From a marine gamma proteobacterium HTCC2148 (GTDB lineage Bacteria; Pseudomonadota; Gammaproteobacteria; Pseudomonadales; Halieaceae): a DNA stretch of 64,000 bases. The DNA lies in NCBI GenBank assembly GCA_000156295.1, contig DS999225.1:68852-132851 (forward strand), given 5' to 3'. The notes beneath the pieces were generated by a model. The model made no database searches and was not told the DNA's origin. It worked only from the letters and a program-made list of their open reading frames with translations. Shown piece after piece: positions 1 through 64,000 of the stretch; positions within the stretch are counted from its first letter, which is position 1, and each line of letters begins with the position of its first letter. The position numbers were made by a program, and so were the translations under genes.

Positions 1-386
1 AACTGGTACAGGAAGTTCAGCAGGGGTTGTTGTCAGCGACGGTGACGAACTATTTATTCCGCATTAATGAAGACCCGAATGAACACAATAACCTCGCTGC
101 GCAGTTCCCCAGGGTCGTCGAAAGCCTGGCGGGAAAAATTCATTATTGGCGCACACTCTACCCTGTAGCCGGTGCGCGATCTGAACTGGTGCCGCCACCG
201 GGCTGGCGTGCGCCGAAAGACTGGGCGACGTACCCGCGCTCGTTTGAAGAAACTCAGGCTGTTTCGGCACCCGGCATGCCCCCTGCATTTGCCTTAAAAC
301 CCCTGGATTTTCAGCACGGCGAAGCAGGGCGCCTGATTTATAATTGTGAGCCATACGAGCTGTTGGGTGGCGGGCTGTGTAAGTAG
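1..386 (+). CDS. Sulfatase (arylsulfatase-type), C-terminal fragment
   Basis: The open frame runs in from the left edge (first full codon at base 3) to a TAG at 384-386, so only about 127 C-terminal residues are present. The stretch reading YLFRINEDPNEHNNLAAQFP is the typical C-terminal 'DPxExxNLA' segment of alkaline-phosphatase-superfamily sulfatases, followed by a helix and a Trp-rich tail. The catalytic CxPxR region lies outside the window, so substrate and activity cannot be judged. It converges on recQ with only 5 bp between the stop codons. The family call is fairly secure; the specific substrate is unknown. Confidence 0.7.
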   Translation, partial: LVQEVQQGLLSATVTNYLFRINEDPNEHNNLAAQFPRVVESLAGKIHYWRTLYPVAGARSELVPPPGWRAPKDWATYPRSFEETQAVSAPGMPPAFALKPLDFQHGEAGRLIYNCEPYELLGGGLCK

Positions 387-391
387 CCCGT

Positions 392-2206
392 TTAAGCGGT
401 GGAAGCGGGCTGTTCTGCGAGGTGGTTTTCAATTACCTGAATGAAATCGGCACCGTATTTGTCGAGCTTGCGCTCCCCCACACCGGTCAGACGGCCAAAC
501 TGGGCCAGATTCTGTGGCAATGCGACACACATTTCTTGCAATGTGCGGTCGTGAAAGATGACATAGGGAGGGACGCCCTGGTCTTCAGCCAGCTCTCTGC
601 GCCGCTCCCGAAGCGCTTCCCAAAGGGCAACGTTTATGTCCGCGGGCAGACTTGTTTTGGTCGTTTGCTTCCCTGCTTTTTTGGGAACATCCCTGCGTAA
701 CTGGATGGTCTCTTCACCGCGCAATAGCGGCCTGCACTGTTCTTCCAAGCGCAGTGCACCAAATCGGTCCATATCAACGCGCAGGTAACCGCGTGCTACT
801 AATTGTCTGAACACCGAACGCCACTGGTTAGCGTCAAGGTCCTTCCCCAGGCCGTAAGTTGCCAAGCGATGATGGTCGAACTGATAGATTTTTTCACCCT
901 CGCCACCGCGTAATACATCGATTAAGTGATTAACGCCAAAGCGCTGCTCCGTGCGATAAACAGCCGACAGCGCCTTGCGGACAGCCTCTGTGCCGTCCCA
1001 GGTATCTACAGGTTCAAGGCAGCTGTCGCAGTTGCCACAGGGTTGCTCCAAAATGTCGCCGAAATACTTGAGCAAGCTCTGTCGCCTGCAGGATGTGATT
1101 TCGCAAAGGCCAAGCATTGCATTGAGCCTATGGCGTTCAGCGCGCTTGTGCTCTTCACTGCCGTCTGATGACTCGACCATTTGCCGCAGTTTAATGACGT
1201 CCTGTAAGCCATACACCATCCAGGCGTTGGACGGCGAGCCATCGCGTCCAGCACGCCCCGTTTCCTGATAGTAGGCCTCTACTGTTTTAGGCATGTCCAG
1301 ATGAGCCACAAAACGCACGTCCGGTTTGTCTATACCCATACCAAAGGCCACCGTGGCCACCATGATGACGCTATCTTCCCGCAAAAACCTGGATTGGTAA
1401 TCAGCCCGAATTCGGGCGTCCAAACCGGCGTGGTAAGGCAGTGCGTTGAAGCCCTGCTCTTGCAGCCAAAAAGCGATGTCTTCGGTCTTTTTGCGGGAAA
1501 GGCAGTAGACGATACCCGCGTCGGTGGGATGTTCCTCCTTCAGGAAACCCAACAACTGCTGCTTGGCATTCTGCTTCAGACTGATTCGGTAACGGATATT
1601 GGGTCGGTCGAACCCTGCGATAAACTGATCGGCGCTATCGAGATCGAGTCTGTGAATGATCTCCTTGCGGGTGCGTTCGTCAGCAGTGGCAGTCAGGGCA
1701 ATGCGGGGAATACTGGGAAACTGCTGGTGCAGCAGGCTCAGTTGCAGGTAATCGGCTCTGAAGTCGTGGCCCCACTGGGACACGCAATGTGCTTCATCGA
1801 TTGCAAACAGTGAAATCGGCGCCCTTTGTAGCAGTTCTATACTGCGCGCCTGAGTCAGCCGTTCAGGGGCGATGTAGAGCAGATCCAGTTGCCCTTGTAG
1901 CAGGTCCTGTTCAATTTGTGCTACCTGACCCGGTTCGAGAGTGGAGTTAAGAAAAGCCGCCTTCACCCCCAGCTGCCTCAGCGCACTGACCTGGTCCTGC
2001 ATAAGCGCGATCAGGGGTGATATCACTACACCGCAACCGGGGCGAACCAGAGCCGGGATCTGGTAACACAATGATTTTCCGCCACCGGTGGGCATGAGTA
2101 CCAGAGCATCCTGGCCGTTAACAACGGCGTTGATGATGTCATCCTGGGGAGGGCGGAAACGGTCGTAGCCGAAGGTATGTTTTAGAATATGCTGAGCGCT
2201 GGTCAT
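392..2206 (-). CDS. recQ: ATP-dependent DNA helicase RecQ
   Basis: This 3'-5' SF2 helicase acts in recombination and repair of gapped or stalled DNA. Starting at the ATG at 2204-2206 gives 604 residues, close to the usual size of about 610. The frame stays open further upstream to 2503, but that extension covers the divergent gene's promoter and start and has no family match. Visible features in order are Walker A (MPTGGGKS), the DEAH box within [16 protein letters not shown], the helicase C-terminal half, a four-cysteine zinc site (C..C..CGNCDSC), an RQC winged helix, and a C-terminal HRDC domain ending near the Ala-rich tail. It is divergent from the DUF4212 gene with a short shared promoter region. 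Confidence 0.95.
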
Positions 2207-2329
2207 TGCTGGAGAGTATATATGCCTTTTGGGTAGCCCTGCCAGATTAAGGTTTAAGAGTAAGTAGAGAGCATCTGGAGTAATATCTGGATGGTAGTTA
2301 ATGATAACAACACCAACAGGAGGTGTGTG

Positions 2330-2599
2330 ATGTCCCCACTCAATGAAGAGCAGGGTAAAGAATATTGGCGCCGCAATTTGTCCTTGATGCTCAAGCTGCT
2401 GACAATCTGGTTTATCGTCAGCTATGGCTTCGGCATTATTCTGGTTGATGTGCTCAACCAGATTAAGATTGGCGGCTATCAGCTGGGATTCTGGTTCGCA
2501 CAACAGGGTTCAATTTACGTATTTGTAGGATTGATTTTCTATTATGCCAAGAAGATGGCCGCGCTGGACAAAGAATTTGGTGTGGAAGAAGACGAATAG
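2330..2599 (+). CDS. DUF4212 small subunit of sodium:solute symporter
   Basis: An 89-residue membrane protein with two predicted membrane helices (roughly residues 21-40 and 56-75) and an acidic C-terminus. The ATG at 2330 is chosen because a strong Shine-Dalgarno AGGAGG (2318-2323) sits just before it; an in-frame ATG at 2291 lacks one. DUF4212 proteins are regularly encoded directly before a VC_2705-type large symporter subunit, as here (11 bp gap). By family knowledge the pair is thought to form a two-part Na+/carboxylate symporter; the exact role of the small subunit is not established. Confidence 0.88.
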
Positions 2600-2610
2600 G
2601 GAACTCTGGC

Positions 2611-4347
2611 ATGGACCTGCAAACATTAACGTATGTTGTCGTGGGCTTTACCTTTGCCCTCTATATTGGAATCGCCATCTGGGCCCGCGCAGGATCGACA
2701 AAAGATTTTTATGTCGCAGGCGGTGGTATTCATCCCATTCAAAACGGTATGGCCACTGCAGCAGACTGGATGTCTGCTGCATCGTTTATTTCTATGGCTG
2801 GCCTTATAGCCCTGAGTTACGGAGGCTATGGTGGTTCGGTGTTCCTGATGGGCTGGACCGGCGGTTATGTCATCCTCGCCATGCTGATTGCGCCTTACCT
2901 GCGTAAGTACGGAAAATTTACGGTGCCAGAGTTTATTGGTGATCGTTTCTACTCCAACTCAGCGCGCACTGTTGCAGTGATTTGCCTCATTATCTGCTCT
3001 GTCACTTATGTTATCGGCCAGATGAAAGGTGTTGGTGTGGCGTTTTCCCGCTTCCTGGAAGTGGACTACGACACCGGACTTTATGTAGGCATGACGATCG
3101 TTTTCTTCTACGCCGTGCTGGGCGGTATGAAGGGTATAACCTATACCCAGATCGCCCAGTACTGCGTGCTGATTCTGGCCTATACCATTCCTGCTATTTT
3201 TATCAGCCTGCAATTGACCGGCAATCCAGTGCCTCAGCTCGGCCTGGGAAGCACGTTGGTCGGCACAGATGTCTACCTGCTGGACAAGCTCGATATGGTG
3301 GTTACAGACCTCGGCTTTAAAGAGTACACGACCAATGTGCGATTGAGTGGTATTAATATGTTCGCCTATACCATGTCATTGATGATTGGCACGGCGGGTT
3401 TGCCTCACGTTATTATCCGTTTTTTCACTGTGCCTAAAGTTAAAGATGCACGTTCTTCTGCGGGTTGGGCGCTGGTATTCATCGCAATCCTCTACACGAC
3501 TGCCCCTGCAGTAGCGGGTATGGCTCGTCTGAACTTGATTGACACCCTCGGTGGTGAAGATGGCCAGGGTTTGATCATTGAAGATCGCCCTGTCTGGTTC
3601 AAGAACTGGGAAAAAACCGGTCTACTGAACTTTGATGACAAAAACGGCGACGGTCGAATCCAGTATTCTGCGGACAAGGACGTCAACGAGATGGTCAAGA
3701 TTGATAATGACATTATGGTTTTGGCCAATCCGGAAATTGCCAAGCTGCCCAACTGGGTGATTGCGCTGGTAGCCGCCGGTGGTCTCGCTGCTGCGCTATC
3801 GACCGCCGCGGGTCTGTTACTGGCAATTTCTTCAGCGATCTCACATGACTTGCTCAAGGGTATTCTGACGCCAAACATCAGTGAGAAAGCGGAGTTGAAT
3901 GCCTCTCGAATAGCAATGGCGTTTGCTATTGCTGGAGCGGGTTACCTGGGGCTCAATCCGCCGGGGTTTGCCGCGGGAACCGTCGCCCTTGCTTTTGGAC
4001 TTGCAGCATCCTCGATTTTCCCGGCGCTGATGATGGGTATCTTCTCCAAGAGCATTACCAAAGAAGGCGCCATCGCTGGCATGGTTGGCGGTATTGGTGT
4101 GACCTTGTTCTATGTGTTCCAGCACAAGGGCATCATGTTTATCCCGGATACTGCGTTCCTCGGTGACACGCTCCCCAACTGGTTTTTGGGTATCGAGCCC
4201 AATGCCTTTGGCGTTGTCGGTGCAGCAGTCAACTTTACGGTAGCCTTTGTGGTGTCCAGAGTAACGGCTGAACCTCCACAGGAAGTTCAGGGTTTAGTAG
4301 AACATATCCGTGTGCCCGTGGGTTCTGGCGAGGCGAATGCTCACTAA
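2611..4347 (+). CDS. Sodium:solute symporter, VC_2705/ActP-like large subunit
   Basis: A 578-residue inner-membrane permease of the solute:sodium symporter family, with about 13 hydrophobic segments. It carries the ActP-like N-terminal region (DFYVAGGGIHPIQNGMATAADWMSAASF split over residues 31-58) typical of acetate/short carboxylate carriers. An extended hydrophilic loop near residues 315-375 contains DKNGDGRIQ, which resembles an EF-hand calcium loop. It is in an apparent operon with the DUF4212 gene upstream and the cNMP/CBS protein downstream, an arrangement common in gammaproteobacteria. The substrate, probably a small carboxylate such as acetate, is inferred from family only. Confidence 0.9.
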   Translation: MDLQTLTYVVVGFTFALYIGIAIWARAGSTKDFYVAGGGIHPIQNGMATAADWMSAASFISMAGLIALSYGGYGGSVFLMGWTGGYVILAMLIAPYLRKYGKFTVPEFIGDRFYSNSARTVAVICLIICSVTYVIGQMKGVGVAFSRFLEVDYDTGLYVGMTIVFFYAVLGGMKGITYTQIAQYCVLILAYTIPAIFISLQLTGNPVPQLGLGSTLVGTDVYLLDKLDMVVTDLGFKEYTTNVRLSGINMFAYTMSLMIGTAGLPHVIIRFFTVPKVKDARSSAGWALVFIAILYTTAPAVAGMARLNLIDTLGGEDGQGLIIEDRPVWFKNWEKTGLLNFDDKNGDGRIQYSADKDVNEMVKIDNDIMVLANPEIAKLPNWVIALVAAGGLAAALSTAAGLLLAISSAISHDLLKGILTPNISEKAELNASRIAMAFAIAGAGYLGLNPPGFAAGTVALAFGLAASSIFPALMMGIFSKSITKEGAIAGMVGGIGVTLFYVFQHKGIMFIPDTAFLGDTLPNWFLGIEPNAFGVVGAAVNFTVAFVVSRVTAEPPQEVQGLVEHIRVPVGSGEANAH

Positions 4348-4468
4348 AATCAGCATGACCATTATCAGGGAGGCGCCGCTTTGCAGCGTCTTGACGCGGG
4401 CCTAAACTTGTCTCGCTGGTATCTGGTATTCCTGGATAGCAGTGCACCACCGATTGGAGCGGCACTCA

Positions 4469-4933
4469 GTGTTCAAGAATAAGCATGTAGTCATTGCCAT
4501 TATTGTGGCCCCCATTCTTTCGATACTGGCTTGGGTTGGCGTTGGCCAGTTCACCGGTGAACAACCTCAATTGGCGCAGCCGGGCCAATCTTATCCGCTG
4601 CTGGAAAAAAGTAACTGCCGCTATAATAGCGGTGCCTGCGACCTGGCGAATGAAGATTTTAAATTCCGCCTTACTCTGCAGGATGACACTGTCGGCCCGG
4701 AGATTCTCCTGACTTCTACTCATCCCCTGGAGGGCGTGGTACTGGCAGTCGGCGTAGCGGGCACGAGTCCCATACCGGTCGCTATGAGAGCATCTGATGG
4801 CAATGGCTTGGAGTGGCGCATCGCCCTGAAGGCGAAGCCAGGGCCTGCGGAGCGCATTCGAATTGCGGCTAGTGCAGATGGCAGCAGCTATTTCGCCGAT
4901 GCGTCTACGACTTTTTTGCAACCAAGGGGCTAA
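4469..4933 (+). CDS. Small membrane-anchored hypothetical protein
   Basis: A 154-residue protein starting at GTG 4469 with GGAG at 4456-4459; an in-frame GTG at 4442 has no clear ribosome site. One N-terminal membrane helix (about residues 6-22, VVIAIIVAPILSILAWVGVG) is followed by a soluble region of mostly beta character with two cysteines in CRYNSGAC. I do not recognise a named domain. It lies between the symporter and the cNMP/CBS protein, 8 bp before the latter, so it is probably part of the same transcript. An accessory role for the symporter is a guess from position only. Confidence 0.7.
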   Translation: MFKNKHVVIAIIVAPILSILAWVGVGQFTGEQPQLAQPGQSYPLLEKSNCRYNSGACDLANEDFKFRLTLQDDTVGPEILLTSTHPLEGVVLAVGVAGTSPIPVAMRASDGNGLEWRIALKAKPGPAERIRIAASADGSSYFADASTTFLQPRG

Positions 4934-4941
4934 GCTGTCTC

Positions 4942-6849
4942 ATGAGTGACAAGATATCAACGCAGCACGTACACGATCGGGAGCAGGCCAACCACATTGA
5001 CGCGCTTGGTACATCAGAACGAGTGACGGTTGCTGAATTCATTCGGCAAACTCTGCCGTTTAATGAGCTGCCTGCGAGTATCCTCTATCCCTGTGTTGCA
5101 AAAATTCTGGTGCAGTGCCACTGCCGAGGCGAGAGTTTTAGCGCAGATACGCTCGATAAAGGACTGCGAATTATACGCAGCGGCGCCGTGGAGTTGCGCG
5201 ATAGTGATAATAAATTGCTGGATAGACTGGGCGAAGGCGAGAGCTTTCATATTATCGGTTTAAATGCTGAACGGGGGGCGGTGATAGCCACCGTTATTGA
5301 GGATGCTCTGGTCTATTTCCTGCCCGACGATGTGTATAGAGGTTTGCGGAAGAACGATCGGAGTTTTGATCGGTACTTTAGTGGGCAACGAAACCGGCGC
5401 TTGCGCAGGGCGGCTCGCTACCAGCCTGAACTCAATACCATGATGCAGCAAGTGAACACGCTGATGAGCACCAACTTGCTCATGATGGAACCATCAGCCA
5501 CGGTTCAGGAAACGGCTCAAGCCATGGCTAAGCGCAGGGTATCTTCCGCTTTTGTGGTGAAGAATACGGAGTTGCTGGGCATTGTTACTGATCGAGATTT
5601 GCGAGTACGTGCAGTGGCGAAAGCTCTGGCTCCCGAAACACCGGTAAGTCAGGTAATGACGACAAACCCGGAATGGGTCGAGGGGCAGGAGACTATTTTT
5701 GCAGCCACCTTGCTAATGACTCAGGGTCGATTTCACCATCTGCCGGTAAAAATAAATGGTGAGACAGTCGGCATAGTAACAACCTCGGGTTTAATACTGG
5801 CGAAACAGGATGACCCAGTTTATTTGGTACAGCATATTTCGCGGCAAGCCGATGTAAACGGTATAAAACAGTTAGTTTCCGGGATGTCTAAGCTGATGAT
5901 TCAGTGGGTTAACTCCGGCATGCGGGCCCAGCAAGTGAGCCAGATTTTAACCGCTGTATCCGATGCAATCACCATTCGCTTGATTCAGTTGGCAGAGGAA
6001 CAATTTGGCCCAGCTCCGGTGCCGTGGTGTTGGGCCGGTTTTGGTTCCCAGGCCAGGTCAGAGCAACTGCTAGGCGCTGACCAGGACAATGGGTTGGTGA
6101 TTTCTGACGCAGTGACTGCCGATCAACTCCCCTGGTTTGAGAAGTTGGCACGATTTGTTTGTGATGCTTTGAATGAATGCGGTTACGTGCATTGTCCCGG
6201 TGGCATTATGGCAATGACCGATGAATGGTGTCAGCCACTGGCCACCTGGCAGGATACTGTGCGCCGATGGACTCGTTCACCTACGCAGGACGCGGTGATG
6301 CGGGTGAGTATATTCTTCGATGTGCGTTGTATTTATGGCGATTGCTCTCTGGCAGACCGTTTGCAAGAGACCATGCTTGAGCAAGCATCGCAAAACTCGA
6401 TTTTTCTGGCGGCTTTGTGCGCTAATGCACTGGAGGCCAGGCCGCCTCTGGGTATTTTTCGTCGCTTTGTGGTAGATCGTGACGGAGAGCACCGCAAGGA
6501 GTTAGATTTAAAAAAACGAGGCGTACTGCCTCTGACTGAAATTGTTCGTTTGCACGCACTTGCGCACAAGATTTCTGCGGTTAACACCGATGAGCGCCTC
6601 AAGGCACTGGCGGCGGAGAAGCATCTGACAATCACCAATAGTCGGAACCTTGCCGATGCCCTGCACTTCATCCAGCACTTGCGAATCAGTCATCAGTGCG
6701 AGCAGGTTATGCGTGGCGAAAGTGTTTCGAATTTCCTGAATCCTCGCGATCTGCCGAAGATGGCCAGAGAGCAGTTGCGAGACGCATTTACTATTATCGA
6801 TGAAGCTCAGTCAGCTATCAGGCAAACCTACCGAGCGGGAATGGCTTAA
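4942..6849 (+). CDS. cNMP-binding/CBS/DUF294 nucleotidyltransferase-like signalling protein
   Basis: A 635-residue cytoplasmic protein. A cyclic-nucleotide-binding-like domain covers about residues 33-145, two CBS motifs about 165-290 (first with RRVSSAFVV, second with GRFHHLPV), then a DUF294 putative nucleotidyltransferase domain with GSQARSEQLLGADQDNGLV (GSxxRxEx5DxD pattern) and a DUF294 C-terminal helical domain. Such proteins often sit beside actP-like symporters and are presumed to sense energy state or nucleotides; no activity is proven for this one. Its TAA overlaps the ATG of the next reading frame (TAATG at 6847-6851), showing the next gene was translationally coupled. Confidence 0.88.
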   Translation: MSDKISTQHVHDREQANHIDALGTSERVTVAEFIRQTLPFNELPASILYPCVAKILVQCHCRGESFSADTLDKGLRIIRSGAVELRDSDNKLLDRLGEGESFHIIGLNAERGAVIATVIEDALVYFLPDDVYRGLRKNDRSFDRYFSGQRNRRLRRAARYQPELNTMMQQVNTLMSTNLLMMEPSATVQETAQAMAKRRVSSAFVVKNTELLGIVTDRDLRVRAVAKALAPETPVSQVMTTNPEWVEGQETIFAATLLMTQGRFHHLPVKINGETVGIVTTSGLILAKQDDPVYLVQHISRQADVNGIKQLVSGMSKLMIQWVNSGMRAQQVSQILTAVSDAITIRLIQLAEEQFGPAPVPWCWAGFGSQARSEQLLGADQDNGLVISDAVTADQLPWFEKLARFVCDALNECGYVHCPGGIMAMTDEWCQPLATWQDTVRRWTRSPTQDAVMRVSIFFDVRCIYGDCSLADRLQETMLEQASQNSIFLAALCANALEARPPLGIFRRFVVDRDGEHRKELDLKKRGVLPLTEIVRLHALAHKISAVNTDERLKALAAEKHLTITNSRNLADALHFIQHLRISHQCEQVMRGESVSNFLNPRDLPKMAREQLRDAFTIIDEAQSAIRQTYRAGMA

Positions 6850-7199
6850 TGTGGCAATTGCGAGCGCGGCGCCTCGCATACAGTCATCGGGTGACGAGAA
6901 CAGCGTTGCAGCAATGCTGGCAACAGCCCAAACCATCCTAAAAGGCAGATTGGCGCAAGACGCCGTTATTGATGCCTTTGGTGGGCACTTTATTGCAGGA
7001 AGAAGCGTTGCTCAGGCGACATGGTCGGATCATAGAACCCGGGGCACTGCACTCGCAGGACTGCCGCAGTCGCTATAATCTGCTGCACTTTCACGGCCAC
7101 AATGCCCTGCTGGATGCTCTGGCGACAGCAGAGTTGCTGATAGCGATGGCGGCACACCGGAGTGTGGGCGAGACTTTCTCAGTGAGTGAGCTGTTATAG
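6849..7199 (+). pseudogene. DEDDh (DnaQ-like) 3'-5' exonuclease, internally deleted remnant
   Basis: The frame starting at ATG 6849 overlaps the previous stop (TAATG) and reads MWQLRARRLAYSHRV for 30 codons. It then hits TAA at 6939-6941 and continues in the same frame to a stop at 7197-7199. The first part resembles the N-terminus, and the second part the C-terminus, of the exonuclease normally following the symporter and cNMP/CBS genes: HNALLDALATAELLIAM is a good ExoIII motif. The central region that should carry the ExoI (DxE) and ExoII motifs is missing, so only about 110 of roughly 220 or more residues remain. A reading frame at 6800-7078 is a shadow. Comparison with intact homologues is from memory, but the ExoIII match and missing catalytic core are visible. 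Confidence 0.72.
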
Positions 7200-7297
7200 C
7201 CAGTGCCACTTCACATTTCTTTTACTGACAGACACACCCAATCTTTGGGTTCTCGCGTAAACTATGCATTAGGCAAGTATTTCCATCAAATGGCTGT

Positions 7298-8392
7298 GTG
7301 GCGAAAATAATTATGTCGAGGCTGGTTAAAAACCTGGTTGTCCCTCTGTTGGTATTAGCGGTAGCCGCTCTTATAGCTTATGCGCTGATAAATAGCAGGC
7401 CACCCTTACCGCAACGAGAGAGCACTATTACGGTGCCCGTTGTCGAGGTTCGGGAGGTGCAGCCAGGGCCTGTGCCGGTAGAGATGGAATCTCGCGGCAT
7501 AGTCACGCCGCGGCGAAACATCGAGCTGGTGTCTGAAGTGTCGGGACGAGTCATCTGGGTTGATCCGGGGTTTCTCCAGGGCGAGGAGATCGCTGAGGGC
7601 CAACTGTTGTTGCGTATCGATCCCATTGATTATGAGGTGGCGCGCTCCGAGGCTGAGGCGTCGTTGGCCAGCGCAGAGCTTTCGCTTGCTGAGGTGAAGG
7701 TGCTGGTCAAGAAGGCCGCGATTGCCGAGGCCGAAGCAGGTGTGGTTGCAGCAAAGGATCGTTTGCGGCAGGCCAGAACAGACCTTGCCAATACAGAAGT
7801 GAGGGCACCCTTTAATGCGGTGGTGGATATCAAACGCGTAGACCTTGGCCAATACGTGCAAGCGGGCTCTGCATTGATGAAGTTGTTGAGTACCGGGGTA
7901 GCGGAGGTGAGACTGCCGCTGCTCGCTTCGGATGTGCCTTTTGTGAAGTACGGTCAGGATGCCGAGGGCAATTGGCAAGAGCTCACGCTGACCGCGACTT
8001 TTGGTAACGTGCAACATAGCTGGCAGGCGCGCCTCGCCCGCCTGGAAAGGCGGGTCGATGAGCAAACCCGGGTCTTCTTCCTGGTCGCCCAGGTTGACCT
8101 GCCTTACGACAGGGACTTGCACTCGCATATTCTTGCGATGGGGCTATTCGTCGAGGCCGGCTTTGAAGGCAACGCGATACCCAATGCGGTTCGACTGCCT
8201 CGCTCTGCGTTGCACCAGCAAAACTATGTTTACGTTGTTACCGACGAAAAGCTTGCTCGCCGGGGTGTCACCCTGATTCGGCGGGAAGGCGACAGTGTGA
8301 TCGTTGGTGAAGGACTGCAGCCGGGAGACCGTGTGGTGCTCAGTCGTCTGGACCTGATGGTCGATGGCATGGCGGTTCAGATAGATGGCTGA
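7298..8392 (+). CDS. RND efflux periplasmic adaptor (membrane fusion protein)
   Basis: A 364-residue protein (GTG 7298; ATG 7313 is equally possible and neither has a strong Shine-Dalgarno). An N-terminal membrane anchor (about residues 10-30) is followed by a lipoyl/barrel-sandwich half with SRGIVTPRRNIELVSEVSG, an alpha-helical hairpin rich in Ala/Glu (about 105-160), the second lipoyl half (LANTEVRAPFNAVVDIKRVD), a beta-barrel and a C-terminal membrane-proximal domain (GEGLQPGDRVVLS). It bridges an RND pump to an outer-membrane channel. The last 8 bp overlap the permease gene. No outer-membrane factor gene lies nearby, so a channel elsewhere is presumably used. Substrate unknown. Confidence 0.9.
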   Translation: MAKIIMSRLVKNLVVPLLVLAVAALIAYALINSRPPLPQRESTITVPVVEVREVQPGPVPVEMESRGIVTPRRNIELVSEVSGRVIWVDPGFLQGEEIAEGQLLLRIDPIDYEVARSEAEASLASAELSLAEVKVLVKKAAIAEAEAGVVAAKDRLRQARTDLANTEVRAPFNAVVDIKRVDLGQYVQAGSALMKLLSTGVAEVRLPLLASDVPFVKYGQDAEGNWQELTLTATFGNVQHSWQARLARLERRVDEQTRVFFLVAQVDLPYDRDLHSHILAMGLFVEAGFEGNAIPNAVRLPRSALHQQNYVYVVTDEKLARRGVTLIRREGDSVIVGEGLQPGDRVVLSRLDLMVDGMAVQIDG

Positions 8393-11300
8393 AATGGGGC
8401 AGGAGCGTGGGGTCATCGCGTGGATGGCCAACAACCCGGTGGCGGCCAATCTGTTGATGCTAGTGGTCATGATAGGTGGTCTTGCTGCGATCAATAACCT
8501 CACCAAGGAGGTTTTTCCGTCCTTCCCCACTGAGCGGGTCACCATTACCGTGCCATATCCCGGTAGCTCACCGGAGGAAGTTGAGGCGGGAATCGTTCGG
8601 ATCATCGAAGAAGAAGTGCTCGATCTAGTCGGCGTAAAAGAAATATCTTCGGTCTCTCGCGAAGGTTCTGGCACCGTCACTGTGCAAATGGAGGCGGGTA
8701 CGCTCATGTCGCGTGCCCTGGTGCAGATTAAAACGCGCGTGGATGGTATCGCTTCTTTCCCGGCCAATGCTGAAGAACCTATTGTCGATGAAGTCCTCTA
8801 TAGGACCCGCACCATGAACGTCAGTGTCTATGGCGACCTTGACGAGTATCAGTTGAAGGACTTGGCCGATAACCTGCGCGATGAAGTGTTGAACATACCC
8901 GGGATTACCCAGGTGGCTCTGCGCGGTGCCCGGAACTATGAAATATCTATCGAGGTCTCTGATACGGCACTGCGTCGGTACGGGTTGAGTTTCGATAATG
9001 TGGTCTCTGCGGTGCAGCAGCGCTCCCGAGATCTGCCGGGTGGCAAGCTGCGGACCGATGAGGGCTCAATCACTCTGCGCTCAGTGGGACAAGCTTATAC
9101 CGCCGAAGAATTTGCCGACCTGACACTGGTAACACGCAGTGATGGCACAGTGCTGAGTGTGGGTGATATAGCCACTGTTCGCGATGGTTTTGAGGAGCAG
9201 CCGGTGCTTACCCGGCTTAATGGGAAACGCTCCGTAACCCTGGTCGTTGATCGGGTGGGTAATCAGGATGTGCTTGCCATGACCAACAACTTGCGAGCGC
9301 TTGTTGCTGGGAAAAAAGCGGAATTACCACCGGGTGTTGAAATTACGGCATGGGCAGATCGCAGCGTGATTCTGAAAGGGCGTATTAACCTGATGCTCAA
9401 GAGCGCGGCCCAGGGAGCGGTGTTGGTGATGATTTTTCTTGCCCTGTTCCTGAATACCTCGCTCGCATTCTGGGTGATTCTTGGCGTGCCGTTCTCTTTC
9501 CTCGGGGCATTGATGGTGCTCGATGTCTTTAATACCGGTCTCACAATCAACATATTCTCGGTCTTTGGCTTTATTTTAGTGCTGGGTATGTTGGTGGATG
9601 ATGGCATTGTGACTGCGGAAAGTGCCTACGCCCAGTTGGAGGAAGAACGTAAAGGGGTTGATAGCATTGTACGGGGCACCCGCAGGGTGACGGTTGCCAC
9701 CGTTTTCGGCGCCCTGACGACCATGATTGCCTTCGCGCCGGCAGCCCTTTTAACAGAGGGCATAGGTCGCTTGGTTTCTGTAATTGTGCCGGTGGTGGTG
9801 CTTAGCCTGATGTTCTCTCTGATTGAGACGAAGCTGATTTTGCCAGCGCACTTGCGTCACATTCGTATCGATCCAAAGCCTTCTGACGGCCGATCGCCGC
9901 TTGGTTTTCTGAGAAACATACAGCAGGCTTGTGCAGGCGGCTTGGTGCGCTTCAGTGAAGAGGTCTATCGGCCATTGCTGCAGTGGGCCGTGAACTATCG
10001 CTATGTCAGCGTGGCGATTTTCGTAGGTGGCCTCATGGTCTGTTTGGCACTGGTACCTGCCGGTATTGTGCGCTTTGTTTTCTTCCCCAACGTGCCGTCT
10101 GATTCCATTCGGGTTGATCTTAAAATGCCCAACGGGACGCCCTGGCAGAAAACACATGAATACGCCTTACGCATCGAACAAGCCGCTGGTGAAATGGACG
10201 AACGCTATCGACTGGAGACTGGCAGCGACGAGAGCGTCATCGCTGAAATGTTAACGCTGTCTAACTCTGACACTGAATCCGAACTCTGGCTGGATCTTCT
10301 GCCTAGTGAGCGTCGTATCGTTTCGTCAGTGACGCTGGGCAAGTGGTTTCGAGAGGCTTTGGGCGAGCTCAGTGGTATTCAGTCATTAATTGTCGATGCC
10401 AACTCCGGACCTGGTGGTGCCCCCGTGGATATCGAGCTGGCAGGAAATGATCTTGGGGAACTGCGCAGTGCAGCTTCGGAGTTAAAAGTGGCACTTACGC
10501 GGTTTGATGGCCTGTCAGACATACGCGATACCTTTGATGCCGGAGGGCCCGAGTTGGATATCAGGGTGAGTGCCGAGGGTGAAGCATTGGGTCTTGGACA
10601 GGTGGAGCTAGCAAGACAGGTACGCCAGGCGTTTTTTGGCGCTCAGATTCAACGTGTCCAACGTGGCCGGCATGAAGTTCGGGTATATGTGCGTTTACCG
10701 GCAGAACATCGCCAGTCGCTTGATGCGTTGCATCTGCTGTGGATCGAGGTGCCCGGTCGCGGCAAGGTGCCGTTCGATGTAGTGGGCACGGCTCAAGAGC
10801 AGACTGGGGTCAGTGTGATCAATCGTTTTAATCGCCAGCGAGTGGTGAACGTAAAAGCAGATCTGGACAAAGCCGTGGTGGAGCCTGGAGAAGTTAACCA
10901 GCGTATCACTAGCGAGGTTTTGCCTGACATTTTGGCTCGCTATACCAAGGTCAGTAAGCGCTTGAGCGGGGAAGCGGAAGATCAGGCAGAATCTACCAGT
11001 TCGCTTAAATTCGGTTTTCTCGCAATTCTGGTGATGATTTATGCTGCGTTAGCAGTGCCGCTGCGCAGTTATGGTCAACCCCTGATCATTATGTCGGTGA
11101 TTCCTTTCGGGTTAACCGGCGCTGTTCTGGGGCACTTTATTGTTGGTAGTGATGTCAGTGTCTTGTCGGCGATAGGCATGATTGGTCTTACCGGTATTGT
11201 GGTGAACGACAGCCTCGTACTGGTTGATCATATTAACCATCGTCTCAACGATAGAGACGAAGCCTGGCGAGACGCAGTAATAAATGGCGCCGTAAGGCGA

Positions 11301-11513
11301 TTTCGCCCCGTGGTGTTGACATCGATTACGACGTTTATTGGCCTGGTGCCGATACAGTTGGAAACCGCAATTCAGGCTCAGTTTGTGAAACCCATGGCGG
11401 TGTCAGTGGCCTTCGGGGTATTGTTTGCGACCTTTGTGACGCTTGTGTTGGTGCCTGTGCTTTATTTTGTGGGCAGGGACATCAAGGCACTTTTCACCAG
11501 GGATCCTGCCTAA
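8385..11513 (+). CDS. RND efflux permease (AcrB/HAE-type)
   Basis: A 1042-residue inner-membrane proton antiporter with the standard duplicated fold: a TM helix near the N-terminus, two large periplasmic loops and TM clusters near residues 330-500 and 860-1035. The essential aspartate pair of the proton relay is present (GMLVDDGIVTAES). It overlaps the adaptor by 8 bp and the following VOC gene by 1 bp (TAATG). Its N-terminal extension and sequence suit the less-studied environmental RND group rather than AcrB proper. The exported compound is unknown. Confidence 0.93.
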   Translation: MAEMGQERGVIAWMANNPVAANLLMLVVMIGGLAAINNLTKEVFPSFPTERVTITVPYPGSSPEEVEAGIVRIIEEEVLDLVGVKEISSVSREGSGTVTVQMEAGTLMSRALVQIKTRVDGIASFPANAEEPIVDEVLYRTRTMNVSVYGDLDEYQLKDLADNLRDEVLNIPGITQVALRGARNYEISIEVSDTALRRYGLSFDNVVSAVQQRSRDLPGGKLRTDEGSITLRSVGQAYTAEEFADLTLVTRSDGTVLSVGDIATVRDGFEEQPVLTRLNGKRSVTLVVDRVGNQDVLAMTNNLRALVAGKKAELPPGVEITAWADRSVILKGRINLMLKSAAQGAVLVMIFLALFLNTSLAFWVILGVPFSFLGALMVLDVFNTGLTINIFSVFGFILVLGMLVDDGIVTAESAYAQLEEERKGVDSIVRGTRRVTVATVFGALTTMIAFAPAALLTEGIGRLVSVIVPVVVLSLMFSLIETKLILPAHLRHIRIDPKPSDGRSPLGFLRNIQQACAGGLVRFSEEVYRPLLQWAVNYRYVSVAIFVGGLMVCLALVPAGIVRFVFFPNVPSDSIRVDLKMPNGTPWQKTHEYALRIEQAAGEMDERYRLETGSDESVIAEMLTLSNSDTESELWLDLLPSERRIVSSVTLGKWFREALGELSGIQSLIVDANSGPGGAPVDIELAGNDLGELRSAASELKVALTRFDGLSDIRDTFDAGGPELDIRVSAEGEALGLGQVELARQVRQAFFGAQIQRVQRGRHEVRVYVRLPAEHRQSLDALHLLWIEVPGRGKVPFDVVGTAQEQTGVSVINRFNRQRVVNVKADLDKAVVEPGEVNQRITSEVLPDILARYTKVSKRLSGEAEDQAESTSSLKFGFLAILVMIYAALAVPLRSYGQPLIIMSVIPFGLTGAVLGHFIVGSDVSVLSAIGMIGLTGIVVNDSLVLVDHINHRLNDRDEAWRDAVINGAVRRFRPVVLTSITTFIGLVPIQLETAIQAQFVKPMAVSVAFGVLFATFVTLVLVPVLYFVGRDIKALFTRDPA

Positions 11514-11944
11514 TGTTAACCCCCTTTCACATCGCCGTAGCGGTGCGGGACATCGATGAAGCACGTGACTTTTACGGCGCCGGTCTGGGGTTTTCAGAAG
11601 GGCGAAGCAGTGACCAGTGGATAGACTTCAATATGTTTGGGCATCAATTTGTCACTCACCTCAATGCCAGCATAGGCCCGCAAGGCAGCATTGCCAGCAT
11701 CGCCAACGAGGTGGACGGTCATGGCGTGCCGGTGCCCCACTTTGGGGTGGTACTGGAATTTGATCAATGGGAAGCGTTTGCCGAGACGGCTCGAGCGGTG
11801 GTCAGTGAGTTTATTATCGAACCCTACATCAGGTTTAAAGGGCAACCGGGGGAACAAGCTACCCTGTTTTTCAGTGACCCATCGGGCAATGCCCTAGAGT
11901 TTAAGGCCTTCCGAAATATTGATGAGCAGCTTTTTGCCACATGA
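11513..11944 (+). CDS. VOC (glyoxalase/dioxygenase-fold) family protein
   Basis: A 143-residue cytoplasmic protein of the vicinal oxygen chelate superfamily. The paired beta-alpha-beta modules begin with PFHIAVAVRDIDEARDFY and PHFGVVLEFDQWE, and the end contains DPSGNALEFKAF. The likely metal ligands are the His in FHIAV, the His in HFGVV and the Glu in LEFK. Its start codon overlaps the permease stop (TAATG), so it is co-translated with the efflux pump. Such proteins can be dioxygenases, isomerases or antibiotic-binding proteins; a link to the pump substrate is inference from the overlap. Confidence 0.82.
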   Translation: MLTPFHIAVAVRDIDEARDFYGAGLGFSEGRSSDQWIDFNMFGHQFVTHLNASIGPQGSIASIANEVDGHGVPVPHFGVVLEFDQWEAFAETARAVVSEFIIEPYIRFKGQPGEQATLFFSDPSGNALEFKAFRNIDEQLFAT

Positions 11945-11945
11945 G

Positions 11946-12719
11946 TTACCTGCTGTAAACGAAAGGCCCCTGACGAGCATAGGTGTCTGAAAAAATCTGG
12001 TCGATTACAAAACGGCTGAGTTCGCCCGCCCTCAGGTGAAAGCTCTGTGGGCTTAGCAGGGACGCGTTAGCGGTGCTCTCAGCATTGCTGGATTCAATCA
12101 ACGGGCAGCGCACCAGGGTCCACTTGGCGCTACTCTTTGACAGCAATTCGTATTCTGCCTGTCGGTCTTTGAGTAACGAGGCGAAGCGGAGTTTGACCAA
12201 TTGGCGCATCAGCCAGCCAGTGGCATTGCGCCGGTCCCCCGGCATCGTTACTGCAGCGCCTGAAATCACGATATAGCGTTCAATGTTCTGTTTTGCCATC
12301 GCTGCGAGCACGTTCCGACTAACTGTGCTCGTCAGATCGGGGGTTGATTTTTTGTTACTACCGGGGCCGATGGCACTGATCACCACGTCGCTCTGCTCCA
12401 ACAGGGTTTCAATGACCTGCGGATCGCGCGCATCGCCTTGGACTATCGTTACCCGTTCTCCCAGGTAGGCCAGCTTCTCGGGTGATCGGGACAGGATACG
12501 TAAATCGTAGCCCTGAGCCAGTGCCTGTTGGAGAATATGGCCACCTACCATGCCGGTGCCGCCGAGCAGCGCGATCGTGGTGTGTTGATTGGCGGGCTTA
12601 CTAGTGGCGAAGATTGCGTCGTTTGATAATCGCTGCTGTGATCCGGCACAGGCCCCCACAAGGGCCAAGGAGATGATTATCAATAAAAACCGGGATAGCT
12701 GATTGAGCGCTCGCAACAT
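11946..12719 (-). CDS. NAD(P)-binding Rossmann-fold protein with lipoprotein-like signal
   Basis: A 257-residue protein. Residues 1-24 look like a signal peptide with a lipobox-like LVGAC, so Cys24 could be lipidated. The rest is an atypical-SDR/NmrA-like NAD(P)-binding fold: TIALLGGTGMVGGHILQQAL is the GxxGxxG nucleotide site and RILSRSPEKL the second strand, followed by YIVISGAAVTMPG and a DRQAEYELL helix. It converges on the VOC gene with 1 bp between the stops. An exported NAD(P)-binding protein is unusual since these cofactors are cytoplasmic; a cytoplasmic membrane-anchored form is the alternative. The enzymatic role is unknown. Confidence 0.78.
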   Translation of the reverse strand: MLRALNQLSRFLLIIISLALVGACAGSQQRLSNDAIFATSKPANQHTTIALLGGTGMVGGHILQQALAQGYDLRILSRSPEKLAYLGERVTIVQGDARDPQVIETLLEQSDVVISAIGPGSNKKSTPDLTSTVSRNVLAAMAKQNIERYIVISGAAVTMPGDRRNATGWLMRQLVKLRFASLLKDRQAEYELLSKSSAKWTLVRCPLIESSNAESTANASLLSPQSFHLRAGELSRFVIDQIFSDTYARQGPFVYSR

Positions 12720-12937
12720 GGATGCCTGGACCTTCTTTTAGCGCGCTAATTCTCGCCAACATATGCGGGAGGCCTGACGATAAGAGGGCCTTATGATGCT
12801 AGCGTTTCCTGCAGCTCGCGGAGGCAATTTATCAAGCAAATTCGATGTCGTCAAAATTCGGCAGCATTGCTGGTAGAGGGAGCACGCGCGGTGGCGCTGG
12901 TCTGATTGTGACAGGCGAGGAAAAATGAGCTAATCGA

Positions 12938-12951
12938 TGCAATTTTTTGCA
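12938..12951. promoter_or_regulatory. Inverted repeat, candidate PadR autoregulatory operator
   Basis: Perfect palindrome TGCAATTTTTTGCA (5-bp arms TGCAA/TTGCA around TTTT), 53 bp before the PadR gene start. A TATGAT sequence at 12969-12974 could be a -10 box, though spacing to a -35 is imperfect. PadR regulators usually bind short dyads in their own promoters. The remaining 285 bp between 12720 and 13004 show nothing else I can name. Confidence 0.35.
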
Positions 12952-13004
12952 CTAATAGCCACAGGGTCTATGATGATAATAACGAACTTCGAGTGGATCC
13001 CGCC

Positions 13005-13559
13005 ATGGCTCTCGCCCAGGCAATAATGACCTCCCTGTTGGATGCCGACCTTTCCGGCTCCGAGCTGGCCCGTGATTTCGAGAAATCCATGGGCTTCTTC
13101 TGGCAGTCAACCCATCAGCAAATCTATCAGGAGCTGCGCAAGCTTGCTGATAAAGGCTGGCTGAACAAAAGAGAAGTCAATCAATCGGGCAAGCCCAATA
13201 AGAACGTCTATGGGCTTACACTCGCCGGCCGTGAGGCGCTGGCTGACTGGGTGTTCGGGCCTACCAAGGTTCAGCCAACCAAAGACGAGTTATTATTAAA
13301 GCTCTATAACCTCAGCGACGACAACGTCGAGCACGTCATCGGTGAGATCACCCATCGCCGTGAAGAAGTGATGCAGCGATTGTACCTGTATGAAGCAATC
13401 AGGCGTCGTCACTACGATGACCCCGGTAGTTTGCCAGTACGTCACAAGGGAGTGTATCTGGCGCTGGCATCGGGTATTCATCAGGGAGAACAGTTTTTAT
13501 CCTGGTGCGATGAAGCTTTAACCCTGTTGGCAACGGTCACTGGCAGCTCTGGCCATTAG
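13005..13559 (+). CDS. PadR-family transcriptional regulator
   Basis: A 184-residue regulator. The N-terminal winged helix (about residues 1-80) has the PadR pattern MALAQAIMTSLL..SGSELARDFEKSMGFFW..QIYQELRKLADKGWL, and the C-terminal Vir_C_2-type helical dimerisation region follows (about 90-175). The ATG at 13005 matches the family start; an in-frame GTG at 12993 would add four residues. PadR proteins typically repress enzymes or pumps for phenolic or toxic compounds, but its target is not evident. It converges on the serine hydrolase gene. Confidence 0.88.
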   Translation: MALAQAIMTSLLDADLSGSELARDFEKSMGFFWQSTHQQIYQELRKLADKGWLNKREVNQSGKPNKNVYGLTLAGREALADWVFGPTKVQPTKDELLLKLYNLSDDNVEHVIGEITHRREEVMQRLYLYEAIRRRHYDDPGSLPVRHKGVYLALASGIHQGEQFLSWCDEALTLLATVTGSSGH

Positions 13560-13571
13560 GCGCAGCGCGCC
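13559..13571. terminator. Possible bidirectional hairpin between convergent genes
   Basis: GGCGC-AGC-GCGCC lies exactly between the TAG of the PadR gene (ends 13559) and the TAA of the serine hydrolase (13573). The stem is perfect but only 5 bp and no clear T-run follows on either side, so a terminator role is weak. Confidence 0.3.
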
Positions 13572-13572
13572 G

Positions 13573-14871
13573 TTAGCTGGCGAGAAACCCCAGTGATTCT
13601 TCGTGCATGTCTCTCACGGTGGGACAGTTTTTTGGGATGCTGAACAACAGGCGGGGAAAGGCAGCCAGGTGTTTGCCTAGCACCGGTTTGCCGCTATTGA
13701 GAATCGCCACGGAAATATCCCGCTGCGGGTCGGCCCAGACAAAAACGTTGGACAGCCCCACATGTCCGTAGGCGTAGTGGCTGTTCCTGCCGTAAATACC
13801 CGCCGGGTTGCCCCCCAACATAAAGCCTGGGCTGTAGCGCATAGGCAGGCCTAGTGATGCGTCCATCTGAGCCTTACCAGATTCCTGTATTGCGCGGTGA
13901 ATTGTGAGCGGTTGTAAGATCTGTTTTCCCTTGTACTCACCATAATCGAGCAGCATTTGAAAAAATCGGCTGGCTTCTTCGGCGGTAGCATACATATTGC
14001 CGGACGGTAGCACTGCGCCCTTGAATTCCTGGGTATTGGTGAGAGGGATTACCTCGCTGTAGTCCAGTCCCAAAGCGTCTTTGATGCGGGGCCCCAGCGG
14101 GCCCAGAGGCAAGCCCGTAAAGCGATTGACCGCGGCTTTTTTCATGTCTTTCTTTGTGAGGCCGTAACGGAAGTAGCGCATGCCCATTGGCCTGCTGATG
14201 TGCTTGCTCAAATACTGTTGTGCAGTCATGCCGGTGGTTCGGCGAATGAGCTCATCGAGGATAAATCCACCGGTAATTGCATGGTAAGCGGATGTTCTGC
14301 CAAGGTTGTCAATGGGGTCTGCTGCGCAGATTGCCGCCAGCGCTGCCTCGCGGTCAAATAGCAGTGCGGCATCGCCATTCTCACCTAAACCAGGCACGCC
14401 GGCGCGATGGGCCAGCAACTGATAAATGGTGATGAAGCCTTTGCCGTTTTGTGAAAACTCCGGAATGTAGTAGCTCACCGGGTCCAGAAGGTGAATTTTT
14501 CCTTGCTCTGCCAACAAGTGGACCAACATTGCACTCACGCCCTTAGACGCGGAGAACAGGCAAATGGGTGTATTCAAGTCGCCGATGATGGCGTCTTCAC
14601 TGTCTGCATCGCCGCTTTGGTAACCGATACTGCGGTTCAGTACGATTTTTCCATGGCGTCGCAGGCAGATGCTGAGCATCGGATACATGCCGGTGCGATA
14701 GAGGCTCAGGGTGTCTGCCCAGATAGCGTTAACGGCGGCCTGGCTTAAACCAGCTTCAGCGGGTATGACTTCGTTGGCCCGGTCAATGCTGGTAATTTCA
14801 TCCAGGTCCCGAGGAATGGGGGTGGCATTGAAATGGTTGTTTATCTTCTTTCGAAATTGCCCCAGGATCAT
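13573..14871 (-). CDS. Serine hydrolase, class C beta-lactamase/esterase family
   Basis: A 432-residue protein. The catalytic SxxK motif is in LFSASKGVSAM (about residue 110), and a C-terminal HAYGHVG-type box (YAYGHVGLSNVF) occupies the KTG-like position. This group includes EstB-type esterases, D-aminopeptidases and transesterases as well as true beta-lactamases. No signal peptide is evident, which argues against a periplasmic beta-lactamase. The first 40 or so residues precede the core and the start could be somewhat later. Cytoplasmic esterase activity is the most reasonable guess; substrate unknown. Confidence 0.82.
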   Translation of the reverse strand: MILGQFRKKINNHFNATPIPRDLDEITSIDRANEVIPAEAGLSQAAVNAIWADTLSLYRTGMYPMLSICLRRHGKIVLNRSIGYQSGDADSEDAIIGDLNTPICLFSASKGVSAMLVHLLAEQGKIHLLDPVSYYIPEFSQNGKGFITIYQLLAHRAGVPGLGENGDAALLFDREAALAAICAADPIDNLGRTSAYHAITGGFILDELIRRTTGMTAQQYLSKHISRPMGMRYFRYGLTKKDMKKAAVNRFTGLPLGPLGPRIKDALGLDYSEVIPLTNTQEFKGAVLPSGNMYATAEEASRFFQMLLDYGEYKGKQILQPLTIHRAIQESGKAQMDASLGLPMRYSPGFMLGGNPAGIYGRNSHYAYGHVGLSNVFVWADPQRDISVAILNSGKPVLGKHLAAFPRLLFSIPKNCPTVRDMHEESLGFLAS

Positions 14872-14994
14872 GCACCTTAGCCCCTGCTCACGTTTGGTTC
14901 AGGGTATTACGAATATACGGCTGATAATAGTCCTGTCACTATTCTGCTGACGAACCCAATATCTGGACCAGGCTGCGAGCATGAAAGCTCCGTT

Positions 14995-16227
14995 CTAGAA
15001 CTTGTAGCGGCCGATATCTATGTCATAGGCGCCGGGCTCGAGACTCCTGAATATTGAGATTGGCTTGTCCTGATAGCGTCCCTGCGTGTCTTGCAGGTCT
15101 ACCAGCTTGGGGCGGGGGTACTCTTCTTTTTTGCGATTCAGCACCAGGATTACCTTGGGAAGTAGGCGTCGGGTGCGGCTTTCAGCGACAACAATGCCAA
15201 TCTCGCCCGAGGTGAGCTCTACAATAGTGCCGGCCGGGTATATACCAACGGCCTGGATAAATGCTTCCACCAACTCCGCCTGGAACTGTTTGTCTCGGGC
15301 CTCATAGAGAACCTTCACCGCCTCTGCGGGTGCTTTTGCTTCGGCGTAGGAGCGGTCTGAGGTAATTGCGTCATAGGTATCTACGATGGCGGCGATGCGC
15401 GCGAAAGTGGGAATTTCGTCGCCCCTTAAACCTCGCGGGTAGCCACTGCCGTCATAGCGCTCGTGATGGAAACCCACCATGTCGAGCACATCCTGGTTGA
15501 TGATGCCGCTCTTCTTTACCAGGTGGACGCCGTGGGCGACGTGGTGGCGCATTTCCTTGGTTTCTTCTTCGGTTAAATCGCGGTCGGCCCTGAGCAGTTC
15601 AGGGTCCACCAGTAGCTTGCCCACATCCATCAGCATGGCGCCAATAGCCAGGGAGCGCAGGTCTCTTTTGTGCAAGCCTATCTGTCTACCTAATGCGACC
15701 GCCCAAATAGCCACGCTGAGCGAGTGCTGGTAACTGTATTCGTCGTGTTTTTTTAGTCGGCCAAGCCAGAGGCAGGCATCCGGGTTGCGGGCGATGCTGC
15801 CAACGATGGGGTCGGCAGAAGTTCTAAGCTTAACGGCATCCAGCTTGCCGCTATCTGCTGCTTGATCAAAAATGTCGGTAATATCGTTAAGCAAATTGTC
15901 GAGAGCTTTGCTCGCTCTTGGGTGCTCGTCTTTCCATGCGGTTTCTTCGGCGTAGTCGCTTAACTCTCGGTCTTTGAAGATTTCAGGTATGGGAATACGC
16001 GGTCTTTCTCCCTTGGCGTGACGTGCCAAAGTGGGGCTGACGTAGACACACTTATGAATATCAATCCAAACATGCTCGCAGTAGTCGCGAACACGGGTAA
16101 TATCCTCGTCGCTTTCCAGCAAAAAGCCCTGGGTGAGAAATGGCGTGCCCAGCCAGTCCCTGTCGAGGCCACTGACGAACATGCCTTTCGAAAGGTCCGA
16201 TGTTGGGACCTTTACCGTTTGGAGCAT
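14995..16227 (-). CDS. DUF3391/HD-GYP domain protein (c-di-GMP phosphodiesterase family)
   Basis: A 410-residue cytoplasmic protein with an N-terminal DUF3391 (about residues 3-135), an HD-GYP domain (about 150-330) and a short beta-rich C-terminal extension. The signature HHERYDGSGYPRGLRGDEIP is intact. The first metal ligand His is in SYQHSLSVA. The normal HDIGK pair, however, reads MDVGK (LMDVGKLL), so the His of the HD motif is Met. HD-GYP enzymes hydrolyse c-di-GMP to pGpG/GMP; the substitution makes activity uncertain. It is not tightly linked to neighbours: a 156-bp AT-rich gap upstream (16228-16383) holds no recognisable gene. Confidence 0.9.
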   Translation of the reverse strand: MLQTVKVPTSDLSKGMFVSGLDRDWLGTPFLTQGFLLESDEDITRVRDYCEHVWIDIHKCVYVSPTLARHAKGERPRIPIPEIFKDRELSDYAEETAWKDEHPRASKALDNLLNDITDIFDQAADSGKLDAVKLRTSADPIVGSIARNPDACLWLGRLKKHDEYSYQHSLSVAIWAVALGRQIGLHKRDLRSLAIGAMLMDVGKLLVDPELLRADRDLTEEETKEMRHHVAHGVHLVKKSGIINQDVLDMVGFHHERYDGSGYPRGLRGDEIPTFARIAAIVDTYDAITSDRSYAEAKAPAEAVKVLYEARDKQFQAELVEAFIQAVGIYPAGTIVELTSGEIGIVVAESRTRRLLPKVILVLNRKKEEYPRPKLVDLQDTQGRYQDKPISIFRSLEPGAYDIDIGRYKF

Positions 16228-16383
16228 AGCGCTCGCCCCCTAGTAAAAACCGTGATGTAGAACGAAAAATACCTGATTGGAAGTGTGTTGTCTGAAATAA
16301 CTCGACTTTTTGATGATCTCTCGAAACAGGTAGAAACCTAGATATTTTGCCTAATTGCTATAAAAAACAACATGTTAAACGTA

Positions 16384-17262
16384 TTAGATGCTAGCGGCGG
16401 AGCGGCTGAGCGCGCTTTTGGCCAGATAAATGGTTATTAGGCCTCCTAATATGACCAGAGCACTGCCTACCAGCGACCAGCCGTCAGGAACCTGTCCCCA
16501 GATCAACCAACCCCAGAAAGCGGCCATAACGACGGCGAAGTAGTTAACCGGAGCAATGGCATGAGCGGGTGCCATGGCGTATGCCCGAGTGTAGAGAAGC
16601 AGAGTGAAGTAAATGGCAATGCCCACGTAGACCATAGCGGCCCACTCTTGCCAGCGCAGTCCGGCGAAGTCGTTGAGACTGAATGGCCCCACGCAGGCCA
16701 GGGACAGCACAAAATAATAAAGCAGTATTCGAGACGAGGGTTCTGTAGTCGCCAGTTTGTGGGTGGCGACCATAGACACGGACAGGCAGAGTGCTGAGAG
16801 AAACCCGCCGGCATGCCACCAGCTGAGCCCATCCGGGCTGGGCCTGAGTATGACCAAAACGCCGGCAAAACCAATGGCCAGGGGTAGCCAGTCGATGCCC
16901 GCTATGCGTTCTCTGTTCCAGGCCCAGATGACCAGCGGGACAGTGAGGGGTGCGCTCTGCCGCAGCAGCATCGCATCGACCATGGGAATATGTTCCAGCG
17001 CACTGTAGAAGAGATAAAAGCCGAGTACGCCCACCGCCCCGCGAAAAAAATGCAATCCGATTCGCGAGCTCTTTATATGGGCAAGCCCACCGCGCAATGT
17101 CAGGGGCAGACACAGTAGCAGGCACACCATGTATTGAACGGTCACTATGGCCTCAATGCTCACCCTGGCAGAGGCAAACTTTGTCGCCACTGCTGCGGTG
17201 CTGGCGATAATGACCATCATCAGCGAAAGATAGATGGCGTGGCGAGTCTGGTCCAATGCCAT
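16384..17262 (-). CDS. EamA/DMT-family transporter
   Basis: A 292-residue inner-membrane protein with ten predicted helices made of two EamA repeats (about residues 8-140 and 150-285). The first repeat contains RGAVGVLGFYLFYSALEHIPMVDAMLL split across TM3-4, typical of S-adenosylmethionine- or metabolite-exporting DMT carriers. Its ATG overlaps the stop of the M48 protease gene (TAATG), so the two are coupled. Substrate not determinable. Confidence 0.88.
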   Translation of the reverse strand: MALDQTRHAIYLSLMMVIIASTAAVATKFASARVSIEAIVTVQYMVCLLLCLPLTLRGGLAHIKSSRIGLHFFRGAVGVLGFYLFYSALEHIPMVDAMLLRQSAPLTVPLVIWAWNRERIAGIDWLPLAIGFAGVLVILRPSPDGLSWWHAGGFLSALCLSVSMVATHKLATTEPSSRILLYYFVLSLACVGPFSLNDFAGLRWQEWAAMVYVGIAIYFTLLLYTRAYAMAPAHAIAPVNYFAVVMAAFWGWLIWGQVPDGWSLVGSALVILGGLITIYLAKSALSRSAASI

Positions 17263-18746
17263 TAGGGTGCCACGTAACGCTCTTCACGAGCATACTTCAG
17301 CGACTCTCCATTGCTGCCCCTGACTGTTGTGTCGTCAATCCCATTCATGGAGGCAATGAACTCGGCTGACCAGTCACTGTTTACGCGCTGTGCCCAGTCT
17401 GCCAGGGATTCACCGGGTGCAATGTCGGCAATGCGCAAGCGCAAGCTACGGATACTTTTTTCTTGCGACGGCGTTAGCTTGGCGATGCTCATCACTGAGC
17501 TGCGCAGAGCTTCCCTGAGGTGTTCATAACCCATGGCGACGAAGGTGAAACTGTTTTTCCCGGTGTTCAGGAATACGTAATAAAGGCTTACGGTCTCGGC
17601 CTCGCTGGCGTCGTCGTAGCGAACCAGGTGCGCTGGCCAGTTACCGATCTGAAAACTGCGATTGACATCCGGTTGCAGACCGGTGCCATCGCGCATTTTG
17701 GTAATCAGTGCTGCTGCGTAACCTTCCGGACTGAATTCGCCACTATTACTGCCCAGCGCCAGGTACGCTTTACCTTCTGGCTCCATGGCAGCGACAACGC
17801 GTGGGGTATTATTTTTTTCCCAGTCTTTAGGAAAGGTAACGCTCAGTCCCAGGTCAGCGCTGAGGAAGAGGTTATCCTGGAATATTCCCTGCTGCGGATT
17901 TTGCGGTCCCCACCAAAGCCCATTCAGCTTTTGATAAAGCTGAGCCCGATCTGCCAGCGGTGGCATAGGGTCAAGGGTTAACCCACCAGCCAGCTTGTTG
18001 ATGTCAGCCACCCGCTTTGGGGTAGTGGGGTGTGTGTCCAGGTAATTGGCTTCGTGATGCTCACCGGTTAGTAAATACAGACTGCTTTCAATGCCATCCA
18101 GCGCGTCTGCAAGGGCGAGAGCATCGTACCCTGCGGCGTTGGCCAGGCGCATTCCGTAGGCGTCTGCCTCGCTCTCTTGTCCCCTTGAATACGATGAGAG
18201 GTAAACCTGCCCAGCATGTTCGATCGGGCTATTGATCATATCGCCCAGGTCCTTGCTGACAATGCCTACTGCACGACCGGGCAGCGTAAACAAGCTAGCG
18301 CCAATACTGCGGCCAGCCTGACGTACGTGATGACGTTGGGTGACGTGGCTGATTTCATGCGCCAGCACTCCGGCAAGCTCTGCCTCGTCGTTCATTTGTG
18401 CTAACAAGCCTCGGGAGACGTAGATAAATCCTCCGGGGGTAGCGAAGGCATTGGGTTCAAACTGGTCAACGATGACGAACTGGAACGCATAGGGAGACTC
18501 CCCCAGAGCTCCTACCAGACGCTGGCCAACAGCGTCCAGGTACTGTTCCAATTCGGGATCCATGTAGACGCCTATCTGATTGGCGACCTGTTGTGATATT
18601 GCGCTACCGGCCTTGATCTCCTGTTCAGGACTCACCACCGATGTGACACAGCCTGCAAGGAATAAAAGCGAGGCAAGAAATGTTATTCGAACCAGGTCAG
18701 GTCGGCTGCAATGTGGATTTCGGGGCGGTGGCGAAGCTAGAGGCAT
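17262..18746 (-). CDS. M48-family zinc metalloprotease, lipoprotein (BepA-like)
   Basis: A 494-residue periplasmic protease. A signal peptide with lipobox LAGC (Cys about residue 32) is followed by the peptidase M48 domain with HEISH (in GVLAHEISHVTQRHH) and the third zinc ligand Glu in ESEADAYGMRLA. The C-terminal part (about 290-494) lacks the TPR region of BepA and contains a LysM-like end (PGESLADWAQRVN). BepA/LoiP relatives degrade or assist outer-membrane proteins. It is the first gene of a two-gene unit with the DMT carrier; they share no obvious function. Confidence 0.9.
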   Translation of the reverse strand: MPLASPPPRNPHCSRPDLVRITFLASLLFLAGCVTSVVSPEQEIKAGSAISQQVANQIGVYMDPELEQYLDAVGQRLVGALGESPYAFQFVIVDQFEPNAFATPGGFIYVSRGLLAQMNDEAELAGVLAHEISHVTQRHHVRQAGRSIGASLFTLPGRAVGIVSKDLGDMINSPIEHAGQVYLSSYSRGQESEADAYGMRLANAAGYDALALADALDGIESSLYLLTGEHHEANYLDTHPTTPKRVADINKLAGGLTLDPMPPLADRAQLYQKLNGLWWGPQNPQQGIFQDNLFLSADLGLSVTFPKDWEKNNTPRVVAAMEPEGKAYLALGSNSGEFSPEGYAAALITKMRDGTGLQPDVNRSFQIGNWPAHLVRYDDASEAETVSLYYVFLNTGKNSFTFVAMGYEHLREALRSSVMSIAKLTPSQEKSIRSLRLRIADIAPGESLADWAQRVNSDWSAEFIASMNGIDDTTVRGSNGESLKYAREERYVAP

Positions 18747-18792
18747 AATCAGTTTCCGAGTTGTTTGTTAATACAGAGCGGCTCAGAGCACC

Positions 18793-21039
18793 CTATCTGC
18801 CAATGCGTAACTGGTTGTTCAGGAACGGCCAGCCTAGCGCAAGGTAAAGCGCATCCTGCGAGTCTTCTGTACGCCCGTAGGCGAGGTAGATCGCACCTAT
18901 CGGCGAGTCCACTGCAAGATAGACACTACCCGCATTGATAAAGTCTCCACTATTAACGTCCGAGCGGTCGGACCAGAGTTCACCGCCCTCCAGCGAGGCG
19001 CCTACATAGGCGGGCATGTCGAACGGGAGTACTGAAGTATCAGAGAGGCGATGCTGATACTGAACCATAGCGAATGCCATCTGTCGGGCAGAGAGATAGT
19101 TTTGGCTCACCCCCGAAAGGTTAAACAGGCCACCCAGTTGGAAATAGTTTTGCGGTGCATTGCTGGCGTTGACTGATTGTCCTGTTCTACCTGTGACAAT
19201 AACCGTATTGCGATCATCATCGCCAAAACTGAACGCCCCCTGGGCGATTGCTTGCCAGCGTTCGTAATCTTCATCAGCGCCCATGGCGCTTCTTAGCAGT
19301 TGATATTCACCATAGAAGAACGCACCGCTAGTGGGGAAGAACGCATTGTCCAGTGTGTCGTAGCGAGCGCTGAACATGGCTCCGCCTTCGTCAAAACGTG
19401 CTTCCGGCAGTGCTCCACCAAATTCTGCGTCAGAGCGATACTCGCCTTTATTGCGGAATACGCCCAGACGCAGCTGGGTGTTTTTGAATGCGTTCCAGCC
19501 GGTGTCAAATTGTGTGCTCAGCCGACGCACTCGCCAGATGCCTGTGGGATCTGTGACGTCATATTCCGGCCCCAGTGTTGTTACGTCGTAATCACGGTAA
19601 CCGACATAGGGCACGACAAAGAATTTTGAGCGCAGGTCCAGTGGTTGATAGAACTCAGCGCTGAACATTATGGTGTCGCCAAGTTGAGTGCGCGCGTAGA
19701 GCTCTCCGCCCAAATCTGTCAGGCCTTTCCAAAGGTAACTTACGCCCAGGTTGATATCGCTACCGCCATCGAGATCGGTGACAAAATTCAGCCCAAATTT
19801 AAGGTCATCGCCACCCCAGGTTTTAGCCGAGGCACGAATCTGCAAGACGGTGCCTCGCTCTTCCTCGACCACGTCGTAATCAATTATCTCCCATTGGTCC
19901 AGGGCATAGATTTCTGCCATATCGGTGCTCAACTGCTCCCTGTCAAGGGGTTTGCCCACTTGTTGAGACAACCGAACTCTAATGATGTCATCGCGTAGCG
20001 CGCTGTTATCGAATATCGCGATATGGTCGATCACCGGGTTTTCGGGTGAAACCAGTTCCCGGCTGGCCAGGTAAGTCGCCCAGTCGCCATCATTGAGCGC
20101 GAGTACTTGCAACTCCTCAGCAAGGGCCATAGTGGCCTCATAACCCCGGCGGTAAATTTCCTGAGTATCTTCAAAGTCGAGCATGCCAATGCCCTGTAAA
20201 TCAGGGTTAATTAAAATATCTTTCTCGGTTAGCTGTTCCAGTTGTTCAAGTGAGTTTTTGCGGGTAAGGAAGTTCAGCATTTGGTCAGCAACGTCCAGCA
20301 GGTTGTTGATGTTCTCGCGCTCACGCAGCGGTGTGCCAATGTCGATAACGATAAGACGTTCAGTGCCCATAGATCGGCCAACACTGACCGGAATGTTCAT
20401 TGCCAGTCCGCCGTCTACCAACAGGCGACCATCGTGTTCAACTGGCGCCAGAAGACCGGGAAGTGACATGCTGGCGCGCATGGCAGTAACGATGTCGCCC
20501 TCGCTGAAAATATAAGCATTACCGGTTTCGATATCGGTGGCGACCGCGCGAAACGGCGTTGGCAGAGCACTGAAATCATTGATGTGGTCTGCATCAATGG
20601 TCAATTGCTTAATGATTTGCCTGACCTGCTGGCCCTGAACAAAGCCCAAGGGTATCGACAGGGTGCCATTATTGACTGCCAGGGACACAGAGGATGGGTA
20701 GTCGTAATCATCGCTCTTGCGACGCTGAGGTAGGCTGTCACGCTCAAGTGAGTCTTCGAAGGCCTCGTCCCAAGCCATGTTTTCGACCACTTCACGCAGT
20801 TCCTCAGAATTGAGGCCTATGGCGTAGAGTCCTCCCACCAGGGCGCCCATACTGGTGCCAGCAATGGCGCTGACTGGGACTTGCATTTCTTCGAGCGCGG
20901 TAATCGCTCCCACGTGGGCAATACCTCGAGCGCCGCCGCCTGCCAGCACCAGGCCCACGCCTTCTTCCTGGGTTAACGCAGGGAAGGGGGAAATCAGCGA
21001 CAAGCACAGGAAAGTGAGTGCTATTTGTGCAGAGCGCAT
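18793..21039 (-). CDS. Patatin-POTRA-beta-barrel protein (PlpD-like, type Vd secretion)
   Basis: A 748-residue exported protein. A signal peptide (about 1-23) is followed by a patatin phospholipase domain (about 27-320) with oxyanion GGGARG, nucleophile GTSMG and the DGG of VDGGLAMN. A single POTRA-like domain comes next (about 335-405, VIDHIAIFDNSALRDDIIRV), then a 16-strand-type outer-membrane barrel ending in the aromatic LALGWPFLNN region. This order matches PlpD/FplA-type Vd autotransporters. The catalytic Ser-Asp dyad is present, so active lipase is expected. It is divergent from gspA with a 118-bp shared region. Confidence 0.88.
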   Translation of the reverse strand: MRSAQIALTFLCLSLISPFPALTQEEGVGLVLAGGGARGIAHVGAITALEEMQVPVSAIAGTSMGALVGGLYAIGLNSEELREVVENMAWDEAFEDSLERDSLPQRRKSDDYDYPSSVSLAVNNGTLSIPLGFVQGQQVRQIIKQLTIDADHINDFSALPTPFRAVATDIETGNAYIFSEGDIVTAMRASMSLPGLLAPVEHDGRLLVDGGLAMNIPVSVGRSMGTERLIVIDIGTPLRERENINNLLDVADQMLNFLTRKNSLEQLEQLTEKDILINPDLQGIGMLDFEDTQEIYRRGYEATMALAEELQVLALNDGDWATYLASRELVSPENPVIDHIAIFDNSALRDDIIRVRLSQQVGKPLDREQLSTDMAEIYALDQWEIIDYDVVEEERGTVLQIRASAKTWGGDDLKFGLNFVTDLDGGSDINLGVSYLWKGLTDLGGELYARTQLGDTIMFSAEFYQPLDLRSKFFVVPYVGYRDYDVTTLGPEYDVTDPTGIWRVRRLSTQFDTGWNAFKNTQLRLGVFRNKGEYRSDAEFGGALPEARFDEGGAMFSARYDTLDNAFFPTSGAFFYGEYQLLRSAMGADEDYERWQAIAQGAFSFGDDDRNTVIVTGRTGQSVNASNAPQNYFQLGGLFNLSGVSQNYLSARQMAFAMVQYQHRLSDTSVLPFDMPAYVGASLEGGELWSDRSDVNSGDFINAGSVYLAVDSPIGAIYLAYGRTEDSQDALYLALGWPFLNNQLRIGR

Positions 21040-21157
21040 TGTTTTGTACCGGGATAAACTGAAGATTCATTATCCCAGCAGCGGCAGGCGAGGTCTACGC
21101 TGGTATTCACCAGTAAACGCTTCGCGTCTGCGAGAGCCTTGGTGCATAATGTTAACC

Positions 21158-22840
21158 ATGTACCACCAGTACTTTGGTCTCAACGAAGCTCCCTTCTCGA
21201 TTGCCGTTAACCCGCGCTACCTGTTTATGAGCGCAAGGCACCGGGACGCTCTCGCGCACCTGCTTTACGGGGTGGGCGCTGGCGGCGGTTTTATTTTGCT
21301 CACCGGCGAGGTAGGTACTGGCAAAACCACCATTAACCGCTGTTTATTGGAACAGCTACCCCACGATACAGACATCGCCATTATTTTAAATCCGGCGCTC
21401 AATGCCATCGAATTGTTAGCCACTGCTTGTGATGAACTGGGTATTCGCTACGATCCAGACAAGCACAGTTTGAAAACGCTGACTGATGCTTTGCACTCCT
21501 TCTTACTGGAAAATCACGCTCGGAGTCGCAAGACGGTGCTGATGATCGACGAAGCTCAGCACCTGGATTTTGAGGTACTTGAGCAGATTCGCTTGTTGAC
21601 CAACCTGGAAACCAACAGCGAAAAATTGTTGCAGATCATCTTGATTGGCCAACCCGAGCTGGCCCAGTTGTTGGCCAGGCCCGAATTGCGTCAGCTGAAT
21701 CAGCGCATTACTGCCAGGTACAATCTTGAGCCCCTGAATTTTTCGGAAACCGGTTCCTATATCCATCACCGCTTGCAAGTCGCGGGCATGTCCGCCGACA
21801 GAGTGATCTTCCCGCCGGCCGTGGTCAGGGGAATCTATAAGCGCACGCGGGGTATTCCTCGCCTGATCAATGTGCTGTGTGATCGGGTTATGTTGGGTGC
21901 CTACGGACGCAACAAAAGCCGAGCCGACCTTGCCACGTTGCGCTTGGCGGCCAAAGAAGTGTTAGGAGAAGAGGGCGCTAAAAAGGCTGCTCTGTGGCCC
22001 TTGGCGCTCGCCGCATTGGTGTTGCTGGGGGCGGTGGCTGCATGGTGGGGCATCAACCAGGTTAATGCGCCCGAGCCCCGTGTCGCGCAGGAGATAAGCG
22101 TGCCGGAAGTCGAGAGGGTTGTGCTCAAAGAGAATCAAGCAGCCATTGATTTGACGACCCTGGCGGCGCCGACTTTGACCCCGGACGGTGAGAAAGTCGA
22201 CGCGCTACCTGTTGCGGACGATACCGGGTTCAAATGGCTGCTGCCTCCGGAAGATGCACAAGCGATTATTTGGTCTCTGGCCAGCGATTCTCCCGCGCCT
22301 GCTGACATCTGCGGCCAAGACATGGAAGCCATTGCCTGTATAGAGGCCAATGCCGATACCTGGGATGAAATTTCGGAGCTGCAACGACCGCTGCTACTGG
22401 ACTTGATAACTGCAGAGAAGTTTTCCGCCGCGCTGGTGTTGCTGGGAATCGAGGGACGATCTGCCTGGGTGGCGAACTCCAGCGGTATTGAATTTGTGAA
22501 ACTCGCGGAAATCGGCCCCCTTTGGAATGGCGGGTACCGTTTTCTCTGGCATCGACCTAAAGGGTTTGAACGCTTATTGGCTGAAGGCGACAGCAGTCCC
22601 GCTGTCGGTGAAGTCGCCCAATTATTTGCTCGCCTGGATGGGCAGGCCCAGGCGTTAACGGCTAATCGTTTTAATGAGGCATTGAAACAACGCGTCATGC
22701 TGTTTCAGGGAGCGCAGGGGCTGGAAGCAGACGGGGTGATTGGCGTGCAGACATTGCTTAAGCTGAACGACGCATTAGGTATTGATACCAGTGCGGTTGC
22801 AGCGCGCGCAATCTTGCAGCCGATGGATGAAACACAATGA
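21158..22840 (+). CDS. gspA: GspA/ExeA-type AAA ATPase with peptidoglycan-binding domain
   Basis: A 560-residue inner-membrane protein. The start at ATG 21158 gives the family's usual opening MYHQYFGLNEAPFSI; an ATG at 21149 is also in frame. The AAA domain has Walker A GEVGTGKTT and Walker B VLMIDEAQHL, a membrane helix lies near residues 277-300 (LWPLALAALVLLGAVAAWW), and the C-terminus has a peptidase-C39-like region and a PG_binding_1 repeat (FQGAQGLEADGVIGVQTLL). GspA and GspB work together to place the type II secretin in the cell wall. gspB follows 13 bp later. No other gsp genes are in the window. Confidence 0.88.
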   Translation: MYHQYFGLNEAPFSIAVNPRYLFMSARHRDALAHLLYGVGAGGGFILLTGEVGTGKTTINRCLLEQLPHDTDIAIILNPALNAIELLATACDELGIRYDPDKHSLKTLTDALHSFLLENHARSRKTVLMIDEAQHLDFEVLEQIRLLTNLETNSEKLLQIILIGQPELAQLLARPELRQLNQRITARYNLEPLNFSETGSYIHHRLQVAGMSADRVIFPPAVVRGIYKRTRGIPRLINVLCDRVMLGAYGRNKSRADLATLRLAAKEVLGEEGAKKAALWPLALAALVLLGAVAAWWGINQVNAPEPRVAQEISVPEVERVVLKENQAAIDLTTLAAPTLTPDGEKVDALPVADDTGFKWLLPPEDAQAIIWSLASDSPAPADICGQDMEAIACIEANADTWDEISELQRPLLLDLITAEKFSAALVLLGIEGRSAWVANSSGIEFVKLAEIGPLWNGGYRFLWHRPKGFERLLAEGDSSPAVGEVAQLFARLDGQAQALTANRFNEALKQRVMLFQGAQGLEADGVIGVQTLLKLNDALGIDTSAVAARAILQPMDETQ

Positions 22841-22853
22841 CAAGCAGCCTGCC

Positions 22854-23705
22854 ATGTCCCTGATTCTAGATGCTCTTAATCGCTCCAATGATGACACGGA
22901 TGATGTGCCTACCCTGGGCACACGCCATGCTTATGTTGCCGAGACGCCTGCGAAAAACTTCTGGCTGCTGGCCGTTGTACTCGCACTTGTTGCTGCAGTG
23001 GCAGTCATCGCCTGGCTGCTGTGGGACAGGGGGCAGAATGCCAATACGCTCGCAGTTGTCCAGCAGGCCGCGCCGCAGCTAGAAAAAGCGCAAGCTAAAG
23101 TCGTGGCAACATCAAAGGCCGAGTCCGAGCAGGGATTAGCGCCCGGTGCTGACGAATTGGCCACTGTTGAGAAACTGTCGCCTATAGCTGCGAGCGAGGC
23201 GACTCCGGCCAAACGCGGGGTCGCAGCAAACACAGCTGTGAGCGCTTTGTATGCATCAGAAAGGCCTGTCCAAGACAGTAATTCTCAGGTGACGCAATCC
23301 TCTGCTGTCGTCAAAATTACCAAGCCAGAGGCGCCAGTGCTCGAAAAAACCGCAGACGGTTCCGGATCCTCGGCAGTCGTAGAGGAGGGTGTGGATATCG
23401 AGCGCTTGCTGAAAAGCGCAGAGAATGAGTTGGAAAATGCCAGGTTGGAGGAACACTCAGCGCCCTTTGTAAATGGCCTGTCGCAGCAAACCAAAGACCG
23501 CATTCCCAGCATTTTTTACGAGCGGCACGATTATTCTGGCCGCCCGGGCCAGTCGCGGGTCGTGCTTAATGGCAAAGAACTTAAGGTGGGAGGCAGTCCC
23601 GCCTCTGGCCTTAAGGTTGAGGAAATATTGCCTGATTCCACGGTGCTGAACTATCGGGGTACCCGGTTTCGCCTGCGTGCTCTTAATAGCTGGGTGAACT
23701 TGTAG
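22854..23705 (+). CDS. gspB: GspB-like general secretion pathway protein
   Basis: A 283-residue protein that starts with the diagnostic MSLILDALNRS, has one membrane helix (about residues 37-56), a long low-complexity Ala/Glu/Ser periplasmic linker (about 60-215), and a C-terminal GspB domain (YERHDYSGRPGQSRVVLNGK ... VLNYRGTRFRL). The start at ATG 22854 is fixed by that motif; the open frame upstream overlaps gspA. It is the partner of the GspA ATPase in secretin assembly. It converges on the alkaline phosphatase gene with a 24-bp gap. Confidence 0.88.
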   Translation: MSLILDALNRSNDDTDDVPTLGTRHAYVAETPAKNFWLLAVVLALVAAVAVIAWLLWDRGQNANTLAVVQQAAPQLEKAQAKVVATSKAESEQGLAPGADELATVEKLSPIAASEATPAKRGVAANTAVSALYASERPVQDSNSQVTQSSAVVKITKPEAPVLEKTADGSGSSAVVEEGVDIERLLKSAENELENARLEEHSAPFVNGLSQQTKDRIPSIFYERHDYSGRPGQSRVVLNGKELKVGGSPASGLKVEEILPDSTVLNYRGTRFRLRALNSWVNL

Positions 23706-23729
23706 GTAGTGCACCCAGCACGCCGCTTT

Positions 23730-25157
23730 TTAAAGTCCCAAATAGTCCATCATGATTTTGAATATCTCTGGCTGCTGCACAAAGGCCGGTATTTTGCCCT
23801 GACCCTGTGAATTAGCGTAAAGGGGAACAGCGGCCCCGGTATGCTCCTCCATCATAAAATTGGTCGTCGCATAGTTGACTGACATCACGCTGCCTTCAGG
23901 CGTTTCGATTTGTGCCAGATAGCCGGGTGTATAAACAGGGATTGGATAGGCGGAAAACAGGCTCTCATAAGGAATGAGTTGCGCCGCCTGGGAGTGGTCG
24001 GCGGTGACCAGAATGAGGGTCTTGGGATGTGTTCTGGAGAAAGCCAGCGCGCTTTGCAACGCTTCTTCCAATTGTTCAACTTCACCAATGGAGCCACAGG
24101 GCTTGCGCTCGTGGGACTGTTTGTCGATGGAGGCGGACTCTATCATCAGAAAGAATCCCTTGTCGTTATTCGCGGACAAATGCGCTAAGGCTGCATCGGT
24201 CATTTGTTTGAGTGTGGGCATTTCTGCGAAATCCGGATTGGGCTCGCAAATCATGACCTCTGGTAACTCTGCATCCCCAAGGTATTCGTGCACTCTGTTG
24301 AGCAGGCTAGGCTCAGGCATTTCTGCCTGACGTCCATCTTCTCCCCGCAGACGCACCGGCAAGGTGCTCTCGGCAAACAGCCCTAGTAAGGGTTGGCCGG
24401 GTTTGCTTGCCTCGAGGGCAGAAGCGCTATCTACCGTCTGGAAGCCATTGCTCTGGGCCAGGGCCAATACGCTAATGTCCTGTCCCTCGGCATTCACCGC
24501 GAAATGCTTGCTACCACCGCCCAGAATGACGTCCATGTTCGAATTGGCAAGCTGCTCGGAAACCGCGCCTAAGCCGCCATTCTTCCTGGCGTCCTGAGGG
24601 CAGCCCCCCAGATCTATCCCCTTGTATTCAACTTGCTCCACAATGTCGGGGTTTTCGCACAGGCGGTAACTGATGTGGGTGGCGAAGGCAGCCGGAGTGG
24701 CGTCGGTTACGCTGGAGGTGCTGACGATGCCAGTTTTAAAGCCGGCCGCTTTAGCCAGTTCGGCGATAGTGGGTATGTCTTTGTCACCGCCTGCTGTGGT
24801 CGACAGTCGACCACGGCTGGTGACTACACCGGTGGCCATGCTGGTCGCCGTGTTGGCTGAATCAGCAACGTAAACGGGCCTGCCATTTAACTTGTCTTCG
24901 GTGGTGAGTATCTGGGACGCCGCGCGCAGAGGCAGTCGATCCATGACAAGTCGGCCATTGGCGCCTTTGAGATAGTTGCGAGCAATTGTCACCTGTTGCT
25001 CGTCCATGCCATCGCCGATAATCAGGATGACGTGATGGGGCAGGTCGTCAGTTGCAGCCGCTACTGCCTGTTCTAGGGAGGACTCGGTCGGTACTTGAGC
25101 CTGGGCAGTGGCGCTCAAGAGCAGGATGCAGATCAGAATGAGGCGGTGGTAATTCAT
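23730..25157 (-). CDS. Alkaline phosphatase, PhoA family
   Basis: A 475-residue periplasmic enzyme. The start is taken as ATG 25157, followed at once by a signal peptide (MNYHRLILICILLLSATAQA); a TTG at 25172 would add five residues. Metal-site motifs are visible: IIGDGMDEQQ (Asp), nucleophile Ser in VADSANTATSMATG, MIESASIDKQSHE (His/Asp), VTADHSQAA and EHTGAAVPLYA. The enzyme releases phosphate from organic esters and is normally induced by phosphate limitation; no clear Pho box was found. The 285-bp divergent region with glnK (25158-25442) shows no other feature I can support. Confidence 0.92.
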   Translation of the reverse strand: MNYHRLILICILLLSATAQAQVPTESSLEQAVAAATDDLPHHVILIIGDGMDEQQVTIARNYLKGANGRLVMDRLPLRAASQILTTEDKLNGRPVYVADSANTATSMATGVVTSRGRLSTTAGGDKDIPTIAELAKAAGFKTGIVSTSSVTDATPAAFATHISYRLCENPDIVEQVEYKGIDLGGCPQDARKNGGLGAVSEQLANSNMDVILGGGSKHFAVNAEGQDISVLALAQSNGFQTVDSASALEASKPGQPLLGLFAESTLPVRLRGEDGRQAEMPEPSLLNRVHEYLGDAELPEVMICEPNPDFAEMPTLKQMTDAALAHLSANNDKGFFLMIESASIDKQSHERKPCGSIGEVEQLEEALQSALAFSRTHPKTLILVTADHSQAAQLIPYESLFSAYPIPVYTPGYLAQIETPEGSVMSVNYATTNFMMEEHTGAAVPLYANSQGQGKIPAFVQQPEIFKIMMDYLGL

Positions 25158-25301
25158 ATCGATTGGGTCCAACGGGCGAAATTCGAGGCGCTAGTGATAC
25201 CACGATGCCGTGCCAGATGCACGCTGCCAAGCCGTTGCGGCTAAAGGGTGGTCTGATTTGGATGACTCGGCCACATTTATCGCTGCTGTAGGCACATTTG
25301 A

Positions 25302-25781
<480 letters not shown>

Positions 25782-25794
25782 CGGGAAATAACTG

Positions 25795-27099
25795 ATGAAA
25801 TCACTACAACAAATGGCTCTTCTAATGTTGGTAGGGACTGCTTCTGCCAGCGCCAGTGCTCAGGAGTTGAATCAGGCTGACACAGCCTGGGTCCTCACGG
25901 CTACCGCTCTGGTGCTGTTTATGACGATTCCCGGTCTCTCACTGTTTTACGGCGGTTTGGTGCGGGTAAAGAACGTACTGTCGATACTGATGCAGTGTTT
26001 CGCACTGACCTGCTTAATGTCGCTGCTGTGGTTTGCAGTTGGCTACACTATCGCATTTGGTTCCGATGGCGTGGAACAGGGCGCGTTTATTGGCGATTTT
26101 GGCAATGTCTTTTTCGCCGCTATCACCATGGACAGTTTAAATGGCGGTATACCTGCGACCTTGTTCGCTATTTTTCAGATGACCTTCGCGATTATCACAC
26201 CGGCGCTGATCGTGGGTGGCTTTGCGGAGCGCATGCGCTTTTCCGCCATGCTTTTGTTCAGTGCGATCTGGTTAATTGTCGTTTATGCCCCGGTCTGTCA
26301 CTGGGTCTGGGGCGGCGGCTGGCTAGGCAGTATGGGCCTGCAGGACTTCGCGGGCGGTACCGTGGTGCACATTACCGCAGCGGTCGCGGCGCTGGTTGCG
26401 GCCATGATGATGGGCCCCCGTCGCGGGTTTGGTAAGGTTGCAATGCCTCCACATAACCTGACCCTGACAGTCGCAGGCGCAGGCATGCTCTGGGTGGGAT
26501 GGTTTGGTTTTAATGCCGGTTCTGCGGTCGCCGCAGACAACAGTGCCGCTATGGCAATGCTGGTAACTCATCTATCGGCGTCAGCCGGAGCACTGGCCTG
26601 GATGGCAATGGAGTGGATTCGCCATGGCAAACCTTCTGTGTTGGGCATCGTAACCGGCATGGTTGCCGGTCTGGGTACAATCACGCCAGCCTCTGGTTCT
26701 GTTGGCCCTGCCGCAGCGGTCGTCATCGGCCTCACGGCGGGCGTGGTCTGTTACTTCGCGACCAACTGGATCAAAAACAAGTTGAAGATAGATGACAGCC
26801 TGGATGTGTTTCCTGTGCACGGTGTTGGCGGTATTCTGGGCACCCTGTTGGCGGGTGTCTTTTGTTCTACCCAACTGGGCGTTTTCAGCGGGAACGGTTT
26901 CTCGGACGGCATTGACAGTATTGGGGGTCAGCTCATGGTGCAGGCTACCGGTGTTGTTGCTACCTTCACTTATACGGCGGTTGCTACCTGGGTTATCCTT
27001 AAAGTCGTAGACCTGATGGTCGGGCTCCGCGTAGATGCTGATGAAGAGACTCAGGGTTTGGACCTTGTATTGCACGACGAGCGCGGCTACGACCTGTAA
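25795..27099 (+). CDS. amtB: Ammonium transporter AmtB
   Basis: A 434-residue trimeric ammonium channel of the inner membrane. An N-terminal signal peptide (to about residue 23) is followed by 11 TM helices. Family motifs include DTAWVLTATALVLFMTIPGL near the start, FAGGTVVHITAAVAAL with the first pore His, and FPVHGVGGILGTLL with the second pore His. The cytosolic C-terminal tail that contacts GlnK is present (VGLRVDADEETQGLDLVLH). It is co-transcribed with glnK. Confidence 0.95.
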   Translation: MKSLQQMALLMLVGTASASASAQELNQADTAWVLTATALVLFMTIPGLSLFYGGLVRVKNVLSILMQCFALTCLMSLLWFAVGYTIAFGSDGVEQGAFIGDFGNVFFAAITMDSLNGGIPATLFAIFQMTFAIITPALIVGGFAERMRFSAMLLFSAIWLIVVYAPVCHWVWGGGWLGSMGLQDFAGGTVVHITAAVAALVAAMMMGPRRGFGKVAMPPHNLTLTVAGAGMLWVGWFGFNAGSAVAADNSAAMAMLVTHLSASAGALAWMAMEWIRHGKPSVLGIVTGMVAGLGTITPASGSVGPAAAVVIGLTAGVVCYFATNWIKNKLKIDDSLDVFPVHGVGGILGTLLAGVFCSTQLGVFSGNGFSDGIDSIGGQLMVQATGVVATFTYTAVATWVILKVVDLMVGLRVDADEETQGLDLVLHDERGYDL

Positions 27100-27120
27100 T
27101 CGCGACCTGCAAGGCCGCGA

Positions 27121-28095
27121 ATGAACTGGAACCACCAGTACGCATCGATTAACGGCATCCGGGTTCACTATGTGGACCAGGGTCAGGGGATGCCGGTCAT
27201 TCTTTGCCATGGATTTCCCCACCTGTGGTTCAGCTGGCATCGGCAAATAACGGCTCTGGCTGCTGCTGGCTATCGCGTGATTGCGCCTGACATGCGCGGC
27301 ATGGGACAGACCGATGCCCCGCAAGACCCTCGCTATTATGACATTGATCACATCATTGGAGACCTGATAGGGCTGCTCGATCATCTGCAGCTGGAACAGT
27401 CTGTTTTCGCGGGTCTGGACTTTGGTGCGTTTGCGATCTACGACCTGGCGTTACGGCACCCGGAGCGGGTGATGGCCGTTATTGGTTTGGAAAATCCGGC
27501 GGCTCCACATAATCCGCAAGAGTCACCACTTACTGAATATCGTCGCATGGGCGAGCAACACTTCTTGCACATTGAATATTTTCGCGAGCCTCCCCGCGCC
27601 GATGAAGAGCTTGCGGCGCAACCGCGGCGTTTTTTACACAAGGTGTTCTATACGCTCAGCGGCTCAGCGAACTATTTTGACTGTTTTAAATATCCTCCTG
27701 AGACTGCTTATATCGATGCCATGGAAGAGCCTCCGCCCTTGCCCTGGTCCTGGCTGTCCGAGCAAGAGCTGGATTATTTTGTTGAAGAGTACACCCGCAG
27801 TGGCTTTACAGGAGGTCTGAACTGGTACCGCTCTATGGACATGAAATGGCAGCAGCGAAAGCCTTTTGAGGGTGTTCGCAGCGCAGTGCCGGCTTACTTT
27901 CTCGGCAGCGAAAACGATGTTGATCTGGAGGGTTTTCACGGGGAGGACCCCATTGGTCTGATGCGAGCGATTTTTCCCGACTTGCGCCAGGTGCGCATGG
28001 TGTCCGACGCCGGGCACATGGTGCAGTTGGAGGCTTCTGAAAAGGTGAATGCAATACTGCTCGATTACCTGGCGGAGATCGCCAACTCGGTTTGA
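27121..28095 (+). CDS. Alpha/beta hydrolase, epoxide-hydrolase-like
   Basis: A 324-residue cytoplasmic enzyme. The oxyanion motif HGFPHLWFSW, the region PDMRGMGQTDAP, and a nucleophile elbow with aspartate (FAGLDFGAFAIYD rather than GxSxG) point to the epoxide hydrolase/haloalkane dehalogenase branch. The catalytic His is in SDAGHMVQLEA. An Asp nucleophile means an alkyl-enzyme ester mechanism. It lies 21 bp after amtB but has no functional tie to nitrogen uptake, so read-through is possible. The choice between epoxide hydrolase and dehalogenase is not decided by sequence alone. Confidence 0.82.
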   Translation: MNWNHQYASINGIRVHYVDQGQGMPVILCHGFPHLWFSWHRQITALAAAGYRVIAPDMRGMGQTDAPQDPRYYDIDHIIGDLIGLLDHLQLEQSVFAGLDFGAFAIYDLALRHPERVMAVIGLENPAAPHNPQESPLTEYRRMGEQHFLHIEYFREPPRADEELAAQPRRFLHKVFYTLSGSANYFDCFKYPPETAYIDAMEEPPPLPWSWLSEQELDYFVEEYTRSGFTGGLNWYRSMDMKWQQRKPFEGVRSAVPAYFLGSENDVDLEGFHGEDPIGLMRAIFPDLRQVRMVSDAGHMVQLEASEKVNAILLDYLAEIANSV

Positions 28096-28104
28096 GCGTT
28101 GCTG

Positions 28105-29613
28105 TCAGGAAAAATTGAGCTCCAGACCCAACTTGGCAAGATGAGATTGCTCCTGCTCCAGCTCGCTCAAGGTTAATGGATGATCTTCCAGCCAGGTCTC
28201 CGGGAATCCCAGTGCCAAGGATGAATCATCCACCTGAACTGCGAATTCAGGGAGCTGTTCCAGTGTTTCCACGTACTTGAAATGTACCGACAGGCGCATA
28301 ATGGCGAGTAAATAGCCCAAACGACGTTGCAGGCTCTTGGGTTGGTCCTCTAGCAGTTCCGCCGAGATTTTTCCGCGTTGACCCTGGGTTAGAATCGCCA
28401 ATTGCTCCTGTTCTTCTTGAGAAAAGCCCGGTAAATCTGCATTGCGCAGCAAGTAAGCAGTATGACGATTGAAATGCTTGTGTGAAATGGCCATGCCAAT
28501 TTCGTGGGTGTGGGCCGCCCAGTGCAGTAGTTCCCAGTCTTCGTTGCCCAGTTTCCAGCTTCCGCGGGTGGCAGAGAATAGTGTACGACAGCGGCGCTCT
28601 ACAATTTCAGCTGTGTTTTCATCGGCGGCGTAGCGTTGCATTAGTGCATTAATGGTCCGTTCGCGCACGTCTTCGTGGCTTAAACGCCCCATCAAATCGT
28701 AGATTACTCCCTCACGCAGAGCGCCTTTTGACGTGCGCATTTGATCGATACCGAGAATATCGAACAGCGCGCTGGTGATGGCAGTGCCAGCTGTAATGAC
28801 ACTACGCCGGTTTTCAGACAAGCCATCCAGTTCTATTTCGTCGAAGTGATTAAACGTCAGGATTTTATGCTCGAGCTTACTCAGCGCCTTGCGGGTGATG
28901 TTGCCGTCACTCCAGCCATTTTGCAGAAGAATACTTGCTATTGCATTCAGTGTTCCCGAAGAACCTACGCACTCCGCCCAGTGACTGGCACTGTAGCGAT
29001 GACGGATATGCGATGTCTCTACGCGAGCATGATTGTATGCCCGTTGATAATTGGTGGCGGTGATCTCCCCACCCAGGAAGCAATCGCGAGTAAAAGAGAC
29101 GCAACCCATTTGCAGACTTTCCAGTTGCTGGGGCTCAAAGCGTTCTCCGATAATGAACTCAGTACTGCCGCCGCCAATATCAATGACGAGTCGAGACTGA
29201 GCGTCATCTGCCAGGCTGTGAGCAACGCCAAGGTACACCAGTCGCGCTTCTTCCCGGCCATAGATCACGTCTACCCGGGTGCCCAGAATGTCACGGGCAG
29301 GCAGGGTGAAGTCCAGACGGTTTTTTGCTTGACGCAGTGCATTGGTACCGACCACGCGAATACGCTTTGGCTCGACACTTTCCAGCAGTTGGGCAAACCG
29401 GGACAAACATTCCAGGCCGCGTTCAATGGCATCGGGAGACAGGCGTCCGTTTTCCAGGCCCGCTCCCAGTTGAACCTTTTCAGCCAGGGCCTCAACCGGT
29501 CGCATCTCGCCGTGCTCTATCTTGGCGATGATCAGGTGAAATGAATTACTGCCCAGGTCTATAGCCGCCAGCAGGCTACCATCGGGGAGGGGATCTTGCG
29601 GTGCTGCAGCCAA
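28105..29613 (-). CDS. Ppx/GppA exopolyphosphatase/guanosine pentaphosphatase
   Basis: A 502-residue cytoplasmic phosphatase of the actin-like ATPase fold. Phosphate-loop motifs are AAIDLGSNSFHLIIA and VIDIGGGSTEFIIGE. The C-terminal HD-like helical domain contains HWAAHTHEIGMAISHKHFNRH. It hydrolyses polyphosphate and/or pppGpp; PpX versus GppA cannot be separated here. The start is TTG at 29613, since no in-frame ATG or GTG is available before the first motif. It is convergent with the hydrolase gene. Confidence 0.9.
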   Translation of the reverse strand: MAAAPQDPLPDGSLLAAIDLGSNSFHLIIAKIEHGEMRPVEALAEKVQLGAGLENGRLSPDAIERGLECLSRFAQLLESVEPKRIRVVGTNALRQAKNRLDFTLPARDILGTRVDVIYGREEARLVYLGVAHSLADDAQSRLVIDIGGGSTEFIIGERFEPQQLESLQMGCVSFTRDCFLGGEITATNYQRAYNHARVETSHIRHRYSASHWAECVGSSGTLNAIASILLQNGWSDGNITRKALSKLEHKILTFNHFDEIELDGLSENRRSVITAGTAITSALFDILGIDQMRTSKGALREGVIYDLMGRLSHEDVRERTINALMQRYAADENTAEIVERRCRTLFSATRGSWKLGNEDWELLHWAAHTHEIGMAISHKHFNRHTAYLLRNADLPGFSQEEQEQLAILTQGQRGKISAELLEDQPKSLQRRLGYLLAIMRLSVHFKYVETLEQLPEFAVQVDDSSLALGFPETWLEDHPLTLSELEQEQSHLAKLGLELNFS

Positions 29614-29687
29614 GGTGTTTGTTGTCCCTGTCTTTTCGATGAAGGCTTATGGTAATGGATTCGCGGTGCTGGTGCATGGCTTGCAAA

Positions 29688-31742
29688 TCATTTCGGGTAG
29701 TACCAGATGGGAGACGTCCAGGCTCTTTCCTGAATCTTCCAGGGAATATCCGGGTTATTGCAACTTGCAGGTCGCTCTTCAGGCGGCAGACGGTTGCAAT
29801 CCCATTGGCTCCAGCGACAGCTGGGATTCTCCAATGTCCGACTATAGTAAGCCGCAGCCGTATCCGGATCGAACCCGGGGTCACGCCAGGTAGCGCAAAG
29901 CTGATTGAATCCGGAGCCACGAGTGACGCAGCTATCGGAGTCTACACTCGCTCCGTTTTTTGGATCACCGGCTACATTGTAAATTGCCTGGTGGGTTTTC
30001 CCGTCGGCGTCCACCCAAGATTTAATGATCTGGATACGCTGTAGCAGGTTGGCACTATCTCGACCGTCCCTGTTTGCAGTAACCAGAAATACTGGCCCTG
30101 CTGTTTGCGGTTCACCAGTCAGGGTCGAGCCCATAGGTACGCCTTGCTGGTAGGCCTTTTGGAGCAGCGCCGGATCATAACAATCCAGCTCATCCATACC
30201 CCAGCCGGCAAAAAATCTGGGCGTAATTTTGGGACCACTGGTGCCGAAAGTCTCTCTGTTTCGCATTGAATCAAACAGAGCTTCTCGAGAGTTTTGCTGT
30301 GCATAAATGCCTGCAAGGCCTCCGGGATTATAACGCACCGGTGAGCCGGCACCGATGTCGCCAGGCACTTCGGTATGACCCTCCAGGCGACTGAGTACAT
30401 TGCGGTCTATGCCGTGAGACCCTTGGTAGAATTCCTCGCTGTCCGCTGCTGCTATGCCGTTGTGAGTGTCGGTGGCGGCGACAATCCCCAGCTTGAAAGG
30501 GTTGACTCCCAGTGCGGCTCTCTCCTTAAGTCCGGCAGCCAGTGCGTAGCGGACAAAATTGTAACGGGAGGTGCATCCGCGCAGCATCATGCCGCCACTG
30601 CCGATGGTTTCATCACAATCTTCAATGGACTCTGCCGGAGAGCGCAGCTTTTCGAAGTCACAGAACTCGTCTGCCGCACCCATAACGCTGGCGATACCAT
30701 TGCGACATTCCGAGTCGCCCTTGGTTTGCAGTATTTCCGCCAGTGGTTCCAGTCTTGCACGCAGTTGGGCATGCTCTACGCGAGCCTTTGTAGGCAGGTC
30801 CCTGTTGCTGTATGGATACCACATACGACCGCTGCTCCAGTTGCTATTGTGAGGGATAGCGAGCACATCACAGTCAGTATCGCCCTCAATACAAGTGCGG
30901 TTTAGCCAGCCCCATAGTTGTTCTGGCTCCGGTGCATCCTTGGCGCTGATGACCGCCTGGGGTACCCGGGAGGACCGAAAAATAACATTGCGATGCAGGT
31001 TAGAGGAGTCTTCGGCGAGGGTGTATTCGTAGGCGTGCAGTGTGCTGAAGTTGCAACGGCTGCTGTGATCTTGCCACTGCTCAGTGCTGCGCTGATTTTC
31101 CAGCCACACCTGAGCGGCCTGCTGTAGACAAAGGGTGCCGTCTTTACCGCAAACTTTTTGCGAACGGTCTTTACCAAAAATGGCCAGCGAGGCCAGTCGC
31201 AAGATCGCCTGCATATCGTCGCCTGCCGGCAACTGCAGGTCTCCTCGATACAGGCGACAAACCAATGCTCCGTAAGCCTGGCTAGCGGGGGCGTAACAGA
31301 GCTGGACTTCGCCAAGGGATTCGGCGTGATCGGTCACTGCCATAAAATCCAGCGGAGCATTAATGCTAATTAAGGGCGCATCGAAGCCCTCGGGGTCTGT
31401 GCGCAATCGTAGGGGCAGAGTTTCACCGCGGGCAAAACGATAGGCATCGTCAACGGTGGTCATGGTCCCAAACGCGGTAGCGTCGTAGGAGGCGGCGGTG
31501 TGGACGTGCAGGGCGCCAAAGAACGCGCGTTTTTGCGGGTACTGCTGCAAGCACTCTTTGTCGATGTTTACATCTTTATCTGCTGCCACCACGGGCACGG
31601 ACTGCCAGTAGGCACTGTTCGCGCCTGCTGACTGCACCCTGGCGAATTCTTGGCGCAGCCAAAGTCCAGCGACTACCACGGTGAACAGGAGGAGCGAAAG
31701 CGCCCAGAGCAGATATTTGAATACGGATTTTATGTTTGGCAT
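29688..31742 (-). CDS. DUF3604 (PHP-like) exported protein
   Basis: A 684-residue protein with an N-terminal membrane helix or uncleaved signal (about residues 7-30). It belongs to DUF3604: GALHVHTAASYDA near residue 75, MAVTDHAE near 135 and IVAATDTHNG around 425 form a PHP-like metal-binding set of His/Asp residues. The C-terminus is Trp- and Cys-rich. Function in this family is not established; a periplasmic hydrolase is plausible from the metal motifs. It lies between gppA and alr on the same strand, 45 bp from alr, without clear functional connection. Confidence 0.85.
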   Translation of the reverse strand: MPNIKSVFKYLLWALSLLLFTVVVAGLWLRQEFARVQSAGANSAYWQSVPVVAADKDVNIDKECLQQYPQKRAFFGALHVHTAASYDATAFGTMTTVDDAYRFARGETLPLRLRTDPEGFDAPLISINAPLDFMAVTDHAESLGEVQLCYAPASQAYGALVCRLYRGDLQLPAGDDMQAILRLASLAIFGKDRSQKVCGKDGTLCLQQAAQVWLENQRSTEQWQDHSSRCNFSTLHAYEYTLAEDSSNLHRNVIFRSSRVPQAVISAKDAPEPEQLWGWLNRTCIEGDTDCDVLAIPHNSNWSSGRMWYPYSNRDLPTKARVEHAQLRARLEPLAEILQTKGDSECRNGIASVMGAADEFCDFEKLRSPAESIEDCDETIGSGGMMLRGCTSRYNFVRYALAAGLKERAALGVNPFKLGIVAATDTHNGIAAADSEEFYQGSHGIDRNVLSRLEGHTEVPGDIGAGSPVRYNPGGLAGIYAQQNSREALFDSMRNRETFGTSGPKITPRFFAGWGMDELDCYDPALLQKAYQQGVPMGSTLTGEPQTAGPVFLVTANRDGRDSANLLQRIQIIKSWVDADGKTHQAIYNVAGDPKNGASVDSDSCVTRGSGFNQLCATWRDPGFDPDTAAAYYSRTLENPSCRWSQWDCNRLPPEERPASCNNPDIPWKIQERAWTSPIWYYPK

Positions 31743-31787
31743 GCCTTGATTTAAGCACGCCGCGGTAAGGCTGCAAAGCGCTGGCAG

Positions 31788-32870
31788 TTAGTCAGTCACG
31801 ACTCTGGGCGTGCGCGCCGGCATTCGAGTGGTGAGTTCGTAGCCTATTGTGCCGGCATGGGCCGCAACTTCGCTCACGGGCAATTCTTCCCCCCACAGTA
31901 TGACCTGGTCACCAAGCTTCACGTCGTCCAGGTCGGTGATATCCACAGTGATCATGTCCATTGAGACCCTGCCCGCCAGGGGCGCGCGTTGGCCGTTGAT
32001 CAGCACTGGCGTGCCGTTGGCTGCGAGTCTGGGATAGCCATCACCATAGCCTATGGACACTGTGGCAATTCGCGAGGGTCTTTGGGCGGTCCAGTTTGCG
32101 GCGTAACCAACGGACTCACCGGAGGCAACGTTGCGTATCGAAATCACTGCGGAACAGAGTGTCATCACCGGGTGAAGCGTGTCTGTGTTGGGGTGGGTCG
32201 CAGTGAAAGGGGAGTTGCCATAGAGCATGTAGCCCGGACGAATCCAGTCATAATGCGAGTTCGGCCAGCCGAGTAAGCCCGACGAATTGGCCGCACTGCG
32301 TGGACCGGGAAGATCAGCGGTGATGCTCTCGAACAGTGCCAGTTGTTCTGTAGTTTGGGGCTTGTCCAGTTCATCGGCGCTGGCAAAGTGGGTGCAGGTG
32401 ACTAACTCCCCAGTACGATTTTCACAGGAGCTCAAGCGCTGATGGAACTCGGCCGCTTCCTCGGGCTGCACGCCCAGTCGATGCATGCCGGTATCTATCT
32501 TGAGCCAGCAGGTAACAGGGGCAGGAAGTCGTGCCTGTTCAAGCCAGTAAAGGTGTTGGCGGTTATCGACCATCACCCAAAAATTTTGCTGCGAGGCGAT
32601 AATCAGCTCTTGCGCCTCGAACACACCTTGCAGCAACAGGATGGGTGTCTCTATGCCTCCGTCACGTAATTCAATAGCTTCTTCAATGCAGGCGACCGCC
32701 AGTGCATCGGCCATCGGAGCAAACACACGCGCAACGTTAAGTGCACCGTGGCCATAGCCATTGGCTTTGACCACGCACATTACCTTGCATTCGGGCGCTA
32801 GTTGCCGGGCATGCGCTAGGTTATGGCGCAGGGCCGCGAGATCGAGCCTGGCCTGGTTGGCACGTGCCAT
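31788..32870 (-). CDS. alr: Alanine racemase
   Basis: A 360-residue PLP enzyme interconverting L- and D-alanine. The PLP lysine is K35 in VVKANGYGHG, the second base Tyr lies in SIGYGDGYPR, and SMDMITVDI is the conserved beta-barrel segment. The size is normal. The start ATG overlaps the stop of the D-amino-acid transaminase gene (TGATG), so the two are translated together. It is the last gene of the D-amino-acid operon, which suggests a catabolic or balancing role (DadX-like) in addition to cell-wall supply. Confidence 0.95.
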   Translation of the reverse strand: MARANQARLDLAALRHNLAHARQLAPECKVMCVVKANGYGHGALNVARVFAPMADALAVACIEEAIELRDGGIETPILLLQGVFEAQELIIASQQNFWVMVDNRQHLYWLEQARLPAPVTCWLKIDTGMHRLGVQPEEAAEFHQRLSSCENRTGELVTCTHFASADELDKPQTTEQLALFESITADLPGPRSAANSSGLLGWPNSHYDWIRPGYMLYGNSPFTATHPNTDTLHPVMTLCSAVISIRNVASGESVGYAANWTAQRPSRIATVSIGYGDGYPRLAANGTPVLINGQRAPLAGRVSMDMITVDITDLDDVKLGDQVILWGEELPVSEVAAHAGTIGYELTTRMPARTPRVVTD

Positions 32871-33727
32871 CAGAAGTCGAACTTGTGGCCGGTGTACAGC
32901 GTTTGTGCCGCCAGCCAGACATCTCCAACGCCGCCATCGCCCACTGACTTACCGTTAATTTCTATGACCGGTGCAATTTCCTTGGATGAACTGGTAATCC
33001 AGACTTCGTCGGCGTCATCCACCTCTTTCATCGTAACGACTCGTTCCTGCACCGGAATGCTGCCGTCCTTGCGCAAAATTTCCAGTAGCATCAGACGAGT
33101 GATTCCCGGTAGTTTCTGGTGGTCCAGCAAAGGGGTAGACACGATGCCGTTCTTTACGATGAAGACGTTACAGGCAGCAGCCTCGGTGAGTTCACCATGC
33201 TCGTTGTACAAAATGGTTTCCGAGTGTCCCTTTGCGTGACCGTCCTGATAGTGCATGACATTGCCCAGCAAGGCGGTAGATTTAATATTGCAGCGTTTCC
33301 ATCGCAGATCTTCGGCGGTAGACACGGTGTAGGGATTAGCTGCGCTTTTTTCGGGCAGGGGCGCCGGTGGGATTTCAAAGGCAAAGGCGTAAACGGTCGG
33401 TGCAATGTTATCCGGATAAGCGTGATGCCGTTTACTGTCCGCGCCGCGACTTACGTGAAAATAAATGCCCAGGTTTCCGCCACCGTTGCGTTTTATCAGC
33501 TGTTCGGAAATATTGTGCCAGGCGGCATGATCAACGACCAGTTTGATTTCAATCGCATCAAGACCCTCCTGCATACGCTGCAGGTGAGGGGTGAACCCCA
33601 CTAATTTTCCGTCATAGGAAGGCACCACTTCGTAAATGCCGTCACCGAAAAGAAAACCTCGGTCCATGGGTGAGATCTGAGCCTCTTCCATTGGCATGTA
33701 CTCGCCGTTTAAATACACAATGCTCAT
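32870..33727 (-). CDS. D-amino-acid (D-alanine) transaminase
   Basis: A 285-residue fold-type IV PLP enzyme. The opening ISPMDRGFLFGDGIYEVVPSY is the family start, the PLP lysine is in CNIKSTALLGNV, and TEAAACNVFIVKNG and LPGITR are the later class IV motifs. It would catalyse D-Ala + 2-oxoglutarate = pyruvate + D-Glu. A good ribosome site (AGGA, 6 bases before ATG) precedes it, with a hairpin upstream. Coupled to alr by TGATG, it links D-Ala with D-Glu, the substrate of the presumed cyclase encoded upstream. Confidence 0.92.
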   Translation of the reverse strand: MSIVYLNGEYMPMEEAQISPMDRGFLFGDGIYEVVPSYDGKLVGFTPHLQRMQEGLDAIEIKLVVDHAAWHNISEQLIKRNGGGNLGIYFHVSRGADSKRHHAYPDNIAPTVYAFAFEIPPAPLPEKSAANPYTVSTAEDLRWKRCNIKSTALLGNVMHYQDGHAKGHSETILYNEHGELTEAAACNVFIVKNGIVSTPLLDHQKLPGITRLMLLEILRKDGSIPVQERVVTMKEVDDADEVWITSSSKEIAPVIEINGKSVGDGGVGDVWLAAQTLYTGHKFDF

Positions 33728-33746
33728 AGTTTTTCCTGTCTGAATG

Positions 33747-33761
33747 TCCCACAGGGTGGGA
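33747..33761 (-). promoter_or_regulatory. Hairpin in the leader between DUF4392 gene and D-amino-acid transaminase
   Basis: Perfect 6-bp stem TCCCAC-AGG-GTGGGA. On the minus strand it follows the DUF4392 stop by 12 bp and precedes the transaminase ATG by 19 bp, with a TATTAT/TATAAG sequence just before it. It could be a weak internal terminator, an mRNA processing or stability element, or part of an internal promoter. Confidence 0.4.
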
Positions 33762-33773
33762 ACTTATAATACG

Positions 33774-34610
33774 TTACTGGAATCCAGTGAGACTCCGGAG
33801 TTCATCGATGACGTTTTGCCCTTCCTCGGCTTGCAGGCCATCTTCGGTCAGGGTGTTCTCCCGGGTGACTCCGTCAACACTACCGCGCGCCGAAAGGTAG
33901 TTGAGAATATCCAGTGGCGATATTTCGCCAAGCATATCTCGGCCGCGCCAATACCCCAGAAAGGCGATAAGGCCGTAGGCACCCCAGTTGGAGACATCTG
34001 CCACCAATAATTCATCGCACTTAGTTGCGGCTGCATTAATGTCCAGGGTAGCTATCGCGTCCCGAATATTGCCCATACCGATTTCGTTACCGCCATCACC
34101 AATGGCCATGGTCGGGCACCGTGCGTTGGCCAGATAGGGGTCAAAAAAAGCACTGCGGGGCGTTATGTCTTCGCCACGCATATTGTAATAACAGCCATCA
34201 GCGCTGAGTCCGGGGCGTTCAATTGAAATGATGGCCTGAGGTTGCAGTTGCTCCAGTTTTCCCTGTGCTTCCTGCTGGGCGGTAACAAGGTTTTTCGCGT
34301 TTAACTCCAGTACTCGGTAGTCATCAATAAGACATTTTGAGAGCGGCGCTCCGCAGGCTAGCCAGGGTTCTGCTCCCAGTTGCTCCAGGGCGTCGTATAA
34401 GGCGATGGCACCCACGGGTCCATCTGTTTCAAAGGTCTCCATAACGGGGAAGCCAGTGCCTATGATGACTTTGCCCGTGACCTCGCTCAATATTCGTGCA
34501 GCCCGCATGTAGTAGCCGGGCGCCAGTGCATCCCTGGCGACCTTCATGTTGCGCAGGTTGCGCGCCACCAGAGTCGCTTCAATGCTTATGCTGAGTTCTA
34601 ATTCAGTCAA
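33774..34610 (-). CDS. D-glutamate cyclase C-terminal-domain protein (DUF4392)
   Basis: A 278-residue cytoplasmic protein. The start is taken as TTG 34610 because it overlaps the pxpC stop as TTGA and the next residues (TELELSISIEATLVARN) begin the conserved domain; no ATG is available. Visible conserved segments are IIGTGFPVMETFETDGPVGA, SIERPG, GGNEIGMGN and ADVSNWGAYGLIA. DUF4392 is the C-terminal half of the mitochondrial D-glutamate cyclase (DGLUCY), whose N-terminal half is DUF1445, encoded separately at the head of this operon. Conversion of D-Glu to 5-oxo-D-proline is the inferred role, likely together with the DUF1445 protein. Confidence 0.82.
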   Translation of the reverse strand: MTELELSISIEATLVARNLRNMKVARDALAPGYYMRAARILSEVTGKVIIGTGFPVMETFETDGPVGAIALYDALEQLGAEPWLACGAPLSKCLIDDYRVLELNAKNLVTAQQEAQGKLEQLQPQAIISIERPGLSADGCYYNMRGEDITPRSAFFDPYLANARCPTMAIGDGGNEIGMGNIRDAIATLDINAAATKCDELLVADVSNWGAYGLIAFLGYWRGRDMLGEISPLDILNYLSARGSVDGVTRENTLTEDGLQAEEGQNVIDELRSLTGFQ

Positions 34611-35545
34611 GCGGTGCGCTCCATCAGCGGCTGGCGGCGGGAAAAACTGGCGGCGAGGTGCAAGGCATTGTGAGCTCCGTGGGGGCTGACAGGGGCAAAG
34701 TGTACCGTGCCACCGGGACGCAGCTGCGCCAGGCGTCCACAGTCCAGCGACAGAGCTGAGCCAATCTTGGGATAACCGCCAATGGTTTGTCGGTCGTTGA
34801 GCAAAACGATGGGTTGTCCGTCCGCAGGAATCTGAATTGCCCCAAAGCATATGCCCTCGGAAAGTATGCCCTGTATATCACAGTCAATGGCTGGGCCTTC
34901 AAGTCGGTATCCCATTCGATCACAGCGGTCAGAGACGGTATAGGTGTGACTGAAAAAGCGGCGCTGTTCATAGCGGTTAAAGTGTTGCTGTTGGTAACCG
35001 GGAATGACTCTGACGGTAATGAGGTTCTGGTAGCGTGGTTGGCTCGAGGCCGGCAAATACAGGTGTTTGCACTCGGTGACCTGTGCGCAGGGAAGCAAGT
35101 CGCCCGCTTGTAGCTTGTCGCCGTTGAGACCGCCGACCTTTTCTCGCATCACGGTGGCAGTGCTGCCAAAAGTGGGTTCCACCTGAAAGCCGCCGGCTAC
35201 GCCCAGGTAAGAACGACAGCCCTGCTCGGCAAATTCCACCGCGATACTGTCACCGGCCTTTATTGCCAGTACTTCCCAGCGAGCTTGCTCGATGTTGTTA
35301 ATGCGCAAATTCATGTTCGCACCGGTGAGGCAAATGTAGGTGTCCACTGTGGCTTCCAATTGCAGACCGCCAAAGCTGATCTCCAGTGCGGTTGCACCTT
35401 CCGGGTTCTGTAGCAGGCGATTGCAGTATCCAAAAGCCTGCGGGTCCAGTGGGCCACCATTGGTCAAACCAATGCGATGTTGACCCATGCGGCCACCATC
35501 CTGCAGCAGACAGAGAATACCGGGCTGGGTCACTGTCAAGCTCAC
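34607..35545 (-). CDS. pxpC: 5-oxoprolinase subunit C (biotin-dependent-carboxyltransferase-like, KipA family)
   Basis: A 312-residue protein of the allophanate hydrolase subunit 2 fold (GILCLLQDGGRMGQHRIGLTNGGPLD at the start; YRLEGPAIDCDIQGILSEGI and LLNDRQTIGGYPKIG later). PxpA, PxpB and PxpC form the ATP-dependent bacterial 5-oxoprolinase. The GTG start overlaps the pxpB stop (GTGA), and its own stop overlaps the DUF4392 start (TTGA), so all are translationally coupled. Confidence 0.92.
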   Translation of the reverse strand: MSLTVTQPGILCLLQDGGRMGQHRIGLTNGGPLDPQAFGYCNRLLQNPEGATALEISFGGLQLEATVDTYICLTGANMNLRINNIEQARWEVLAIKAGDSIAVEFAEQGCRSYLGVAGGFQVEPTFGSTATVMREKVGGLNGDKLQAGDLLPCAQVTECKHLYLPASSQPRYQNLITVRVIPGYQQQHFNRYEQRRFFSHTYTVSDRCDRMGYRLEGPAIDCDIQGILSEGICFGAIQIPADGQPIVLLNDRQTIGGYPKIGSALSLDCGRLAQLRPGGTVHFAPVSPHGAHNALHLAASFSRRQPLMERTA

Positions 35546-36219
35546 AATTCACCACCCAGACTCAAGAAACGATCTCGATCAATGGGTTCAAAGCGCACTC
35601 GGTCACCCACAGAAACCGGCATGGTAGGAGTGGCTTGGGGGTCGAACATCCTTAACGGGCAACGACCGATCAGGTTCCAGCCTCCGGGAGAGACCGCTGG
35701 GTAAACTGCTGTTTGCCTGTCGGCAATGGCGACTGCGCCACGGGGCACTTTTTGTCTTGGTGTCGCCAGACGTGGCGCAGCAATGCGCTCGTCAACCTGG
35801 CCAAGGTAAGCAAATCCGGGCGCGAAGCCGATGGCATAAACCCGGTATTCAGCGTTACTGTGCAAGGCTATGACGTCGTCTACGCTCAGGGCGGCGCGCT
35901 CGGCCAGTGCTTCCAGATCTTCCCCTGCTTCAGGGTGGTAATAAACCGGCAGAACCACGGTGTTGCCTTCCGCCGCTTCTCCGGAGCCCAGGTCGTCGAG
36001 ACATTGGTGAACTCGATGGGCCACCGACAGATGATCGGCGGTTAGGGCATTATAGACAATGAGCAAAGACGCGTAGGATGGCACCAGATCAATCAAGTCA
36101 TCGCCTAGCGCTAACTCTACCGCCAGAGCAGCAGCTTGCACTCGCGCAGATACCTCAGGGCTCGTTTCCTTGCCCAGATATAGCATCATGGCGTTCTCGC
36201 CGGCAGAGTGCAGTTCCAC
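35542..36219 (-). CDS. pxpB: 5-oxoprolinase subunit B (KipI family)
   Basis: A 225-residue protein of the allophanate hydrolase subunit 1 fold. Motifs are PSYASLLIVYN, YRVYAIGFAPGFAYLG, PRLATPRQKVPRGAVAIADRQ and SPGGWNLIGRCP. GTG start, 6 bp after the pxpA stop. The KipI homologue in Bacillus inhibits a sporulation kinase, but the pxpABC context makes the oxoprolinase role far more likely. Confidence 0.92.
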   Translation of the reverse strand: MELHSAGENAMMLYLGKETSPEVSARVQAAALAVELALGDDLIDLVPSYASLLIVYNALTADHLSVAHRVHQCLDDLGSGEAAEGNTVVLPVYYHPEAGEDLEALAERAALSVDDVIALHSNAEYRVYAIGFAPGFAYLGQVDERIAAPRLATPRQKVPRGAVAIADRQTAVYPAVSPGGWNLIGRCPLRMFDPQATPTMPVSVGDRVRFEPIDRDRFLSLGGEL

Positions 36220-36225
36220 GGCAGC

Positions 36226-36957
36226 TTAGCTTCCGTTTACCAGGGACCGGATTTCGCGAATAGCCTGGACGCCCTCCGGGTTGTCGCCGTGAACACATAG
36301 CGTGTCAGCTTCCAGTGATAAGGTATGTCCACTCACAGTGGTCAGCGAACCATGCTCTATCAGTTGTGCAACCTGGGCGAGCATCTTGTCGCGGTCATGC
36401 ACTGCCCCGGGCTTGCGGCGGGATAACAATTTCCCATCGTCGTCATAGCATCGGTCAGCAAATACCTCAAACATGAGGTCCAGACCCATTTGACCGGCCT
36501 CAGCCCTGTGGCTGGTTGCGTCAGGCGTAGCTTGCAGCATGAGGGGCAGGGGGCGCTGATAGTCAGCGATTGCTTGCATGATCGCCAGACGTACCTCTGA
36601 TTTTGCCATCATGTCGTTGTAAAGAGCGCCGTGGGGCTTGATGTAGTCCAGGGATAAACCAGCGCTTTTCGCCATGCCATCCAGTGCTGATATCTGGTAG
36701 TGCAAGGAGGCGATAATTTCGTCGCTACTCAATGCCATGGATCGTCGTCCAAAGCCTACCAGGTCGGGGTAGGCGGGATGCGCACCGACACTAACGTCAT
36801 GCTGAGCTGCCAGTTGCAGGGTGTTGCGGATAGTCAGCGGGTCGCCCCCATGGAAGCCGCAGGCAATGTTGGCCTGGTCGATATGAGGCATAACCTCAGC
36901 GTCCAGCCCCATCGTCCAGCTGCCATAGCTCTCTCCCAAATCGCAATTCAGTCGCAT
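36226..36957 (-). CDS. pxpA: 5-oxoprolinase subunit A (LamB/YcsF family)
   Basis: A 243-residue protein with the LamB/YcsF opening LNCDLGESYGSW, then HIDQANIACGFHGGDP, AHPAYPDLVGFGRR and VKPHGALYN-like YIKPHGALYND, all conserved. AGGTGAGAG before the ATG is a good ribosome site. Together with pxpB and pxpC it makes the ATP-dependent enzyme that opens 5-oxoproline to glutamate. Confidence 0.93.
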   Translation of the reverse strand: MRLNCDLGESYGSWTMGLDAEVMPHIDQANIACGFHGGDPLTIRNTLQLAAQHDVSVGAHPAYPDLVGFGRRSMALSSDEIIASLHYQISALDGMAKSAGLSLDYIKPHGALYNDMMAKSEVRLAIMQAIADYQRPLPLMLQATPDATSHRAEAGQMGLDLMFEVFADRCYDDDGKLLSRRKPGAVHDRDKMLAQVAQLIEHGSLTTVSGHTLSLEADTLCVHGDNPEGVQAIREIRSLVNGS

Positions 36958-36972
36958 ATTTCTCTCACCTGT

Positions 36973-37758
36973 TTACATCACTGCCAGCTGGCTGTTTCGA
37001 AGGTCCGTCACCAGCATATGCCCGGGACTATGGGTGATCGCGAAGGGAGGTCTGGCCTTCTCCAACGCCACCTGTGGAGTAACACCACAGGCCCAGAACA
37101 CGGGCAGTTCATCCTCGGCAATATGGACAGCATCGCCGTAATCCGGAAGCTCCAGATTGTCTATTCCAATTAGTCCAGGGTCACCCATGTGAATAGGCGC
37201 CCCGTGCACCGAGGGAAAGCGCGTACAAATCTGTATAGCCCGTATCGCATCCGCAGCCTTAAAAGGACGCATGCTAACGACCATCTCGCCCGAGAACGGA
37301 CCTGCAGGTGCGCAGCTAATATCGGTGCGATACATGGGTACATTCACGCCCTCGCTGACATTGCGTACATTCAGGCCATCCGCCAACAGAGCCTCTTCAA
37401 AGGAGAATGAACAACCCAGTGCAAAAATGACCAGATCATCTCGCCAGTAGTCAGAAATATCCGGAACTTCTTCGCTAAGTTGACCATCGCGGAAAACGCG
37501 GTAGCTTGGCACATCAGTCCGTATGTCAATATCCCCCAAAAGAGGTAAGCCCACGTCCCCCGGGGCGTTGGATGTCGCTACCAGCGGGCATGGCTTGGGG
37601 TTTGCCTGACAGAAGCGCAAAAAATCGTTGGCCAAGTCGGCGGGCAGGATGGCCAGGTTGCACTGTACGAATCCTGGTGAATAACCAGACGTATTCCCGG
37701 TAAATTCACCCGTGCGAATGGCTTGGCGCAGCGCCGCGGGGGAGATGTCCTGATTCAT
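36973..37758 (-). CDS. D-glutamate cyclase N-terminal-domain protein (DUF1445/YcsI family)
   Basis: A 261-residue protein. ATG 37758 is chosen over ATG 37788 because AGGA lies 6 bases before it. It belongs to the YcsI/DUF1445 family, often annotated as putative hydro-lyase: [66 protein letters not shown] split over residues 148-173, and [26 protein letters not shown] near the end. DUF1445 is the N-terminal half of mitochondrial D-glutamate cyclase. First gene of the operon with pxpABC, DUF4392, D-amino-acid transaminase and alr; divergent from tesB. Confidence 0.88.
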
Positions 37759-37794
37759 GAAAAATCCTGTACTGAATATTTGTTGCATATAAGT

Positions 37795-37822
37795 TTGGCA
37801 CAGAATCGGATATCTGGATAAT
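37795..37822 (+). promoter_or_regulatory. Candidate sigma-70 promoter for the thioesterase gene
   Basis: TTGGCA (37795-37800), 16-bp spacer, GATAAT (37817-37822), 37 bp before the ATG at 37860. It lies in the 101-bp region shared with the divergent D-glutamate/5-oxoproline operon. Confidence 0.4.
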
Positions 37823-37859
37823 AGCCGCTCGCGTTAGTTTCACTATTTGGACGAGTACA

Positions 37860-38699
37860 ATGCTGCAGCAGTTATTGGACATTCTGACCCTTGAGCCCTC
37901 AGGTGATGATGGCTTCGTGGGTGAGATCATGCACCCCAAGGGTTTCAGGGTATATGGCGGGCAAGTGCTGGCCCAGGCGCTGGAAGCGGCTCAAAGCACG
38001 GTCGACATTGATCGGGCTGTGCACTCGCAGCATGCCTATTTCTTGCGTGAGGGTAAAACAGACCGACCGATCCATTATCAGGTGGAGCGGGCCAGGGACG
38101 GCGGTAGTTTCAATTCTCGCCGGGTAGTTGCATCGCAAGACAACAGAACAATCCTGGTGTCTTCCATGTCTTTTCAGAGGCCTGACGACAGTTTCGACTT
38201 TCAGGAGTCCATACCGGAAGTTCCAGCTCCAGAAGATTTACCGTCAGAGCGCGAGCGCGCCAAGACTGATGGAATTTTTGATGAGGACTTCATGATCACC
38301 ACCGGCGAAGATATTGATGTGCGTATGGTTCACCCGATTCAGTGGGCCAATCCTGAACAGCGTCGGGGACAGTTATTTAACTGGATGAAAACTACCGGGC
38401 CTATGCCGGATGACCCTGCGCTGCACCGCAATATGCTAGCGTATTTCTCCGACACGATGCTGTTGGATGCGGGCCTGATTCAGCATGGTCGATCCTACTG
38501 GGACAGGGGCTTGCAGATCGCCAGCCTTGATCACGCTATCTGGTTTCACGCGGACTGCCGAACCGATGAGTGGCTGCTGCACTCTGCTGACCTGGAACGC
38601 AATAGTGGAGGAAGGACGCTGGTTAGTGGACGGTTTTACAGTCGTGAAGGTGTGCATGTGGCTACTGTCATGCAGCAAGGTTTGATGCGCAAGCGTTGA
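37860..38699 (+). CDS. tesB: Acyl-CoA thioesterase II (TesB)
   Basis: A 279-residue double-hotdog thioesterase. Motifs are GFRVYGGQVLAQALEAAQ and HSQHAYFLREGKTDRPIHYQVERARDGGSFNSRRV (split) in the first half, and LDHAIWFHAD (catalytic Asp) with DEWLLHS in the second half. It hydrolyses acyl-CoA to free acid and CoA. It is followed by an acyl-CoA synthetase gene after 66 bp on the same strand, so an acyl-CoA metabolic unit is likely. Confidence 0.93.
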   Translation: MLQQLLDILTLEPSGDDGFVGEIMHPKGFRVYGGQVLAQALEAAQSTVDIDRAVHSQHAYFLREGKTDRPIHYQVERARDGGSFNSRRVVASQDNRTILVSSMSFQRPDDSFDFQESIPEVPAPEDLPSERERAKTDGIFDEDFMITTGEDIDVRMVHPIQWANPEQRRGQLFNWMKTTGPMPDDPALHRNMLAYFSDTMLLDAGLIQHGRSYWDRGLQIASLDHAIWFHADCRTDEWLLHSADLERNSGGRTLVSGRFYSREGVHVATVMQQGLMRKR

Positions 38700-38765
38700 G
38701 TCGGTTGCTTTGGCCGACTAGACCCTTTAGTGTTTATAGATAAGCAATAGCCCCAGGATCGTTCT

Positions 38766-40319
38766 ATGCCGCACCCTTGTATTACCGCTCAAACCTTTCC
38801 TCACAAGCCCGCCATTATTATGGGTGGCTCCGGAGAAATGGTCACCTACCGTCAGCTGGATGAACGCTCAAACCAGGGCGCCCAATTGTTTCGCTCGCTG
38901 GGACTGAAGGCCGGGGATCATATTGCCCTGATGATGGAAAATAACGCTCGTTTCCTGGAAATATGCTGGGCGGCGCAGCGATCCGGTTTGATCTTTACCC
39001 CCATTGCAACGCACCTCAAGCGAGATGAAACAGAATATGTGTTGTCCAACTGCGGTGCCAGCTTGTTCATTGGTTCGCATCCACTAAAAGAGGCGGCGAT
39101 ACACGCAAAGGAAGATGCATCCGGGGTGGAACACTTCTTGATGGTCGGCGGTATTACAGATGGCTTCGACTCCTGGGAGGAGGCTTTAAGCCTGCAAGCC
39201 GTGGCGCCTATAGAGGATGAAAAAAATGGAGTGCCCATGCTTTACTCATCGGGTACTACCGGTCAGCCCAAGGGCGTTCTGGTGCCACCTCCGAGCGAGG
39301 AAGTTGATACTCCGCCAATGGCTGCGCGGCTTGGGCAGCTCTTCGGGTTTGGCGAAGAAACGGTCTATCTTTCGCCTGCGCCCCTTTATCACGCAGCTCC
39401 ATTGCACTACAACATGATGACTCTCTACCAGGGAGGCACCACGGTCGTTATGGAGAAATTCGATCCTGAAGGGGCCCTCGCCTTGATTGCAGAACACCGG
39501 GCGACGCATAGCCAATGGGTTCCGATCATGTTCATACGGATGCTAAAACTTCCACAGGAAGTGCGAGATCGCCACGATGTAAGTTCAATGCAGTTTGCTA
39601 TCCACGCCGCAGCACCTTGCCCGATCGAGGTGAAGGCCAGCATGATTGACTGGTGGGGTCCGGTTATTGTCGAGTATTACGCCGCCAGCGAGGGTATTGG
39701 TGCGACCATGATTGACTCTCAGGGTTGGCTGCTTCACCGGGGCTCCGTGGGTCCTGCAGTGTCTGGAGAGCTGCACATAGTGAGCGATGACGGTAGTGAG
39801 CTTCCGGTTGGTGAAATCGGCACGGTCTACTTCGGGGGTGAACAGGCAGTCTTTCACTATCATCAGGAAGACGAAAAGACCGCTGGTGCTTATAGCAAAG
39901 AAGGTTGGGCCACTACCGGTGATGTGGGCTATCTCGATGAAGATGGCTTTTTGTACCTCACAGATCGCAAAAATTTCATGATTATTTCTGGCGGGGTTAA
40001 TGTTTATCCCCAGGAAATAGAGAACCTGCTGATCACTCACGACAAGGTGGCCGATGTTGCTGTATTTGGTTTGCCCTGCGATGAGTTTGGCGAAAAAGTA
40101 CAGGCCGTTGTGCAGCCCATGAATTGGGCAGATGCAACCGATGAAACCGCTATTGAGATCATGGAATGGCTGCGTGAGCGGTTATCGCATATTAAGTTGC
40201 CCAAGGCGTTGGATTTTCACCCCAGCTTGCCACGGCTGGATAATGGCAAGCTTTACAAGCGTCACTTGATGGAAGAGTACAAGGGCGGCTCCCGTTCCGA
40301 CGACAAGCCAGAACAATAG
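38766..40319 (+). CDS. Acyl-CoA synthetase (AMP-binding, FadD-like)
   Basis: A 517-residue adenylate-forming enzyme. The P-loop-like motif is YSSGTTGQPKGV, followed by YYAASEG (A5), TGDVGYLDEDGFLYLTDRK (A7/A8 hinge), and the C-terminal catalytic lysine in LDNGKLYKRHL. It resembles CoA ligases of steroid or aromatic-acid degradation, but the substrate cannot be read from sequence. It converges on the second RND pump with 3 bp between stops. Confidence 0.9.
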   Translation: MPHPCITAQTFPHKPAIIMGGSGEMVTYRQLDERSNQGAQLFRSLGLKAGDHIALMMENNARFLEICWAAQRSGLIFTPIATHLKRDETEYVLSNCGASLFIGSHPLKEAAIHAKEDASGVEHFLMVGGITDGFDSWEEALSLQAVAPIEDEKNGVPMLYSSGTTGQPKGVLVPPPSEEVDTPPMAARLGQLFGFGEETVYLSPAPLYHAAPLHYNMMTLYQGGTTVVMEKFDPEGALALIAEHRATHSQWVPIMFIRMLKLPQEVRDRHDVSSMQFAIHAAAPCPIEVKASMIDWWGPVIVEYYAASEGIGATMIDSQGWLLHRGSVGPAVSGELHIVSDDGSELPVGEIGTVYFGGEQAVFHYHQEDEKTAGAYSKEGWATTGDVGYLDEDGFLYLTDRKNFMIISGGVNVYPQEIENLLITHDKVADVAVFGLPCDEFGEKVQAVVQPMNWADATDETAIEIMEWLRERLSHIKLPKALDFHPSLPRLDNGKLYKRHLMEEYKGGSRSDDKPEQ

Positions 40320-40322
40320 CAA

Positions 40323-43300
40323 TTAGGTTGCGGTAGGTCGGGTGAGTTCTACTTCCACTTTAAGGCTCGACGTTCGCTTCCCCGCTTTGGAAAATGGCAG
40401 GTAGAACACTGGCACCACAAACAGAGTGAAAAGGGTGCCAACCAGCATTCCACAGGTGATCATGACTCCAATGCTGAAGTGACTCTGCGCGCCAGCGCCG
40501 CTGGCAATCACCAGCGGCCAGATTCCCAGCACAGTTGCGAAAGTTGTCATTAGTATGGGACGCAGACGCTTGGAGGCGCCCTCTAGCACCGCCTCCCTTT
40601 TATCCATTCCCTGCCCAGCCAGCTTATTAGAGAATTCCACGATCAATATGCCGTGTTTGCTGATCAAGCCTATCAGTGTCAGTAGCCCGACCTGAGAGTA
40701 GATGTTGAGCGTCACAAAGCCGAGGGCGATGGGCACTACGGCACCAAAGATTGATAGCGGTACGGTGACTAGCACCACCAGCGGGTCTCGAAAGCTATTG
40801 AACTGAGCCGCTAGCACCAGGGAGATCAACGAGAGCGATAGGGCAAATAATACCGGGAACGATGCCGATTCCTGCACGAATTGTCGCGACGCGCCCGTGT
40901 GCCCGACGCGAAATCCACTGGGAGCTATTTCATTAAGCTTTTGTTCGAGAAACTCCAGGCCCGCACCGAGGCTGTTGGGAGGCATCATAAAACCCTGAAT
41001 CGTGGTGCTGTTGAGCTGCTGATACTGGGTCAAGGAGTTAGGCTCAACTCGAGAGTTCAGGGTGACTACGGCGGAAAGTGGCACCAATGTGCCGCTATCA
41101 GTGCGCAGGTAATAGCGCTCAAGTTCATCACTGGTTAGCCTGAAGTTTCTGCCGGCCTGCGGTATCACCTTGTAGGAACGACCTTCAAGGGTAAAGCGAT
41201 TCACCTCGGCTTCGCCTAGCATCACGGCCAGAGTCTCGCCGACTTCCTGCATGGATATACCCAGGCGAGACGCACGGTCCCGGTCTATTTCTACGGTAAT
41301 TTCCGGCCGATCAAAATTGAGACTCTGGGTGACAAAGGCAAACAAACCGGACTCTCTGGCCGCGGCAAGCAGTTCCTCGCCGACGCGCATTATTTCCCGG
41401 TATTCGGCGGTTGAGGCAACAACGAAGCTGACCGGCAGTCCCGCGTCAGAACCGGGTAACGATGGCTCGCCAAACGCGAATAATTCCATGCCGGTAATCT
41501 GTGAGAGCTTACCCTGCAATTCTGCCAGCAGTTCCTTTTGGTCGCGTTCGCGCTCGTCCCAGGGGTGCAGTGTTACTCCACCAAAGTTGCTGCCGGGCCT
41601 GATGACTTGCCAGCTGTGACTGAATTCTGGAATTTCCTGCCATATGTCGACGATCTGGGACAGATAAAAATCCTGATAGGCCAGATTGGCATAGCGAGGT
41701 GCACTGCCCGTAATGTAGACAGCCCCAGTGTCTTCCTCAGGGGCCAGTTCTTCCTGAGCGAGAAAGAAGAGAGCCGGAAGGCTGGCGAGAAGCACGCCGG
41801 CGAGCAGCAGCACTGCACCACGATTGTCCAGGCAAGTTGCTAGGAAGTGGCGATAGTGTTGGATTAGCGTCTCAAAGCGATGGTCCAGCCAATTAGCGAA
41901 TCGCCCCTGATGCGCTGAATCTTTGAGTACCCGGGAGCACATCATGGGAGTCAGCGTCAATGCGACTACGCCCGACACGATGACGGCTCCCGCCAGAGCC
42001 AGGGCGAACTCGCTGAACAGTGCGCCGGTAAGGCCGCCAATAAAGCTGATGGGTGCATAAACGGCCGCCAGGGTCAGGGTCATTGCAACAACCGGCCAAG
42101 CTACTTCTCGAGCGCCGGCAATGGCCGCGGCGTATGGGCTTGCACCTTCTTCAATATGACGATGCACGTTTTCTACCACTACAATGGCGTCATCGACCAC
42201 CAGACCGATGGCAATGACCAATGCAAGCAATGTCAGTAAGTTTAGGCTGAATCCCATGGTCATGATCAGGAAAACCACGCCAATGAGCGACAGCGGTATT
42301 GCGATCAGCGGAATCAGCACGACACGCAGTGAGCCCAGAAACAGGTAAATCACTAAAATGACAATGACGCTGGCCTCAATCAATGTGGTGAGTACCTGAC
42401 TGATGGCCTCATCGATAACCACGCTGCCGTCCCAGTCGATTAACATGTCCATGTCGGCTGGCAGTGCGGCTTCTATCTTCGGCAGGGTGGCGTGCACTGC
42501 CCTGGAGACTTCCAGAGGGTTGGCATCCGGTGTGGGAGTGATTGATAGAAAAACGGCAGCTTTACCGCTTGAAAGTGTTTTTACCTGATCGGTCTCAGAG
42601 TCCAGTTCGATGTCTGCCACATCGCCGAGTAAAATACGCTCATCGCCAGATTGCCTTACCACCAGGCCGCGGAATTCTTCCTCGGTTTGAAGCGTGGTTC
42701 GTGCGTCCACGGTGACCCTTACCAGGTTGCCCTCGGTGGCCCCTGCAGCCGATATAAAGTTGTCGCGCTGAATGGCGGCGTTGACGTCAGTAGCGGTGAC
42801 TCCCAGCGCCGCCATACGCACAGGGTCCAGCCTGATGCGCATGGCCAGTTTGTATGAAAAAACGTTCGCCTTGCCAACGCCGGGCAATGTTGCCAACTCT
42901 GGCTGTACGCTGCGCAACAGAAAGTCGGTGACCTGGTACAGAGTCATTTGTTCACTGTAAAACCCCAGCCAGATTAATCCGTCTCCTCCACCCGTGGCCG
43001 AAACAATCGGCTCTTCAATGTCTCTGGGTAGGTTGCCCCGGGCTTCACTCACCTTGGCGATGACTTCATTGAGAACGTTGTTGCTATCCTCACCAAGACG
43101 AACATAAATGGTGATATTGGATTCGCCGGGGTTGCTCTCCGAATTCATGTATTCAATGCCACGAGCGCCGGCAATGACCACCTGCAGTGGCGTAGTGACG
43201 AAACCCTGAACGGTGCGCGCAGAGGCGCCAGGGTAGTAGGTGTTGACATAGATGACACTGCGCTCCAGTTCGGGAAACTGGCGTAGTCCGATTTTTGACA

Positions 43301-43385
43301 GGGATGCACCGCCCAGTAGCAACAGCAGGCAACTGATGACGATGGCGAGTACGGGTCTCTGGATGAAGGCGTCGGTGAATTTCAT
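40323..43385 (-). CDS. RND multidrug efflux permease (HAE1-type)
   Basis: A 1020-residue inner-membrane transporter. The N-terminus FIQRPVLAIVISCLLLLLGG is TM1, the proton-relay aspartates are in GLVVDDAIVVVENVHRHIEEGA, and the late motif GLISKHGILIVEFSNKL is typical of HAE1 pumps. It overlaps the adaptor gene by 4 bp (ATGA). It is a different subtype from the pump at 8.4-11.5 kb. No outer-membrane channel gene is adjacent. Confidence 0.94.
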   Translation of the reverse strand: MKFTDAFIQRPVLAIVISCLLLLLGGASLSKIGLRQFPELERSVIYVNTYYPGASARTVQGFVTTPLQVVIAGARGIEYMNSESNPGESNITIYVRLGEDSNNVLNEVIAKVSEARGNLPRDIEEPIVSATGGGDGLIWLGFYSEQMTLYQVTDFLLRSVQPELATLPGVGKANVFSYKLAMRIRLDPVRMAALGVTATDVNAAIQRDNFISAAGATEGNLVRVTVDARTTLQTEEEFRGLVVRQSGDERILLGDVADIELDSETDQVKTLSSGKAAVFLSITPTPDANPLEVSRAVHATLPKIEAALPADMDMLIDWDGSVVIDEAISQVLTTLIEASVIVILVIYLFLGSLRVVLIPLIAIPLSLIGVVFLIMTMGFSLNLLTLLALVIAIGLVVDDAIVVVENVHRHIEEGASPYAAAIAGAREVAWPVVAMTLTLAAVYAPISFIGGLTGALFSEFALALAGAVIVSGVVALTLTPMMCSRVLKDSAHQGRFANWLDHRFETLIQHYRHFLATCLDNRGAVLLLAGVLLASLPALFFLAQEELAPEEDTGAVYITGSAPRYANLAYQDFYLSQIVDIWQEIPEFSHSWQVIRPGSNFGGVTLHPWDERERDQKELLAELQGKLSQITGMELFAFGEPSLPGSDAGLPVSFVVASTAEYREIMRVGEELLAAARESGLFAFVTQSLNFDRPEITVEIDRDRASRLGISMQEVGETLAVMLGEAEVNRFTLEGRSYKVIPQAGRNFRLTSDELERYYLRTDSGTLVPLSAVVTLNSRVEPNSLTQYQQLNSTTIQGFMMPPNSLGAGLEFLEQKLNEIAPSGFRVGHTGASRQFVQESASFPVLFALSLSLISLVLAAQFNSFRDPLVVLVTVPLSIFGAVVPIALGFVTLNIYSQVGLLTLIGLISKHGILIVEFSNKLAGQGMDKREAVLEGASKRLRPILMTTFATVLGIWPLVIASGAGAQSHFSIGVMITCGMLVGTLFTLFVVPVFYLPFSKAGKRTSSLKVEVELTRPTAT

Positions 43386-44455
43386 TGGGTGAATGCCGGA
43401 GAATTGTCCTGCAGGGTGACCCTGGCTCCGCGGTACAGCTTGTTCTGGCCGACGCTAACGACCCGGTCGCCAGCTTCCAACCCAGAGGTCACCGCGATTC
43501 GACCGTCCTTGACCGGCCCAGTCTGCACCACTCGCGGTGTGACCGTCATGCCCTCAGGATCTTCTTCAATAATGTAAACAGTATTGCCCTGCAGTGAATA
43601 AGTGACGGCCGTCTCGGGCAACGTAACCAAGTCCATAGGTTGGTCCAGATCGATTCGCAGTTGGGCAAACATTCCCGGGAGTAGACCGTTGCTGTCGATG
43701 ATGCGAGCCCGCAGCGCAAGGTTGCGGGTGGCCTGATCCACCGCAACGTCGAGGGCCTCCAGGGTTGCAGCAAATACCTGCTCCGATATTGCTGTGCTCA
43801 GCTCGATACCGAGTCCGGAGCGCAAGCGGGGGAAGAAGCGTGCTGGCACCGAGAAATCTACCTCCAGGTCGCTTAAGTCCTGCAAGGTAGTAATGACCGT
43901 ACCTGACTCGATGTAATCGCCGATTTTTACTTCGGTAATGCCAACAGTGCCAGCAAAAGGTGCCACAATTCGTTTATTGTCCAAGCGTGCTTCCGTCTCG
44001 GCCAAGGTGGCTATCGCCGCATCCAGCGCGGCGCGAGAGCGGTCGTATTGGGTTTGGGGAATGGATTTTTGTTTGATCAAGCTGGCGTCCCGCTTGTGAA
44101 GCTGCTGGGCCAATACTACGTTCGCCTCCTGCCGCTTTTTGCTCGCCTGTTCAACACTGTCGTTGAGCGTTAGCAGGAGTTGCCCTGCCTGCACCCGCTC
44201 GCCTGATTTGACCGGTATGGCAATAATTTCGCCGCTGGTCTCCGCAGCGAGATTGGCTCCGCGGGCGGCACGAATCGTACCGACAGCTTCCAGGGTAGTG
44301 GGCCAGGTATCAATTCTTGCCTCAGTGGCTGTTACCAGGGTCGGCGGCGGTGTGAAATCTGTATTGGCCAGAGTTTGGAACTTGTTGAAGAGGTAGCCGG
44401 TAATCGAGCCGAAAATCAGCACAAGGATTAAAATAACGGTCAGGTAAGGGCGCAA
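43382..44455 (-). CDS. RND efflux periplasmic adaptor
   Basis: A 357-residue membrane fusion protein. An N-terminal anchor (about residues 5-22) precedes a lipoyl domain (RAARGANLAAETSGEIIAIPV), a helical hairpin with KRQEANVVLAQQLHKRDASLIKQ, the return lipoyl half (KRIVAPFAGTVGITEVKIGDYI), and a barrel and membrane-proximal end (SGLEAGDRVVSVGQNKL). The start is TTG 44455; no in-frame ATG precedes the membrane anchor. It is the first gene of the pump operon. Confidence 0.9.
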   Translation of the reverse strand: MRPYLTVILILVLIFGSITGYLFNKFQTLANTDFTPPPTLVTATEARIDTWPTTLEAVGTIRAARGANLAAETSGEIIAIPVKSGERVQAGQLLLTLNDSVEQASKKRQEANVVLAQQLHKRDASLIKQKSIPQTQYDRSRAALDAAIATLAETEARLDNKRIVAPFAGTVGITEVKIGDYIESGTVITTLQDLSDLEVDFSVPARFFPRLRSGLGIELSTAISEQVFAATLEALDVAVDQATRNLALRARIIDSNGLLPGMFAQLRIDLDQPMDLVTLPETAVTYSLQGNTVYIIEEDPEGMTVTPRVVQTGPVKDGRIAVTSGLEAGDRVVSVGQNKLYRGARVTLQDNSPAFTQ

Positions 44456-44704
44456 TGCGGTCTCACTTTATCTATTGTTTTCAGGGAGATACTGCAGTCT
44501 AGGCCAGTTTTACAGTTATTTCACGGTTAATGGCAGAAATACTGCAGCGTGGGGGAGGCAGCGGGGCCGAGGCAAACCCGAGATTTCGGGTCATTCAGGT
44601 ATCCCACTCGATTATGATCAAGATTGCAATGTGTTCGCTGCCTACAAATTGCTTTATGCTAAGCCAAAGCCTCCTAATCAAGGCGGTCTCAAAGAGGTAA
44701 TTTG
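44456..44704. promoter_or_regulatory. Divergent intergenic region with repeated ATACTGCAG and a hairpin
   Basis: 249 bp between the efflux adaptor (minus) and the patatin gene (plus). The 9-mer ATACTGCAG occurs at 44489-44497 and 44539-44547, 50 bp apart; the first copy lies within the 8-bp palindrome ACTGCAGT. A perfect 6-bp hairpin ACCCGA-GATT-TCGGGT is at 44576-44591. These could be operator copies for the pump operon, but no regulator gene is adjacent. Confidence 0.3.
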
Positions 44705-46384
44705 GTGAGAAAATCAACCAGGCTCAAGAAACTGCAAAAGCAGATGACAACGGCCGAAAGCTATGAGCAGTGGCAACTGTTGGCAGTTGAGCATGATGAA
44801 CTGTCTGGCGCCAGACGTTGGCGACAAGTAGACCAGTCAACTCAGTACGACTACGCCCAGATTCGGCTGCGGTTAGACCGTTTGCGCAGCCTGCGAGCCC
44901 GGCATGATTATCAGGGCCTGTTGTTTACCTTGAATGAAGGTATTCACGGCAATATGGGCGGTATGGGTCGCTCCTCTCTATATCGCAAGGCCAACTTCGG
45001 TACCAAAGGCCTCATTGAGCAATATATTGAAGAAGTGGACGACGCTCTGCGTTATTTGGCCGAGTTGCCCGCCGATCAGCTGGATGTGCAGGACAAGCTG
45101 GACTTTTTTTATCGAGCGAATATTTGTTTCGGTCGTTCCGCGCTGATGCTCAGTGGTGGCGGCGTGTTAGGTTTTTATCACCTTGGGGTGGTCAAGACGC
45201 TGCTTGATCGGGGATTGTTACCGCGGGTTATTTCCGGTTCCAGCGCAGGTTCACTGGTAGCCGGCGTGGTCGGAACGCATACCGAAAAGCAGTTGGAACA
45301 TTTCTATGAACCGGCCAATGTGCATTTTGAGGCAGAGCGCGAGGCGAGCATGTTTTCCCGCATGTTTTTCGGTGCCAACCCTCAGATCGATGTCGGTGAT
45401 CTGGAGCGTCTTATTGCTCGCATGATCCCGGATATGACCTTTCAGGAGGCGTATGAAAAGACCGGTCGCCAGATCAGTATCACAGTGTCTTCAGCCGAAC
45501 CGCATCAACGCTCACGTTTGCTCAATGCCATTACCTCCCCCAACGTCTATGTGCGCTCTGCTGTTATGGCTTCTTGCGCGGTGCCCGGCGTTTTCCCGCC
45601 AGTGATGTTAATGGCCAAAAATGTGCACGGTGAGTCCCAACCTTATTTGCCTACACGCCGGTGGGTAGACGGTTCCATTGCCGACGACCTCCCGGCCAAG
45701 CGATTGTCACGCCTTTACAGCACTAACCATTATATTGTCAGTATGGTTAATCCGATTGTGACCCCGTTTATTGATACCGAAGAGGAGCGCAGCGCGCTTA
45801 CCCGTTCTTTGACCGGATTTGGTGTCGGTGTAGGGCGAGAGGTGCTGAATCTCTATCGCGATATGGTTCAGAACAAGGGTGACAGTTGGCCTCGCTTCAA
45901 TATGGCGATGAATACCGTGCACGCACTGATCGACCAGGATTACAGTGGTGACGTTAACATCGTTCCCAATTTCCGTTGGTATAACCCGGCAAAATTAATT
46001 TCGCATCTTTCAGAAAATGATCTGGTACAGCTGATGCTTGAGGGTGAGCGAACCGCGTATCCCCAGGTTGAAACTATCCGCTTATGTACCCAAATAAGTC
46101 GTACGATGGAGGAATTGCTGCATCGGTTCGAGTCGGGAGACCTTCGTCCCGATGCTGATCAATACCATCGCCCCAGGGCATCTCGTCGGCGTCCGTCTCC
46201 GACGCGTTCGGATCGCCAGGCTTTGCGTGAGCATCGGGTGGAATCGGATAACGTCAAGAAGCCAGCTACGCGCAAGAAGCCTGCTCCCAAGAAGACCCCC
46301 AGCAAGGCGCAGTCTTCGAAAAGAAGCCAGGCAACAAAGAAAAAAGCACCGAAAAATAAAGCTCCAAAAAGCGAGGCGGCTTAA
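44705..46384 (+). CDS. Patatin-like phospholipase with DUF3336 domain and basic tail
   Basis: A 559-residue protein. GTG 44705 is preferred (AGAGG at 44693-44697, 7-base spacing) over the adjoining TTG 44702. DUF3336 (about residues 3-140) precedes a patatin domain (about 150-350) with GGGVLGFYHLG, nucleophile GSSAG and the DGS of RRWVDGSIADDLPAK. This combination is known from lipid-droplet lipases and bacterial PHB or triacylglycerol-related lipases. The last 40 or so residues are a Lys/Ala/Pro-rich tail (KKPATRKKPAPKKTPSK...) resembling histone H1 or PhaF tails, unusual for a lipase. The catalytic dyad is intact. Confidence 0.87.
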   Translation: MRKSTRLKKLQKQMTTAESYEQWQLLAVEHDELSGARRWRQVDQSTQYDYAQIRLRLDRLRSLRARHDYQGLLFTLNEGIHGNMGGMGRSSLYRKANFGTKGLIEQYIEEVDDALRYLAELPADQLDVQDKLDFFYRANICFGRSALMLSGGGVLGFYHLGVVKTLLDRGLLPRVISGSSAGSLVAGVVGTHTEKQLEHFYEPANVHFEAEREASMFSRMFFGANPQIDVGDLERLIARMIPDMTFQEAYEKTGRQISITVSSAEPHQRSRLLNAITSPNVYVRSAVMASCAVPGVFPPVMLMAKNVHGESQPYLPTRRWVDGSIADDLPAKRLSRLYSTNHYIVSMVNPIVTPFIDTEEERSALTRSLTGFGVGVGREVLNLYRDMVQNKGDSWPRFNMAMNTVHALIDQDYSGDVNIVPNFRWYNPAKLISHLSENDLVQLMLEGERTAYPQVETIRLCTQISRTMEELLHRFESGDLRPDADQYHRPRASRRRPSPTRSDRQALREHRVESDNVKKPATRKKPAPKKTPSKAQSSKRSQATKKKAPKNKAPKSEAA

Positions 46385-46441
46385 ACCCGCTGCGGGCGCT
46401 GATGGGGTATCCCCCGCGTAAAATAGTTAAAGCACAGAATA

Positions 46442-46462
46442 AGGGCGTGCGTTGCACGCCTT
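46442..46462. terminator. Bidirectional hairpin terminator between convergent genes
   Basis: GGCGTGC-GTT-GCACGCC is a perfect 7-bp stem extended by G-T and A-T pairs, flanked by AA upstream and TTAA downstream. It lies 57 bp after the patatin gene and touches the stop codon of the convergent acyl-CoA synthetase, so it can serve both directions. Confidence 0.55.
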
Positions 46463-48014
46463 AACCGATGCCTCGCTCTGTGCTCTCCCAGTAGGGCTGC
46501 CGTAGTATTTTCTTGAGAATTTTACCCGACGGATTGCGCGGCAGTTCATCAACAATCTGTAATTGCCGCGGTATTTTGTAGCCGGCAATTTTGTCGCGGC
46601 AGAATTCGACCATTTCATTCAGGTCCAGGGAGGAATCCTTGTTTAACACTGCGAAAGCGAGAAGGGCTTCGCCAAATTTTTCGTCAGGTACGCCGATCAC
46701 AGCCACATCTACAATCGCGTCGTGTTTGGCCAATGCATTTTCGACCTCCACTGGATAGATGTTTTCTCCGCCGCTGACCACCATGTCTTTCATCCGGTCC
46801 TTCAGGTAAAGATAGCCTTGCTCGTCCATGTAACCGGCATCCCCGGTATGCACCCAGCCGTCTGTCAGGTTGGCCGCCGTCGCTTCCGGCAGGTTGTAGT
46901 AGGATTTCATATTGGTGTCAGACTTTAACCAGATCTCCCCAACCTCGCCCTTGGGCCGTTCATTACCCTCAAGATCAACCACTTTGGCCTGTCCTCCTAC
47001 GGAAGTGCGACCACAGGAACGAAGCAGGTCCGGTTGACCCTCCAGTGCCAGTCGATGATCTTCCGCCGAAAGGTTGACCACTGTTCCCGTCGTTTCAGTC
47101 ATTCCATACATCTGGATGAAATCGCATTGAAAGACTTCTATGGCTCGGCGCAGGACTGTTTCTGATATCGGTGAGGCACCGTAAAAAATTTGCTTCAGTT
47201 TGCTGAAATCGCGTTGTTCTATGTCTGGCATTTGGAGCACTGCCATAATCATTGCAGGCACCATAAAGATATTGCTGACCGGATGGTTTTCCATGTCCGC
47301 GACCACCTTGGTGGGGTCGAACGTTCGGTGCAACAGGGTGTGAATGCCCGAGAAAATATTATAGGCGATCGATCCTGCTCCGCCGATGTGAAACAAGGGA
47401 GCGCAGAGTATGGTTGCCATGCCTGGACTGGGCCTGTGTGGTGTCGCTACAGAGTTCATGGTGACCAGCGACAGCATATTAAAGTGTGAGCTGACGACGC
47501 CCTTGGGATTGCCTGTAGTGCCGCTGGTATATAGCTGGATGTAGGCGTCTTGTGGGTCTGATTCAATGTTGGGTGAGCTTTCTGGATATTGCGAGACCCA
47601 TTCGTTCCACGAGAGCGTGTCAGCAAAACCATGGGAGATTACTGTGATGTCGTCATCAATTTGTTGACGTAGTCCGGTGAGAGAGTCTTCCATTCCATCC
47701 AGCGCAACCAGTACACGGGAGTTGGCGTCGTTAATGATAAATGCCAGCTCAGCCGGCGCCAGCCGGTAGTTCAATGAGACTGTGACTGCGCCTATTTTGC
47801 TGGCTGCCATAAAGAGTAGCAGGTGTTCCAGACTATTCTCGCCCAGAATTGCGATTCTTTGCCCACGAGATATTCCCAGTGCCAACAGGCCGTGAGCGAT
47901 CTGATTGGAAAGAGTGTTTACCTCACCGTAACTGGAGGTGTTCTCCCCCAATGTCAGGCAGGGTAGTTCAGGCGTATTGCGAGCGTAGTATTCTAGAAAG
48001 TGATGGACTAGCAT
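46461..48014 (-). CDS. Long-chain acyl-CoA synthetase family protein
   Basis: A 517-residue adenylate-forming enzyme. Motifs are LYTSGTTGNPKGVVSSH, MYGMTETTGTVV, HTGDAGYMDEQGYLYLKDR and MKDMVVSGGENIYPVEVE, with the C-terminal lysine in PRNPSGKILKKIL. It belongs to the FadD13/FadK-like group and activates a carboxylic acid to its CoA ester. It is divergent from the SDR gene, which could act on a related acyl-CoA or alcohol substrate; that link is by position only. Confidence 0.91.
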   Translation of the reverse strand: MLVHHFLEYYARNTPELPCLTLGENTSSYGEVNTLSNQIAHGLLALGISRGQRIAILGENSLEHLLLFMAASKIGAVTVSLNYRLAPAELAFIINDANSRVLVALDGMEDSLTGLRQQIDDDITVISHGFADTLSWNEWVSQYPESSPNIESDPQDAYIQLYTSGTTGNPKGVVSSHFNMLSLVTMNSVATPHRPSPGMATILCAPLFHIGGAGSIAYNIFSGIHTLLHRTFDPTKVVADMENHPVSNIFMVPAMIMAVLQMPDIEQRDFSKLKQIFYGASPISETVLRRAIEVFQCDFIQMYGMTETTGTVVNLSAEDHRLALEGQPDLLRSCGRTSVGGQAKVVDLEGNERPKGEVGEIWLKSDTNMKSYYNLPEATAANLTDGWVHTGDAGYMDEQGYLYLKDRMKDMVVSGGENIYPVEVENALAKHDAIVDVAVIGVPDEKFGEALLAFAVLNKDSSLDLNEMVEFCRDKIAGYKIPRQLQIVDELPRNPSGKILKKILRQPYWESTERGIG

Positions 48015-48150
48015 GGTCCTGATAGATCCTTGTTTTTATGACTGAAGCGAGCAAGGAGTCTGTTCAGAGATCGGGCTATTGTCAATGCCCCGATGTTTTT
48101 TGTAGGGCACAGTTGTACCGAGAATCATTAGTAAACCCGTGGAGACAGGT

Positions 48151-48912
48151 ATGCATGACAAAGTGGTGGTGGTGACCGGCGGCGCATCTGGCATCGGAGA
48201 GGCAATGGTCAAGCGCTTTTGCGCTGAGGGCGCCAGGGTGGTTTTGGGTGATGTCGATGACGCCGGGGGGCTGCGCGTTGCTGAGCAGCATGGAGCGCAG
48301 TTTCTGCATCTTGATGTGCGTTTGCCTGAGCATTGGCAGGCCTTGGAACATCTTCTTGGCAGTGATTACGGGCGACTGGATGCGCTGATGAACAACGCCG
48401 GAATTGTGTCTAATCAGTCGATCGTCGAGGCGGATGTTTCAACCTGGTCGAACCTGCTCTCGGTAAACTTGACCGGGATGATGTTAGGGTGTCAGACGGC
48501 GATAAAAGTGATGCAGAAAAACCCGGAAGGGTCAGCAGGATCTATCGTCAATACGGCCAGTTCTACCTCTTACCTCGCCATTCCAGGTGACGTGGCTTAT
48601 TGCACATCCAAGGCTGGCGTCGTTGGCCTCACTAAATCGGTAGCGGTGCACTGCGCCACCGAGGGCCTGAATATTCGCGCCAACTCAATCCACCCCGGCG
48701 CTACCATGACAGCCATTCTGAAGCAGGCAGTGGACGAGATGCCCGAGTTGGAGCCCAAACTTGCGCGTATGTCGCCTATGGGGCGCATGGGTAAAGTTGA
48801 CGAGGTCGCAGCAATGGCGTTTTTCCTCGCTTCTGAGGAAGCGGCCTTCTGTACCGGAGGCCAGTTTCCGGTAGAGGGGGGGACTGTGAGTGAGCATCCG
48901 CGAATGCTCTGA
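48151..48912 (+). CDS. SDR-family oxidoreductase
   Basis: A 253-residue classical short-chain dehydrogenase. The cofactor motif is VTGGASGIGEAM with GDVDDAGG (Asp after strand 2 suggests NAD preference), then LMNNAGIV, and the Ser/Tyr/Lys triad in NTASSTSYLA and YCTSKAG. ATG 48151 with GGAG at 48141-48144 is the start; an in-frame GTG at 48139 is less likely. Substrate unknown. Confidence 0.9.
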   Translation: MHDKVVVVTGGASGIGEAMVKRFCAEGARVVLGDVDDAGGLRVAEQHGAQFLHLDVRLPEHWQALEHLLGSDYGRLDALMNNAGIVSNQSIVEADVSTWSNLLSVNLTGMMLGCQTAIKVMQKNPEGSAGSIVNTASSTSYLAIPGDVAYCTSKAGVVGLTKSVAVHCATEGLNIRANSIHPGATMTAILKQAVDEMPELEPKLARMSPMGRMGKVDEVAAMAFFLASEEAAFCTGGQFPVEGGTVSEHPRML

Positions 48913-48945
48913 AACATTTTTTTCGCGCGCAGGTGGACTTTCTTT

Positions 48946-49893
48946 TCACGTGGGTCGCTTGGCATAAAGACAGAGCATGTCCAGCGCCAGTGTTGCCCCG
49001 GCCAGGGCGGTGATTTCACTGACGTCGTAAGCCGGTGCGACTTCTACCAGATCCATTCCAACAATGTTAATGCCGGCGAGGCCGCGTAAGATTTTTCGTG
49101 CCTGTTGAGTGCTCAGACCGCCGATAACAGGTGTACCGGTTCCGGGTGCGAAGGCTGGATCAAGGCAGTCGATGTCAAAGGTGAGGTAACAGGGACGATT
49201 GCCTACGGTTTCTTTGATCACGTCGATGGTGGCCTTGGCGCCATTTTCATGGACCCAGTCGGCGTCGTAAACCTGATAGCCGTGGGAATCCACATTAAAG
49301 GTCCGCATTCCTACCTGAACAGAGTGCGCGGCATCGACAATGCCTTCTTTTGCAGCGTGGTAGAACATCGTGCCGTGATCAATACGACCCTCTTCATCCT
49401 CCCAGGTATCGCAGTGCGCATCGAAATGAATAAGCGATAGAGGCCCATGCTTTTCCGCATGGGCTCGCAGTAAGGGGTAGGAAATAAAGTGGTCGCCGCC
49501 CAGGCTAAGCAGAGCCACGTCTTCGTTCAATATATCCCGCGCGTGTTGATAAATAGCCTCGGGCACTTGCTCGGGTCGACCCGGGTCGAAGTTGCAATCA
49601 CCGACATCAACAACCGCAAGGTCTTTGAACGGGTCGAAGTTCCACCCGTCCACAGCGTCTCCCCAGGCCATAATGGTGGATGCGGCGCGAATTCCCCTGG
49701 GTCCCAGTCGCGTGCCAGGGCGGTTGGTGGTAGCGAGATCGTAGGGCACGCCCGTTACGGCAACGTCTACGCCGGTAAGGTCTCGGGTGTAGCGGCGGCG
49801 CAGGAAGCTGGTAATTCCAGAATAAGTAGGCTCTTCTGTCATCCCATAAAGACTTTTACGGGTGATAGCGAGATCTGTCAGTTCTTTAGCCAT
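48946..49893 (-). CDS. speB: Agmatinase/ureohydrolase family protein
   Basis: A 315-residue binuclear manganese hydrolase. Metal motifs are GGDHFISYP, HFDAHCDTWEDEEG and TFDIDCLDPAFAPGTGTPVIGG, close to the agmatinase pattern (agmatine to putrescine + urea). Guanidinobutyrase and related guanidino hydrolases share these motifs. The gene overlaps the last 8 bp of the ABC permease potI and is the last gene of the importer operon, so the imported compound may carry a guanidino group or yield one. The symbol is provisional. Confidence 0.85.
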   Translation of the reverse strand: MAKELTDLAITRKSLYGMTEEPTYSGITSFLRRRYTRDLTGVDVAVTGVPYDLATTNRPGTRLGPRGIRAASTIMAWGDAVDGWNFDPFKDLAVVDVGDCNFDPGRPEQVPEAIYQHARDILNEDVALLSLGGDHFISYPLLRAHAEKHGPLSLIHFDAHCDTWEDEEGRIDHGTMFYHAAKEGIVDAAHSVQVGMRTFNVDSHGYQVYDADWVHENGAKATIDVIKETVGNRPCYLTFDIDCLDPAFAPGTGTPVIGGLSTQQARKILRGLAGINIVGMDLVEVAPAYDVSEITALAGATLALDMLCLYAKRPT

Positions 49894-50695
49894 GAGCGCT
49901 CCGTTGTTTTTTTAATATATTCCAGCCGGCAATGAGTACGCCCAAGGATACGATGGCAATCACTAATGTGGCCAGAGCATTCACCTCTGGTGTGACTCCC
50001 AGTTTTACTTTGGAGAAAATCACCATCGGCAGGGTACTGGCGCCCGCGCCAGAGGTAAAGCTGGCGATCACCAGGTCGTCCAGCGAAAGGGTGAATGCCA
50101 GCAACCATCCCGATGCCATTGCGGGAATAATCAGCGGCAAGGTGATGTCCCAGGTGACATTGAATGGGCGACCGCCAAGGTCCATTGCGGCTTCTTCAAG
50201 CGACTGATCCATGGAGGCCAGTCGGGACTGCACAACCACCGCAACATAGGCCATGGCAAATGTGGTGTGGGCGATGGTAACCGTGTTAGCGCCGCGGCTG
50301 GCCGGCCATCCAGTGAGTTCTTGTAAGCTGATGAACAGTAACAGCAAGGACAGGCCGGTAATAACCTCCGGCATGACCAGCGGCGCCGCAATCATGCCAC
50401 TGAACACAGTGCGCCCACGAAACTGTCCCATGCGGTTCATGGCGAGACCGGCCAATGTGCCCAGGACAGTTGCCAGCGTTGCGCTGGTTACTGCTATCTC
50501 AAGGCTTAGTAATGCAGCCTCAAGAATCTGCTCGTTTTCCAGAAGGGCGGTGTACCAGCGCGTGGTAAAGCCTCCCCAAACGGTGACCAGGCGTGAGTCA
50601 TTGAACGAGTAAAGCATCATGACGAAAATCGGGATGTAAAGGAACGCGAAGCCGAAAGCGAGCATGGAGTACAGGAAGGTGGGTGAGCGCTTCAT
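49886..50695 (-). CDS. potI: Polyamine-type ABC transporter permease (PotI-like)
   Basis: A 269-residue inner-membrane permease with six helices. The coupling EAA loop is SMDQSLEEAAMDLGGRPFNV..ITLPLIIPAM. The ATG at 50695 overlaps the potH stop (ATGA); the longer frame upstream is not needed. It pairs with the PotH-like permease to form the channel of a spermidine/putrescine-class importer. Confidence 0.9.
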   Translation of the reverse strand: MKRSPTFLYSMLAFGFAFLYIPIFVMMLYSFNDSRLVTVWGGFTTRWYTALLENEQILEAALLSLEIAVTSATLATVLGTLAGLAMNRMGQFRGRTVFSGMIAAPLVMPEVITGLSLLLLFISLQELTGWPASRGANTVTIAHTTFAMAYVAVVVQSRLASMDQSLEEAAMDLGGRPFNVTWDITLPLIIPAMASGWLLAFTLSLDDLVIASFTSGAGASTLPMVIFSKVKLGVTPEVNALATLVIAIVSLGVLIAGWNILKKQRSAHG

Positions 50696-51597
50696 TGCTG
50701 CGGCTCCTGCTGTAACCGCTGAAACAGCATGATCGGCAGTATTAGTATGAACAGCAAGATGGTGGCCACTGCTGAAGCCAGCGGCCAATCGCGATTCATA
50801 AAGAACTCGTCGTAAAGTGTACGTCCAATCATTAGTGAATCCAGGCCACCTAGTAGCGCCGGAATCACGAATTCTCCAAGCGCAGGAATGAACACCAGCA
50901 AGCTGCCAGCAATGATGCCTGGCATTGCCATTGGTAGCGTGATGTCGCGAAAAACATGAAGGGGCTTGCCGCCCAGGTCCGCCGCGGCGTCATGCAAATC
51001 CAGGTCCAGTTTTTCCAAGGTGGTGTAAAGCGGCAAAATCATGAAGGGCAGGTAGGTATAAACAATGCCGATGTATACCGCGACATCGGTATAAAGCAGG
51101 CTAATGGGTTCGTTGATTATCCCAATTCCCAGCAACCCATTGTTAATGAGCCCTTCCTTCCCCAGCATGATGATCCAGGCATAAACCCGCAGCAAAAAAG
51201 AAGTCCAGAAGGGCAGAATGACTAACAGCAGTAGCAGGTTTCGCCAGGGCTGCGGAGTTCTGGCAATGGCATAGGCCATGGGAAAGCCCAGCAGCAGGCA
51301 GAGCAGGGTAGAGATCAACGCAATCTTAATGGATTTCAGGTAGCTGACCCAGTACAGCTTGTCTTCCAGTAGGAAAAGGTAGTTATCCAGTGTGGCCAAT
51401 AGTTTGCGCGTACCGTCCTCGGCTATGCCCCATAGGGGGCTGAAAGGCGGTTGCGCGATGAGGGGTTCAGCGAGACTGATCTTGAAGACAATGGCAAAGG
51501 GGGCCAGGAAAAACAGACCCAGCCAGAGATAGGGTAGGGCGATAACGCTGCTGCGCCAAAGTCGATCCCGGTTTCCGGGGTTGGCGATGATACTCAT
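50692..51597 (-). CDS. potH: Polyamine-type ABC transporter permease (PotH-like)
   Basis: A 301-residue inner-membrane permease (start ATG 51597, overlapping the ATPase stop as ATGA). The coupling segment is LDLDLHDAAADLGGKPLHVFRDITLPMAMPG (read in two parts near residues 195-225). PotH relatives form a heterodimer with PotI. Confidence 0.9.
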   Translation of the reverse strand: MSIIANPGNRDRLWRSSVIALPYLWLGLFFLAPFAIVFKISLAEPLIAQPPFSPLWGIAEDGTRKLLATLDNYLFLLEDKLYWVSYLKSIKIALISTLLCLLLGFPMAYAIARTPQPWRNLLLLLVILPFWTSFLLRVYAWIIMLGKEGLINNGLLGIGIINEPISLLYTDVAVYIGIVYTYLPFMILPLYTTLEKLDLDLHDAAADLGGKPLHVFRDITLPMAMPGIIAGSLLVFIPALGEFVIPALLGGLDSLMIGRTLYDEFFMNRDWPLASAVATILLFILILPIMLFQRLQQEPQQ

Positions 51598-52757
51598 TCG
51601 CTCAGTACCACGCTGCACTGGGTGTCCCAGCTTAGGTATACCTCATCATCCCATTCCAGTAACAATTCTGCGCTGCGCTGATAGTTCTGGGCGCTGACTT
51701 GAATGATTCGCCCGGTGTGCGAGCGAACGCGATAAACGCAACGGTTTCCGTAGTAGGCGAGATCCTCTACCACCCCGCGGGTAATTGTGTATTGTTCACC
51801 TGTCGGGGCTTCTGTGCTGATCAGCAATTTTTCAGGGCGAACGCCGATCTGGATTCGAGATCCCTCGCTGATTGCTTCGTGGTGTGGTGCGATGATTCTG
51901 GTGCCGCTGGTATCCAGTTCGACCTCGACCGTACCTTCACCGTTGCCAATCACTGTAGCGTCAAAAACATTGATATTGCCAAAAAAGTCAGCGACGTAAT
52001 GGTTACAGGGGAATTCGTAGACTTCACCCGGAGTGCCGGTTTGAATGAAGCTGCCCTCCTTCATGACGGCAATGCGGGTGGCCAGGGTCATGGCTTCTTC
52101 CTGATCGTGGGTGACTACGACAAACGTGGTGCCCAGTCTGTCTTGTAGGTTCATCAACTCGAACTGGGTCTGTTCCCGTAATTTTTTGTCCAGGGCTGCG
52201 AGGGGTTCGTCCAGCAGCAGTACTTTGGGACGTTTGGCCAGTGCGCGCGCCAGGGCTACCCTTTGGCGCTGACCACCGCTTAACTGGTCTGGCTTGCGTT
52301 TGGCAAAGTCCGTCAACTGTACCAATTCCAGCATTTCTTCAACTCGCTCCTTGATCTCAGCTTTGGCGAGCTTTTCTTTCTTTAAGCCGTAGGCAATGTT
52401 CTGGGCAACACTCATGTGCGGGAACACGGCGTAAGACTGGAACATCATGTTGATCGGTCGTTCGTAGGGAGGCATGTCGGTGATATCGACATCATCAATG
52501 AAAATGCGGCCACTGGTGGGTGGTTCGAAGCCCGCCAACATTCGCAGCAGTGTGGATTTTCCACAGCCGGAACCGCCCAGTATGGTAAACAGTTCACCAC
52601 GATAGATATCCAGGCTCACATTGTCGACGGCGGTGGCGTCCTCGAAACGTTTGCTGACTTCGATGATCTTGATGAACGGCGTCTGCGTCTCATCCTTCCA
52701 GGGGGTTCCCTGGCAGCTTTGGCTTATCGGTTCGTTATTTTTGTCGGTATCTGTCAT
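51594..52757 (-). CDS. potG: Polyamine-type ABC transporter ATPase (PotG/PotA-like)
   Basis: A 387-residue cytosolic ATPase. Walker A is GGSGCGKSTLLRML, the signature is LSGGQRQRVALARAL, Walker B is VLLLDEPLAALD, and the H-loop is VVVTHDQEEAM. A C-terminal TOBE domain (about 290-385) is present. It is 9 bp after the binding-protein gene. Confidence 0.92.
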   Translation of the reverse strand: MTDTDKNNEPISQSCQGTPWKDETQTPFIKIIEVSKRFEDATAVDNVSLDIYRGELFTILGGSGCGKSTLLRMLAGFEPPTSGRIFIDDVDITDMPPYERPINMMFQSYAVFPHMSVAQNIAYGLKKEKLAKAEIKERVEEMLELVQLTDFAKRKPDQLSGGQRQRVALARALAKRPKVLLLDEPLAALDKKLREQTQFELMNLQDRLGTTFVVVTHDQEEAMTLATRIAVMKEGSFIQTGTPGEVYEFPCNHYVADFFGNINVFDATVIGNGEGTVEVELDTSGTRIIAPHHEAISEGSRIQIGVRPEKLLISTEAPTGEQYTITRGVVEDLAYYGNRCVYRVRSHTGRIIQVSAQNYQRSAELLLEWDDEVYLSWDTQCSVVLSE

Positions 52758-52766
52758 TGCTGTTCC

Positions 52767-53852
52767 TTACAGCCCACTTTTCACTTTAGTCCAGACTCGC
52801 GAACGAAGTCTTTCCAGCTTTGGCACGAGGGTTGGCGCCACCTCGAGTCGATCTTTTATCGCCTGGTCTGGGTAGATCGCCGTATCGTTTCGAATTGAGG
52901 GGTTCACCAGTGCTGTCGCCTTGGCGTTGGCGTTGGCATAACCCGTATAGTTGCTGGCCCTGGCGATGACGTTTGGTCTTAGCAGGAAATCCAGAAATAA
53001 GTGCGCGTTATCGGGGTGGGGAGCATCGGCGGGAATGTACATGATGTCGTACCAGCTGGTGGAGCCTTCAATTGGAACTGAATACGCAAGGTTGATGTCG
53101 ACGCCTGCCTCTGCAGCCCTGGAGCTCGCTACCGAATAGTCACCGGACCAACTCATGGCTATGCAGACTTCCTTGCTGGGCAAGTCGAGCAGCATTTTTG
53201 CTGAGTTGTAGTACTTGATATAAGGACGGATGCTGCTCAGCATTTCCTCAACTTCGGCCAGGTGTTCGGGCTCCACCGAATCGTTAGGATGTCCCAGGTA
53301 AATCATGGCAAAAGGAATGACGCTAGAGGCTCCCTCTAGTAGCGTTACACCACAGTCGGCGAAGTGCTTGACTATTTCCGGGTCAAATACCAGGTCTGCG
53401 CTGTCAACCGGTGCGTCTGGCATGCGCTCGAGAATCATATCCACGTTATAGGCGAAGCCCGTTGTGCCCCACATATAGGGAACCCCTATGGTGTCTCTGC
53501 CTGAGGCTTCTTTTAACGCGTTTAGGATCGAGGGCTCAATGTTGCTCCAGTTCTGCAGACGGGAGTGGTCTACTGGTCGGTACACACCAATAGGAACCAG
53601 CAGCTCTGAATTAGTCGAAGCATGAACAACAATATCGTAGCCGCTGCCGCCGGTGAGCAGTTTGGTGTCAACCATCTCTGCGGAATCGTAAATGTCGTAG
53701 TTGATTTTAATGTCGTACTCGGCTTCAAATTCTTCAATGATGTCGGGGTCAATGTAGTCGGCCCAGTTGTAAATATTCAGCACGGATTCTTCTGCAGACC
53801 AGGTTGTAGCGCTCAGTGCCAGGGCAATGGTGGCTGCAATGAGGCGCTTCAT
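52767..53852 (-). CDS. potF: Polyamine-type periplasmic binding protein (PotF/PotD-like)
   Basis: A 361-residue binding protein with a signal peptide (MKRLIAATIALALSATTWSA). Family landmarks are LNIYNWADYIDPDIIEEFE, GSGYDIVVHAS, IGVPYMWGTTGFAYNVD, MSWSGDYSVASSRA, SWYDIMYIPADAPHPDNA and a RVWTKVKSGL C-terminus. Compared with PotF from memory, ligand aspartates in WSGD and WYD are kept, but the Ser in NWSDY is Ala and the acidic residue of the APEEVF region is Ser (GASSVIP). The ligand may therefore differ from plain putrescine. It overlaps the regulator gene by 4 bp. Confidence 0.88.
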   Translation of the reverse strand: MKRLIAATIALALSATTWSAEESVLNIYNWADYIDPDIIEEFEAEYDIKINYDIYDSAEMVDTKLLTGGSGYDIVVHASTNSELLVPIGVYRPVDHSRLQNWSNIEPSILNALKEASGRDTIGVPYMWGTTGFAYNVDMILERMPDAPVDSADLVFDPEIVKHFADCGVTLLEGASSVIPFAMIYLGHPNDSVEPEHLAEVEEMLSSIRPYIKYYNSAKMLLDLPSKEVCIAMSWSGDYSVASSRAAEAGVDINLAYSVPIEGSTSWYDIMYIPADAPHPDNAHLFLDFLLRPNVIARASNYTGYANANAKATALVNPSIRNDTAIYPDQAIKDRLEVAPTLVPKLERLRSRVWTKVKSGL

Positions 53853-54493
53853 TTGGTGGGTTCCACCGCACTGATGTGCTCGGGGAGGGCACTGGCAAGG
53901 TAGTCGCGGGCGACCTGTCTGGCCTGCTTGCGTTTGGATTGTTTTGGGGAGAGCAATAGATTCAACCAGAGCCCGTTGCTCAGTGCGGTATAGCCATTGG
54001 CCAGCGTGGCGGCACTTGCGTGCTTATAGCCAGCTTCATCGATGGCTTTCTGGAACAGGTTTGATAGCGATTTTTCTGCTCGAATATCGATATCCCGACA
54101 AATGCGTTGATAAGTAGGGCGCGATTTTGCTTCTCCCCAAAAAGCAAACCAGACGGCAATTTTATCGCGAGTGGCGACCCGACTGGAAAAATCAAATTGC
54201 AGCAGCGCCTCTATTTTCTCCGCCATGGTGGGGTAGCGTCCTCCCTCCAGTATCTCTTGTTGCCCGTCGTGATATTCCCCGGTCATATGGGTGAGGGTTT
54301 CAATAAGCAGCTTCTCTTTGCTCTTGAAATGCAGGTTGGCAATACCCAGGCTCAGGCCGGCCTCTTTGGTCACCTCCGCCATCGTGGTGCCCGACAAGCC
54401 GTTGCGGGCAATACTTTTCATGGTTGCACTGATCAATTGCTCCCGGCGAACTTCGGGAGGCTGAACACGGGGTGCTTTGGCAGGAGAGTTCAC
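53849..54493 (-). CDS. TetR/BetI-like transcriptional regulator
   Basis: A 214-residue regulator. The N-terminal TetR DNA-binding helices read RREQLISATMKSIARNGLSGTTMAEVTKEAGLS (helix-turn-helix about residues 38-57), followed by HFKSKEKLLIETL. The C-terminal ligand domain resembles BetI (IAVWFAFWGEAKSRPTYQRIC). GTG start at 54493; no better ATG upstream. It is the first gene of the importer operon and faces the FAD oxidoreductase genes across a 163-bp region containing a palindrome, so it probably represses both sides in the absence of the substrate. Confidence 0.87.
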   Translation of the reverse strand: MNSPAKAPRVQPPEVRREQLISATMKSIARNGLSGTTMAEVTKEAGLSLGIANLHFKSKEKLLIETLTHMTGEYHDGQQEILEGGRYPTMAEKIEALLQFDFSSRVATRDKIAVWFAFWGEAKSRPTYQRICRDIDIRAEKSLSNLFQKAIDEAGYKHASAATLANGYTALSNGLWLNLLLSPKQSKRKQARQVARDYLASALPEHISAVEPTK

Positions 54494-54530
54494 TCAATAT
54501 TAACCGTTCTTATTAATCTGCTGACCATTT

Positions 54531-54540
54531 AAGCATGCTT
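54531..54540. promoter_or_regulatory. Short palindrome AAGCATGCTT
   Basis: Perfect 10-bp palindrome in the divergent region between the BetI-like regulator and the FAD oxidoreductase gene, 15 bp from the stronger palindrome at 54555. It may be a secondary operator or simply chance. Confidence 0.25.
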
Positions 54541-54554
54541 TCCGGTCAAATTGA

Positions 54555-54572
54555 AATGAATGACCATTCATT
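54555..54572. promoter_or_regulatory. TetR-type operator candidate (AATGAATG-AC-CATTCATT)
   Basis: Perfect 8-bp inverted repeat with a 2-bp spacer. The flanks TTGA/TCAA extend the symmetry by one-base offset. Size and architecture match TetR-family sites. It lies 62 bp upstream of the regulator start and 85 bp upstream of the FAD gene, suitable for controlling both directions. Confidence 0.6.
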
Positions 54573-54656
54573 CAATGCTGGACAATGAGAAAGTTCTCGT
54601 GGCATTCTTCGGCAATGTAAAACAAGGCAAAGAGGGCGCCACAGGCGTACATTGCT

Positions 54657-56273
54657 GTGAAAAAGTATGATGCGATAGTGATTGGTGCTGGCCACAACGG
54701 CCTCACCAATGGGGCCTACCTGGCGAAAGCCGGGCTGGACGTGGCTGTTTTGGAAAGGAACAGCTATATAGGTGGGGCGACGGTGAGCCGCGAACTCTAT
54801 GAAGGGTGGACCTACTCTAACTGTTCCTACGTCTGCAGTCTGCTGCGCCCGGAATTGGTGCGCGATCTGGAATTGCCCCGCCATGGACTCCAGGTCGTAC
54901 CCTACGGGGGTGGAGTCACCTTCATGCGCAACGGCGATTATTACGGCAACTTTTACGATCACGAGCGACAGTATCGGGAAATGGCTCGCCATTCCAAGCG
55001 CGACGCCAATGCCTACGAGCGTTACACCGCAGATGTGATGAAGCAGACCCGCCTGATTCGGCCGTTTCTGTTAAAAACCCCGCCAGACCCCACCTCATTA
55101 AAACTGCGCGATCTAAAGGATCTCATGGAATACGGTAAGTCTTTTATGGACTTGGGTGAGGCGGGGCTGATTGATGCGCTCAAATTCTGGACTAAAAGCG
55201 TGGGTGATTTTCTTGACGAATATTTCGAGTCAGATGTCATCAAGGCGCACCTGGGCGGCACTGGCGTGATCGGGACCGCATTGGGGGTTTATTCACCGGG
55301 TACCGCGTACGTTTTGTTGCATCACTATATGGGCGATGTCGATGGCAATGTGGGTTCGTGGGGCTTTGCCCGCGGGGGCATGGGGTCTGTGGCCGAAGCC
55401 TTGGCCAAGTCTTTTCAGGGCTTTGGCGGTGAAATTATCTGCGACGCCGATGTTGACCAGATTATTGTTCGCAACGGCAAGGCGCGGGGCGTTGCGCTGA
55501 AAAATGGTACCGAGTTGTATGCCGATACCGTGGTCTCTAACCTGGATCCCAAGCGTACCTTTCTTGATGTGATGGATGAGAAAGACTTGCCTGGTGAGGT
55601 TATTAAGAAGGCCCAGAACTTTAAAATACGCGGTTCTTCTGGCAAGTTGAATATTGCACTGGACGGACTGCCTTCGTTTACCGGTCTTGATCAGGGCAGC
55701 CCATTGATGCTGGGTGACTATCACTTCTCTGATTCCCTGCCACGCATTGAACGTGCCTATGACGACTGGAAAGACGGCACCTGGTCCAAAGATCCTTACG
55801 TAGATGTGCTGATTCCAACGCAAACAGATCCCACCATGGCTCCCCCTGGCAAGCATATGATGACGGTGTTTGTTCAGTACTGCCCACCCAAGGTCCATGG
55901 CAATGATTGGACCGCAGAGGATAAAGCAGGATTTGAAAAATCTGTGATCGATCAAATCGCCGCTCATAGCCCGGATTTCAAGGATCTGATCCTGCATTGT
56001 GAGACTCGCACACCAAAAGAAATCGAGGCAGAGGTCGGCCTGACTGAAGGCAATATTTTCCAGGGTGAGCTCACCTTTGACCAGTTGCTGTTTAATCGAC
56101 CGTTCCCAGGATATGCCCAGTACCGTGGTCCGGTAAAAGGCATGTACATGTGCGGCTCAGGTACTCACCCCGGCGGGGGCGTCATGGCGGCGCCGGGGGC
56201 GAATGCTGCGAGAGAAATTTTGCGCGATCTGCGAAAACCCAACACCGTGCCGGAGGGCTATGCCGATGACTGA
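54657..56273 (+). CDS. FAD-dependent oxidoreductase, phytoene-desaturase/PYROXD2-like (first copy)
   Basis: A 538-residue flavoprotein of the amine oxidase/phytoene dehydrogenase superfamily. The dinucleotide site is IVIGAGHNGLTNGAYLAKAG, with ERNSYIGGATVS next. A C-terminal FAD motif reads MYMCGSGTHPGGGVMAAPG. GTG start at 54657. It resembles PYROXD2-type proteins more than true carotenoid desaturases and has no carotenoid genes nearby. It overlaps the next, homologous gene by 8 bp. The amine locus suggests oxidation of a C-N bond of the imported compound; that is inference. Confidence 0.85.
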   Translation: MKKYDAIVIGAGHNGLTNGAYLAKAGLDVAVLERNSYIGGATVSRELYEGWTYSNCSYVCSLLRPELVRDLELPRHGLQVVPYGGGVTFMRNGDYYGNFYDHERQYREMARHSKRDANAYERYTADVMKQTRLIRPFLLKTPPDPTSLKLRDLKDLMEYGKSFMDLGEAGLIDALKFWTKSVGDFLDEYFESDVIKAHLGGTGVIGTALGVYSPGTAYVLLHHYMGDVDGNVGSWGFARGGMGSVAEALAKSFQGFGGEIICDADVDQIIVRNGKARGVALKNGTELYADTVVSNLDPKRTFLDVMDEKDLPGEVIKKAQNFKIRGSSGKLNIALDGLPSFTGLDQGSPLMLGDYHFSDSLPRIERAYDDWKDGTWSKDPYVDVLIPTQTDPTMAPPGKHMMTVFVQYCPPKVHGNDWTAEDKAGFEKSVIDQIAAHSPDFKDLILHCETRTPKEIEAEVGLTEGNIFQGELTFDQLLFNRPFPGYAQYRGPVKGMYMCGSGTHPGGGVMAAPGANAAREILRDLRKPNTVPEGYADD

Positions 56274-57828
56274 CTATGACGTGTTAATGGTTGGCGCTGG
56301 CCATAATGGGCTGGTGTGTGCACATGCGTTGGCCAAGTCTGGGCGTAAAGTGCTAATGCTGGAGGCTGGCGATGTTGCCGGCGGCTGTGCGGCTACTCGA
56401 GAGTTCGCGCCGGGTTTTTCGGTGTCGTCTTGCGCCCAGTGGTTAACTCAGCTCAGTCCCCGGGTCATGGACTCAATGTCACTGGTCGATCATGGGCTAC
56501 AGTTCGCCGCGCGCGATCTTGCCTCCGTATCGCTGGCAGAAGATGGAGATCACCTGGTGTTGCGAGGCGCTAAGCTGGAGGGAGCGAATATCTCTGCAGA
56601 GGATCAGCTGGCCTATGAAGATTTTAGTGCTCGAATGATGCGCTTCACTAAAATTCTGGCAAAGGCATTTTCCACGCGTGCCCCCAAGTTGGTGGAATCC
56701 AATTTTGCAGATCGCCTTACGCTGATCAAGCTGGGACTGGGCCTGAAGCTATTGGGTAAGAATGATATGAACGATCTGATGCGTATCATTTTGATCAACA
56801 TGTATGACGTGATGGAAGAGAACTTTGATCACCCCCGGCTTAAAGCATTGTTGTCTCTTGATGGCATGCTGGGCTCGCATATGGGTCCGCGCTCGCCGAA
56901 TACGGTGTTTGGTTATCTTTACAGAAGAGTGGGAAACCTGTTCGGATACGATGGTCCGGCTCAGTTGCGCGGCGGCATGGGTGCATTGGCCGACGCGATG
57001 GTGGCGAGCTGCAAAGCAGCAGGCGTTGAAATTCGCTGCGGTGAGGCTGTCGCCAGTATTGATAGCGAAGCAGGGCAGGTCACAGGGGTCACTCTCGCGA
57101 GCGGAGAACAATTCAGTGGCAAGCTAGTGGTTTCGAATGTCGACCCCGTCACTACCTTTCAGTACTTGGTGGGTTACCGCAATCTTGAAACCGGCGTGGT
57201 GCGCAGTGTCAGCAATATTCGTAACAAGAGCGGCACAGCCAAGCTTCATCTTGCTCTGAGTGGATTACCGTCTTTTGCCGGTCTCTCGGCCGAATTGACT
57301 GGCCATCGCCTGGTGATCGCGCCAGATATGAACTATGCCGAACGAGCCTTCAATGCGGTTAAGTACAGCGAATATTCGAAAGAGCCAGTGATGGACATCA
57401 GTATACCGACGGTGAACGATCCTGGTCTTGCCCCCGATGGCCAGCACGTTATTTCGGCCATTGTTCAGTTTGCGCCCCATGAGCCAGAAGGTGGCTGGGA
57501 CGGGCATCGTCAAGCCTTTACCGACATTGTGCTGGACCTACTGGAGCGCTATGCGCCGGGGATTCGTGGTTTGGTAACTGCGAGTGAATTGTTGACGCCA
57601 CAGGACCTTGAAAAAGAATTTGGCATGACTGGCGGTCATTGGCATCACGGCGAACTCAGTTTGGATCAGGTAATGATGATGCGGCCATTTCATGGGGCTA
57701 ATCAGTACAGCACGCCGGTGAATGGGCTTTACCTGTGTGGTGCGGGATCTCATCCAGGTGGCGGTGTTATGGGGCTGGCCGGGCTCAATGCCGCCAACGA
57801 AATCATCAAGCGAGTGGGGGCAGCATAA
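56266..57828 (+). CDS. FAD-dependent oxidoreductase, PYROXD2-like (second copy)
   Basis: A 520-residue paralogue of the preceding gene. The FAD site is LMVGAGHNGLVCAHALAKSG, and the C-terminal motif is LYLCGAGSHPGGGVMGLAG. ATG 56266 follows GGAGG at 56252-56256 and overlaps the first copy by 8 bp; its stop overlaps the GcvT-like start (TAATG). Two coupled divergent paralogues suggest a heteromeric oxidoreductase or two successive oxidation steps. Confidence 0.85.
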   Translation: MTDYDVLMVGAGHNGLVCAHALAKSGRKVLMLEAGDVAGGCAATREFAPGFSVSSCAQWLTQLSPRVMDSMSLVDHGLQFAARDLASVSLAEDGDHLVLRGAKLEGANISAEDQLAYEDFSARMMRFTKILAKAFSTRAPKLVESNFADRLTLIKLGLGLKLLGKNDMNDLMRIILINMYDVMEENFDHPRLKALLSLDGMLGSHMGPRSPNTVFGYLYRRVGNLFGYDGPAQLRGGMGALADAMVASCKAAGVEIRCGEAVASIDSEAGQVTGVTLASGEQFSGKLVVSNVDPVTTFQYLVGYRNLETGVVRSVSNIRNKSGTAKLHLALSGLPSFAGLSAELTGHRLVIAPDMNYAERAFNAVKYSEYSKEPVMDISIPTVNDPGLAPDGQHVISAIVQFAPHEPEGGWDGHRQAFTDIVLDLLERYAPGIRGLVTASELLTPQDLEKEFGMTGGHWHHGELSLDQVMMMRPFHGANQYSTPVNGLYLCGAGSHPGGGVMGLAGLNAANEIIKRVGAA

Positions 57829-59009
57829 TGGCAGGTGCAGACGAGAGAATGTTACTGACCACACCTTTTCACTCTCGGGTGGCGGCGGCGTGTGAGACCA
57901 ACTGCTGGGGCAACTGGAAGGGCTATACCACGCCCAACTCCTACATCGATGTGGAGCTGGAATATTTCGCGATTCGAAGTACTACCGGCGTCTTTGATCT
58001 TAGTCCCATGGGTAAATATCGAGTCACTGGCCCGGATGCCGAGGCCTATCTGAATCGACTGATTACCCGTGATGTAAGCAAGATACGAGAAAAACGCGTG
58101 GGGTACACGGTCTGGTGTGACGATGAGGGCCAGGTCCTGGATGACGGCACTATTTTCCACCTGGGCCCAAATGACTATCGAATATGTGCCTATGCCAGAG
58201 CCATTGATTGGTTGCTGTGGTCGGCCGAGGGCTTCGATGTCTGTGTCGAGGAAGAGACCCAGAACGTGGCTGCATTGGCAGTGCAGGGGCCGACTTCTTG
58301 TGCCGCGCTGATGGCGATGGGCTTGTCAGGTTTGGATGCCTTAAAACCTTTTGGAATCGAGTATTTTGATTTCGAAGGGGAACAGCTAATGGTGAGTAGA
58401 ACCGGTTTCACCGGTGATCTTGGTTACGAATTATGGATAGCTCCAGAAAAAGCCGAAGATTTGTGGGATCGTCTTTTTGCCGCCGGTGCGCCACATATTA
58501 TTAAGCCGTTTGGTATGGAAGCGCTGGAGATGGCGCGCATTGAAACCGGGTTTATACAGGCAGGCGTGGATTTTATTCCGGCAGAAGAGACTATTCGGCA
58601 GGGACGTTCGCGGTCTCCCTTTGAGTTGGGGCTAGATTGGCTGGTGGACCTGAATAAGCCAGTGTTTAATGGCCGTAAAGCGCTGCTGGATGAGAAGTCC
58701 AGGGGGTCGCGGTATCGTTTTGCCATTTTGGATGTGGCCGGAAACAAGCCAGCCAACAACTCATTCATCCTCAAAAATGGCAAGCAGGTGGGGGTGGTCA
58801 CCTCCGCTGCCTGGTGTCCGACCGCCAAGACCAATGTGGCGCTGGCTCAATTGGAGATGCCCCACGGTGCGATAGGTGAAGAGCTGGTGGCGGAAATTTA
58901 CTACCAGCGAGAACTGCATTGGACCAAGGTGAACGCGCCCTGCAAAGTCCTCGAGTCACCGGTGTTTGATCCTCCCCGGCGGCGGCAGACGCCAGCGCTG
59001 CCCTATTAG
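57828..59009 (+). CDS. GcvT-like aminomethyltransferase (folate-dependent)
   Basis: A 393-residue protein of the GcvT/DmdA/sarcosine-dehydrogenase C-domain family. Motifs are GVFDLSPMGKYRVTGPDAEAYL, YTVWCDDEGQVLDDGTIFHLG (the DD position holds the folate-binding Asp of GcvT), RTGFTGDLGYELWIAPE and the C-terminal barrel with GVVTSAAWCPTAKTNVALA. It would transfer a one-carbon unit from a methylated amine to tetrahydrofolate. Coupled to the second FAD gene (TAATG), which fits a dehydrogenase handing its methylene group to folate. DmdA-type demethylation of a sulfonium is an alternative. Confidence 0.85.
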   Translation: MAGADERMLLTTPFHSRVAAACETNCWGNWKGYTTPNSYIDVELEYFAIRSTTGVFDLSPMGKYRVTGPDAEAYLNRLITRDVSKIREKRVGYTVWCDDEGQVLDDGTIFHLGPNDYRICAYARAIDWLLWSAEGFDVCVEEETQNVAALAVQGPTSCAALMAMGLSGLDALKPFGIEYFDFEGEQLMVSRTGFTGDLGYELWIAPEKAEDLWDRLFAAGAPHIIKPFGMEALEMARIETGFIQAGVDFIPAEETIRQGRSRSPFELGLDWLVDLNKPVFNGRKALLDEKSRGSRYRFAILDVAGNKPANNSFILKNGKQVGVVTSAAWCPTAKTNVALAQLEMPHGAIGEELVAEIYYQRELHWTKVNAPCKVLESPVFDPPRRRQTPALPY

Positions 59010-59097
59010 GCTGGCTCGATTCTTGTGCGGGGGCGATTATCATCCCCTTGCTTAACGTTCTGGTCTTCAGGGCGTTGTGCGTCGCTTTATGTTGCTC

Positions 59098-59109
59098 TAT
59101 ACGGGTATA
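59098..59109 (+). promoter_or_regulatory. Palindrome TATAC-GG-GTATA (operator candidate 1)
   Basis: Perfect 5-bp inverted repeat in the 175-bp gap before the Rieske gene. Its centre lies 21 bp from the centre of a second, similar palindrome at 59119, i.e. two helical turns on the same face. Confidence 0.5.
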
Positions 59110-59118
59110 TAGAAAATT

Positions 59119-59130
59119 GTATGAGCATAC
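59119..59130 (+). promoter_or_regulatory. Palindrome GTATG-AG-CATAC (operator candidate 2)
   Basis: Perfect 5-bp inverted repeat, sharing the GTAT/ATAC half-site letters with the one at 59098. A TATAGT that could be a -10 box follows at 59135-59140, so a bound regulator would block polymerase. The ATG of the Rieske gene is 54 bp downstream. Confidence 0.5.
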
Positions 59131-59184
59131 AGCTTATAGTAGAATTCTCTGCTTCTGAAGTGAACGCAAGGCAGGTCTCAGTCG

Positions 59185-60453
59185 ATGAAGTTTATTGCCA
59201 CGGATGTAAGCGACTCCCTGGAAAAAATGGCCGACCGACTCGAAGAGTCGATGGCGAATCGTGGTCGAGCTATCAATTCCTACTTCTACCGATCACATCT
59301 GGTTTACGAAAGAGAGCTGGAAAACCTGATTTTTCGCAGCTGGCTCTATGCTGCCCATGTGTCAGAAGTCCCTAGTCCTGGCGATTACCAGCTGTTCGAG
59401 GTTGGCGAGGACTCAATTATTATCAGCCGAGACGAAGACGGTGAAATTCATGCGTTGATGAACATCTGCCGTCATCGCGGCGCGCGAGTTTGCGAACATG
59501 CCAGCGGTAATCGCAAGACGTTTGTGTGCCCTTATCATGGTTGGGTTTACAAAACCAACGGTGAACTCAAGGCCGCGCGCGAAATGGGAATGAAAGAGGG
59601 TTTTGACAAAGCAGACTACGGTCTAAAAAAGGTCCCGTGTGTCGTTTACCAGGGATTGATTTTCATTAACTGTGACCAGAACGCCCCCGATTTCCTGGGC
59701 CCTTTGAGTCATCTCGATCGACAGTTGGGCGCATATGATCTGCCAAACGCCAAAGTAGCTCACAAGAAAAGCTATCGCGTTGACGCCAACTGGAAACTGG
59801 TCTTGGAAAACTATTTGGAGTGTTACCACTGCGCCACCTCACATAGAGCCTATGCCCGTTTGCACACGCTCAAGGATCTGGAGAGCAATACCCGGGAATT
59901 TGTGCAGGCAATGCTGGACCGCAGCGATGAAGTCACCGGAATTGACGGCATGTCTGCTGACTATTACGCCATTTACAATAATGCAGAGAGCTTCGGAGCC
60001 TGTTCCTACACCAGTCGTTATGGTCTTTACGATGGCTATTTGACGGGCAGTGAAGATGGTCAGCCAGTGGCGCCGTTAATGGGACACATAAAAGGTTATG
60101 ACGGTGGAGCGGGGGATTATCAGATGGGTCCGCTGAGCTTTATGCTCAATTACCCAGACCACTGTGTTTTGTACCGTTTTATTCCACGTGGCTTAACTTC
60201 TACCGATATGGAAGTGGTCTGGTACGTGAATGGTGATGCCCAGGAGGGCGTCGACTACGATATCGATAAGCTGATCTGGTTATGGCACCACACGACTCTG
60301 GAGGATGAGTACATTATTACCCGCAACAGCGAGGGTGTTAATTCCCGGTTCTTCGAGCCTGGTCCCTATCATCCTGAGTTCGAGGAAACGCTGCAGCAGT
60401 TTATCGACTGGTATCTTCAGGCTTTGGACAACAGTTTAGCGAGCGCTCAATGA
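59185..60453 (+). CDS. Rieske non-haem iron oxygenase, alpha subunit (quaternary-amine oxygenase type)
   Basis: A 422-residue oxygenase. The Rieske centre is CRHRGARVCEHASG..FVCPYHGWVYKTNGEL (CxH and CxxH). The mononuclear iron site is NYLECYHCATSHRAYA, with a Glu (ECYH) at the bridge position as in carnitine and glycine-betaine oxygenases, where most ring-hydroxylating enzymes have Asp. The C-terminal iron-ligand Asp region is near DWYLQALDN. It needs a reductase, not encoded within the window. Expected reaction: oxidative N-demethylation or C-N cleavage of a quaternary or methylated amine. It overlaps the aminotransferase gene by 4 bp (ATGA). Confidence 0.88.
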   Translation: MKFIATDVSDSLEKMADRLEESMANRGRAINSYFYRSHLVYERELENLIFRSWLYAAHVSEVPSPGDYQLFEVGEDSIIISRDEDGEIHALMNICRHRGARVCEHASGNRKTFVCPYHGWVYKTNGELKAAREMGMKEGFDKADYGLKKVPCVVYQGLIFINCDQNAPDFLGPLSHLDRQLGAYDLPNAKVAHKKSYRVDANWKLVLENYLECYHCATSHRAYARLHTLKDLESNTREFVQAMLDRSDEVTGIDGMSADYYAIYNNAESFGACSYTSRYGLYDGYLTGSEDGQPVAPLMGHIKGYDGGAGDYQMGPLSFMLNYPDHCVLYRFIPRGLTSTDMEVVWYVNGDAQEGVDYDIDKLIWLWHHTTLEDEYIITRNSEGVNSRFFEPGPYHPEFEETLQQFIDWYLQALDNSLASAQ

Positions 60454-61817
60454 GTATTCGAGAGAGTTACAACAAGGTTTCGCTGCACCCGTGGGCCGAT
60501 TTATCAGCCTTAGGGGAAGACGAGGAAACTCCGATAGTGACCCGGGGAGATGGCGTTTACCTGTACGATGATCAGGGTCGCAAGATGATCGACGGTCCGG
60601 CGGGCATGTGGTGCATGCAGACGGGCTATGGTCGGCAGGAAATTGCAGATGCTGTTTCCAACCAGATTATGACGTTGGGCTTTGCCAGTGCTTTCAATGT
60701 GGTCAACGAGCGAGAAGTTGAGCTAGCACGGCGTATTGCGGATAAAACGCCTGGTGACTTGAATCGCGTGTTCTTTACCACCGGAGGGTCCACGGCAGTC
60801 GATTCAGCCCTGCGTCTTTGTCAGCTGGCTAACAATATTAAAGGCTTGCCCAACAAGAAGCATATTTTGACGCGTGATAAGGCCTATCACGGAAGTACTT
60901 TCCTCGCAGCCTCAGTGACCGGGAAAGAGCGTGATAAAACCGCTATGGACGTCCTTAAGGAGAACGTTCACTTCCTGAGCGCACCCTGTTTTTATACGAA
61001 TGGTAAGGGGCGCACAGAGCAGGCTTTTTGTGATGACCTGGTGAGTGAGCTTGAGCGCAAGATTCTTGACGTAGGTCCTGAAAATATTATGTGTTACATC
61101 GCTGAGCCCGTGCTGGGTTCGGGTGGTGTGATCGTGCCGCCCGACGGTTATAACCGGCGTTGTTGGGAAGTGGTTAAAAAGCACGGAATTGTGTACATCG
61201 CCGATGAAGTCGTGACTGCCTTCGGGCGTCTGGGGCACTGGTTTGCATCCGAAGCGGTGTTTGCTGTGGTTCCCGACATCATTACCTTTGCCAAGGGTGT
61301 CACTTCTGGATACTTGCCCCTGGGCGGTTATGCAGTCTCGGATGCGTTCATGGCCGAAATTAGCGGAGATAAAAGCGGCGGCAACTGTTATTCCAATGGC
61401 TATACCTGGTCAGCCAACCCGGTATCTTGTGCCGCGGCTATTGCCAGTTGGGACATTATTGAGCAAGAGGGTTTGCTGGATCATGTTCGTGACGTGGGCC
61501 CATATTTTCAGGCGCAGTTAAGAACCTTGCAAGATCACCCTCTGGTAGGTGTTGTTCGTGGTACCGGGCTGATGGCTGCCGTTGAGATGCGAGTCGACAA
61601 CTGCGCTACGGGTGACGACTTGTTAGCCCAGGACTACGCCCTGGGTGAGATGGTGGACAATTTTTGCCACGACCTGGGCTTGCTTGTACGACCGCTGATC
61701 AATGTCTGCATTATGTCCCCGCCGCTCATTATTACCCGGGAACAGATAGATGATCTGGTCGGTGCATTGCGCCAGGCTCTGGACCTGACCCAGGCGGCAT
61801 TGCGAAAAGCAGGCTAA
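60450..61817 (+). CDS. Class III (omega-amino acid/polyamine type) aminotransferase
   Basis: A 455-residue PLP enzyme of the ornithine-aminotransferase fold. FFTTGGSTAVDSALRL and KAYHGSTFLAASVTG are phosphate-binding parts, IADEVVTAFGRLGHWF holds the PLP Asp, and TFAKGVTSGYLPLGG the PLP lysine. It resembles putrescine/beta-alanine:pyruvate aminotransferases. Coupled to the Rieske gene by ATGA, it probably transaminates the primary amine left after cleavage or demethylation. Its stop overlaps that of the convergent regulator by 4 bp. Confidence 0.9.
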   Translation: MSIRESYNKVSLHPWADLSALGEDEETPIVTRGDGVYLYDDQGRKMIDGPAGMWCMQTGYGRQEIADAVSNQIMTLGFASAFNVVNEREVELARRIADKTPGDLNRVFFTTGGSTAVDSALRLCQLANNIKGLPNKKHILTRDKAYHGSTFLAASVTGKERDKTAMDVLKENVHFLSAPCFYTNGKGRTEQAFCDDLVSELERKILDVGPENIMCYIAEPVLGSGGVIVPPDGYNRRCWEVVKKHGIVYIADEVVTAFGRLGHWFASEAVFAVVPDIITFAKGVTSGYLPLGGYAVSDAFMAEISGDKSGGNCYSNGYTWSANPVSCAAAIASWDIIEQEGLLDHVRDVGPYFQAQLRTLQDHPLVGVVRGTGLMAAVEMRVDNCATGDDLLAQDYALGEMVDNFCHDLGLLVRPLINVCIMSPPLIITREQIDDLVGALRQALDLTQAALRKAG

Positions 61818-62941
61818 TCGCCAAGCGCTAGAGAATACTTGTAAAAAGCGGTGTCTCGCTCGTAGCCTAGTTTTTCGTACAGGGCTTGCGCCTGGTGATT
61901 GTCAGTGTCTGTTTCAAGGTCTATTCGACAGGCCTTTGCTTTTTTCGCTACCTTCTCTGCCGCCGCCATCAGTCCCCTTGCAACGCCGCGCTGCCTCGCT
62001 TCTTTGTCAACGTAGAGATCGTAGAGCGTTATCAGCGGCGCTGCCGCCAAAGAGCACCAGCCGGGATATAACTGAGCAAATCCAAGTGCGCCGCCTTCTT
62101 TGTCCAGTGCAAGAAGAATCGTAGAGCGCTGCTGGCGCACATTGTTGCCAATGAAGCGTCTGGCCAGTTTCAGGTTGCTTGGCTCGTTATAGAATTGTCT
62201 GTAGAGGTCAAACAGTTTGGCGACTTCGCCAATGTGACTTTCATCTGCAACGACAATGCGTAGCGATTTGTCCGCGGTTGAGAGCGATGTGCCACGAAGG
62301 CCCACTTGTTCAGGTGGCGCAAAACACCAGGGAAAAACGCTTGCGAGAAAAGAGAGGTAGAGGTAGCGAGAATTCTCCCTGTCGTAATTGTCTCCGGCAA
62401 AGAGCATTTCTTGCCAAATTTCATCCACCAGGCCTTGTACTGCATTTGCCATCGCCAAGGCATTCATTTGCGAATCTTTCTCGCCCTTGCGAATGATCTC
62501 ACGACAAAACTGGTGGGTCAGGTTGAGGATTTTCTGGTCTTGAGTGCCGCAGATTCGCTGGTAATCCTTGCGGCTGCGTGCCTCCGCAGAAAACGCATAC
62601 CAGACCGCCATTTTTCTTGGCTCAGTAACACTGGGATCCAGTGAGGCTTCCATAAGTGCCAGCAATTTTGCCGCGGGGTCTTCTTCAGACTGGGCGATGG
62701 CAAGGTCGATACCGTGCTCGAACTCTTTCGCGACACAGTTCAGGGTCTCCAAGAGTAAAGATTCTTTACTGTCGAAGTGGAAATTGACGGAACCTGCGCT
62801 AAGGCCTGCTTCTTTTGCTATTTTTGCCAGGGTCAGCCCAGACATGCCGTGTTCAGAAATAGCACTCATCGTAGCGTCAATGAGCAAGCGGCGGCGTTCG
62901 ATCTGAATGGCCTTGTTTGCAGCTGTTTTTTTTTCGCTCAT
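61814..62941 (-). CDS. TetR/BetI-like regulator fused to a GNAT acetyltransferase domain
   Basis: A 375-residue protein (ATG 62941; an in-frame start at 63019 would add 26 residues covering the promoter repeats). Residues about 1-200 are a BetI-like TetR protein (RRRLLIDATMSAISEHGMSGLTLAKIAKEAGLS split; HFDSKESLLLETL; VWYAFSAEARSRKDYQRIC), paralogous to the regulator at 53849. Residues about 210-375 are a complete GNAT domain with the acetyl-CoA loop RQRGVARGLM and LYEKLGYERD. One continuous frame encodes both. It may sense the amine and acetylate it, or use acetyl-CoA as a second signal. It faces the catabolic genes convergently and purU divergently. Confidence 0.88.
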   Translation of the reverse strand: MSEKKTAANKAIQIERRRLLIDATMSAISEHGMSGLTLAKIAKEAGLSAGSVNFHFDSKESLLLETLNCVAKEFEHGIDLAIAQSEEDPAAKLLALMEASLDPSVTEPRKMAVWYAFSAEARSRKDYQRICGTQDQKILNLTHQFCREIIRKGEKDSQMNALAMANAVQGLVDEIWQEMLFAGDNYDRENSRYLYLSFLASVFPWCFAPPEQVGLRGTSLSTADKSLRIVVADESHIGEVAKLFDLYRQFYNEPSNLKLARRFIGNNVRQQRSTILLALDKEGGALGFAQLYPGWCSLAAAPLITLYDLYVDKEARQRGVARGLMAAAEKVAKKAKACRIDLETDTDNHQAQALYEKLGYERDTAFYKYSLALGD

Positions 62942-63006
62942 GCGCCAGGAAACCTGTATTGGTGATGCTGGGTTTAACTTGGATTGAGGTGCCAGAGCTG
63001 GCATTA

Positions 63007-63038
63007 TATACCGATACAAAAAATTAAACAGATGTATA
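63007..63038. promoter_or_regulatory. Possible operator with TATAC/GTATA half-sites upstream of TetR-GNAT gene
   Basis: TATAC at 63007-63011 and GTATA at 63034-63038 flank an A/T-rich core; on the minus strand ATAC-N16-GTAT spacing equals that seen across the two palindromes before the Rieske gene. Symmetry inside each half is poor, so this is a weak candidate for a shared site of the TetR-GNAT regulator. Confidence 0.3.
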
Positions 63039-63100
63039 GATGAGCGCGTTGGACGGTGTTATGTCGGTCAATGTGAGCTTAATAGCAGTGAGAAATATGT

Positions 63101-63973
63101 ATGAGTGAGTCGCCCAGTAAATCCAGTTTTACCTTAATAATATCCTGCCCCGACGAGGTTGGTATTGTTGCCGCCATTTGTCAGTTTATTGCTCAACGTG
63201 GTGGATCCCTGATTGAGTCCAATCAACATACCGACGTTGAACAAGGCTGGTTTTACCTGCGCAACGTCATTGACGGGCAGTCCTTGTCCATCGATGAAAA
63301 TCGGTTTCGTGAAGAGTTTGCTCCCTTGGCAGATAAGTTTTCGATGGAGTGGTATTTGCGCGATAACAGCGTGCCTCAGCGGGTGGCTATCATGGCCAGC
63401 CATTCGTCGCACTGTCTGGCAGATTTGTTGCACCGCTGGAAGAGCAATGAGCTCAACTGCACTATTCCCTGCGTTATTTCCAATCATGAAAATTTGCGCA
63501 GCATGGTGGAGTGGCACGGTATACCCTTTCATCACGTGCCAGTTCCAAAGGAAGACAAGTCCGAGGCCTTTGAAAAAACAGCCAATATTATTGAACGTCA
63601 TCAGGCGGAAACAATCGTGCTGGCGAGATATATGCAGATTATTCCTCCGGCTATCTGCTCTTCTTATTCAGGCCGCTTAATCAATATCCATCATAGTTTC
63701 TTACCTTCGTTTATCGGTGCCAACCCTTACCAAAAGGCCTATGACAGAGGCGTCAAACTGATTGGAGCGACCTGCCATTACGTAACCGAGGATTTGGACG
63801 AAGGCCCCATTATCGAGCAGGATGTTATCCGCGTGAGCCACAGCTGTGATAAAGATGACATGGTGCGCCTGGGACGTGATGTTGAACGCTCAGCTTTATC
63901 CCGCGGCTTACGCTACCACCTGGAGGATCGAGTGATCGTGCGAGGCAATAAAACGGTGGTGTTTACGCCATGA
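63101..63973 (+). CDS. purU: Formyltetrahydrofolate deformylase
   Basis: A 290-residue enzyme. An N-terminal ACT domain (LIISCPDEVGIVAAICQFIA) is followed by a formyltransferase-like hydrolase domain with VISNHENL, LARYMQIIP, INIHHSFLPSF and ATCHYVTEDLDEGPIIEQ (catalytic Asn/His/Asp region). It releases formate and free tetrahydrofolate from 10-formyl-THF. In demethylation loci it regenerates THF from the one-carbon units captured by GcvT-like enzymes, which fits its place here. Its stop overlaps the next ATG (ATGA at 63970-63973). Confidence 0.93.
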   Translation: MSESPSKSSFTLIISCPDEVGIVAAICQFIAQRGGSLIESNQHTDVEQGWFYLRNVIDGQSLSIDENRFREEFAPLADKFSMEWYLRDNSVPQRVAIMASHSSHCLADLLHRWKSNELNCTIPCVISNHENLRSMVEWHGIPFHHVPVPKEDKSEAFEKTANIIERHQAETIVLARYMQIIPPAICSSYSGRLINIHHSFLPSFIGANPYQKAYDRGVKLIGATCHYVTEDLDEGPIIEQDVIRVSHSCDKDDMVRLGRDVERSALSRGLRYHLEDRVIVRGNKTVVFTP

Positions 63974-64000
63974 GTTACCGGTTGCCGGGTGATAAAAGTA
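63970..64000 (+). CDS. Start of a further coupled gene, truncated by window edge
   Basis: ATG 63970 overlaps the purU stop (ATGA) and reads MSYRLPGDKS before the window ends. Ten residues cannot identify a family. The opening resembles starts of sarcosine-oxidase alpha subunits, which would suit the locus, but this is weak. Confidence 0.4.
   Translation, partial: MSYRLPGDKS

Follow-up and report, generated by a model that had tools for sequence, protein, structure and literature searches.

The seven intact genes at positions 31788–37758 of the window (the 64,000-nucleotide stretch of HTCC2148 contig DS999225.1 that was analysed) lie on the minus strand in the order DUF1445, PxpA, PxpB, PxpC, DUF4392, D-amino-acid transaminase (DAAT) and alanine racemase (Alr), and on balance this operon probably serves as a module for D-glutamate homeostasis in a genome where no glutamate racemase (MurI) was found. 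D-Glu is a standard wall component in bacteria, its source generally being assumed to be MurI. HTCC2148 is placed near Seongchinamella in the Halieaceae. Pfam matches were obtained for all seven products, confirming the identities proposed in an earlier note on this DNA: DUF1445 (PF07286, 217.5 bits), PxpA (PF03746, 304.2), PxpB (PF02682, 233.6), PxpC (PF02626, 289.2), DUF4392 (PF14336, 217.2), DAAT (PF01063, 167.5) and Alr (PF01168, 226.7, and PF00842, 156). PxpA, PxpB and Alr also exceeded NCBIfam cut-offs; PxpC, whose gene adjoins those of the other two subunits, fell below the equivalog cut-off (NF045499, 217.6 of 500) but above that of the domain model, and DUF4392 had no NCBIfam match. 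From gene 1 to gene 7 the intergenic distances are 15, 6, -4, -4, 46 and -1 nt, with overlaps at three of the six junctions; that between PxpC and DUF4392 is TTGA, the DUF4392 TTG start at 34610 overlapping the PxpC stop. On the minus strand no terminator-like site was found between the operon genes, the single site found being inside alr, and no sigma-70-like promoter was found upstream of DUF1445.

Table 1. Genes of the operon, in window coordinates
Gene product	Coordinates	Strand	Length	Remarks
DUF1445 / PF07286 'D-Glu_cyclase'	36973..37758	-	261 aa	gene 1; NCBIfam: putative hydro-lyase
PxpA, 5-oxoprolinase subunit A	36226..36957	-	243 aa	NF003816 341 bits, cut-off 213
PxpB	35542..36219	-	225 aa	GTG start; TIGR00370 168.3 bits, cut-off 145.55
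PxpC	34607..35545	-	312 aa	GTG start; 4-nt overlap with PxpB; TIGR00724 261 bits, cut-off 230.2
DUF4392 / PF14336 'GLUCM-like_C'	33774..34610	-	~278 aa	TTG start
DAAT, PLP fold IV	32870..33727	-	285 aa	
Alr	31788..32870	-	360 aa	start overlaps DAAT stop by 1 nt; TIGR00492 381.5 bits, cut-off 168

The HTCC2148 genome (99.93% complete) gave no match to the MurI model TIGR00067 at E 1e-3, and MurI over the cut-off was found in none of 25 Halieaceae genomes. In the same search 9 of 38 genomes exceeded the cut-off, and 10 of 14 controls were matched, 8 of them over cut-off; all MurI counts here rest on this one model, and several of the compared genomes are MAGs, in which an absent gene may be an assembly gap. 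MurL was found neither in HTCC2148 at E 1e-5 nor in the eight other family genomes tested, and was present in 9/9 MurI-less genomes of two other groups (f27 and f35). The MurD2-MurL pathway is likewise a MurI-free route for D-Glu to peptidoglycan, and MurD2-type enzymes have Glu, Arg, Pro and Phe at the sites of E. coli Asp182, Lys348, Ala414 and Leu416. The MurD of HTCC2148 (399.7 bits, in a cluster of Mur-ligase matches) differs in having the E. coli-type Lys (Lys348) and Ala (Ala414) in place of the Arg and Pro seen in four MurL-linked MurDs, although it has Phe, as in MurD2, at the Leu416 site; the fragment compared excludes the Asp182 site. Seven MurI-less genomes of the phylum also lack MurL, so other sources of D-Glu exist.

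Alr is the only match to PF00842, the Alr C-terminal domain, in its own genome (window 31800–32168). The best NCBIfam models for DAAT are D-amino-acid transaminases, whose cut-offs of 320 and 277.45 it does not reach (241.5 and 220.3). On alignment to 3DAA, DAAT Lys149 falls at the site of the catalytic lysine, which we take to be Lys145 of bsDAAT, and Tyr32, Arg100 and His102 take the positions of Tyr31, Arg98 and His100, the carboxylate trap of bsDAAT described in the available part of PMC10003956. With no MurI or MurL found and the sole Alr inside the operon, Alr and DAAT would very probably supply D-Ala and D-Glu for peptidoglycan rather than serve catabolism merely. The link to D-Ala and D-Glu made in the earlier note is supported, whereas the single linear catabolic route from L-Ala that it proposed is not borne out. 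Two sources of D-Glu, MurI and the D-amino acid aminotransferases, are already described in the text seen of PMC8788868; HTCC2148 shares Alr and DAAT with that second route and adds a putative D-Glu removal arm, with MurI not found family-wide. Among 49 named genomes each of the 35 lacking MurI had, at E 1e-20, a match for a class IV aminotransferase, at least 56% identical to HTCC2148 DAAT in 31. In the MurI-less genome of the same genus, G003, the DAAT match is split into two pieces in different frames, so this gene may be broken or misread. That the cluster itself might be the only D-Glu source was considered and set aside for four Leucothrix/Cocleimonas genomes without MurI or this DAAT, the case being weakened because the aminotransferases of both genomes scanned (those other than L151 and L153) exceeded the D-amino-acid transaminase cut-off of 320 (377.8 and 375.2). 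A sub-cut-off 'MurI' of one Cocleimonas genome was rejected as a cysteate racemase-type protein (242, cut-off 190).

The operon is kept in Halieaceae, and other gammaproteobacterial families have versions with or without DAAT and Alr. DAAT and PxpA accompany DUF4392 in 27/27 relative operon loci, 23 of which have all seven genes, and DAAT follows DUF4392 in these 27, an order that recurs in 73 of the 80 named loci; this gene-neighbourhood survey, as the earlier note had suggested, indicates that the linkage is not chance. Judged at the locus only, PxpB and PxpC are absent in G027 and two Pseudoalteromonas records, and DUF1445-DUF4392 stands without Pxp or DAAT beside it in G331 and G303. MurI was over cut-off in 1 of 27 genomes with the operon, compared with 8 of 11 without DUF4392; genome G025 has the full operon and MurI together. 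Outside Halieaceae the association with MurI absence was not significant (2/3 vs 2/10, p 0.20), and over the phylum it was weak (5/11 vs 67/386, p 0.03). For the latter 397 genomes, 339 had a MurI match, 285 over cut-off; 58 without a match and 14 with a weak one (E above 1e-15) were scored MurI-less, including G145 and G171, which were absent among the matches listed, and about 40 with sub-cut-off but strong TIGR00067 matches were scored as MurI-bearing. In other gammaproteobacterial families MurI varies within genera, with at least eight changes on the operon tree, the named within-genus contrasts being isolates for which completeness values were not given.

In HTCC2148 the counterparts of both halves of the mammalian D-glutamate cyclase are encoded by separate genes 2.4 kb apart and are not joined in one polypeptide. 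DUF1445 and DUF4392 are the domains common to mammalian DGLUCY/GLUCM; HTCC2148 differs in having two genes, which the PxpABC genes separate and those for DAAT and Alr follow, and cyclase activity here is a prediction. The mouse DUF1445-DUF4392 protein (9030617O03Rik) converts D-Glu to 5-oxo-D-proline, and D-Glu builds up in its knockout (PMC5339696). For gut bacteria a split GLUCM has already been tabulated (nSplit 6, nFull 0, in the portion of PMC11580864 available), and no assayed bacterial member of these families was found in the literature searched. HTCC2148 DUF4392 retains all six acidic metal ligands of TON_0340 (Glu59, Asp61, Glu115, Asp157, Glu161 and Asp246) as Glu59, Asp61, Glu129, Asp170, Glu174 and Asp255 (numbered from the codon beginning at 34604), invariant in 27/27 rows, and its model matches 5GL2 in fold comparison (E 9e-22). 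TON_0340, a solved DUF4392, is reported as a weak Mn phosphatase (PMC5132392). In DUF1445, Cys57, Cys116, Cys149 and Cys224 are invariant in 27/27 rows, and its fold neighbours (Foldseek, VIA-align) are its solved relatives 2PIF and 3DB9, followed by NrpR-like MJ0159 (Z 9.4, rmsd 4.2, 168 aligned) and PII-like folds; a racemase fold, looked for with a two-cysteine racemase in mind, was set aside, none being among the matches listed, an absence that shows little. Of the 397 genomes, 76 have DUF1445 and 11 DUF4392, two of the latter without DUF1445. Because the families occur apart, an obligate split enzyme is doubtful and was set aside; the claim of a split cyclase stands for the separate halves and not for a necessarily joint enzyme.

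According to the preferred reading of a homeostasis module, Alr would convert L-Ala to D-Ala, also serving D-Ala-D-Ala, and flux would continue through DAAT, transferring the D-Ala amino group to 2-oxoglutarate to yield D-Glu for MurD. MurI could convert D-Glu back to L-Glu and a MurI-less cell cannot, so another drain is needed; DUF4392, as a two-metal enzyme, and/or DUF1445 may close surplus or recycled D-Glu to 5-oxoproline, which ATP-driven PxpABC would open to glutamate. Chirality, a question that the earlier note rightly raised for PxpABC, would be settled either by an inversion step or by a D-active PxpABC; in the latter case cyclase and PxpABC would make a futile cycle. We know of no sequence mark telling D- from L-specific PxpABC. 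A more specific version, which we regard as speculative and unlikely, is an ATP-driven one-way stand-in for the MurI reverse reaction, in which DUF4392 would close D-Glu to 5-oxo-D-proline, DUF1445, with its four invariant cysteines, would invert this to 5-oxo-L-proline and PxpABC would open it to L-Glu. Irreversible D-Glu racemisation by DgcN/DgcA (EC 2.3.1.312, 5.1.1.25) has a like logic of acylating the amino group and then inverting, as far as the available sections of PMC12363236 and PMC11747546 describe it; there the intermediate is N-acetyl and in the HTCC2148 proposal a lactam, the enzymes differ and inversion here is hypothetical. Were the lactam version true, supply by Alr/DAAT and the drain could be set separately, permitting repeated loss of MurI, and in mammalian DGLUCY the DUF1445 domain would act as a 5-oxoproline racemase or be the relic of one.

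Somewhat unlikely, but the better of two alternatives, is a scavenging operon that draws on peptidoglycan or sea water and degrades D-Glu, D-Ala and 5-oxoproline, with DAAT running from D-Glu and pyruvate to 2-oxoglutarate and D-Ala, Alr producing L-Ala, and PxpABC with DUF1445 using 5-oxoproline. Consistent with this, DUF4392 and DAAT are separated by a LysR gene in all four Oceanospirillaceae/Cellvibrionaceae loci scanned (L087, L091, L114 and L133), Pxp-less DUF1445 genes lie near uptake systems (DctP in three of five loci scanned, branched-chain amino-acid ABC components in one), and 14 of the 49 named genomes carry the operon together with MurI. A GH3 gene directly upstream of the operon in two Pseudoalteromonas records also fits, the G161 copy narrowly missing the beta-N-acetylhexosaminidase cut-off (202.7, cut-off 207); with DUF4392 adjoining MurL, or three genes from it, in two other MurI-less genomes, a proximity that also favours the homeostasis module, this upholds the earlier suggestion of a peptidoglycan link. 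However, the operon in the window contains neither a LysR nor a transporter gene, and in Halieaceae, with a single Alr and no MurI or MurL found, Alr and probably DAAT must be at least also biosynthetic. The parts of the homeostasis module may originally have formed a regulated operon for scavenging, as in the LysR loci, and later been adopted for housekeeping supply in the Halieaceae, from which MurI appears lost.

Distinctly improbable are two side-by-side units merely co-regulated as nitrogen housekeeping, in which PxpABC and DUF1445 repair spontaneous 5-oxo-L-proline, D-amino acids come from Alr and DAAT, and DUF4392 has a different role, for instance a Mn-dependent phosphatase step as the TON_0340 activity would allow: genes of D-amino-acid metabolism recur with DUF4392 in separate settings (DAAT, MurL/MurD and annotated alanine racemases on two plasmids), and the mouse activity is that of a D-Glu cyclase. 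In favour of two units, 14 of 51 DUF1445 regions fetched from genomes without DUF4392 (a subset of DUF1445 matches, nine regions of DUF4392 genomes or their relatives being left out) have all three Pxp genes and 22 have at least one. B. subtilis ycsI is likewise a DUF1445 gene. All three subunits are shared with B. subtilis PxpABC and with C. glutamicum pxpTABC. The B. subtilis operon includes ycsI in the part of PMC10448178 available, and the C. glutamicum system is described for 5-oxo-L-proline, with a transporter and without DAAT and Alr, in the accessible text of PMC13274462.

HTCC2148 combines its only Alr, a likely D-Glu-making DAAT and relatives of the mammalian D-Glu-removing enzyme in one cluster, which suggests a make-and-dispose system replacing the usual racemase; in the literature searched on D-glutamate cyclase, DUF1445, DUF4392 and 5-oxoprolinase, no paper listed was about the operon by title or abstract. 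The single-domain proteins of HTCC2148 could show what each half of the mammalian cyclase contributes, and if 5-oxo-D-proline is returned to L-Glu at all. If the homeostasis reading is correct, the operon would add a third D-Glu arrangement to those of MurI and MurD2-MurL, and drugs targeting MurI would miss such bacteria.

The seven same-strand genes recognized in the earlier note, in the order DUF1445, PxpA, PxpB, PxpC, DUF4392, D-amino-acid transaminase (DAAT) and alanine racemase (Alr), were confirmed as intact and correctly identified, with successive intergenic gaps of 15, 6, -4, -4, 46 and -1 nt. The flanking DUF3604 gene was excluded from this unit since it lies behind Alr in only some relatives. 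The closest named genomes are those of Seongchinamella unica and Pseudohalioglobus sediminis (both Halieaceae), with DUF4392 identities of 77 and 74%, respectively. The 46-nt gap preceding DAAT contains a short inverted repeat (CCCAC-CCT-GTGGG) without a T run.

Coordinates of features in the window and in fetched loci (L, counted within each locus)
Feature	Sequence	Coordinates	Remarks
Seven-gene operon	window	31788-37758	- strand
DUF1445 (model m1f49a3c51815)	window	36973-37758	
Gap before DAAT	window	33728-33773	inverted repeat
DUF3604 gene	window	29688-31742	downstream of operon; outside kept unit
tesB-like gene	window	37860-38699	upstream of operon, divergent; outside kept unit
Split DAAT match	L032 (G003)	8586-9439	
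DUF4392 and overlapping MurL match	L155 (G094)	8580-10944	MurL match 434.7 bits
DUF4392 to MurL	L156 (G145)	8754-13711	
Second DUF4392	L054 (G009)	7373-8380	
Open frame ending in DUF4392	L162 (G424)	5077-9315	

DUF4392 (PF14336) was found in 27 of 38 genomes including HTCC2148, and in 24 of the 25 from the same family, the single exception being 88% complete. The gene-neighbourhood survey proposed earlier supported the arrangement, with DUF4392 followed by DAAT, and PxpA present, at all 27 operon loci, DUF1445 at 24, Alr at 26 and the full seven-gene set at 23. The single locus without Alr stops at a contig end. DUF1445 is missing from the G013, G027 and G016 loci; it is located elsewhere in the first two genomes, the third is 66% complete, and the G027 locus also lacks PxpB and PxpC. 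In G003, a MurI-less genome of the same genus, the DAAT match is split into two pieces in different frames, suggesting that the gene is disrupted or that the sequence contains an error. Among 80 named loci, same-strand DAAT (at least 50% identity) was present in 73, within 300 nt of DUF4392 in 55 of these, with DUF1445 (50%) in 73, Alr (40%) in 48 and complete PxpABC (35%) in 75; for the remaining five the fetched sequence starts no more than 1.2 kb from DUF4392.

None of the 25 family genomes gave a match over cut-off to the glutamate racemase (MurI) model TIGR00067, three giving partial matches (22.9-26.2 bits); among 14 control genomes the model matched 10, eight of them over cut-off. Across the 38 genomes nine were over cut-off, comprising one of the 27 with DUF4392 (G025) versus 8 of the 11 without, although these are not 27 independent cases because the family is one clade. 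Outside the family MurI was absent from 2/3 genomes with DUF4392 versus 2/10 without (p 0.20), and in a phylum set of 397 genomes it was absent from 5 of the 11 with DUF4392 versus 67 of the 386 others (p 0.03). MurI was over cut-off in 14 of 49 named genomes carrying the operon, being present in Amphritea atlantica, Oceanospirillum beijerinckii and Leucothrix arctica and absent from A. balenae, O. maris and L. pacifica. On a tree of concatenated operon proteins (not species), produced by a quick method and with some long branches, the MurI label requires at least eight changes, forced by starred branches. MurI was found in 3/27 tested genomes with DAAT within 300 nt of DUF4392, 10/16 with DAAT at 1.1-4.4 kb and 1/6 with no DAAT found in the locus, a pattern that is a hint only since spacing groups follow taxonomy. 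All four DUF4392-DAAT inserts scanned contain a LysR gene.

MurL and MurD2 provide an alternative D-Glu route, and the MurL model NF041275 (curated cut-off 700, set for Xanthomonadales) matched proteins of two MurI-less genomes, G094 and G145. The G145 protein (459 aa, 267 bits) is encoded three genes from DUF4392, with a MurD-like gene, a candidate MurD2, and a gene for a 415-aa protein outside any known Pfam family in between; another, higher-scoring MurD is located elsewhere in that genome. With this protein as query MurL was found in 11 of 40 genomes (all nine MurI-less members of groups f27 and f35, G094 and G145) but in neither HTCC2148 nor eight other genomes of its family, nor in seven additional genomes of the phylum that lack MurI. 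In G034 (same order, 99% complete) none of MurI, DUF4392 or MurL was found. The HTCC2148 MurD sits within one cluster of Mur-ligase matches. At the two positions occupied by Arg and Pro in four MurL-linked MurDs it carries Lys and Ala, like the E. coli enzyme, and at the third compared site it has Phe, as in MurD2. Replacing this Pro or Phe in MurD2 left its choice of Glu unaltered, according to PMC8788868. Judged by these residues the HTCC2148 MurD probably belongs to the D-Glu type, in which case free D-Glu would be required and DAAT would be the remaining known route. DAAT retains the trap residues, yet scores below curated cut-offs. The operon Alr is the single PF00842 (Alr C-terminal domain) match in the genome, and the single Alr match of the 27 DUF4392 genomes lies within 4 kb of DUF4392 in 26 and on another contig in one.

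With regard to D-Glu removal, PMC5339696 describes a mouse two-domain protein that converts D-Glu to 5-oxo-D-proline and whose loss raises heart D-Glu. The operon DUF4392 retains all six acidic ligands of the solved DUF4392 protein TON_0340 (PMC5132392), and its predicted model matches that structure. In DUF1445, Cys57, Cys116, Cys149 and Cys224 are kept in 27/27 rows and in structures 2PIF and 3DB9, beyond which the best fold match is methanogen NrpR-like MJ0159 (Z 9.4), followed by PII-like proteins. NrpR senses 2-oxoglutarate, a Glu-like dicarboxylate. DUF1445 occurs in 76 of the 397 phylum genomes and accompanies DUF4392 in 9/11 (p 9e-6), the two exceptions being the two MurL-bearing genomes. 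Among 60 DUF1445 regions fetched (E 1e-5), the complete Pxp set was found in 17, one or more subunits in 25 and no subunit in 35; after removal of nine from DUF4392 genomes or relatives these values were 14, 22 and 29 of 51. An enzymatic role for DUF1445 on the 5-oxoproline side and for DUF4392 on the D-amino-acid side would fit these sequence data.

PMC13274462 describes PxpABC for the L form. Were PxpABC to open the D form, the cyclase and PxpABC together would do no more than consume ATP. One possibility is an inversion step, for which DUF1445 is the candidate and which has a parallel in DgcN/DgcA, where nitrogen is acylated before inversion (PMC12363236 and PMC11747546). The other is that PxpABC here repairs the L-lactam, alongside a separate drain for D-Glu that stops at 5-oxo-D-proline.

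Several loci count against a fixed five-gene removal arm. Pseudoalteromonas CF6-2 and THAF3 have the order GH3, DUF1445, PxpA, DUF4392, aminotransferase, with PxpB and PxpC absent from the fetched region; DUF1445 and DUF4392 stand with no adjoining Pxp or DAAT in G331 and G303, and no PxpA match was found at the G161 locus. CF6-2 growth on D-Glu was reportedly traced to DgcN/DgcA which, if so, argues against this operon being the principal pathway of D-Glu catabolism there. Distant DUF4392 genes precede an annotated alanine racemase, with RidA close by, on Bradyrhizobium and Paraburkholderia plasmids, and one lies between threonine/serine dehydratase and RidA near bhc genes on an Agrobacterium plasmid (L264), whilst a Sinorhizobium plasmid (L265) has two copies either side of a gene annotated as selenocysteine synthase. 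The L264 and L265 genes perhaps belong to other D-amino-acid pathways; from these plasmid contexts the family extends beyond a D-Glu role in the HTCC2148-type operon. Separately, Parahaliea-like G009 has a second DUF4392 (27% identical) beside an MFS transporter, and possible fusions are a 1412-aa open frame in G424 and a 3586-aa frame with two DUF4392 domains in G311 (L251).

The catabolic route put forward in the earlier note, from L-Ala through D-Ala, D-Glu and 5-oxo-D-proline to glutamate, stands in part: the gene identities and the D-Glu link are retained, but DAAT likely supplies D-Glu, given the single Alr and the finding of no MurI or MurL match. The operon is most likely, with confidence a little better than even, a module for MurI-free supply and removal of D-Glu, in which the supply arm is firmer than the removal arm, and would represent a new combination of individually known parts.
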